Positions 1 through 33,314 of a stretch of 33,314 nt of DNA are shown here, piece after piece (within the stretch, counting starts at the first letter, position 1; the number at the start of each line of letters is the position of its first letter). This stretch comes from Chloroflexota bacterium (GTDB lineage: Bacteria; Chloroflexota; UBA5177), in assembly GCA_025966365.1 (NCBI GenBank), contig JAICWV010000022.1, positions 1 through 33,314 on the forward strand, read 5' to 3'. Position numbers and translations under genes: made by a program. The notes below the pieces were generated by a model that ran no database searches, had not been told where the DNA came from, and saw only the letters and a list, made by a program, of their open reading frames with translations.

Positions 1-797
1 ATGCCGACGGGCAGGATCAGGGCGCCGAGCACCGCGCCCCAGTTGTTCCCTCTGCCTCCAATGAGCAGAGCTGCGATAACCACAAACGCCTCGGGGACCG
101 TCCAGATGGACGGAGCGATTGTCCCCAGGAATTCGCCCAACAGTCCCCCGCCGACTCCGGCCATGAAGCCGCCGACGATGAACGCGATCATGCGCAGCTT
201 GAATACGTCCTTCCCGAATGTAGCCGCGACGGTATCGTCTTCTCGCACAGCCCGCAGAACCCGGCCGAACGGAGACTGCGCCACGAACTCCATAAATACA
301 AAGGCCAGCACCGCGAAAACGGCGGAGATGACCAGAAAGACGTACTGATACTGGAGGGGCGGAAGGTTCAGGACGGTGTCGAGGGGGCGCGAGACATTGG
401 CCAGCCCGAGAAACCCGTTGAAGAGCGGCTGAAAGTTGCCGACAAATTGCCAGGCCATCTGAGCGATCACGAGCGTCACAATGGCCAGATATTGGTCTCG
501 AAGCCGGCGGAGTACGATGAGCCCCAGAATGGCCGACAGGAAGGCTCCCGTGAGCCCGCCGACCAGTAATGGGAGGGGAAACGGGAGATGCGCGCCCAGG
601 ATGTACTCCTGGGTGTAGTCATGCGGCCCCATGGAGACAACCGCTGCCATGTAGCCACCCAGCGCCACCATGACGTAAAAGGCGATATTGATGATCCCGG
701 CGATGCCGAACTGGAGGTTGTAGCCCAGCTCCAGGATCACGTACACGAAGAAATACACACCGAGGGTGATGACGTAGTACTGCGTCGCGACGCTCAT
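1..797 (-). CDS. livM: Branched-chain amino-acid type ABC transporter permease, LivM family (3' end beyond window)
   Basis: This is one membrane subunit of a LivFGHMJ-type importer. I translated the minus strand from ATG at 797 to the window edge and found 265 uninterrupted codons. The protein is very hydrophobic. Residues 177-205 carry the cytoplasmic loop that contacts the ATPases (FGRVLRAVREDD...FGKDVFKLRMIAF), followed by AGVGGGLLGEF and the closing GGRGNNWGAVLGA motif at 248-260, all typical of LivM. The start ATG overlaps the livH stop (ATGA), so the two are translationally coupled. The expected livG, livF and substrate-binding gene would lie beyond the left edge. Family members import branched-chain amino acids, but also urea, amides and aromatic acids, and the neighbouring N-catabolism genes make an alternative substrate plausible. 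The family call is firm; the substrate is not. Confidence 0.9.
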   Translation of the reverse strand, partial: MSVATQYYVITLGVYFFVYVILELGYNLQFGIAGIINIAFYVMVALGGYMAAVVSMGPHDYTQEYILGAHLPFPLPLLVGGLTGAFLSAILGLIVLRRLRDQYLAIVTLVIAQMAWQFVGNFQPLFNGFLGLANVSRPLDTVLNLPPLQYQYVFLVISAVFAVLAFVFMEFVAQSPFGRVLRAVREDDTVAATFGKDVFKLRMIAFIVGGFMAGVGGGLLGEFLGTIAPSIWTVPEAFVVIAALLIGGRGNNWGAVLGALILPVG

Positions 798-1684
798 CGC
801 ATCACCACCGCGCGCCCGCGGCCGCCAAGGAGCCCCTGTGGACGTATGAGGACCGTGGCCACCAGGATCGCCAGAGCCACGATTTCTTTGTATTCGGAGG
901 GCAGCCACACGGTACTGGCCTCCATAAAGACACCGATCGCCAGGGCTCCGATCATGGCTCCGTACGGCTTGCCCGACCCACCCAGGACGGCAGCGGCCAC
1001 GACCACCAGGAGGAAGTTCGCTCCCACGAGCTCGTTGAAGCTGCCGGCATCCATTCCCAGGGCGACACCGGCGAGACCGCCGAGAAAACCGCTTATGAAC
1101 CAGGTGATATCCGTCACCAGATCGACGTTGATGCCGGTCCCGCGGGCCAATTCCTTGTCGTCCGCCATGGCCCTCATCGCCTTCCCAAGCTTGGTGTACC
1201 GGAGCAGGGCATGGGTGGCGAGCATGGCAACCACGGAGAGGATAATGATCGCCACTTCGGCCTGGGTCAAGATGATTTGCCCGATGATGACCGGCGACTC
1301 AGGCACGCCGGTGAGGGCATAGAAGCTCTCCCCATACACCGCGACCACGATGTACTCGAGGATGATTCCGACGGCAAAGGTGACCAGCATCATGTTGAAA
1401 TGGCCGGCTCCCCGCTTCACGAATGGAATCACGAAGACGCGATTGACCACCACGGCGATCAGCCCAAGGATAAGAGCACCGAAAACCAGCGCCAGCCAGA
1501 TATTGAGCCTGAACAGGCTCTCGCCGATATAGGCGGCGAATGCGGCGGCCGTGAGCATGCTGCCGTAGGCGAGGTTGACGATGTTGGTAATGCCGGCCTG
1601 GAGGGTGAAACCCACGGCTGCGAGCGCCAGAATCGAAGCCGTGACCAGCCCGAACCCAATAGCCGATATGAGCAGATCCGACAT
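794..1684 (-). CDS. livH: Branched-chain amino-acid type ABC transporter permease, LivH family
   Basis: This is the second membrane subunit of the LivHM importer, 296 residues, the normal size. It is almost entirely hydrophobic helices, beginning with the family's N-terminal GLVTASILALAAVGFTL and AGITNIVNLAYG. The ATPase-contact loop is TKLGKAMRAMADDKELARGTGIN, and LLVVVAAAVLGGSGKPYGAMIGA precedes a C-terminal LIRPQGLLGG, all diagnostic for LivH. The ATG at 1684 has a GGAG ribosome binding site nine bases upstream. The gene is divergent from the PucR regulator across about 210 bp and overlaps livM by 4 bp. A PucR protein encoded next to it may control it. The substrate cannot be read from the sequence. 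Confidence 0.92.
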   Translation of the reverse strand: MSDLLISAIGFGLVTASILALAAVGFTLQAGITNIVNLAYGSMLTAAAFAAYIGESLFRLNIWLALVFGALILGLIAVVVNRVFVIPFVKRGAGHFNMMLVTFAVGIILEYIVVAVYGESFYALTGVPESPVIIGQIILTQAEVAIIILSVVAMLATHALLRYTKLGKAMRAMADDKELARGTGINVDLVTDITWFISGFLGGLAGVALGMDAGSFNELVGANFLLVVVAAAVLGGSGKPYGAMIGALAIGVFMEASTVWLPSEYKEIVALAILVATVLIRPQGLLGGRGRAVVMR

Positions 1685-1764
1685 GCGTGAAAGCTCCGGC
1701 CTTTGTAGTGCAACTAAGTTGTGGGCTCAGTCTATCCAGGGTTCTCACCCGCAACAAGGGACAA

Positions 1765-1807
1765 ACTGTGGCACTTTCCGGCCGTTTTGACCCACAGTGT
1801 GGTACAG
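1765..1807. promoter_or_regulatory. Candidate operator between livH and the PucR regulator gene
   Basis: The divergent intergenic region contains ACTGTGG at 1765-1771 and its exact reverse complement CCACAGT at 1792-1798, 20 bp apart. TGTGGCA (1767-1773) and GTGTGGTACA (1798-1807) resemble half-sites found upstream of the mmsA operon at 18394-18449. The position between two divergent genes, one of them a regulator, suits an autoregulatory operator. The binding protein is an inference. Confidence 0.4.
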
Positions 1808-1896
1808 TCAGACGCATTATTGAGGACCAGGGACACGGGCGGGATGATCCTCGGGGGCAGAGTGAGCGACGCGCATCCGTGTACGGGGGACGGGCC

Positions 1897-3558
1897 ATGC
1901 CGTTGACACTGCAGGATATACTTCAGTTCGAGATCTTTCACCAGGCCGAAGCCGAGGTCGTGGCGGGCGCCCAAGGGCTTGACCGGCGCGTCCGATGGGT
2001 CCATCTCTCCGACGTCATGGAGATCGCCCGCTTGCTGCACGGCGGAGAGCTGCTGCTAACGACGGGAATGGGTCTGAAAGACGATCCGGATGTCCTCCGG
2101 CAATACATTCAGGAGCTGGCCGACGTTGGGATCGCCGGGATCGTCATCGGGCTGCGCCGTCCCTTTCAGCACCTTCCCGATGCTCTGACCGAGGAAGCGG
2201 AACGGCGTGCCGTGCCGCTGATCCTGGTTCACCGTGAGATCCCGTACGTGGAGGTCACGGAGAAAGTCCACTCGACCATCATCAATCAGCAGTATCAGCT
2301 TCTGGACAGAGCCGAGAAAGTCTCCCGAGAATTCGCGCAGCTGGCGCTCCGTGGCGCGAGTATCAGTCAGATCATCAACCGCGTGGCCCAGACCCTGCAG
2401 AACCCGGTAATCCTCGAGGACCGGGCCCATCAGGTGGTCGAGTGCGCTTCATACCGGGGAAGCATCGACGACCTGCTCGGCGCCTGGGAGCTGCACTCCC
2501 GGTCCGGCCATGACTGGTCCTCGAGCGAGGCAGTCAATCTCCTGGACTCCCGGCCTCGCTGCGCCTGGATGCCGATCGTGGTGCGCGATGAGGTCTGGTT
2601 CCGGCTCCACGTCCTGGAACAGGATACGGACCTCGACGACATGGACCAGATGCTCATCGACAAGGCCGGCTGGATCATCGGATTTACCCTGCTGGCTGAG
2701 CGGGATGCCCGCCAGGTCGGCCACCACGCGCGCGGGGTCCTCCTCCGCGACATTCTGAACGGGCGCTACCACTCATCCCAGGAAATCCTGCGTCGGGCGC
2801 GATCGCTCGGCGCCGACCTCTCCGACAAGCAGCTGGCCGCGCTGGTGGTGGGAGCGCGAGACGGCTCGGCCGCTCGAACCAGGCAAGGAGCGGCCGAGCA
2901 GGATCGGGCGCAGGTCCTGCGAGGCATCCAGGAGGAGGTCCGCCGTGCCATCAGTCTGGCGCGATGCGCCGGGCTCACCACGCTGGATGGGGATCGGGTG
3001 ATTGCCATTGTCGGCGTGCCCGGGCAGGAGTTGCTGCGAGGCAAGCTCGACGAGATCACACAGGAGGCCGGGCGCCGCGTCCTCGAAGGCGACGAACGCC
3101 TGCGCATCGCGGCCGGAGCCAGCAGCGAGGTGCGCATCGAATCGTTGCGGCGGGGCTTCGATGAGGCAGGCGAGGCCCTGCGGGCGGCGCGGTCGGCATC
3201 TCCGGACACCGGCGTTACGCACTTCCAGGACCTCGGCCTGGAGCGCCTTCTCCTTCGCCTCCGTGAGGGACCAGACCTGGCGCAGTACGTGGAATCGGAG
3301 CTTGGTCCCTTGCTGGAGCATGATGCTTCGCACGGGGTTCCCCTGGTTCCAACTCTCCGCGCCTACTTCGAGGCGAGCGGGAACAAGTCGGTCGCCGCCA
3401 GGGCGCTGCACATCGAGCGCAAGTCGCTCTATTACCGGCTGGATCGGATCAGGGCGCTCCTGCGACACGACGTGGACGCGCCCGAAATGTCGGCACGCCT
3501 CTTCCTGGCACTGCGCGGCCTCGAGCTGCTGCAGCACAACTCCCACGGGGCGGACTAG
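1897..3558 (+). CDS. PucR family transcriptional regulator
   Basis: This is a 553-residue regulator with the standard PucR layout. The N-terminal PucR domain (about 1-125) starts LTLQDILQFEIF and includes LLHGGELLLTTG. A central GGDEF-like/CdaR region follows, and the C-terminal PucR-type helix-turn-helix lies at 483-522 (LRAYFEASGNKSVAARALHI with KSLYYRLDRI). PucR itself activates purine degradation genes in Bacillus; relatives sense other nitrogen or carbon sources. The frame is open back to 1687, but the start at 1897 has GGGGGA at the right distance and begins exactly where the domain begins. The preceding 70 codons lie over the divergent promoter region and show no conserved features. 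It is the only obvious dedicated regulator near the catabolic genes, so it probably controls livHM and/or the mmsA operon. Confidence 0.9.
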   Translation: MPLTLQDILQFEIFHQAEAEVVAGAQGLDRRVRWVHLSDVMEIARLLHGGELLLTTGMGLKDDPDVLRQYIQELADVGIAGIVIGLRRPFQHLPDALTEEAERRAVPLILVHREIPYVEVTEKVHSTIINQQYQLLDRAEKVSREFAQLALRGASISQIINRVAQTLQNPVILEDRAHQVVECASYRGSIDDLLGAWELHSRSGHDWSSSEAVNLLDSRPRCAWMPIVVRDEVWFRLHVLEQDTDLDDMDQMLIDKAGWIIGFTLLAERDARQVGHHARGVLLRDILNGRYHSSQEILRRARSLGADLSDKQLAALVVGARDGSAARTRQGAAEQDRAQVLRGIQEEVRRAISLARCAGLTTLDGDRVIAIVGVPGQELLRGKLDEITQEAGRRVLEGDERLRIAAGASSEVRIESLRRGFDEAGEALRAARSASPDTGVTHFQDLGLERLLLRLREGPDLAQYVESELGPLLEHDASHGVPLVPTLRAYFEASGNKSVAARALHIERKSLYYRLDRIRALLRHDVDAPEMSARLFLALRGLELLQHNSHGAD

Positions 3559-3636
3559 CACACGGCCACGGGGCAGGAGATCAGTAACGACACAGCGGCG
3601 GGATCGCCTGCCAGGGTCAGATGAAGAGGACAGACG

Positions 3637-4926
3637 GTGGGAGGGAGTAGCGCATTGGAAGCGATGTTTCCCAAAGGGTTTCTGTGGGGAACCGCCACGG
3701 CCGCACACCAGGTCGAGGGTAACAACGTCTACAACGATGTGTGGTTGATGGAGCACCTCCGCCCCACCATCTATACGCAGCCATCCGGCGACGCGTGCGA
3801 TCACTACCATCGCTACGGGGAGGACATTGTCCTGCTGGCGGAACTCGGTTTCACCATGTACCGCTTCTCCATCGAGTGGGCCCGTGTTGAGCCGGAGGAG
3901 GGACAGTTCTCCCTGGCCGTGCTGGATCACTACCGCCGGATGCTCGAGGCGTGTCACGAGCACGGGCTCGCGCCCATGGTGACGTTCCACCATTTCACCT
4001 CGCCGCGCTGGCTCATTGCCCAGGGTGGATGGGAAGCAGCGGAGACGCCGGAGAAGTTTGCCCGCTACTGCGCTCGCGTGACTGAGCATCTCGGTGATCT
4101 CATCGACGTGGCCTGCACGATAAACGAGGCAAACACCGGCGCCCTCTTCGCCGCCACTCGGCAGACGGCACAGCGCCGTCCGGCAGAGCCGGGCAATGCA
4201 GGCCGGGCATTCTCACCGGAGCGGCACGAACGGTTCATGGTGGCTGCGGCAGAGGCCTTCGGTGTGGCCAGGAAGCAATTCGCCCCGTTTCAGTTCGCTC
4301 CGTCGGACGTCGCTCGGGGCACTGTTCTCGCTGCCCATCATCAGGCAGTAGACGCGATCAAAGCCGGGCGTGGCGACCTCCCGGTGGGCGTCACCCTCGC
4401 CTTACAGGACTTTCATGCCGCGTCCGGTGGAGAAGCGACCGCGGCACGGTTGAACCGGGAGGTGAACGATGTGTTTCTGGAAGCGATCCGGGGTGACGAT
4501 TTCGTGGGCGTGCAGGTGTATTCACGAATGAGAGTGGGAGCAGAGGGCATGGTGCCTCCCGCCGACGGGATCGAGGTTACCCAAATGGGGTATGAGTTCT
4601 GGCCCGAGGCGCTGGAAGCGACGATCCGCCGTGCCGCCGATGTCGCGGGGATACCGATCATCGTCACCGAGAACGGCATCGCCACTGAGGATGACGGCCG
4701 ACGCATCGCCTACGTGGAGCGGGCGCTTCGAGGTGTCGCCGCGTGCCTCCACGACGGCCTGGATGTGCGTGGCTACACCTACTGGTCGGCTCTCGACAAC
4801 TTCGAGTGGTCGGCAGGGTATCGTCCGACGTTTGGGTTGATCGATGTTGACCGAAGGACGCAGGTCCGCACCCCGAAACCAAGTGCCCACTGGCTCGGCA
4901 ACGTGGCGCGCAGGAACGGCCTGTAG
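3637..4926 (+). CDS. Glycoside hydrolase family 1 (beta-glucosidase-like)
   Basis: This is a retaining beta-glycosidase of family GH1, up to 429 residues, near the usual 430-450. It opens with FPKGFLWGTATAAHQVEG. The acid/base is Glu164 in TINEAN and the nucleophile is Glu345 in IIVTENGI; YWSALDNFEW at 382-391 is the aglycone/sugar binding signature. There is no signal peptide, so it is probably cytoplasmic. The start is uncertain. GTG 3637 has AGAGGA upstream, TTG 3655 has GGGAGGGAG upstream, and ATG 3664 sits exactly at the conserved MFPKGF. It lies 78 bp or more downstream of the PucR gene on the same strand and may be cotranscribed with it. The sugar specificity cannot be told, and a link to the N-heterocycle pathway (for example hydrolysis of a glycosylated substrate) is speculative. 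Confidence 0.92.
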   Translation: MGGSSALEAMFPKGFLWGTATAAHQVEGNNVYNDVWLMEHLRPTIYTQPSGDACDHYHRYGEDIVLLAELGFTMYRFSIEWARVEPEEGQFSLAVLDHYRRMLEACHEHGLAPMVTFHHFTSPRWLIAQGGWEAAETPEKFARYCARVTEHLGDLIDVACTINEANTGALFAATRQTAQRRPAEPGNAGRAFSPERHERFMVAAAEAFGVARKQFAPFQFAPSDVARGTVLAAHHQAVDAIKAGRGDLPVGVTLALQDFHAASGGEATAARLNREVNDVFLEAIRGDDFVGVQVYSRMRVGAEGMVPPADGIEVTQMGYEFWPEALEATIRRAADVAGIPIIVTENGIATEDDGRRIAYVERALRGVAACLHDGLDVRGYTYWSALDNFEWSAGYRPTFGLIDVDRRTQVRTPKPSAHWLGNVARRNGL

Positions 4927-4932
4927 GCGGCG

Positions 4933-4960
4933 ATCGAGTAGCCGCGTCTCGATACCTTTT
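4933..4960 (+). terminator. Weak candidate terminator after the GH1 gene
   Basis: ATCGAG (4933-4938) and CTCGAT (4948-4953) can form a 6-bp stem with a 9-nt loop, followed by ACC and four T. It lies just after the GH1 stop, between convergent genes. The stem is short, so confidence is low. Confidence 0.3.
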
Positions 4961-5011
4961 CCTGTTCGCTCGCCCGCGCGTCGATCACAGCTTTCTGGAC
5001 GGGCCATTACA

Positions 5012-5821
5012 TCACAGATTGCTGACCAGGGCTCCCTCTGAGGGCGCCTCCTCATTCTCGATAAAGGCGCTGCGAATCCGCTGCACGTAGCGGCCGAACT
5101 CGGGCGTGTTCATCACCGGCAGGTCTCGGGGCCGCGGCAGCTCGACATCCACGATGTCGACCAGCCGGCCGGGCCGCGGGCAAAACACCAGGCAACGGTC
5201 AGCCAGGAACACCGCCTCCGGAATGGAGTGGGTAATGAACACCACCGTCTTCCGGGAGTCGCGCCAGATCCGCAGCAGCTCGACATTCATCTGCTCGCGC
5301 GTCATGGCATCCAGCGCTCCAAACGGCTCATCCATGAGGAGGATGGCCGGGTCGTGGACCAGCGCGCGGACGATGGCGGCTCGCTGCTGCATGCCACCTG
5401 ACAGTTCAAAGGGATACTTGTCGGCGAAGCCTCCCAGCCCCACCAGGTCGATCAGCTGATGGGCGCGATTGGCGTAGACCTTGCGTTCCCGGTGCTGGAC
5501 CTGCACCGGAAGCATGGTGTTCTGGAAGACGGTGCGCCAGGGAAGCAGCACCGGCGACTGGAAGACGATGCCAACGTCGCGCCGCGGCCCCTTTACCGGC
5601 GTGCCCTGGAGCAGAATCTCCCCGCTGCTGGGCGTCAGCAGTCCGGCCAGCATGTTGAGCAGGGTACTCTTCCCGCAGCCGCTGGGGCCGACAACGGTGA
5701 TGAACTCACCGTCCTCCATGTTGACGGAGACGTTCTGCAGAGCGACCACGTCCCCACCGCGCTTGGTGCGATATGTCTTGGAGACGTTCCGCAGCTCGAT
5801 CATGTCGCTCGGAGCCGTCAT
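5012..5821 (-). CDS. ABC transporter ATP-binding protein (SsuB/TauB/NrtD type)
   Basis: This is the cytoplasmic ATPase of the three-gene importer, 269 residues. It shows Walker A GPSGCGKST (45-53), the Q-loop in FQSPVLLPWRTV (Gln88), the signature LSGGMQQR (140-147), Walker B ILLMDEPFGALD (160-171) and the H-loop THS (His198). FQSPVLLPWRTV is characteristic of the nitrate/sulfonate/taurine/pyrimidine-precursor subgroup. The open frame continues upstream to 6115, but that stretch is antisense-like arginine-rich sequence inside the permease gene. The ATG at 5821 shares a base with the permease stop (TAATG), indicating coupled translation. The specificity is set by the binding protein encoded at 6687-7766 and is unknown; a heterocycle or ureide is plausible from context. 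Confidence 0.93.
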   Translation of the reverse strand: MTAPSDMIELRNVSKTYRTKRGGDVVALQNVSVNMEDGEFITVVGPSGCGKSTLLNMLAGLLTPSSGEILLQGTPVKGPRRDVGIVFQSPVLLPWRTVFQNTMLPVQVQHRERKVYANRAHQLIDLVGLGGFADKYPFELSGGMQQRAAIVRALVHDPAILLMDEPFGALDAMTREQMNVELLRIWRDSRKTVVFITHSIPEAVFLADRCLVFCPRPGRLVDIVDVELPRPRDLPVMNTPEFGRYVQRIRSAFIENEEAPSEGALVSNL

Positions 5822-6684
5822 TATGGCCCCTCGACGATGTCGTCCATCTGTTTCCAGAAGACGACCTTGCGGGCGACCAGTTTCACGATCTGGCTCATGA
5901 CAAACCCCATGACGGAGAGGATGAGAAGGGCCGCGAACATGCCGGGCGTGTTGACCAGGGCGTTCATCTCCGAGATGTAATAGCCCAGCCCTTCTTGCGC
6001 GGCCACGAACTCGCCCACGATGACGCCGACCACGGAGAGAACGATCGCGACCTCCAGTCCGGCAAAGACCATGGGAAGCGCGTTGCGAATCTTGACCATG
6101 TAGAACGTCTGCCACCCCGATGCGGTCAGGGAACGCATCAGCCGAAGCTGGTCCGAGTCAGTGGAGCGCAGTCCCACGATCACATTGACCAGGAGCGGGA
6201 AGAAGGACACCGTGGCCGCGATGATGACCTTCGATGTCAGGCCAACGCCAAACCAGACCACCAGGAGCGGGGCGATCGCAACCTTGGGAACCGCGTTCAG
6301 CGCGATCACGTACGGGTAGATCATCCGCTCCGCCACCCGATACTGGGCGATGAGGAAGCCCAGGGCGATCCCGACCGCCGATCCAGTCGCGTACCCGACC
6401 ACGATTTCTCGCGCGGTAACGATGGTGTGGTGGACCAGGACGCCGCTACTGATGCCGTCCCTCAGCGCGTCCCAGACGTGACCAGGCGTCGGCACGAGGT
6501 AGTTGGGCACGTTGAAGATGGAAATGGCCAGCTGCCACACAGCGATTCCCACCACCAGGGCGATGGGCGTGTACAGCCAGGTCAGGATGCGGCCCGGGGC
6601 CGGATAGCCCCGGGACCGCGCCACCGGTAGGACGTGTGGATCCAGCGCCTGCTGGGAGCCTTCTCCCCTCGTGCCGACGGCCAC
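5821..6684 (-). CDS. ABC transporter permease (SsuC/TauC/NrtB type)
   Basis: This is the membrane subunit of the same importer, 287 residues with about six membrane helices (for example ILTWLYTPIALVVGIAVWQL near the N terminus). The binding-protein-dependent transport (EAA) loop is LMRSLTASGWQTFYMVKIRNALPMVFAGLEVAI, followed by GVIVGEFVAAQEGLGYYI, the standard signature of the SsuC/TauC/RibX group. The start is GTG at 6684 with an AAAGG-type site upstream, only 2 bp after the stop of the binding-protein gene. Its stop overlaps the ATPase start. The gene order is binding protein, permease, ATPase. Confidence 0.92.
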   Translation of the reverse strand: MAVGTRGEGSQQALDPHVLPVARSRGYPAPGRILTWLYTPIALVVGIAVWQLAISIFNVPNYLVPTPGHVWDALRDGISSGVLVHHTIVTAREIVVGYATGSAVGIALGFLIAQYRVAERMIYPYVIALNAVPKVAIAPLLVVWFGVGLTSKVIIAATVSFFPLLVNVIVGLRSTDSDQLRLMRSLTASGWQTFYMVKIRNALPMVFAGLEVAIVLSVVGVIVGEFVAAQEGLGYYISEMNALVNTPGMFAALLILSVMGFVMSQIVKLVARKVVFWKQMDDIVEGP

Positions 6685-6686
6685 CT

Positions 6687-7766
6687 CTATTTACCTTTCG
6701 CCTGTTTCTGGATCTTCTTGACGTTGAACTTGTCGATCTGCTTGCTCAGCTGATTGGTAAGGACCGTCTTCAGGTCGGCGCTCTTGGTGATGGTTCCGAG
6801 CTGCAAATCCTCGCTCTGCACCTTCTGATAGAGGCTAACCGGAATGTACCCCCACTTCTTGTGCTGCTGCTTGATGAGCGTCATGTTCTTCAGGCGCGCC
6901 ATCATGATCTGCTTGTTATGGGTCCTGGTGTAGAGGTTCCCCACCTCCGGGTACTGCTGGAGGTAGAAGCCGATGGCCTTATTGGGGTTGGCGAGCGCAT
7001 ACACCGTGCCCTCCATGACCGCGCGAGAGAACTTCGCCACGATGTCGGGATGGGCCTGCAGGTACGAGGTCTGCACCAGGATCAGGTCACCTGGGAGCTT
7101 GGTCACCGCGGGTTTGGGCAGGAACCGGATGCCGGCGCCCAGCACCTTGAAAATCGCGAACTGCGTATCGGTGGTCACCATGGCGTCAATCTGGTGAGTG
7201 AGCAGGGCATTCACCGCCGGACCGCCGTTGCCGACGACCACGATCTTGGCATCGCTCTTGTAATCGATGCCCTTCTCGGCCAGGGCGGCCTGTGCTGTCG
7301 GGAAGGACCCGCTGGTCAACGACGAGACGCCCACGTTCTTGCCGCGCAGCTGCGAGACCGACTTGATCTTGCTGTTCTTGAGCACGCCGACCGAGTAAAT
7401 GGAATGGGTCAGGATGGTTGCCACGCCGCGCAGGTCCTCACCGGCTGCCAGACCGTTGAGGAGATTTTCCGGCGAGCTAATGGCAAACTGAGCGTTGCCG
7501 GCCGCCAGCTGCTTCAGAGCGGCGCCACCCCCCGTGTTGGGCTGGAAGGCAACATTCAAACCGTTCTTGGCAAAGTACCCGGCCCCCTTCGGGACGTAAG
7601 CGAACGTCTGCCCCTGATCGGGGGGATTGACGGCGAGCGCGAAGGTCACGTCGGTCAGCTTGCTCGGCGCCGCGCTGGCCGAGTAGCCCGACGTGGCGGT
7701 GACCGCGATCATGACCGCGGCTACCCCCAGTAGTAGCATGATGTGCCGAATGTGTTTGTGAGCCAC
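6687..7766 (-). CDS. ABC transporter substrate-binding protein, NMT1/THI5-like (SsuA/TauA/ThiY type)
   Basis: This is a 359-residue extracytoplasmic binding protein and the first gene of the importer operon. It has an N-terminal signal peptide (about 1-33: basic MAHKHIRH, a hydrophobic core, then GYSASAAP) with no lipobox cysteine. In a monoderm this would leave the protein free or held by the permease, which is unusual because most such proteins are lipoproteins there. The NMT1-like fold is recognisable from KGAGYFAKNGLNV, the GGGAALKQLAAGNAQFAI segment and DAMVTTDTQFAIF. The C terminus is lysine-rich. The start is GTG 7766 with AAGGAG eight bases upstream. Relatives bind sulfonates, nitrate, pyrimidine precursors or riboflavin; the ligand here is unknown. 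It is divergent from the M20 gene at 7892. Confidence 0.9.
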   Translation of the reverse strand: MAHKHIRHIMLLLGVAAVMIAVTATSGYSASAAPSKLTDVTFALAVNPPDQGQTFAYVPKGAGYFAKNGLNVAFQPNTGGGAALKQLAAGNAQFAISSPENLLNGLAAGEDLRGVATILTHSIYSVGVLKNSKIKSVSQLRGKNVGVSSLTSGSFPTAQAALAEKGIDYKSDAKIVVVGNGGPAVNALLTHQIDAMVTTDTQFAIFKVLGAGIRFLPKPAVTKLPGDLILVQTSYLQAHPDIVAKFSRAVMEGTVYALANPNKAIGFYLQQYPEVGNLYTRTHNKQIMMARLKNMTLIKQQHKKWGYIPVSLYQKVQSEDLQLGTITKSADLKTVLTNQLSKQIDKFNVKKIQKQAKGK

Positions 7767-7891
7767 GGAATCCTCTCCTTCAGCCTAAATGCGATTGCGT
7801 CAACCAGGACAACGAATCCTGCCGCTGGCGCCTCCTTCTTTCAGCAGTTATGCGTCACTCCCCGTCCGCGCCCAGGATGGAGCAGGGTGTG

Positions 7892-9121
7892 ATGAATACA
7901 GTACCGGAGATGCGGGCAGCATTGGAAGCTCGGCTGCCCGAGATGCTCGAACTGCTGGAAACGTTGGTGCGGACGCCCAGCCATGCCGTGCAGCCGGAAG
8001 GTGTCGAGCGTGTCCGTGCGGCGGTCGCCGTCGAGTTGATGGACGCAGGCTTTAGCGTCGAGGCGGTGGGCCTCCCCATGCCCGCGGAGGAGGATGCGTG
8101 GCTGGAAGAGCTGATGCTCCCGGGTGGCAGGTATGGTCCGATCGGTCCCGCGCTGCTGGCGCGGCGGCCGGGCAGCGGACGGGGACGAGGATTGCTGGTG
8201 GGCGACCTCGATACATCCTACGGTCCGGGCGCCTACGCGCGCTTCCCGTACCGGATAGAAGGGAACCGCGCCCTGGGCCCCGGCATCGCCGACATGAAGG
8301 GCGGGCTCGTGGTTCTCACCGCCGCGCTGCGCCTCCTGCATGACCTCGATCTCGCCACGCCCGCGGAGACCTCCGTGGTTCTCTGTCCCGACGAGCAGGC
8401 CGGGAGCCTCCGCTCGCGCTCGCTGGTGCGGGACGAAGCCCGCGGGGCCGACTGGTGCCTGTGTGTGGAGTGCGCCCGCAACGGCGGCAGCCTGATGGGT
8501 GCCCGCGGGCACATCGGCGTTGCCCGCCTGGACGTTCACGGCAAGGAAACGCACGCGGGGAGCAACCATGCTGGCGGCGTTAGCGCCGTGGAAGCGCTGG
8601 CCCGCAAGATTCCGCGCATCAATGCCGTCACCGATCCCGGCCGCGGTGTCTTCGTCACCGTGGCCCAGGTGGGAGGTGGCCGGCGGAGGAGCGTCGTGCC
8701 GGGGGACGCCCACGCCATCATCGACGTGCGGACGCCCGATGCGGCGACCTGGACGTCCGTCGAGGCGGAAATGGCCGCGATCGCGGCCGCCGAGGACCTG
8801 CCGGGAACGACGAGCCGGCTGCGCATCAGGGCGCATCGTCCCGGTGTCGGCTGGACAGCGGGAACCGACCGGCTCATCGACATCGCGCGCGATGCCGGCG
8901 AGGAGGCGGATGTTCATTTCGACGTAATCCGCTCTCCCGCGGCGGGGAGCTCGGCTTTCGCCGGGGAAGCCGGCGTGCCGGTGCTCGACGGCATGGGACC
9001 GATCGGCGGCGACCTCATGACAGATCACGAGTACATCGAGATCCCGTCTCTGATCGACCGCTCCTTGCTTCTGGCCCTGGTGCTTCATCATCTTGCCACC
9101 GACGAATCGTTCTCCCGGTGA
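7892..9121 (+). CDS. M20 family peptidase-like protein related to carboxypeptidase G2, with altered zinc ligands
   Basis: This is a 409-residue M20-fold protein that resembles carboxypeptidase G2 along its length (ARFPYRIEGNRALGPGIADMKGG; HGKETHAGSNHAGGVSAVEAL lid segment). M20 enzymes hydrolyse amide or carbamoyl bonds using two zinc ions. Here three of five ligands are changed: the first His is Asp105 (VGDLDTSY instead of xHxDT), the second Glu of the EE pair is Gln169 (PDEQAGS), and the C-terminal His is missing (GGDLMTDHEYIEI). Asp107, bridging Asp134, the general base Glu168 and Glu193 remain. The frame opens at 7850; ATG 7892 is preferred because GGAGCAGGG precedes it. It is divergent from the importer, suggesting action on the imported compound, but it could be a binding or regulatory pseudoenzyme. 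Confidence 0.85.
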   Translation: MNTVPEMRAALEARLPEMLELLETLVRTPSHAVQPEGVERVRAAVAVELMDAGFSVEAVGLPMPAEEDAWLEELMLPGGRYGPIGPALLARRPGSGRGRGLLVGDLDTSYGPGAYARFPYRIEGNRALGPGIADMKGGLVVLTAALRLLHDLDLATPAETSVVLCPDEQAGSLRSRSLVRDEARGADWCLCVECARNGGSLMGARGHIGVARLDVHGKETHAGSNHAGGVSAVEALARKIPRINAVTDPGRGVFVTVAQVGGGRRRSVVPGDAHAIIDVRTPDAATWTSVEAEMAAIAAAEDLPGTTSRLRIRAHRPGVGWTAGTDRLIDIARDAGEEADVHFDVIRSPAAGSSAFAGEAGVPVLDGMGPIGGDLMTDHEYIEIPSLIDRSLLLALVLHHLATDESFSR

Positions 9122-9129
9122 GTACAGAT

Positions 9130-9155
9130 GGAGCCGGACCACAGGGCCCGGCTCC
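9130..9155. terminator. Bidirectional hairpin between convergent genes
   Basis: GGAGCCGG (9130-9137) pairs with CCGGCTCC (9148-9155) around a 10-nt loop that can add two more pairs. It lies in the 45-bp gap between the M20 gene and the convergent amidohydrolase. No T-run follows. Confidence 0.55.
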
Positions 9156-9166
9156 CGTACCAGTCG

Positions 9167-10621
9167 TCAGACTGCCTGCGGCACGCGCTCCTTGGCCGCG
9201 ACCGGCTCGAAAGCCAGGCCAGGCGAGAGCAGGTTGGTGATAGCGGTGGGCACCTGGGGCACGCCCGCGATATAGCGTCCGTACCCGGGCTTCCCCGTCA
9301 CTTTCCCGTTTTCGGCAATCACCTGGCCACGCAGGAAGGTCATCTCGGGCCCGCCGGTGAGCGTCCAACCGTGATACGGCGTCCAGCCGCACTTGCTGTA
9401 TGCTTCCTCGTCCCGCGGGTGCACTTCTTTGTTCAGATCCACCACCACCAGGTCGGCATCCGCGCCCACCTGGATCGCGCCCTTCTTCGGAAACTGCCCG
9501 ATGACGCGGGCCGGGTTCTCACAGAGCAGCTTGATTGCCCGCTGGAACGACAGCTTGCCGTTGTGGACGTCGGTCAAGATGACCGACAGCATGTCCTGGT
9601 ACTGCGGACTGCCGAAGGGGCCGGTCCATGGGTCCACGTACATCTTTTCCAGATCCTGCAGGGTGTGGGGCGCGTGATCGGAGTCGATGGTGTCGATGGT
9701 GCCGTCATTCAGCGACTCCCAGATGATGGCCATCCGCTCGTCGTCCTCGGTGATGCATCCGCCGGGCAGCGCGCGAGCGCCCTGCTCCTGCATGTCCTTG
9801 CTGGTCAAGTGGTAGTACTTCAGGTCCACCGCGCAGGTAAACCGCTGCCCCTCTTCCTTGGCGCGCTTGATCAGCTTCAGGCTCTCGCCGGCATGTGTGT
9901 GGAGCAGCTGCAGGCGGACCCCTGTCTCCTTCTGGAGACGCAGCAGCACGGCCACCGCCGAGCTCCAGACGATGTCATTGGTATACATCCTGGCGAAGGT
10001 GTTGATATCGCGCGGAGCACCCTCGGCCACGGCCTGGGCGGAGAGCATGTCCATCAGCGGCTGGTTGTAGGGATGCACCAGGCAGGGCAGGCCGGTCTTG
10101 GCGATCTGATCGAAGGCTGCGTAGATCTTCTCGGTCTCACCCATGGCGAGACGCGGATCGTGGGGGTAGCCGCCACTCACCTGGAAGATCTTGTAGCCGG
10201 TGGCGCCCGCCTCGGCCAGGCGCGGAATCTCCTCCAGTTTGGTGCCGGAGACGAAGTGGCCGAAGTCGATGATGCAGGTGTCGTCCGCGATCCGGCGCTT
10301 GTACTCATAGGTCTCGACGTCATCGGTCGGCGGCTCGACGTTCGGCATGTCCACGTAGGTGGTGATGCCACCGACCGCCGCGGCCTGCGATGAGGTCAAA
10401 TAGTCTTCCTTATATTCGTATCCGGGCACGCGCGTGTGCGCGTGCGGGTCCACCAGGCCAGGGATGATGTGCTTGCCGCCGGCATCGACCTCCCGGTCGG
10501 CCCGGGTCTCGTCGTCGCGCGACACCAGACCGGAAATCTGCTCTCCGGTAATCAGGATGTCGGCCTCAATCGGTCCGGCGGGGGTATGGACGGTCGCGTT
10601 TCGGATGCGGGTGTCTGCCAT
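9167..10621 (-). CDS. Cyclic amidohydrolase, dihydroorotase/allantoinase/dihydropyrimidinase family
   Basis: This is a 484-residue metal-dependent cyclic amidohydrolase that would open a ring amide or ureide. The metal site is complete: His60 and His62 (DPHAHTR), Lys144 (GYKIF, the carbamylated bridge), His183 (LVHPYN), a His in LLHTHAG (241/243) and Asp315 (DSDHAPHT). The segment HTRVPGYEYKED is closer to dihydroorotase (HxR-PG-E-KED), where the Arg binds the substrate carboxylate, than to the allantoinase or hydantoinase versions. The typical composite domain GAIQVGADADLVVVDL is near the C terminus. It is the last gene of the operon, 3 bp after the 2Fe-2S subunit gene. No pyr genes are nearby, so a catabolic role is likelier than pyrimidine synthesis. 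The substrate is unknown, perhaps a carboxylated ring. Confidence 0.9.
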   Translation of the reverse strand: MADTRIRNATVHTPAGPIEADILITGEQISGLVSRDDETRADREVDAGGKHIIPGLVDPHAHTRVPGYEYKEDYLTSSQAAAVGGITTYVDMPNVEPPTDDVETYEYKRRIADDTCIIDFGHFVSGTKLEEIPRLAEAGATGYKIFQVSGGYPHDPRLAMGETEKIYAAFDQIAKTGLPCLVHPYNQPLMDMLSAQAVAEGAPRDINTFARMYTNDIVWSSAVAVLLRLQKETGVRLQLLHTHAGESLKLIKRAKEEGQRFTCAVDLKYYHLTSKDMQEQGARALPGGCITEDDERMAIIWESLNDGTIDTIDSDHAPHTLQDLEKMYVDPWTGPFGSPQYQDMLSVILTDVHNGKLSFQRAIKLLCENPARVIGQFPKKGAIQVGADADLVVVDLNKEVHPRDEEAYSKCGWTPYHGWTLTGGPEMTFLRGQVIAENGKVTGKPGYGRYIAGVPQVPTAITNLLSPGLAFEPVAAKERVPQAV

Positions 10622-10624
10622 CGG

Positions 10625-11155
10625 TCATGCCTCCTCGTGGATACTCTCGTGTTCTGCAGTCGTTGCCCTGGTTACTTGTGCAATCGCCCGGGCGATTGCC
10701 GGGTAGGTGCCGCAGCGGCAGATATTGCCACTCAGCCACTCCGCCATCTGGTCATAGGTCGGCGTCGGGTTCTCGTCGAGGAGGGCGCGCGTGGCCATCA
10801 GCTGCCCGGAGGTGCAGAAGCCACACTGCGCCGCCACCTGATCGACAAACGCCTCCTGAATGGGGTCCAGCCGTCCGTCAACTGCCAGACCTTCCACGGT
10901 AGTGACGGCGCGTCCGCCGGCCTCAAAGGCGAGGTAATTGCAGGCGCTTACCGGCCGCCCGTCGACCAGGACGGTGCAGGCGCCGCAGACCTCGGAGTTG
11001 CAGGAGCGCTTGGACCCGGTCAAGCCAAGCCTGAGCCGGAGAAAATCCAGCAGAACCTCCTCCACGGGAACCTCTCCGCTCCACTCCTGCCCGTTGACAC
11101 TGATAGACACCGGCAGGGTCTGTACCGTCGCCACCGGCTCGAGGGTTTCAGTCAC
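10625..11155 (-). CDS. Molybdenum hydroxylase small subunit, [2Fe-2S] (CoxS/XdhC-type)
   Basis: This 176-residue electron-transfer subunit carries both iron-sulfur clusters of a xanthine-dehydrogenase-family enzyme. The plant-ferredoxin-like N-terminal cluster uses Cys52, Cys57, Cys60 and Cys72 (CNSEVCGAC...C). The helical C-terminal domain uses Cys111, Cys114, Cys146 and Cys148 (QCGFCTSGQ and NICRCGTY). It passes electrons from the molybdenum site to FAD. The start is GTG 11155, overlapping the FAD-subunit gene by 8 bp. The tail after the conserved AIARAIA helix (ending AEHESIHEEA) is unremarkable, but the DNA coding for AIARAIA is a 20-bp palindrome. Confidence 0.95.
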   Translation of the reverse strand: MTETLEPVATVQTLPVSISVNGQEWSGEVPVEEVLLDFLRLRLGLTGSKRSCNSEVCGACTVLVDGRPVSACNYLAFEAGGRAVTTVEGLAVDGRLDPIQEAFVDQVAAQCGFCTSGQLMATRALLDENPTPTYDQMAEWLSGNICRCGTYPAIARAIAQVTRATTAEHESIHEEA

Positions 11156-12014
11156 CCATTCCTCCCATCATGGATGTGCGGAGCGCTCGCTCCAGCGCCA
11201 CCACCGTGATATCCAGCTTGTAGGCGGCAGAGCCCAGAAGATCGTCCACCGGCATGAGTACCTCCTCCAGCAACTCCCTGGCGCCGCGGATCGCCTCGAC
11301 GGCATCCTCAACGGTCAGGCCACGAATCCGGCCCTCCAGGTCGGGCAGGCGCACTGCCCGCGGCCCGACACAGCCCACCGCCATCCGCACCTCGTTGACG
11401 ACGTTCCCCCCACTCCGCGCCGCCACGGCCGCGTTGAGGGTGGGCCGGAAGAAGCGCTCGATGCGCTGATAAGCGACGCCCCACCCGGGAGGGAGCGGCT
11501 CCACGCGCACCCGCGCCAGAATCTCTCCGGGTTCCAGCGCCGTCTCGTACATGCCCAGCAGAAAGTCGTCCAGCGGCATGACGCGGCTGCCGCGCGTCGA
11601 TCCCAACTCCACTTCGGCATCCAGCACCAGCAATGGTGTGGCCGGGTCCGCGTGCGGATCGGCAAAACAGAGATTGCCTCCCAGGGTCCCCTGGTTGCGC
11701 ACGCGGATGTTCCCGACGTGGGATTCCGCCTCGGCCAGGAGCGGATAATGCTTCCGAATTTCTCCATCCCGCTCCAGATCCCAATGGGTCACGGCCGCCC
11801 CGATGGAGATGCCCCCGTTCTCGCGGCGGATTCCGTGAAGCTCGGGGATGTGCTTGATATCGATCAGGTACTCGGGCTGGAGCAGGCCCTGACGCATGAG
11901 GAGCAACAGCTCGGCGCCGCCTGCGTATATCGCAGCCGCGTCGTCGTGACGCTCCAATTCCTCTCCGGCCTCGGCAACAGTCCCGGGGCGAAGAAGGCGG
12001 AAGGGCTTAAGCAT
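11148..12014 (-). CDS. Molybdenum hydroxylase medium subunit, FAD-binding (CoxM-type)
   Basis: This 288-residue FAD subunit accepts electrons from the [2Fe-2S] subunit. FAD-binding signatures are AGGAELLLLM (31-40; AGGTDL in most relatives) and VRNQGTLGGNLCFADPHAD (105-123). The C-terminal CO-dehydrogenase flavoprotein domain includes VRMAVGCVGPRAVRLPDLE. It starts at ATG 12014, overlapping the CoxG stop by 8 bp, and overlaps the small-subunit gene by 8 bp. The order large subunit, CoxG, medium, small is rearranged relative to the coxMSL order of aerobic CO dehydrogenase, but all parts are present. Confidence 0.94.
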   Translation of the reverse strand: MLKPFRLLRPGTVAEAGEELERHDDAAAIYAGGAELLLLMRQGLLQPEYLIDIKHIPELHGIRRENGGISIGAAVTHWDLERDGEIRKHYPLLAEAESHVGNIRVRNQGTLGGNLCFADPHADPATPLLVLDAEVELGSTRGSRVMPLDDFLLGMYETALEPGEILARVRVEPLPPGWGVAYQRIERFFRPTLNAAVAARSGGNVVNEVRMAVGCVGPRAVRLPDLEGRIRGLTVEDAVEAIRGARELLEEVLMPVDDLLGSAAYKLDITVVALERALRTSMMGGMGD

Positions 12015-12477
12015 GGCTCCCCTCCAGCTCTTCCTCCGTCAGCGCCGCTCTGAGGTTTTCGGCGAAGCCCTCGACCACCTCGCGCGCTTTGCGCTTGACC
12101 ACGAACTGGCCCAGGGTCGCCAGGACACCGAGCACAACGACGTCGGCGGCCGCTTCCAGCCGCGTCCCGGTGTCATCCCCGTGAAGACGAACTTCGAGGG
12201 TGACGCGCTGGGATGTCCGCAGCTTCTTGTCTTCCCCGGTACAGAGCAGACGAACCAGGGAGAGTGGCGCGCGCTCCTCGACGGTAACATCCATATCAAA
12301 GGCCACTTTGTAGGGACCGACCTTGTCCTCGAACCGGGCCACGTAGCTCCGTTCCGGCTCGACCTCGCGGACGCTCACGCAGCCGGGCAGACAGGCAGCC
12401 ACCGGCTGGATCTGCCAGAGAAACGCCCACACTTCCTCGGTGGAGGCCGGTACGTGTATCTGCTCCTCGAATCGCAT
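12007..12477 (-). CDS. CoxG-like SRPBCC domain protein (carbon monoxide dehydrogenase subunit G family)
   Basis: This is a 156-residue single-domain SRPBCC (START-like) protein. It begins FEEQIHVPASTEEVWAFLWQIQPVAACLPGCVSV, the classic CoxG opening (V-A-x-x-x-PG), followed by the VGPYKVAFDMDVTVEE and TRLEAAADVVVLGVLATLG strands. CoxG proteins accompany molybdenum hydroxylases and are implicated in membrane attachment or quinone delivery in CO dehydrogenase; in other hydroxylase operons their exact job is open. It lacks the long C-terminal membrane-anchor extension of some CoxG proteins. It sits 9 bp after the large subunit and overlaps the FAD subunit, so it clearly belongs to the complex. 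Confidence 0.88.
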   Translation of the reverse strand: MRFEEQIHVPASTEEVWAFLWQIQPVAACLPGCVSVREVEPERSYVARFEDKVGPYKVAFDMDVTVEERAPLSLVRLLCTGEDKKLRTSQRVTLEVRLHGDDTGTRLEAAADVVVLGVLATLGQFVVKRKAREVVEGFAENLRAALTEEELEGSHA

Positions 12478-12486
12478 CTGGCTCCC

Positions 12487-14862
12487 CTAACCCTGCTGCC
12501 GCACCGCGCTCAGGACTTTCTCCGGAGTGAATGGCACGGAGGTGACCTGAACGCCGATGGCATCGTAAATGGCGTTGGCAACGGCCGGAATTGTGGCCGG
12601 TAGCGACGTCTGCGACATCCCCTTGGATCCGAAGGGACCGGGACCGTCCCCGTTTTCGATGAGCATGGCGTCGAACGCCTCGGGAATATCGCGCATGAGC
12701 GGCAGCCGGTACTGGAAGGGATCGGCGTTGAGCAGCTGCTCCTCCTCATAGACCAAGTCCTCGAAGAGCGAGAGCCCGATTCCCATCACGGCTCCTCCCT
12801 CCGCCTGGGTTCGGGCCGCGCCGTAATGGAGCGCCTTGCCCACATCCGCCACCACCGCCAGCTGGAGCAGGCGCGTCTCGCCGGTGTCGAGATCGACCTC
12901 GACCTCCGCTGCTGCCGCTCCCGGCGCCCAGTGATCGAGACCACCGAAGGCCCGGTCGGGCGAAGGCGCGTAGCTGTAGGCGCCAAGCCCTTTGAGTGAG
13001 ACCACGCCTTCGAAGGAGGGCGCGGCGGCAAAGGCCTGGACGATTCCGGCGTACGGATAGCGCTCGCTCCCGCGCGAGACGGCGCCGTCTGCCACCGTCC
13101 ACTCCTGTGCGTCGCCGCCGTGGATCTGAGAAGCGCCATCTGCCAGCTCGCGCTTCAGGCTCTCACAGGCTTTGAGGACGGCGTTGCCCATTTGAACGGT
13201 GGTGCGCTGGGCGGAGGAGCCCTCGAAGTGCAGGTCGTGGCCGGTATCCGGCTCGCCGACCCGGACCATCTCCTGTGGAATGCCGAGCGAGCGAGCGGCC
13301 ACGGTGCTGATCATGTTGTAGGTGCCGCCGCCCAGATCCGGGGCGGCGTGCGAGATCTTGACGGTTCCGTCGCCGTACATGGTGGCCATGGCATAGGCCC
13401 GGCCGGCGCCCTGCGCGCCGTGGCGCAGCGAGAGGGCGATGCCCCGTCCCCGTGCGACCCGGCGAGCCCCGATCTCCATCGGACCTTCCCCTCCGGCGTT
13501 GCCGTCCCAGCCGATCGACTCCGCGGCCATCAGCAGCATGCGGTCCAGGTCAGCATCCATGGGCGGGGTATCGGCCGGATATTCCACCCCCTGCACCTTC
13601 CAGGAGTCGGCGATATACCGGCCACGCAGCGGCACGTTTTGCAGGCGAAGCTGAAGCGGCGAGATGTTGAGCTCCCGTGCAATCCGGTCCATGAGCGCTT
13701 CGACGCCGAAGGTCGTCTGCGATTTGCCGGTTCCCCGGAAGGAGGCCGCAGGCACCTTGTTGGTGTAGGCGGTCTGCGCGCGGACGCGGAAGTTGGGTAT
13801 GGCATAGGCGCCCCAGGAGGAGATGCACATATTGCGGGTCACCAAACGGGCGCCGGTGAAATAGGCGCCGGTATCCACTTCGAGCCGCACGTCCAGCGCC
13901 GTCAGCTTGCCGTCGTTGGTAACCCCGGCACGCGCCCGATAGAGTGCGGCGTGCCGGGCAGTCACCCGGAAGCTCTGCTCGGCGGTGGCGAAGAGCCGTA
14001 CCGGGCGTCCGATGCGGCGCGACATCGCCATGGCGCCCATGATGGCGGGCGTGATTTTCTTGGACCCGAAGGCGCCGCCCAGTGGGGGAACACGCACGCG
14101 AACGCGATCGGGATCGATGCCGAAGATCTCGGCGATCTGATCGGCCGGGCTGAAGGGCTTGTTGGTGGCAAACCAGAGATCCACCCCTTCGTCGGTGAAG
14201 TTGACCAGGCAGCCCCCGGAGGGCTCCATGGGGTGATGGAAGACGTTTCCGGTGTAATAGGCCCCATCAATAATGCGGTCGGCTGCAGCCAGACCCGCCT
14301 CCACGTCGCCCCACTCGAAGCTGTCCTCGTGCGCCAGGTTGGTGCCAAGGTCCTCATGAATCAGTGGGGCGCCCGGGGCCATGGCCTCGGCGAAGGAGAA
14401 GACGGTGGGAAGTATCTCCCAGTCAATGTCCACCAGCTCGGCCGCGTGCTGCGCCGTGCGCAGGTCCTCCGCCACCACGATCCCAAGAAAGTCGCCGTCA
14501 AACCGCGCTTTGTCGGTGGTGACGAAATGCTGGTCCGCGGTCTCGCCGTGCTCGCGCGTGTGTCCGCGATACTCGCCGACCCGAACGCCGGGATCGAGCC
14601 CGTCCAGGGTATCTCGATGCAGAACGCCCAGGACACCGGGGAGGGCCTCGGCGCGGGAGGAATCGATGGAGACCACGCGAGCGTGCGAGTAGGGGCTCTT
14701 GATCGGCCAGGCGTAGACGGTGCCGGGAAGATCCGGAATATCGTCGAGGTAGTGCGCCTGCCCGGTCACTTTTTCCAGCAGATCGATGCGAGGTCCGTAC
14801 TCCCAGGCCTCGACCGGGCGCGTGGGGGCTGCTTTGCGGCGGGGACGGTCGGTGATCACCAT
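12487..14862 (-). CDS. Molybdenum hydroxylase large subunit (xanthine dehydrogenase family), catalytic Glu replaced by Gln
   Basis: This 791-residue molybdopterin-binding subunit hydroxylates a substrate carbon, usually on a heterocycle or aldehyde. The aldehyde-oxidase hammerhead domain is at about 25-155 (DLLEKVTGQAHYLDD). Cofactor motifs are GGAFGSK (262-268), AASFRGTGKSQ (372-382), HGAQGAG (481-487), PDLGGGTYNM (508-517) and EGSSAQRTTVQMGN (547-560). In the C-terminal motif where the family has GxKGxGE, this protein reads GSKGMSQ, so the essential active-site Glu is Gln751 (codon 12610-12612). It lacks the AYxCSFR loop of form I CO dehydrogenase. The open frame reaches 15054, but ATG 14862 follows the deacetylase stop by 7 bp and starts the conserved protein; no strong ribosome site is visible there. 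Confidence 0.92.
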   Translation of the reverse strand: MVITDRPRRKAAPTRPVEAWEYGPRIDLLEKVTGQAHYLDDIPDLPGTVYAWPIKSPYSHARVVSIDSSRAEALPGVLGVLHRDTLDGLDPGVRVGEYRGHTREHGETADQHFVTTDKARFDGDFLGIVVAEDLRTAQHAAELVDIDWEILPTVFSFAEAMAPGAPLIHEDLGTNLAHEDSFEWGDVEAGLAAADRIIDGAYYTGNVFHHPMEPSGGCLVNFTDEGVDLWFATNKPFSPADQIAEIFGIDPDRVRVRVPPLGGAFGSKKITPAIMGAMAMSRRIGRPVRLFATAEQSFRVTARHAALYRARAGVTNDGKLTALDVRLEVDTGAYFTGARLVTRNMCISSWGAYAIPNFRVRAQTAYTNKVPAASFRGTGKSQTTFGVEALMDRIARELNISPLQLRLQNVPLRGRYIADSWKVQGVEYPADTPPMDADLDRMLLMAAESIGWDGNAGGEGPMEIGARRVARGRGIALSLRHGAQGAGRAYAMATMYGDGTVKISHAAPDLGGGTYNMISTVAARSLGIPQEMVRVGEPDTGHDLHFEGSSAQRTTVQMGNAVLKACESLKRELADGASQIHGGDAQEWTVADGAVSRGSERYPYAGIVQAFAAAPSFEGVVSLKGLGAYSYAPSPDRAFGGLDHWAPGAAAAEVEVDLDTGETRLLQLAVVADVGKALHYGAARTQAEGGAVMGIGLSLFEDLVYEEEQLLNADPFQYRLPLMRDIPEAFDAMLIENGDGPGPFGSKGMSQTSLPATIPAVANAIYDAIGVQVTSVPFTPEKVLSAVRQQG

Positions 14863-14869
14863 GGCCGGA

Positions 14870-15784
14870 CTACACGCAGAGCGCGGCGAGCTCGCCGCAG
14901 GTTGCAAACCACACGCCGGGATGTGCCAGTGCGTGCTGGATGAAGTGCTCCAGCGCCCAGGAGCGGAAGGGACGGCCCGAGACCCGCGGGTGCATGGTGA
15001 TGGAGCAGATCCTGGGCTCGTCGGCCGATTCCTTATAGAGAACGTCAAACTCACAGCGCCAGCTGTTCAGAACGTGCTGGGGGCTGGCGTAGAAGTTCCC
15101 ACCCGCGTGCGTGGTGTAGCTGGAGACGGGCATGAGGTACATGTTGGAGTCGTCCATGCAGGATGGCAGGGCCAGGATGCGCCCGTTCGGGCGCTCGATC
15201 CAGAAGGGGAGGTCGTCGTTGGGGTAGCTGGCGTCCCACTGATAGCCTGCTTCGATCAAGGCATCCAGGGTCGGGCCGGTGGTGGTGTACTGCGGGGAGC
15301 GCCAGCCGCGCGGCCGCTCGCCCGAGACGCGCTCGATGGCGGCGGTGGCCCGATCGACTTCTTCCCGCAAGGCCGCCTCATCCATCTGGTGCATGGGCCA
15401 GTGGGCATAGCTATGGACCGCCAATTCGTGGCCGGCCTCGGGAATGGCGCGGATGACGTCGGGGTACCAGTCGGCGGTCGAGCCGCAGGTCGGGAAGGTC
15501 GCCTTCACCCCGTACTCGCCGAGGATGCGGAGAATCCGCTTCAGCCCGGCCTTGATCTCATACTGCCGCTCCATCTGGTCGACATAGTTGATGGAGCCGT
15601 CGCGGCGCATGGTGGTCTGGTAATTGGGCCTGGCCGCGTCGATATCTCCCTGGGTGTCAAAGGTGAGGAGCACGGCCAGGCGGGTGCGCTGCGGCCAGTT
15701 GTCGAGCAGCCGGGTGGGAGCGGTGGTCCCGAAGGTCTCCTCCCAGGAATGCGGTCCCCAGGTTTCCGAAGCAAGCATGGTCAT
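14870..15784 (-). CDS. Polysaccharide-deacetylase-fold amidohydrolase (PuuE/allantoinase-like)
   Basis: This is a 304-residue NodB-fold (carbohydrate esterase 4-like) protein. Motif 1 is LTFDTQGD (40-47; a family Asp pair with a Gln insert), motif 2 is HSYAHW (124-129), and motif 3 is WRSPQYTT (161-168). A late ITMHPRVSGRP supplies the histidine that completes the site. There is no signal peptide, so it works in the cytoplasm. This rules against cell-wall deacetylation and fits the PuuE group, cytoplasmic NodB-fold hydrolases that act on small amides such as allantoin. The neighbours are a flavin monooxygenase (8 bp upstream) and a molybdenum hydroxylase. It provides a second amide-opening activity besides the amidohydrolase at 9167-10621. 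The substrate is inferred only. Confidence 0.85.
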   Translation of the reverse strand: MTMLASETWGPHSWEETFGTTAPTRLLDNWPQRTRLAVLLTFDTQGDIDAARPNYQTTMRRDGSINYVDQMERQYEIKAGLKRILRILGEYGVKATFPTCGSTADWYPDVIRAIPEAGHELAVHSYAHWPMHQMDEAALREEVDRATAAIERVSGERPRGWRSPQYTTTGPTLDALIEAGYQWDASYPNDDLPFWIERPNGRILALPSCMDDSNMYLMPVSSYTTHAGGNFYASPQHVLNSWRCEFDVLYKESADEPRICSITMHPRVSGRPFRSWALEHFIQHALAHPGVWFATCGELAALCV

Positions 15785-15792
15785 ACCGGCGC

Positions 15793-16791
15793 CTACGACG
15801 CAGCGGCCGAGGCCGGCTCGCCGACGGTCCGGACGCGCGGAAGGACTTCTCGCCCGATCAGCTCCGCTTTCTCCTCGTAGCGATCGAACTGAAGCCGAAG
15901 ATCGAAGATGAAGGTATCGATGCCGCGGTCGGCAAACTTGCCGATCTCACTGGCGACGTCGTCCGGATCGCCGGCCAGGAGCAGGCCCTCCAGATCGTCC
16001 ACGGTCTCGAACCTGCCGGATGGTGGCTTGATCCAGTCCTTGCTGCCTTCCGAGCTGTTCGCCAGCGCATCCACGTCGATCCCGGAGCGGGCGGCCTCGC
16101 GGCTCTCATCAATGCTGACCAGCGGAATGACCCCGGCCTTCAGCGTGATGCCGCGCTCGCGCTCCAGCTTATGGAGATAGGAGAGGCGATCGTCGAGGGT
16201 CGCCATGGGCAAGCGACCGGGAAGCCAGCCGTCACAGGAATCGGCGGCACGGCGCACCGAGCGCCTGCTGGTGCCGCCATACCAGGTCATGGGCGGCACG
16301 GGGGGCTTGGGCGAGATGTTGACGTTCTCGTACTGGAACTTCTGCCCGTGATAGTCGAAGTCCGTCTGCGTCCAGGCCAGCTTGCAGATATCCACTGTTT
16401 CCTCATAGATGGCGGCCCGCTCGTCCACGTCGAAGCCCGCCGCGGCCAGCTCCTTGCGGTTGGACCCCAGGCCGAAGCCGGCGTGGACGCGGCGCTGCCC
16501 GACGTAGCTCAGGCTGGCGAAGTCCTGCGCCACTTTCAACGGCCAGCGAATGGGGATCACGACCGCCGTTCCCAGCTCAATGCGCCTGGTGGCACCAGCC
16601 GCGGCAGCAAGAGCGATAAACGGCTCCACGAAGGTGGTGTTGGTTCCCTCCATGCCGTGCGGCTTCCAGAGGAGATGATCGCGGACCCAGACCGAGTCGA
16701 AGCCCCAGTCCTCAAGCTTCCTCGACATCTCGGTCAGGCGGTCGGGCCGGCACTGCTCGCCGAAGTGGGGTAAAAGCATCCCGAATTTCAT
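15793..16791 (-). CDS. LLM class flavin-dependent oxidoreductase (luciferase-like)
   Basis: This is a 332-residue single-domain TIM-barrel protein of the bacterial luciferase superfamily. It begins MKFGMLLPHFGEQC with KLEDWGFDSVWVRDHLLW, then GTAVVIPIRWPLKVAQDFASL, GFGLGSNRKELAAAGFD and WYGGTSRRSVRRAA, all typical of the group. These enzymes use FMNH2 or F420H2; RutA of the pyrimidine pathway is a relative that opens the uracil ring with oxygen. The cofactor cannot be decided here. ATG 16791 has GGGAG a few bases upstream. It sits 9 bp after mmsA and 8 bp before the deacetylase-fold gene, so it is probably the oxygenase of the pathway. Confidence 0.9.
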   Translation of the reverse strand: MKFGMLLPHFGEQCRPDRLTEMSRKLEDWGFDSVWVRDHLLWKPHGMEGTNTTFVEPFIALAAAAGATRRIELGTAVVIPIRWPLKVAQDFASLSYVGQRRVHAGFGLGSNRKELAAAGFDVDERAAIYEETVDICKLAWTQTDFDYHGQKFQYENVNISPKPPVPPMTWYGGTSRRSVRRAADSCDGWLPGRLPMATLDDRLSYLHKLERERGITLKAGVIPLVSIDESREAARSGIDVDALANSSEGSKDWIKPPSGRFETVDDLEGLLLAGDPDDVASEIGKFADRGIDTFIFDLRLQFDRYEEKAELIGREVLPRVRTVGEPASAAAS

Positions 16792-16800
16792 GGCACTCCC

Positions 16801-18306
16801 TTACCAGTGCACGCCGGTTCCGTCAGCACCGAACCAGCGGCGAATGATGATCTGACGATCGGTGAAGAAATCGACGGCGTCGCGTCCCTGCCCGTGCAGC
16901 GTTCCAAAGAAGGACTGCCTGGCCCCTCCGAAGGGGAAGTAGGCCATGGGGGCAGCGACGCCGATATTGACGCCCACGTTCCCGACGTCAACGCGGGTCT
17001 GGAACTCGCGCGCCCATCCTCCGTTCTCGGTGAAGATGCTGGCAGCGTTGCCGTAGGGGCTGCTCTGGACGAGCCCGATGGCTTCATCCAGGGTTTCTGC
17101 CCGCATAATGCCGAGCACGGGGCCAAAGATTTCGGACTGGGCCAGCGACATGTCTGGCGTCACCCCATCGAACACGGTGGGCTCGACGAAGTAGCCGTCC
17201 GCGTGTCCCTCGGGCTGCAGTTTCCCACCCCCGGCGAGGAGCGTCGCGCCCTCGGCGGCGCCACGTTCGACCGCCTGCAGAATCCGGTCTCGCGCTGCCC
17301 CGGAGATCACCGGCCCCATCGTCACCGACGGGTCCAGGCCATTGCCAACCTTGATCTGGCCGACGGCATCGAGGAGCGCGTCGCGAAGCGCATCGTGCAC
17401 GCCGCCGACGGTTACGATCAGCGAGCCGGCCAGGCAGCGCTGGCCCGCCGAGCCGAAGGCCGAGTTGATGATGTTGGAGACAGACTTGGTCAGGATTGCG
17501 TCCGGCATCACCACCATGATGTTCTTGGCGCCACCCGCGGCCTGCACCCGCTTTCCGGCGGCGCTGGCCCGTGCGTAAATGTGCCGGGCAGTGGGGGTCG
17601 AGCCGACAAACGAGATGCCGCGGATATCGGGATGATCGACCAGCGCGTCGGCAGTGCTGCGGTCGCCGTTGACCAGATTCACGACACCGGGCGGGAAGCC
17701 GGCCTGCTCCAGCAGCTGGAAGGCCAGGTTCTGCGATAGCGGGACCTGCTCCGACGGCTTGACCACAAAGGTGTTCCCGGTGGCGACGGCGTAGGGCAGG
17801 AACCAGAAGGGGACCATCATGGGGAAGTTGAAGGGGGAGATGGCGGCAAAGACACCCAGAGGCCGCCGAACCGCCTCCTCATCGATCCCGCTTCCGGCGC
17901 CGTTTTCCAGTCCGTAGCCCATCATCAGGGTCGGGATCCCGGCGGCAACCTCCACGTTCTCCATCGCCCGCTGCACCGAGCCGTGGGCATCGGCCAGCGT
18001 CTTTCCGTGCTCCATGGTGATGGTGCGAGCCAGGTCGCCGCGATGCCTGATCATCAGGTCGCGGAGACGGAACATGCTCTGCGCCCTCTCCAGCGGCGGC
18101 GTGTGCCGCCAGGCCTCGAAGGCATCCTGGGCGCTCCGAACGGCCGCGTCCACATCGTCCAGCGAGGACACCGGGACGGTGGCGATGGTCTCGCCCGTCG
18201 CCGGGTTCGTCACCGGCAGGGATTCCGACGACTCCAGCGGCTGCCAACCGCCGCCCACATAGTTCGGGAGCACGCGCAGTCCCGGGGTCGTCTCCACATC
18301 GAGCAT
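16801..18306 (-). CDS. mmsA: CoA-acylating methylmalonate/malonate-semialdehyde dehydrogenase
   Basis: This 501-residue aldehyde-dehydrogenase-superfamily enzyme converts (methyl)malonate semialdehyde with CoA and NAD+ to propionyl- or acetyl-CoA and CO2. Features are ISPFNFPMMVPFWFLPYA (157-173), GSTPTARHIY, the catalytic Cys291 in GQRCLAGS and Glu392 in SEIFGPVL. The usual general-base motif ELGGK is replaced by QAAGGAKNIMVVMPDA (255-270), as in known MMSDH proteins that use CoA rather than water. The frame opens at 18351, but ATG 18306 has a perfect GGAAGGAG seven bases upstream. It is the first gene of the eight-gene operon and probably handles the last C3 fragment, as in reductive pyrimidine or beta-alanine degradation. 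Confidence 0.93.
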   Translation of the reverse strand: MLDVETTPGLRVLPNYVGGGWQPLESSESLPVTNPATGETIATVPVSSLDDVDAAVRSAQDAFEAWRHTPPLERAQSMFRLRDLMIRHRGDLARTITMEHGKTLADAHGSVQRAMENVEVAAGIPTLMMGYGLENGAGSGIDEEAVRRPLGVFAAISPFNFPMMVPFWFLPYAVATGNTFVVKPSEQVPLSQNLAFQLLEQAGFPPGVVNLVNGDRSTADALVDHPDIRGISFVGSTPTARHIYARASAAGKRVQAAGGAKNIMVVMPDAILTKSVSNIINSAFGSAGQRCLAGSLIVTVGGVHDALRDALLDAVGQIKVGNGLDPSVTMGPVISGAARDRILQAVERGAAEGATLLAGGGKLQPEGHADGYFVEPTVFDGVTPDMSLAQSEIFGPVLGIMRAETLDEAIGLVQSSPYGNAASIFTENGGWAREFQTRVDVGNVGVNIGVAAPMAYFPFGGARQSFFGTLHGQGRDAVDFFTDRQIIIRRWFGADGTGVHW

Positions 18307-18393
18307 GGAAATGCTCCTTCCGCTCAGGCCGGCACGGGCATCTGCCGCCACCTGGCCCGTCCGCTCGCAACGATGAATACAGTCTAGAACCGC

Positions 18394-18449
18394 TTACGCC
18401 ACCCGGTATCCCCCAGGGTGTGACATTTTCAGACGGCTTATGCCACACT
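18394..18449. promoter_or_regulatory. Candidate operator cluster upstream of the mmsA operon
   Basis: The 157-bp gap upstream of mmsA contains GTGTGACAT (18418-18426) and ATGCCACAC (18440-18448), 9-bp inverted arms with one mismatch and a 13-bp spacer. A further half-site, TTACGCCACCC (18394-18404), repeats TTATGCCACAC (18438-18448) directly at a 44-bp distance, about four helical turns. The TGTGGCA core also occurs before the PucR-type gene at 1765-1807. This looks like a multi-site operator for the operon. That PucR binds it is an inference. Confidence 0.5.
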
Positions 18450-18463
18450 CTGGCGGTTCGGGG

Positions 18464-19780
18464 TCAGGAAGTGGTCTGAGGCTCCCGGCGAGGCTGAGCG
18501 GTGATACTGAGGGCAATGCGGGCGTAGAGCCGCGCGGCGTGGACCAGGTCTTCAACCTTCATGGCGAAGTTCCCGGCGCCGGTGGTGGGGCCCGGGCCAT
18601 ACATGACGCAGGGGATGCCGGCCTCAGCGTAGGAGTTGATGTCCCGCCACATGCTGGTAATCACGGGGCGAGCCATCTCCACCTCGGTCCCGAACTCGGA
18701 GCGGTGGGCAGCGCCGATCGCCTCCACCAGCGGCTCCACGCCCTTCGCTTCCCGGCCGGGCCGGAAAGTGTACAGCTCCAACTCGTAGGGGATGCCGGAC
18801 TGCCGCAACACCTCGTGCAGCTCAGCCTGCACATCGGTCGGGTGTTGCTCCGGGGTGATGCGGACGTCGAGGTAGATCCCGGCTGCCTGGGCCGTCTTCG
18901 AGATCTTGTAAGGCAGGCCGCCGCGCACGGCGCCGATGTTCACCCGTGGTGTGACTGTGCCGCCCGGCCCCTGGTAGCGGTGCCGCGGCTCGTACTCCCC
19001 GGCCCACTCCTCCAGCCGCTGGATGATGTCCGCCGCCAGGACGATGGCGTTGGGACTGCGGTCCCAGACCGACCGGTCCACGAAGGGGTTGTAGATAGGA
19101 GGCTCAGCGCCGAAGACAGTGATCTTGAAGAACATGTTGCCCGCTTCCACCCACCCCAGATGGAAGTCGGTGGCCTCGGCCACGACGGCGACATCGGCGA
19201 CGGCGCCATGGCTGATAGCGTAGCGGGTGCCGAGCTCGCGCGATGCGAATTCGGGTCCCTGGAACTCGTCGATGGGCTCCAGCTCGATCTCGCCACAGGC
19301 GGCGGTCAGCACCAGCTCGCCGGGGAGCGCGCCCAGGGTGTCCTTCATGGCCTTGCAGGCAGCCAGCCAGCAGGCCATCTGCCCCTTGTCGTTGCACAAC
19401 CCGTTGCCGTAGCACATGGCGCCGTCGCGCCAGGCGGTGTGGTAGATGGGATCGTCGGCGTGGACGGTGCTCCAGACCTCGCCCACTGCCACGGAGGTGT
19501 CGAGGTGACTGTTGAAGGCCAGGGACCGGCCGGCGCCGGTGGCGGGCAACCGGCCCACCACGTTGAAGCGCTCGGCAATCAGCCCCACGCGCCGTGGCGC
19601 GAAGCCTTCGCGGTCCATCCAGTCGTAGACGAAGTCCGCGGCCTCCCGCTCGGCCCCGGCGGCGCTGTCGATGCTGCCCAGCTGCACCGCCAGGTCCACC
19701 ACCGCATCCTCGTCGATCGTGGCCAGCACCCGGCTCGCGGCGTCCTCTATGGAGACGTCCCCCGAATGACCCGGAATCAT
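18464..19780 (-). CDS. Divergent M20/M25/M40 family metallohydrolase (ArgE/DapE-like)
   Basis: This is a 438-residue M20-type hydrolase that would cleave an amide, carbamoyl or N-acyl bond. The first metal motif is intact (NSHLDTS, His92 and Asp94), as are Asp131 (NDKG), a Glu at 164 that fits the general base, and Glu202 (VVAEATD). The second Glu of the EE pair is Ile165 (ACGEIELEP), and the C-terminal His region reads AGNFAMKVEDL without a His. The lid segment GAEPPIYNPFVDRSVWDRSPNAI is also unusual. The frame extends to 19822, but those codons lie in an inverted-repeat element, so ATG 19780, 4 bp from the element, is the likely start. No Shine-Dalgarno is visible, and the element may have replaced it. 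The function is probably in the same pathway as mmsA. Confidence 0.82.
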   Translation of the reverse strand: MIPGHSGDVSIEDAASRVLATIDEDAVVDLAVQLGSIDSAAGAEREAADFVYDWMDREGFAPRRVGLIAERFNVVGRLPATGAGRSLAFNSHLDTSVAVGEVWSTVHADDPIYHTAWRDGAMCYGNGLCNDKGQMACWLAACKAMKDTLGALPGELVLTAACGEIELEPIDEFQGPEFASRELGTRYAISHGAVADVAVVAEATDFHLGWVEAGNMFFKITVFGAEPPIYNPFVDRSVWDRSPNAIVLAADIIQRLEEWAGEYEPRHRYQGPGGTVTPRVNIGAVRGGLPYKISKTAQAAGIYLDVRITPEQHPTDVQAELHEVLRQSGIPYELELYTFRPGREAKGVEPLVEAIGAAHRSEFGTEVEMARPVITSMWRDINSYAEAGIPCVMYGPGPTTGAGNFAMKVEDLVHAARLYARIALSITAQPRREPQTTS

Positions 19781-19783
19781 CTT

Positions 19784-19976
19784 GTAGGGGCGATGTGCAA
19801 TCGCCCGCTGCTTTCGGGGCACGAACCGCAGTGGGTCGAACAGGCAGCGTCTGGCCTTGCAACACCCTGGTTCCAGTGGGCACGGCGCCGCACCACGTCA
19901 CGGTTGATTGCCACCCATGGGTGGCATGAACTGAAGCCGGCCGGCGTGCCGGCGGGCGATTGCACATCGCCCCTAC
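19784..19976. mobile_element. 193-bp element with perfect 25-bp terminal inverted repeats (MITE- or REP-like)
   Basis: The arms at 19784-19808 (starting GTAGGGGCGATGTGC) and 19952-19976 are exact reverse complements over 25 bp. Between them is an 18-bp perfect palindrome, TGCCACCCATGGGTGGCA (19909-19926), and a GC-rich dyad around GCCGGCCGGCGTGCCGGC. There is no credible coding frame and no obvious target duplication. It lies immediately upstream of the M20 gene, between it and the cupin. Elements of the GTAGGGGCGA...TCGCCCCTAC type are familiar as dispersed intergenic repeats; whether this one is mobilised by a transposase in trans cannot be seen. Confidence 0.65.
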
Positions 19977-20006
19977 GCCTCCCGCCGGAACGAAATCGCA
20001 TGCCGG

Positions 20007-20435
20007 TCATGGTTGAGCCGCGGGCTTCTTCTCCGGGGTTGCGTCCACGATCTCGGCGGGATCGTCAACGATGTTGAAGTCCGTTCCAGACGGGGCATAG
20101 ATCTCGATGACGCGCGCCGGAACATCTCCGGCATTGCCGGCATAGTGACGCAAGCCGGGAGGAATGAACCCAACGTCATCTTTGTGGAGGTAATAGCGCT
20201 TTCCCTCCACCACGATCTCAACCGTGCCTTCCAGCACGATATAGGCATTCTCTGCTCGTTCGTGGTAATGGTATGGTCCGGGTCCGGAGTCAACATTGAT
20301 GACGTTTATGTGCAGATCGAGGTTCCGGGCGCCATTTTCCTCGCCGAAGAGACGGATCATGGTGCCGCGATCGAAGCGCATAACGCGTGTGGGTGCATCG
20401 TGGAGCGAGAAGACCTGCGGGCCGCGTTCTTCCAT
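20007..20435 (-). CDS. Cupin domain protein
   Basis: This is a 142-residue single-cupin protein. The metal-binding motif is complete: His56, His58 and Glu62 in PYHYHERAENAYIVLEG, and His97 in PPGLRHYAGN. Small cupins of this kind are metal-dependent isomerases, dioxygenases or ligand-sensing proteins; some ureidoglycolate- and ureidoglycine-processing enzymes are cupins, but this one has only a single domain and no distinguishing signature. ATG 20435 has AGGTGAG upstream. It points the same way as the catabolic genes but is separated from them by the 193-bp element. It shares a short divergent region with the MFS transporter gene. No specific function can be assigned. Confidence 0.85.
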   Translation of the reverse strand: MEERGPQVFSLHDAPTRVMRFDRGTMIRLFGEENGARNLDLHINVINVDSGPGPYHYHERAENAYIVLEGTVEIVVEGKRYYLHKDDVGFIPPGLRHYAGNAGDVPARVIEIYAPSGTDFNIVDDPAEIVDATPEKKPAAQP

Positions 20436-20497
20436 ATCTCACCTGCCGATAGCTGGTAGTGTTCGTCAGACCCCGAACACGAAATCGGAGCGTTCTG

Positions 20498-22012
20498 GTG
20501 ATTCGCCCCCATTCCGATCCTTTAGCCCGCCGACGGCAGGACTATAGCATAGTCCCCTATCACTGGCTGGTACTGACCGTTACCAGCATCGGCGTTCTGG
20601 TGGTTGGCCTCAACGCCAGCACGCTGAATGTCGCCCTGCCAACGGTGGTGCGGCACTTCCACGCCAGTCCGCTGGCGGCAAGCTGGATGTTGCTGTCGTA
20701 CATGCTCGCCAACGCCGTTCTCATTCTCTTTTTCGGGCGGTTGGCCGATATCGTCGGACGCGAGCGCCTGTATCTCACCGGCTTCTTCATCCTCACCGCC
20801 GCAAGCTTGCTTCTGGGGGTTTCACCGAATGTCGCCGTACTGATCTTCTTCCGGGTGGTCCAGGCAGTGGGCGCAGCGCTCATCATCACCAATACCACCG
20901 CCATCATCACCGATGTATTTCCGTCCCGGCTGCTCGGACAGGGCCTGGGGCTGAACGTTGCCCTGGTCTCGGTCGCCCAGTTGCTGGGTCCGCCGGTGGG
21001 CGGGTTCTTCGCCACCTCGCTCGGCTGGCGCTGGGTCTTCTGGTTCAACGTTCCGGTCGGGGTTGTGGGCCTCCTGTGGGCGCTACGCGTGCTCCGCCGC
21101 GAGCCGCGAACCGGGATGCGGGAGCCGATCGACTTCCCCGGTGCCGTGGTCATGGCGCTCTCGCTGAGCGGCCTCCTCTACGGCCTGTCAGAGGGTGGTG
21201 TGCAGGGCTGGAAGAGCCTGCCGGTGGTGGCCGGCATCGTCGTGGCCGTGGTTCTGGTGCCTGTCTTTCTCTGGATCGAGCACCGGGCCGCATATCCCAT
21301 GGTCGACCTGTCCCTCTTCCAGAACCGAGACTTCGCCATGGCCAACCTGGCCAATTTCCTGAACTCGGTGGCGCGGAATGCGCCGCTGCTTCTTACCGCA
21401 CTCTTCCTCCAGGCGGTCCACGGGGAGCGTCCGGTTGACGCCGGGATTAAGGTGCTACCGATCTCGGTGGGTCTGCTTGTGGCATCCCCCATCGCCGGAG
21501 CGCTGAGCAGGCGGTATCCGGCGCGGGTCCTGTCCACGGCGGGACTGGTCTGTAGCACCGCGGGTCTGGTGGTTCTGGCCCTCAACCTGACGCCGACCGC
21601 ATCCTATCCGCCCATGGGGATCGGCCTGGCACTCACCGGCTTCGGCTTTGGCCTGTTCCTGACGCCCAACACCACCTCCATCATGTCCACCGTGTCAAAG
21701 CAGCGGCGCGGCATCGCCAACGGCGTGCGCTCCATGCTCCAGAACACCGGCTTCGTGGTCAGCACGGCGCTGGCCCTCGCCATCTCAACCGTCTCGCTGG
21801 CACCCGCCGCCAAGAGCCAGGCCTACGCCGGAACCCTCTCGCATCTCTCGGCGGCATCTGTGGACACGTTCGCCAATGGCTGCCGGGCGGCGCTGCTGGT
21901 CCTGGCCGCCTCTACCGCCGCGGCCATCGTGGTGTCGTACAACCGCGGATCGACAGCGCCACAGGGACACGCTTCCGACGTCGCACCGGAGGAAGCGTCA
22001 GCGATGCACTAG
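20498..22012 (+). CDS. MFS transporter, DHA2 family (EmrB/QacA-like, 14 helices)
   Basis: This is a 504-residue proton-coupled exporter-type permease. The N-terminal half contains the DHA2 signatures LNVALPTVVRHFHASPLAASWMLLSYMLANA and GRLADIVGRERLYLTG (motif A), and the motif C-like LGPPVGGFFATSLGWRWVFWFNVPVG. FLTPNTTSIMSTV and RRGIANGVRSMLQNTGF occur in the C-terminal half, as usual. Family members export drugs or small lipophilic compounds. The frame is open from GTG 20459; GTG 20498 is preferred because GGAG lies eight bases upstream. It is divergent from the cupin gene with only 62 bp between, so the two may be co-regulated. The substrate is unknown. It ends 267 bp before the carotenoid operon. 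Confidence 0.9.
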   Translation: MIRPHSDPLARRRQDYSIVPYHWLVLTVTSIGVLVVGLNASTLNVALPTVVRHFHASPLAASWMLLSYMLANAVLILFFGRLADIVGRERLYLTGFFILTAASLLLGVSPNVAVLIFFRVVQAVGAALIITNTTAIITDVFPSRLLGQGLGLNVALVSVAQLLGPPVGGFFATSLGWRWVFWFNVPVGVVGLLWALRVLRREPRTGMREPIDFPGAVVMALSLSGLLYGLSEGGVQGWKSLPVVAGIVVAVVLVPVFLWIEHRAAYPMVDLSLFQNRDFAMANLANFLNSVARNAPLLLTALFLQAVHGERPVDAGIKVLPISVGLLVASPIAGALSRRYPARVLSTAGLVCSTAGLVVLALNLTPTASYPPMGIGLALTGFGFGLFLTPNTTSIMSTVSKQRRGIANGVRSMLQNTGFVVSTALALAISTVSLAPAAKSQAYAGTLSHLSAASVDTFANGCRAALLVLAASTAAAIVVSYNRGSTAPQGHASDVAPEEASAMH

Positions 22013-22065
22013 CGACTGTCCGTCACGGCTGTAGCCACTTCTAACGCGCGACCACATGGCGTCAT

Positions 22066-22108
22066 TTGACCGCGCTCATTTTTTCGCATATGGATCTACC
22101 GGGTAGAT
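22066..22108 (+). promoter_or_regulatory. Predicted promoter and palindromic operator of the carotenoid operon
   Basis: TTGACC (22066-22071) lies 17 bp before TATGGA (22089-22094), a reasonable primary-sigma promoter. Immediately downstream, over the expected transcription start, is the palindrome ATCTACC-G-GGTAGAT (22094-22108). An operator at this place would block initiation. This is the only clear promoter-like signal in the 267-bp gap before the carotenoid genes. Confidence 0.45.
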
Positions 22109-22142
22109 TGGGACGTGGGCGGAGGAGCGAGCGTTTAAGACA

Positions 22143-22283
22143 GTGCGGTTCGGATACGCTTTCCAAAACCTTACCCTCGACGCTGTGAACGGACGCGACG
22201 TGGATATTCTGGTGGAGGGCACGGAGCAGGCGGTGCTGCCCTTGCTGCACCTGGGAGCTGCCTCGGGCCGCGTCGCCGGATGA
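22143..22283 (+). CDS. Possible short leader ORF coupled to the carotenoid operon
   Basis: The frame from GTG 22143 encodes 46 residues (VRFGYAFQNLTLDAVNGRDV and onward) and ends in TGA overlapping the ATG of the first cyclase gene, the same ATGA arrangement seen at other junctions in this operon. GGAGGAG at 22121-22127 is 15 bases away, too far for an ideal ribosome site. I do not recognise the peptide. It could be a coupling leader, the relic of a longer gene, or chance. Confidence 0.25.
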   Translation: MRFGYAFQNLTLDAVNGRDVDILVEGTEQAVLPLLHLGAASGRVAG

Positions 22284-22585
22284 TTCCCACCCGTCCGCTG
22301 TATCTCGTCGCCATCCTCGTCAGCGTCGCCGGCGTCCTGGCACTCAACTGGATATTCCGCACTGGCGTCCTCTCACGCCGCCTCATCTGGACGATCTCTC
22401 TCACCGTTCCGCTCTTCCTGATCTTCGACATCGTGGGGGCATCGCGAGGGTGGTTCTCGAGCAACCCTCATCTCAACGTGCTGATCGTCCCTCCGGGCAT
22501 TCCGCTTGAAGAGCCGATTCTGCTGGCCTTTCTCACCCTGGTGTCTATCTCGCTCTGGCAGGGAGCACGCAGGATGCTGCGATGA
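22280..22585 (+). CDS. Lycopene cyclase domain protein, small subunit 1 (CrtYc/CrtYe-like)
   Basis: This is a 101-residue membrane protein with three predicted helices, matching one half of the heterodimeric carotenoid cyclases of Actinobacteria. The conserved core is LFLIFDIVGASRGWFS (46-60, the FD and W-F region), followed by PPGIPLEEPILL (71-82) with the paired glutamates of the catalytic site. In C50 producers (CrtYe/CrtYf, LbtA/LbtB) such pairs cyclise flavuxanthin-type C50 chains; in others (CrtYc/CrtYd) they cyclise lycopene to beta-carotene. The elongase gene two positions downstream favours the C50 version. Its TGA overlaps the ATG of the next subunit. Confidence 0.85.
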   Translation: MIPTRPLYLVAILVSVAGVLALNWIFRTGVLSRRLIWTISLTVPLFLIFDIVGASRGWFSSNPHLNVLIVPPGIPLEEPILLAFLTLVSISLWQGARRMLR

Positions 22586-22872
22586 AGGAATACACGATCG
22601 CCGCACTGGCCGCGCTCGGTCTAGCTCTGCTGGCGGTCGGAATCGCCGGGCCCTGGCGGGATCGGTCGCTCTGGCTGGGTTTCCTCGTCTTCGCCGCCAT
22701 GACCCTCGCGGCCGATGTCGCGCTGACGGGCGTCGGCGTGTATACCTACGACCGACACTTCAACGCCGGCCTCTACCTCGGTCGCATGCCCCTGGAAGAT
22801 CTTGCCTACGGGCTCGCCCTCTATCTGATCGCGGCGACGGTCTGGACCTGGATCGGCGAGCATGCTGCGTGA
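22582..22872 (+). CDS. Lycopene cyclase domain protein, small subunit 2 (CrtYd/CrtYf-like)
   Basis: This is a 96-residue, three-helix partner of the preceding protein. The conserved part is GVGVYTYDRHFNAGLYLGRMPLEDLAYG (50-77). The P-L-E-(D/E) motif mirrors the PLEE of subunit 1, as expected for the two halves of a pseudo-symmetric cyclase. It starts in an ATGA overlap with subunit 1 and overlaps the elongase gene by 11 bp, so all three are made stoichiometrically. The heterodimer would form the end rings on the carotenoid. Ring type (beta, epsilon or gamma) cannot be predicted. Confidence 0.85.
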   Translation: MKEYTIAALAALGLALLAVGIAGPWRDRSLWLGFLVFAAMTLAADVALTGVGVYTYDRHFNAGLYLGRMPLEDLAYGLALYLIAATVWTWIGEHAA

Positions 22873-24853
22873 GCTCTGGCGCGCCAGCCGCCCCTTTAGT
22901 TGGATCAACACGGCGCTCCCATTCCTGGCCATGGCCTGGACTATCCGGCGCGGTCTGGAGCCCGCGATCGTCGTGGGTACGCTCTACTTCCTGGCCCCGT
23001 ACAACCTGCTGCTGTACGGCATCAACGACGTCTATGACTACGAGTCCGACCGCTCCAACCCCCGAAAGGGTGGAGCGATCGAAGGCGGTCTGGTGGCGCC
23101 CTCCCTCTCTCGCCTGCTCTGGATAGCAGTGGGCATCACCAACCTCCCCTTCCTCCTGCTCCTGGCCGGCCTTGGTGGACCGACATCTGCCGGGGCGCTG
23201 GCTCTGACCGTCGCTGCTGCGCTTGCCTACTCGGTTCCGCCGATCCGGACCAAAGTGGTCGCATTCCTGGACTCGGCCACCAGTTCCTTGCACTTCGTCC
23301 TACCCGCGGTCTGCGGCGGTCTGGTGGCCGGGGCATCGCCAGCCGGGTTGCCCTGGCGCATCCTCATCGCCTTCTTTCTCTGGGGCATGGCATCGCACGC
23401 GCTCGGTGCCATCCAGGACGTGCGTTATGATCGCGATGCGGGCATCGGGTCCATTGCCGTCGCCCTCGGCGCCCGTCCCACCGCATTCTTCTCCCTCTGC
23501 GCCTACAGCGCGGCGGTCGTGCTGGTAGCGTCCAGGGGAGGGCCCGCGCTTATCGCCGCGGCAGCGCTCCTTCCATACGTTCTTCTGGCCCTCTCCTGCC
23601 TGGGGAGAGACACGGAGCGGCAGGCACGGCGCGCCTGGCACAGTTTCCTGGGCCTGAACCTGCTGGCCGGATTCCTGATCACGCAGGTTTTGCTGCGGGT
23701 GTGGGGCGCCGACAATGTGACCGTCCTCCAGATGCTGGCGTGGGGAAGTGCCGTCGGTGTCCTCGTCATCCTGGGGATGACCGCCGTGAATCAATGGAGC
23801 ATGCGGCGAATGGCCCCTTCACTCGCCCGCTGGCCGTCTGTCAGCGTGATCATCCCGGCCCGTAATGAGGCCGAAACCATCACCAGATGCATGGAAAGCG
23901 TGCAATCGCAGCGGTACGAGGGCGAGTGGGAGACGATCGTGGTGGATGACGGCTCGGAGGACGGGACTGTCGAGGCCGCTCGGGAGCGCGAGCGCCCGGG
24001 GAGCCGCATCCTGCAGCCGGGTCCGGCGCCACTGGGCTGGACAGGAAAGTGCTGGGCAGCGCAGGAGGGAGCGAATGTGGCGCGTGGCGAAATCCTGGTC
24101 TTCCTGGACGCCGATACTGCGCTGCAGCCGATCGCCCTCCATGCGCTGGTCAGGGAGGTCGAATGGACCGGAGGCCTTCTATCCATCTTGACGCGCTACC
24201 GAATGGAGGGATGGGCGGAGCGAAGCTTCATGCCCGCCTTTGCCCATATGCAGCTCTGCTTTCTGCCCATCGCCCTTATGAATGCAGGACGGCGCCCCTC
24301 TCCGCCCTATGCCAATGGCCCGTGTATGGCCGTCTCACGGGAAGAATACGCAGCCGGAGGGGGACACGCGGCGATCCGTGCCTCTGACCGTGAGGATGTG
24401 GACCTGGCCCGCTCCATGAGCACGGCCGGTTTTCGCGTGCGTTTTGTACGCGGGGTCGATCTGGCTTCCACCCGTCACTATCGGACGCTGGGCGGAATCG
24501 CCGGTTTCTGGCGCCGCACCTACTATGCCTATGGGGGCCATTCGCTGGCGGTGGCGCTCTTCGGCTTACTGGGCATGGCGACAGTCTTCCTTCTTCCACT
24601 CCTCATGCTGCCTATCGCTCTCGTGAATGGAGACCGAATTGCCGCAGCCGGATCCGTGATCGGCCTGACCGGTCTGCTCGTCTTGCGACTCATGATTGCC
24701 GTCCGCGAAGAACAGGCGCTCTCGACCATTCTTCTGCACCCGCTCACCTGGCTCGGCACCCTGCTGTTCGCGGCAATGAGCACTGCCGACGGCGTGCGGG
24801 GCGTGGTGCCGCGCTGGCGAGGTCGGACGCTCTCGGCTGAGGCACCGACATGA
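22862..24853 (+). CDS. Fusion of a UbiA prenyltransferase (lycopene-elongase-like) and a family 2 glycosyltransferase
   Basis: This is a 663-residue two-enzyme membrane protein. Residues 1-285 are a UbiA domain: NDVYDYESD (55-63) and NPRKGGAIEG (66-75) match lycopene elongases (CrtEb, LyeJ), and DVRYDRD (186-192) is the second metal motif. These enzymes add C5 dimethylallyl units to lycopene to give C50 carotenoids. After a membrane linker, residues about 326-560 are a GT2 domain: SVIIPARNEAETI, VDDGSEDGT (361-369), VFLDADTA (413-420) and NGPCMAVSREEYAAGGGH, resembling the carotenoid glycosyltransferases CrtQ/CruC. Further helices close the protein. Both active sites look complete, and no stop or shift separates them. 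It overlaps the cyclase and crtI genes. Glycosylation of the C50 hydroxyl end is a logical but unproven product. Confidence 0.88.
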   Translation: MLRELWRASRPFSWINTALPFLAMAWTIRRGLEPAIVVGTLYFLAPYNLLLYGINDVYDYESDRSNPRKGGAIEGGLVAPSLSRLLWIAVGITNLPFLLLLAGLGGPTSAGALALTVAAALAYSVPPIRTKVVAFLDSATSSLHFVLPAVCGGLVAGASPAGLPWRILIAFFLWGMASHALGAIQDVRYDRDAGIGSIAVALGARPTAFFSLCAYSAAVVLVASRGGPALIAAAALLPYVLLALSCLGRDTERQARRAWHSFLGLNLLAGFLITQVLLRVWGADNVTVLQMLAWGSAVGVLVILGMTAVNQWSMRRMAPSLARWPSVSVIIPARNEAETITRCMESVQSQRYEGEWETIVVDDGSEDGTVEAARERERPGSRILQPGPAPLGWTGKCWAAQEGANVARGEILVFLDADTALQPIALHALVREVEWTGGLLSILTRYRMEGWAERSFMPAFAHMQLCFLPIALMNAGRRPSPPYANGPCMAVSREEYAAGGGHAAIRASDREDVDLARSMSTAGFRVRFVRGVDLASTRHYRTLGGIAGFWRRTYYAYGGHSLAVALFGLLGMATVFLLPLLMLPIALVNGDRIAAAGSVIGLTGLLVLRLMIAVREEQALSTILLHPLTWLGTLLFAAMSTADGVRGVVPRWRGRTLSAEAPT

Positions 24854-26355
24854 ACGACACGCCGTTGGCCGCCGGGCCCCACAATCGGGCCCGCTCCCCG
24901 CACGCTGTCGTCGTGGGCGCCGGTCTCGGCGGCCTGGCCGCGGCCGTACGCCTCCTCGCGCAGGGCATGAAGGTCACCGTCCTGGAGAGCCAGGCACATC
25001 CGGGAGGACGCGCCACGCGTATTCAGGATGGTGGGTACACCTTCGACGCCGGCCCCTCACTCATCACCATGCCCGAGGTCATCGAGGAGCTATTCTCACT
25101 GGCGGGGACGACCACGGAGCGAGAGTTGCGGCTGCACGCGCTCGACCCCTTCTATCGCATCTCCTGGGAGGGAGACGACCGCACCTTCCTCTTCTCCGGC
25201 AATCGGGACGCAATGCTGGAAGAGATTGGCCGGTTCAACCCTTCCGACCGGGCGCGTTACGATGCCTTCCTGGCTGCCTCGCGCCGGATTCACGAGGAGG
25301 CGATACTGGTGGCGGGAAACCAGAGCTTCTTGCGCCTCTCCGATTTCCTCGCCCTGGTGCCGAAAATGGTGCGGCTGGGCGCGCTACGCACGGTGGACGG
25401 ATTCGTGGCTCGCTACTTCCGCGATCCGCTCGTGCGCCAGGCCTTTGACTTCCATCCCCTCTTTATTGGCGGCGCTCCCTTCCGGGTCCCCGCGGTCTAT
25501 GCCGCGCTTGCCTATCTCCAGATCGCGGGCGGGGTCTGGTATGCAGAAGGCGGGCTGTACTCGCTGGTCGAAGCGCTGGCACGACTCGTGCAAACCGGAG
25601 GGGAGCTCTGCTGCAATCGCCCCGTGGTCAGGATTCTACATGACGGGATGCGCGTGCGCGGAGTGCAAACGGCGGACGGGGGAATGATTGGGGCCGACTA
25701 TGTGGTTAGCAACGGGGACGCGGTGACGACGCAGCTATTGCTGGGCCGGCGAGCCCCGCAGTCGCGGCTGACCATGAGCTGCTACCTCCTCTACCTGGGC
25801 ACGAACCGGGAGTTCCCGCAGCTGCAGCACCACACGCTGTTGGTAGGACGTGACTACCGCGGCTTTATCCGCGACGTCGCCGTGGACGGCCGCATACCCG
25901 AGAGCTTGAGCCTCTACCTGCACGCCCCCTCACGAACCGAGCGAGCCATGGCAGCTCCGGGAGGGGAGTCTATCAGTGTTCTCCTCCCCGTCCCTAACCT
26001 CTCGCACGGTCACGATTGGGAAATGCTGGCGCCCATGATGCGCGAGCGCGTGATCGACATCCTGGAAGCGGAGGAGGGACTGGGGCTGCGCGGCCTGCGG
26101 GACTCCATCGTGGTCGAGCGGGCCTGGACGCCGCTCGACTTCCGTGACCGCTTCGGTGCCGCCGAAGGCAACGCCTTTGGTCCGGAGCCCACCCTCTTTC
26201 AGTCCGCCTACTTCCGCCAGCCCAACCGCGACCGCCGCCTGCGCGGTCTTTATTACGTTGGCGCGGGGACACACCCGGGAGCCGGCATCCCCGGAGTGCT
26301 GATGACGGCAGCGGTGACCACCGGACTGATGCGGGAGGAGACAGTGGAACGATGA
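24850..26355 (+). CDS. crtI: Phytoene desaturase
   Basis: This is a 501-residue FAD-dependent CrtI-type desaturase that introduces double bonds into phytoene, normally to lycopene. The dinucleotide-binding motif is VVGAGLGGLAAAVRL (21-35) with E46 and HPGGRA (50-55) following, then YTFDAGPSLITMP. The C-terminal signature is YYVGAGTHPGAGIPGVLMTA, diagnostic for the CrtI family. The length is normal. It starts within the end of the fusion gene (ATGA) and ends in an ATGA overlap with crtB. The number of desaturation steps cannot be read from sequence; lycopene is expected from the cyclase and elongase neighbours. Confidence 0.94.
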   Translation: MNDTPLAAGPHNRARSPHAVVVGAGLGGLAAAVRLLAQGMKVTVLESQAHPGGRATRIQDGGYTFDAGPSLITMPEVIEELFSLAGTTTERELRLHALDPFYRISWEGDDRTFLFSGNRDAMLEEIGRFNPSDRARYDAFLAASRRIHEEAILVAGNQSFLRLSDFLALVPKMVRLGALRTVDGFVARYFRDPLVRQAFDFHPLFIGGAPFRVPAVYAALAYLQIAGGVWYAEGGLYSLVEALARLVQTGGELCCNRPVVRILHDGMRVRGVQTADGGMIGADYVVSNGDAVTTQLLLGRRAPQSRLTMSCYLLYLGTNREFPQLQHHTLLVGRDYRGFIRDVAVDGRIPESLSLYLHAPSRTERAMAAPGGESISVLLPVPNLSHGHDWEMLAPMMRERVIDILEAEEGLGLRGLRDSIVVERAWTPLDFRDRFGAAEGNAFGPEPTLFQSAYFRQPNRDRRLRGLYYVGAGTHPGAGIPGVLMTAAVTTGLMREETVER

Positions 26356-27191
26356 CCGCGGACCCTCTCATCGCCGAATCGCTGCCCGCCGCCATGGACG
26401 TGACCACGCGTGTCGCACGAACCTTCTCCGTCGCCATACGCTTCCTGCCTGCACCGCTCCGCCGGGACGTCTACCTCCTCTACCTGGTATGCCGGACTCT
26501 GGACGATCTGGTGGATACGGCCCATCCCGAGGCGCAGCAACGGCTTCAGGAGGTGCAGGCCTGGGCAGCAGGAACGGGGGAGACAGCCGGACGCGAAGTG
26601 ATCATTCTGCGCCACCTCGTCACGAGCTACCCGGCCATGCCGAGGCAGGCCCTGGTCGACTTCTGCACGGGCCAGCTTGACGAACTGGCCGGCGTGTCCA
26701 TCGAAACCGAAGAGGATCTTGACCTCCACTCCTACCGGGTTGCGGGGACGGTAGGCCTGCTGATGGCCGGCATGCTGGGAGTGAGTGACACAGCAGCCGA
26801 GGTACCAGCGCGAGCGATGGGCATCGCCATGCAGCGAACCAACATCCTGCGCGATATTGATGAAGACCTGGCGCGCGGCCGCGTCTATCTCCCGACACGG
26901 ACGATGCAGAAGCTCGGCGTCCGGGACCTGGCCCGGGACGACCGTACAGAGCTACTGCGGCTGGAGATCGCCCTCGCCGATGGCTGGTACGAGCGAGGCC
27001 TGGCCGGTCTCGAGTACCTGCAGCGGGGCCGGAGGCAGGTTCGTGCCGCTGCCATGATGTACCGTGAGATTTTGCGGCAATTAGAGCGCGACGGCCTGGG
27101 ACGGGTTCGTCCGCGGCGCGTTTCGGTCAGTACCCGCCGCAAGGTCTGGCTGGTAACACGGGCGATGATTTTGCCGCCGAGCATCGCGTAG
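26352..27191 (+). CDS. crtB: Phytoene synthase
   Basis: This 279-residue squalene/phytoene synthase family enzyme joins two geranylgeranyl diphosphates head-to-head. The first Asp-rich motif is LDDLVDTA (50-57) and the second is NILRDIDED (164-172), followed by RVYLP (177-181), characteristic of CrtB. The length is slightly short but within range. It is the last gene of the operon and ends 18 bp before a strong hairpin. No geranylgeranyl diphosphate synthase gene (crtE) is in the window, so the precursor is made elsewhere. Confidence 0.94.
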   Translation: MTADPLIAESLPAAMDVTTRVARTFSVAIRFLPAPLRRDVYLLYLVCRTLDDLVDTAHPEAQQRLQEVQAWAAGTGETAGREVIILRHLVTSYPAMPRQALVDFCTGQLDELAGVSIETEEDLDLHSYRVAGTVGLLMAGMLGVSDTAAEVPARAMGIAMQRTNILRDIDEDLARGRVYLPTRTMQKLGVRDLARDDRTELLRLEIALADGWYERGLAGLEYLQRGRRQVRAAAMMYREILRQLERDGLGRVRPRRVSVSTRRKVWLVTRAMILPPSIA

Positions 27192-27208
27192 TCGCCGCGC
27201 ACCAGACA

Positions 27209-27243
27209 ACGGTGGCGAGGAGGCTCGGCCTCCTCGCCACCGT
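27209..27243. terminator. Strong bidirectional terminator hairpin after crtB
   Basis: ACGGTGGCGAGGAGG (27209-27223) and its perfect 15-bp reverse complement (27229-27243) flank a 5-nt loop. It lies between the convergent crtB and secreted-protein genes. No U-tract follows, but the stem is very stable. Confidence 0.8.
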
Positions 27244-27278
27244 GAGTCTGTCTGTCGTTGGGTCAGTCCGCTATGGCG

Positions 27279-28025
27279 TTACAGCCCGGCGCACTGCCCG
27301 ATCTTCTGGCCCCCGACAACGTTCGGCTGTCCGAAGTCCAGGGGATTGACCTGCGCGGCGGGCGAGTTGCCCTGGCAGACCAGGTTGCCGGCTACCACGT
27401 TCGTCATCACTTCGGTGGAGTCAGTGTCGACCCCGGGGCCTTCCTCGGTGAGGACACTGGCGTTGTTGGAGACGATCAGGTTGCCGCCGACCTGGACGCG
27501 GATCACACCGAGCCAGCCGCCCTGCCAGCCCTGCACGATCAGGTTTCCGTCAATGACGTCGTCCTTGGTCGGGAAGTTGCGGAACTCACCCGCCGGGCCG
27601 GAACCGCCGCCATTGGACACCACATTGCCATGCACCGTCATCTCACTCAGATAGAGAGAGAGGGGCTGGCTGGCAATGATGTTCCCATTGACAACCGTCG
27701 TCGACGTCGTAAACGGATTGTAGCTGCCCAGACCGAGCACGGCGCCCTTGCCGACGGTCACATTACCGGTGATGAACACCGAGGCCGTCGAGCCGGCGTG
27801 GTCATTGAGGACGGCGCCATCCGCAACGCGCACGTTCCCGTTGACGATCACCGTCGCACCGTCCTCGAAGGTGCAGTTGCCGGTCACGGTCAGGCTGCTG
27901 TAGGTGCCGGCCGCGATGGTTCCTCCGGTGCATGTTGCTGAGTTCGGCGCGCTGGCGAATGCGGTAGACGCGCCGAGGCCCTGCGCAAGCACAATCAGCA
28001 AACCGAAAACAAGTCGTATCTTCAT
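27279..28025 (-). CDS. Secreted protein with beta-helix-like repeats, function unknown
   Basis: This is a 248-residue protein with a signal peptide (about 1-25, MKIRLVFGLLIVLAQGLGAS...AFASA). The mature part is built of short imperfect repeats of the form GNV/I-x-V-x-(D/N)-GA, for example GNCTFEDGATVIVNGNVRVADGAV, FITGNVTVGKGAVLG, VVNGNIIAS, VHGNVVSNG and DGNLIVQG. This pattern suggests a right-handed beta-helix or bactofilin-like solenoid. Four cysteines, two near the start (TCTGG, GNCTF) and two near the end (LVCQG, GQCAG), could clamp the ends by disulfides. ATG 28025 has GGAAGGAG upstream. It is unlinked in function to the convergent carotenoid operon and could be a surface or extracellular-matrix protein. 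I do not recognise a named family. Confidence 0.75.
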   Translation of the reverse strand: MKIRLVFGLLIVLAQGLGASTAFASAPNSATCTGGTIAAGTYSSLTVTGNCTFEDGATVIVNGNVRVADGAVLNDHAGSTASVFITGNVTVGKGAVLGLGSYNPFTTSTTVVNGNIIASQPLSLYLSEMTVHGNVVSNGGGSGPAGEFRNFPTKDDVIDGNLIVQGWQGGWLGVIRVQVGGNLIVSNNASVLTEEGPGVDTDSTEVMTNVVAGNLVCQGNSPAAQVNPLDFGQPNVVGGQKIGQCAGL

Positions 28026-28379
28026 CTGTTCTCCTTCCGTTCAAACAACAATTATTCGTTGTTACCTGGCGAGTATACCATCGCCGTACATCGGCACTAT
28101 TCGATGCGATCTTTCCGTCATGTTGCGGTGATAAGTGGTCATGATATCACTCGTCGGGAAATCATATCGCAATGAAACCGTAGCTATGTTACTAGACATA
28201 CATGCAAGATGCGGAGAAGAATAGTCCCCGATATTTCAACTCCATCGCCTCTCACAGATCCCCTATGGTCCCGGACACGACCCAACAAATTGAGGGAATG
28301 GAGCAGATGCTCGCTGGACCTTGTCCTTCCACACGGTAAGGCGCACAATGCGGTGGTGGTATCAGGGAGGCAGTGAGCG
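28026..28379. other. Divergent intergenic region, AT-richer than its surroundings
   Basis: These 354 bp separate the secreted-protein gene from the reductase gene and hold no convincing gene. On the minus strand, TATACT (28077-28072) is a good -10 box for the secreted-protein gene, without a clear -35. Between it and the start codon lies an inverted repeat AACAAC-N8-GTTGTT (28044-28063), which could be an operator or a leader hairpin. TATGT and ACATA (28185-28200) form a smaller dyad. GGAGG upstream of 28380 serves the reductase gene. Confidence 0.5.
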
Positions 28380-29579
28380 ATGCATTTGGAGACGCCGGCG
28401 CCATTTGACCTGATTATCATTGGCGCGGGTCCGGCGGGCTGTGCCGCCGCCATTCGTGCTGCACAGCTCCGGCCCGAACGCGCCTCTCGCGTCCTTCTCC
28501 TCGATGGAGCCCGCTTTCCTCGCGTGAAGGTTTGCGGTGGAGGCATCGTCCGCAGAGGCGACTACCTTCTCCGCCGCCTGGGTGTCGATCTTCATGTCCA
28601 CTCAACACCCATCGACGCCGGCACATTCGTCTTCCCCTCCGGCACGGTCACTCTCCGCAGACCAGGGATGTTCCGCGTCGTTCGCAGGGAGGAGTTCGAT
28701 GACGCTCTCCTGCATTTCGCGCAAGCCAGAGGGGTGCAGGTACGGCAGGGAACTCCCGTTCTCGACCTCCAACTCAGCCCCGAGGGCGTTCTGGTCTCCA
28801 CACCCCAGGAGCGGTTTCGGGCCACCGTCGTGATCGGCGCCGACGGTGCCAATGGCCTGACCCGAAAGGTGGCTATTTCCGGCCGGCCGCGACTCTCCAT
28901 GGTTGGCCTAGAGACCTTCACACGGCCAACTCTGCCGGAGCTCATTCCCAGACAGCGCCGGACCGCCGTCTTTGACTTTACGTGCGTGGGCGCCGGGATC
29001 CAGGGGTATGCCTGGGATTTCCCCGCGGGGGAGGAGCAGTCCCCTCTGGTCAACCGCGGCGTCTTCCATACGCATTTCGGGGGCCGACCGTCACGGATGA
29101 ACTTGAAGTCGTACCTCCTCGGATCGTTGCACGAGCGAAACATAGAGGTAGCCCCGGAGCAGATCAAGGGCCATCCGGCGCACATGTACGACCCTTCCGT
29201 GCCCTGCAGCGCTCCCCATCTGCTGCTGGCCGGCGACGCCATAGGCATTGAGCCGCTGCTGGGAGAAGGCATTTCATCGGCGCTGGAGACCGGCATCATG
29301 GCCGCGGAGACTGCTGTCCGTGCTCTCCGCAGCGGCGATTACTCATTCTCGCGGTACAGCGACGACGTTCGAGCCTCGCACCGCATGCGGTCGGTCCGCC
29401 TCAAGCGCGCCGTGGCCGAGCGCTTCTACACCGGACAGCCGCGCTGGTGGGCTCTCGTGGGAACCGTGGGAGTAACCGCGGCCTACCTTCGCGCGTCCCA
29501 GTCCTGGGATGGTCTGCGAGGCATGACCGGTGTGGGCTCCGTGTCAGCGCAGCAGCAGCACCGGGACAACGCTGGATAG
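28380..29579 (+). CDS. Geranylgeranyl reductase family FAD-dependent oxidoreductase
   Basis: This is a 399-residue flavoprotein of the geranylgeranyl reductase family. Motifs are IIIGAGPAGCAAA (12-24), KVCGGG (50-55, the Cys-Gly loop typical of GGRs), VIGADGANG (151-159) and LAGDAIGIEPLLGEGISSALETG (283-305). Relatives saturate isoprenoid chains of chlorophyll, quinones, archaeal lipids or carotenoids. The gene is convergent with a UbiA-type prenyltransferase gene, with the 3' ends overlapping by 36 bp, so the products are probably related in function even though on opposite strands. It also lies next to the carotenoid operon. Which chain it reduces is unknown; other FAD monooxygenase-like roles in this superfamily are possible. 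Confidence 0.85.
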   Translation: MHLETPAPFDLIIIGAGPAGCAAAIRAAQLRPERASRVLLLDGARFPRVKVCGGGIVRRGDYLLRRLGVDLHVHSTPIDAGTFVFPSGTVTLRRPGMFRVVRREEFDDALLHFAQARGVQVRQGTPVLDLQLSPEGVLVSTPQERFRATVVIGADGANGLTRKVAISGRPRLSMVGLETFTRPTLPELIPRQRRTAVFDFTCVGAGIQGYAWDFPAGEEQSPLVNRGVFHTHFGGRPSRMNLKSYLLGSLHERNIEVAPEQIKGHPAHMYDPSVPCSAPHLLLAGDAIGIEPLLGEGISSALETGIMAAETAVRALRSGDYSFSRYSDDVRASHRMRSVRLKRAVAERFYTGQPRWWALVGTVGVTAAYLRASQSWDGLRGMTGVGSVSAQQQHRDNAG

Positions 29580-30425
29580 TCGCACCAGCTTCATCAGCGT
29601 GTGCGCCCGGGTATAGCTGTCCTGCGTTCGATCCCTCCACACGAAGAGCACAAGCCCCAGGAGCGGAAGCGTGGTGCAGGGGAGCGCCGCCCAGATATAC
29701 AGCGGTGAGCCGAGGTGGATGACCCACGGCACCAGGGAGGCAGCAGCACAGGCGAGCGTCAAGACGGCAAAGAGCAGGATCGTCCTCTGCGGTCCCAACC
29801 GTACGGCCGTTGTCAGGATGGAGTAGCGCGCATCTTCCTCCCGATCCACCAGGTTATAGAGCGTTTCCTGCGCCGCGGCATTGAGGAAGGCGAAGACGGC
29901 CAGCATCAACGCCGCGGGCGAGACCGCGCCGACAGCCAGACACCCGTACAGAACGGTTGACACGTTCAGCACCGCGACCGTGGCAATGCCCATCAAGAGC
30001 GTGGCTTTGAGGAAATAGCTATAGACGGCGCTACACGCCACCAGAGCAAGGGCCGCGGCCGCCGCGCGCACGTCTATGCTGGCAGCGACCAGCAGTGCAG
30101 CCGCGGCAGCGATGCAGGCGAGGAGAAGGGCGAAGCGCTCGGACACCCGACCGGACGGGATCGCACGGTAGGGCTTGCTGCGCCTGTCGAGATCGGCGTC
30201 GTGGTAGTCGTTGATGATGAAGCCGAAGGCGACGATCAACCCGATGACGATCGCCGCTCGAAGCACCTCGCTCCCATAGCGAAGCCAGTCGGTCCGTGCG
30301 AGGACGGCGCCGAAGGCGGTATACATTCCCGCCAGTAGGGCGACGTGAGGTCGAGCAAACCGAAGCACGGCGAGGCGGCGAGACGGAAGACCGATCTGCC
30401 GCACCGCGGATCGCTCTAGCCGCAC
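29544..30425 (-). CDS. UbiA family prenyltransferase (digeranylgeranylglyceryl-phosphate synthase-like)
   Basis: This is a 293-residue integral membrane prenyltransferase. The first Asp motif INDYHDADLDRRSKPYRAIPSG (71-92) follows the archaeal lipid synthase pattern (NDYxDxxxDxxxxPxRxIPSG). The second is YNLVDREEDARYSILTTAVRLG (190-211). It would attach a polyprenyl chain to an acceptor such as a glycerol phosphate ether, a quinone or a chlorophyll-like ring. The acceptor is not evident. The start is GTG 30425, overlapping the cyclase-ATPase gene by 10 bp; no closer Met precedes the conserved core. It is convergent with the geranylgeranyl reductase gene. It differs from the elongase-like UbiA domain at 22862. 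Confidence 0.87.
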   Translation of the reverse strand: MRLERSAVRQIGLPSRRLAVLRFARPHVALLAGMYTAFGAVLARTDWLRYGSEVLRAAIVIGLIVAFGFIINDYHDADLDRRSKPYRAIPSGRVSERFALLLACIAAAAALLVAASIDVRAAAAALALVACSAVYSYFLKATLLMGIATVAVLNVSTVLYGCLAVGAVSPAALMLAVFAFLNAAAQETLYNLVDREEDARYSILTTAVRLGPQRTILLFAVLTLACAAASLVPWVIHLGSPLYIWAALPCTTLPLLGLVLFVWRDRTQDSYTRAHTLMKLVRLSSVVPVLLLR

Positions 30426-33229
30426 GGCTGCCGCACCTCTTCGGGAGCAAATGACAGAGCCAGCTCGACCACCTCGTCGTCCCCCATCGCGTACCCCTCG
30501 GAGGTATAACGCTCGAAGGCGTCCGGGTCTACTGAAGAGCGGAGCGTGTCCTCGATGCCGGCATTGAGAGCCTCCCCCACGGGAAAGGGCACGGAGAGCG
30601 ACGAGTCTCGCAATTTATGGGCTGCCCCAAGGAGCCGAGCCGCCCGCTCGGCGTGTCCCTGATCCATCGCCACCGCCGCCAGACCCTCGATGCACGACGC
30701 TAGATTCCCTCGCCCCGTGTACCTGTGCACGAAGATCAGCGCCTCACGGAACTCATCCGCCGCGCGCTGGTCTTCTCCACGCACGCGGGAGATGCCTCCC
30801 AGGGTCAAGAGCGCCAGCGGGAGGTACCGTTTCTCGCGCATGGAGCGGAAGCGATCCAGCGCCTCACCCAGATACTCCCGTCCCACCCCAAAATCCCCGG
30901 CACGCACCGCCAGAGTTCCCAATGTCCGGAGGACGAGTCCTTGCCCGAAGACATCGCCAGTGCGCCGGAAGTCGTTCAGCGCGTCGCTCAGCCAGGCCTG
31001 AAGGGTGGCCACATCGCCCTCGGCAAGCAGCGAACGAACACCCGCAACGGTCGCGAACCCAACCCCGAAGGTATTGTTTTGCGCGCGATAGAGGGCTCGT
31101 GCCTCTTCGACGAGCGGCCGTGCCGAGTCATCAAGCGTGGCCGCGATCAACAGGGTTCCGGCGAGCAGCTTCTCGTCACCGGAGGCTCGCGCCGTGTCGA
31201 CCGCCAGCCCACTCAGCTCCGGCACTCGCTCCAGGTCCCCGGTGTGCCAGGCCAGGAGGGCCGCCACCCCCAGCCCCCACCCTCGGGCGCGAGCCGGCTC
31301 CCGCGCCTCTGGAATCGCCAGCAGCCGTTCCACCCAATCCCGCATCTCGATGGGACCGTCCAGCCAGCACCACACCCACAACAAGCCTGCGAGTAAGAGA
31401 CCGATCTCCGGGTGCCGTGTTTCCAGCGACCACTGCAGTGCAGCCCGTACATTTCCCCATTCAACACTCCACATCTCGCGCCAGGGATCGCGCGCCGCGC
31501 TCATGAGCTCGTCATAGGTCCTCTCGGCCAGCGAGAGAAAGTAGCCGGCGTGGCGGCGACGCAGATCTTCGAGCTCGCCGCTCTCCTGCTGCTCCAGCGC
31601 AAACTCCCGGATTGTTTCCAGCATCACGAATCGAGACTCCACAAACCCAGAGGGACCCCAGGCTTCGTGCTGCTGGAGGAGACTCTTATCGACGAGCGAG
31701 GCAAGCCCGTCAATGACCTCGGCGTCCAGGTCACCTGTGCCGGCACACACGGTCTCCGTTGCCTCATAGGTGCAGCCAGCGGCAAACACAGCCAGCCGCT
31801 GGAACAGCACTTGCTCGGATCGGTCGAGCAGGTCGTAGCTCCAGGCAATGGCACCTCGCAGCGTCTGCTGGCGACCGGGGAGATCGCGTGGTCCCCCCGT
31901 GAGCAGACCGAGACGATGGTCGAGCCGGGCGAGCAGGGCGGCTGGAGGGAAGACCTTGATGCGCGCTGCCGCAAGCTCGATGGCCAGTGGGAGACCATCG
32001 AGGCGCCGGCATATCTCGGCGACGGCGAAAGCATTCTCTCTGGTGAGCTCGAATCCTGGTTGCCGCATCGCCACGCGATCGAGGAACATGCGTACCGACT
32101 CGAACTGCGCCAGCGCGTCCGGATCGACCGGGCCGGCGGTATCGGGCACGCCCATGGGCGGCACGCGGTACTCCTGCTCGCCATACAGTCGGAGAAGCTC
32201 CCGACTGGTCACCAACACCGTGAGCCGTGGGCATGCCGCGATCAGTTCGGCCAGCTGCGGTGCCGCGGCCACAACTTGCTCGAAGTTGTCAAGCACCAGC
32301 AACAGATGTTTGCCGCCGATGTAATGCCGGAGCGCCGCCGCGCTAGGCGCCATCGTGACCTCCACTCCCACCGTCAAGGCGATCGACTGGAAAACGGAAT
32401 CGCTATCGCGCGTGGAGGCGAGCAGCACAAAGAAAACTCCGTCCTGAAAGTATTCGGCAACCGTCTCCGCGGCCCGAATTGCCAGACGGGTCTTCCCGAT
32501 TCCCCCCGGCCCTGTCAGGGTGAGGAGGCGTACATCTGTACCTTCGAGAAGAGCCGCCACCTCCCTGGTCTCCGGCTCACGGCCGACAAAGCGCGTCTGT
32601 TGGGGAGCCAGATTGGTCGGCGACTCGTACTTGGCAGAGAACTTTGGAACGTCAGCGGGGACGCTGTCCTCACCGACGACCTGAAACACCTTCACCGGTC
32701 GGGACATGCCCTTGAGGTGGGCCTCGCCGCGGTCCAGGGTGACCAGCCCCTCCGTGGTCCGCGCCAGTCCAACCACCATATCGGTCGCCAGGACTTCCCC
32801 GGGGCGGGCGATGCTCTGCAGACGGGCAGCGCGGTTCAGCGCCCCACTGCGATAGCCGCCTCTGACCGGCACGGCATCGCCCGCGTCTATGCCGATGCGT
32901 ACTTCGAAGCGAAACTCAGCGTCCGGGCTCTGGGTGACGCGCGCTTGCAGGTCCACGCCCGCATGAAGGGCATCACGCGCCGAATCGAATACGGCCAGGA
33001 CTTCGTCGCCCCGCAGCTCGACGACCCGTCCCCGCCTGGCAGAGACAATCTCATCGGCGAGATCGGCGAACTGGGTCGCCAATCGCGCCGCCGCTTCGTC
33101 CCCGTGCTCTTCGGTAAAGCGCGTATAGCCGCGCACATCAGCGATGAGGAAGGTGCGCAACTGAGACGCTTCTTCGCTCGACTCTGTTACTCCAATGCCG
33201 GCCGGGGCGTCGCGAACGCCACCATCCAT
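30416..33229 (-). CDS. Class III nucleotide cyclase domain fused to an NB-ARC/AfsR-type ATPase and TPR-like repeats
   Basis: This is a 937-residue cytoplasmic signalling protein. Residues about 25-185 form a class III cyclase domain with metal Asp31 (IADVRGYT) and Asp75 (RGDEVLAVF) and transition-state Asn132 and Arg136 (LNRAARLQ). The usual purine-selecting Lys is Glu71 and its partner Asp is not present, so cyclase activity or substrate is doubtful. A P-loop ATPase follows, with Walker A GPGGIGKTR (240-248), Walker B LLLVLDNFE (309-317) and GLPLAIELAAARIKVFPP. From about 560 to the end, helical repeats of TPR type are seen (for example YLGEALDRFRSMREKRYLPLALLTLGGI). No LuxR or SARP DNA-binding domain is present. 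It starts at ATG 33227-33229 with only a weak ribosome site; nothing recognisable lies between it and the window end. Confidence 0.88.
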   Translation of the reverse strand: MDGGVRDAPAGIGVTESSEEASQLRTFLIADVRGYTRFTEEHGDEAAARLATQFADLADEIVSARRGRVVELRGDEVLAVFDSARDALHAGVDLQARVTQSPDAEFRFEVRIGIDAGDAVPVRGGYRSGALNRAARLQSIARPGEVLATDMVVGLARTTEGLVTLDRGEAHLKGMSRPVKVFQVVGEDSVPADVPKFSAKYESPTNLAPQQTRFVGREPETREVAALLEGTDVRLLTLTGPGGIGKTRLAIRAAETVAEYFQDGVFFVLLASTRDSDSVFQSIALTVGVEVTMAPSAAALRHYIGGKHLLLVLDNFEQVVAAAPQLAELIAACPRLTVLVTSRELLRLYGEQEYRVPPMGVPDTAGPVDPDALAQFESVRMFLDRVAMRQPGFELTRENAFAVAEICRRLDGLPLAIELAAARIKVFPPAALLARLDHRLGLLTGGPRDLPGRQQTLRGAIAWSYDLLDRSEQVLFQRLAVFAAGCTYEATETVCAGTGDLDAEVIDGLASLVDKSLLQQHEAWGPSGFVESRFVMLETIREFALEQQESGELEDLRRRHAGYFLSLAERTYDELMSAARDPWREMWSVEWGNVRAALQWSLETRHPEIGLLLAGLLWVWCWLDGPIEMRDWVERLLAIPEAREPARARGWGLGVAALLAWHTGDLERVPELSGLAVDTARASGDEKLLAGTLLIAATLDDSARPLVEEARALYRAQNNTFGVGFATVAGVRSLLAEGDVATLQAWLSDALNDFRRTGDVFGQGLVLRTLGTLAVRAGDFGVGREYLGEALDRFRSMREKRYLPLALLTLGGISRVRGEDQRAADEFREALIFVHRYTGRGNLASCIEGLAAVAMDQGHAERAARLLGAAHKLRDSSLSVPFPVGEALNAGIEDTLRSSVDPDAFERYTSEGYAMGDDEVVELALSFAPEEVRQPCG

Positions 33230-33314
33230 CCCGATTCCGAACTCGCTTCGCCTTTGACCACCATATCACGGGCTTCCATACTGATGCTGACGTACCGGGG
33301 AGGATCTCATCGTA

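Follow-up and report, generated by a model that had tools for sequence, protein, structure and literature searches.

Glutamine at the catalytic glutamate position of a molybdenum-cofactor-binding subunit from Chloroflexota, with altered molybdenum-site surroundings

The locus studied here raises the question of what a protein of the xanthine-oxidase family does when glutamine occupies the position of the catalytic glutamate, a textbook-essential residue of this family. The window, a 33,314-nucleotide stretch of DNA from a Chloroflexota bacterium (contig JAICWV010000022.1), contains on its minus strand a gene (12490..14862) for a Mo-cofactor-binding large subunit of 791 amino acids, whose matches to the Pfam families MoCoBD_1, MoCoBD_2, and Ald_Xan_dh_C lie far over the cut-offs. 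The plus-strand letters ctg at 12610..12612 read CAG on the minus strand, and this is codon 751, counted from the ATG at 14862, of a 791-codon frame without stops. In phmmer alignments against solved structures, Gln751, located in the motif GPFGSKGMSQTSLP, stands opposite the glutamate of 4-HBCR (1rm6; GPFGAKEASEGML), D. gigas AOR (1sij; GPFGASGVGELPL), and quinoline oxidoreductase (1t3q; GIKGMGESAM). The matched residue is the Glu of the GxxGxKGxGE motif, the position of the catalytic Glu1261 of bovine xanthine oxidase (XO) and E1266 of mouse AOX3 (mAOX3) (PMC3624778, PMC3864932). The codon and the alignments thus bear out the original prediction that Gln is present where the catalytic Glu is expected. 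A literature search found no natural Glu-to-Gln exchange at the catalytic position of this family in the open-access literature, outside which most subscription journals lie.

The possibility that the Gln is unique to the gene in the window was rejected, as the same residue is found in its clade relatives (here designated clade A) and in a second clade, clade B, described below. Searches of genome contigs recovered relatives with an alignment query and none with a single-protein query. Clade A members come from five Chloroflexota genomes, the named MAGs Dino_bin42, Centralia_MAG_115, and CoA_1_bin.38 among them, and from one groundwater MAG labelled Deltaproteobacteria. Four full-length relatives (47 to 54% identity) from three other Chloroflexota genomes all have Gln, and with members added from named assemblies and whole genomes, the comparison with close homologues proposed along with the original prediction gave Gln in all 13 distinct clade A C-termini. 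Glu was present in 162 of the 181 distinct C-termini surveyed across the family, a sample skewed toward Chloroflexota and relatives of the query. In the tree, clade A has a support of 100/100 and a very long stem (0.97 changes per column), and it is nested inside the Glu-type proteins. The clade is rare and patchy, since only 5 of 400 evenly drawn Chloroflexota genomes have a member. Pairwise dN values are 0.23 to 0.45, against dS values of at least 1.1 that are largely saturated; because dN is well below dS, clade A is, by this sequence-based measure, under purifying selection.

The original prediction also held that the other cofactor motifs were intact. This stands for Arg376 and the Moco loops (GGxFGxK and QxEGG), which are retained in clade A, but not for the surroundings of the Mo site, which are rebuilt at Thr378, Lys380, Gln552, His679, and Gln717. 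When 10 clade A rows were compared with 27 Glu-type rows, Thr was found in all 10 at position 378 (13729..13731, minus strand, as are all codons given here), the bovine Phe914 position, where 24 of the 27 Glu-type rows have Phe or Tyr. Lys380 (13723..13725) is likewise present in 10 of 10 clade A rows and in no Glu-type row listed. His679-Tyr680 (12823..12828) replaces the Asn-Pro of the family (9 of 9 clade A rows for each residue; Asn and Pro each in 24 of the 27 Glu-type rows); further clade A members retain His679, and Tyr680 is sometimes His or Arg. At 12712..12723, clade A has Asp714 and Gln717, where the family mostly has Asn or Ser and Asp, respectively, and the acid thus seems to have shifted by three residues, from 717 to 714. 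Pro544 and Asp546 of the Glu-type rows are Leu and Phe in clade A. At position 234, clade A has Asn, Ala, Asp, Gly, or Ser; the residue is mostly Gln elsewhere, and its mAOX3 equivalent, Q772, contacts the axial oxo group. The equivalents of Gln767 and Glu802 are variable in the clade. Positions 378, 344, and 269 are given presumptive bovine numbers, taken from the bovine sequence and the mAOX3 alignment. Alignment to 3zyv places Gln552 (13207..13209) at the position of mAOX3 S1085, which hydrogen-bonds the catalytic Glu in simulations (PMC3864932). This position is Gln in 10 and Met in 1 of 11 clade A proteins, whereas 153 of the 162 Glu-type proteins have Ser there and none has Gln. The comparison rules out an isolated substitution in an otherwise intact site and suggests that the catalytic Glu was lost together with its neighbours in a coordinated rebuilding. 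An AF2 model of the Mo subunit (pLDDT 90, pTM 0.91) predicts an intact fold, the geometry of the Mo site being taken from homology only. Gln751 in such a rebuilt site is better read as a sign of altered chemistry in a natural variant of a known family than as a product of error or decay.

Membership in the xanthine-oxidase family is supported by the Ald_Xan_dh_C, MoCoBD_1, and MoCoBD_2 domains, by the family fold in the AF2 model, and by the [2Fe-2S] and FAD partner subunits, whereas the catalytic Glu that marks the molybdenum hydroxylase class is Gln751 here. The scores remain below the NCBIfam cut-offs for xanthine dehydrogenase (XdhA, 356 bits against 780; PucD, 339 against 783.65; XdhB, 257 against 849.5) and far below that for 4-HBCR (TIGR03194, 356 against 994.55). 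The family-name annotation "xanthine dehydrogenase family" may mislead on the reaction of these proteins. The AYxCSFR loop of aerobic CO dehydrogenase (CoxL), which carries the Cu-binding Cys, is FRGTGK in the window's protein. Bovine XO, R. capsulatus XDH, and mouse AOX1 and AOX3 are alike in fold, Moco-binding motifs, and the Fe-S and FAD chain, but the window's protein has other residues at each of the positions of bovine Glu1261, Phe914, and Arg880 and of mAOX3 Ser1085. The best solved relative is the 4-HBCR alpha subunit of Thauera aromatica (1rm6; 261 bits, TM score of 0.86 to the model), with which the GPFG.K motif is shared and which shows that a member of the family can be reductive. 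However, 4-HBCR keeps the Glu (KEASEG) and has His at position 378, and its FAD subunit has a [4Fe-4S] insertion, as described in the structure paper cited in PMC10420851, whereas the FAD subunit in the window (11151..12014, minus strand; Pfam FAD_binding_5 and CO_deh_flav_C) has only two Cys in 288 amino acids and no such insertion, and so lacks the cysteines for the extra cluster. A precedent for non-hydroxylating chemistry is MhyADH, the Mo cyclic-alcohol dehydrogenase of Alicycliphilus denitrificans, which is described as an alcohol dehydrogenase and, compared by its description, has the same three-subunit architecture (PMC4052635).

The Mo subunit gene lies within a tightly packed minus-strand gene order. 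From upstream, this order comprises an M20 hydrolase (M20b; 18467..19822), a CoA-acylating enzyme of the methylmalonate-semialdehyde-dehydrogenase (MMSDH) type (16804..18351; TIGR01722, 534 bits against a cut-off of 448.5), an LLM-class flavin oxidoreductase (15796..16791), a PuuE-allantoinase-like hydrolase of the polysaccharide deacetylase family (14873..15784), the Mo subunit, a CoxG/SRPBCC-like protein (12010..12477; Pfam COXG), the FAD subunit, the [2Fe-2S] subunit with both Cys motifs intact (10628..11155; Pfam Fer2 and Fer2_2), and a cyclic amidohydrolase of the hydantoinase/dihydropyrimidinase/allantoinase group (9170..10621). From 18351 down to 9170 the genes overlap or are separated by about 10 bases, with M20b about 115 bases upstream. 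M20b shares 49% identity with 5-nitroanthranilate aminohydrolase, an enzyme of a rare kind that deaminates aromatic compounds by hydrolysis. The best solved relative of the amidohydrolase is L-hydantoinase (1gkr, 247 bits), and it reached no NCBIfam equivalog cut-off among the matches listed. The operon is followed, past a divergent carboxypeptidase-G2-like M20 gene on the plus strand (7853..9121), by an NMT1/SsuA-type ABC importer on the minus strand (5015..7766; ATPase, permease, and binding protein).

FAD-subunit orthologues (51 to 60% identical) and Fe-S-subunit orthologues (59 to 67%) are found near several clade A members; such partners were seen beside part of the related loci. Other members adjoin genes for UbiD decarboxylases, Rieske oxygenases, double-cupin proteins, and LLM enzymes, and the shared theme would be aromatic or heteroaromatic catabolism, with no substrate assigned. 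The neighbours vary between clade A members, and the context therefore does not point to one shared reaction. A uracil or dihydropyrimidine operon, considered on the basis of the hydantoinase-like, M20, and MMSDH-type genes, was dropped, as M20b is closest to 5-nitroanthranilate aminohydrolase and other clade A members have UbiD, Rieske, and double-cupin genes as neighbours. Four XdhC_CoxI matches in other parts of the genome indicate only that Moco sulfuration is possible. Separately, a double-cupin protein weakly similar to gentisate dioxygenase recurs near clade A genes (L038, 10310 to 11401; L040, 14310 to 15428; L045, 3193 to 5487; L050, 3484 to 4659).

The reading that we prefer, tentatively and just short of calling it probable, is that the operon encodes a working three-subunit Mo enzyme for the catabolism of aromatic compounds or N-heterocycles, in which a Gln-Gln pair in a rebuilt site would support hydride transfer without base-assisted hydroxylation. 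To our knowledge, plain hydride transfer, i.e., dehydrogenation or reduction, is a reaction class hardly known for the xanthine-oxidase family. The Glu and its Ser partner would have become Gln751 and Gln552 amid the coordinated changes at Thr378, Lys380, His679, and Gln717. Because clade A retains the Moco-binding motifs together with the Fe-S/FAD chain, a two-electron redox reaction at Mo would be expected. With no carboxylate, and with Gln unable to accept a proton, the usual deprotonation of Mo-OH would be absent; hydride would instead pass to or from the sulfido ligand (Mo=S), the substrate being dehydrogenated or reduced without attack by the Mo-bound oxygen, and Gln751, being uncharged, would form hydrogen bonds with the substrate or with the Mo-oxygen ligand. 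In mouse AOX1, the E1265Q exchange abolished activity and left 60% of the Moco (PMC2671166), which argues that Gln should leave Moco able to bind but should not take over the role of the usual base. A third small lineage, L231 and L232 (G032:C27 and G120:C23), has Leu in place of the catalytic Glu, with Gln at position 552; as a second lineage without the Glu that also has Gln at 552, we count it in favour of this reading. L231 also lacks the usual FRGxG loop. More specifically, and with clear doubt, the clade A lineage may have given up carboxylate-assisted hydroxylation and adopted a Mo site with a Gln-Gln pair and Lys for plain hydride transfer on aromatic or N-heterocyclic rings.

The sequence allows both options raised in the original prediction, a different reaction and another residue serving as base. 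The main rival is an ordinary hydroxylase with another base, a possible but rather unlikely arrangement, in which Asp714, His679, or the substrate would deprotonate Mo-OH or a nearby Lys380 would lower its pKa so far that a base is not required. In the C-terminal domain, Asp714 is the one clade-specific acid that was found; it is kept in clade A while the family Asp717 is lost, and it is a candidate for a relocated base; Lys380 and His679 are kept as well, and the hydantoinase-like amidohydrolase and the M20 hydrolase would suit ring hydroxylation followed by ring opening. However, the comparison of clade A with the Glu-type sequences revealed no clade-specific Glu at the Mo site.

Another alternative, which we consider improbable, is that the chemistry is unchanged and Gln is tolerated, the carboxylate not being rate limiting for this type of substrate and Glu and Gln being nearly interchangeable. 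This would be in keeping with clade B, a second Chloroflexota clade that groups as sister to 4-HBCR, with its Gln lying in the motif KE[AV]GQGPL. The window's own genome carries a 4-HBCR-like Gln-type copy (G000:C95, 6558 to 8813; L003/L201), and the clade was found in 74 of 400 Chloroflexota genomes (E <= 1e-190). Among the 66 clade B orthologues with a readable site, 51 have Gln (48 CAG and 3 CAA codons) and 15 have Glu. In a clade B tree built with the catalytic site masked, the Gln pair of the own family has a Glu protein as its sister, and 49 proteins in a separate block are all Gln, which suggests at least two switches, either two gains of Gln or a single gain plus a reversal. Where read, the RGHG and SSR motifs do not differ between the Glu and Gln orthologues, and such interchange with unchanged neighbouring motifs means that losing the carboxylate does not by itself imply a new chemistry. 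The near invariance of the Glu assumed in the original prediction thus needs qualifying and is not true in Chloroflexota, given the Gln majority in clade B and the Leu lineage. However, clade A never has Glu, its partner Ser is changed too, and the same exchange is inactivating in AOX1 (PMC2671166). Clades A and B share Gln at the catalytic position but are only ~30% identical, and clade B retains Ser at 552 along with RGHG. The two have separate origins, a single clade of all Gln proteins having been rejected (joint A and B clade, p-AU of 1.2e-5). These natural, selected Gln enzymes, together with the Glu/Gln switching in clade B, form a comparative set for the role of this Glu and for asking whether the family goes beyond hydroxylation.

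It is very unlikely that the protein is a catalytically dead or decaying paralogue, retained as a scaffold or en route to loss. A related copy (G056:C111, L041) is indeed broken by stops in frame and has Asn at the Glu site, but in clade A the low dN relative to dS, the invariant new residues, the intact frames, and the conserved Fe-S and FAD partners speak against decay, and the gene in the window, as originally predicted, does not look decayed. A sequencing or assembly error at 12610..12612, named at the outset as what could refute the observation, has a practically negligible probability and is excluded by the orthologues, as independent genomes carry Gln at the same position.

Two further observations concern the groundwater "Deltaproteobacteria" MAG (G400; ~8.3 Mb). 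At its locus L045, two large subunit genes, one of the Glu type and one of the Gln type (6693 to 8981 and 9001 to 11244), are arranged in tandem ahead of single FAD and Fe-S genes, perhaps representing two catalytic subunits on one shared electron chain. The same genome has 63 matches to Mo hydroxylase large subunits (E <= 1e-60), a very large expansion, possibly with split genes among them. Elsewhere in the window, consecutive plus-strand genes at 22862 to 27191 for a UbiA/glycosyltransferase fusion, an amine-oxidase-type flavoprotein, and a phytoene/squalene synthase look like a carotenoid or terpenoid cluster.
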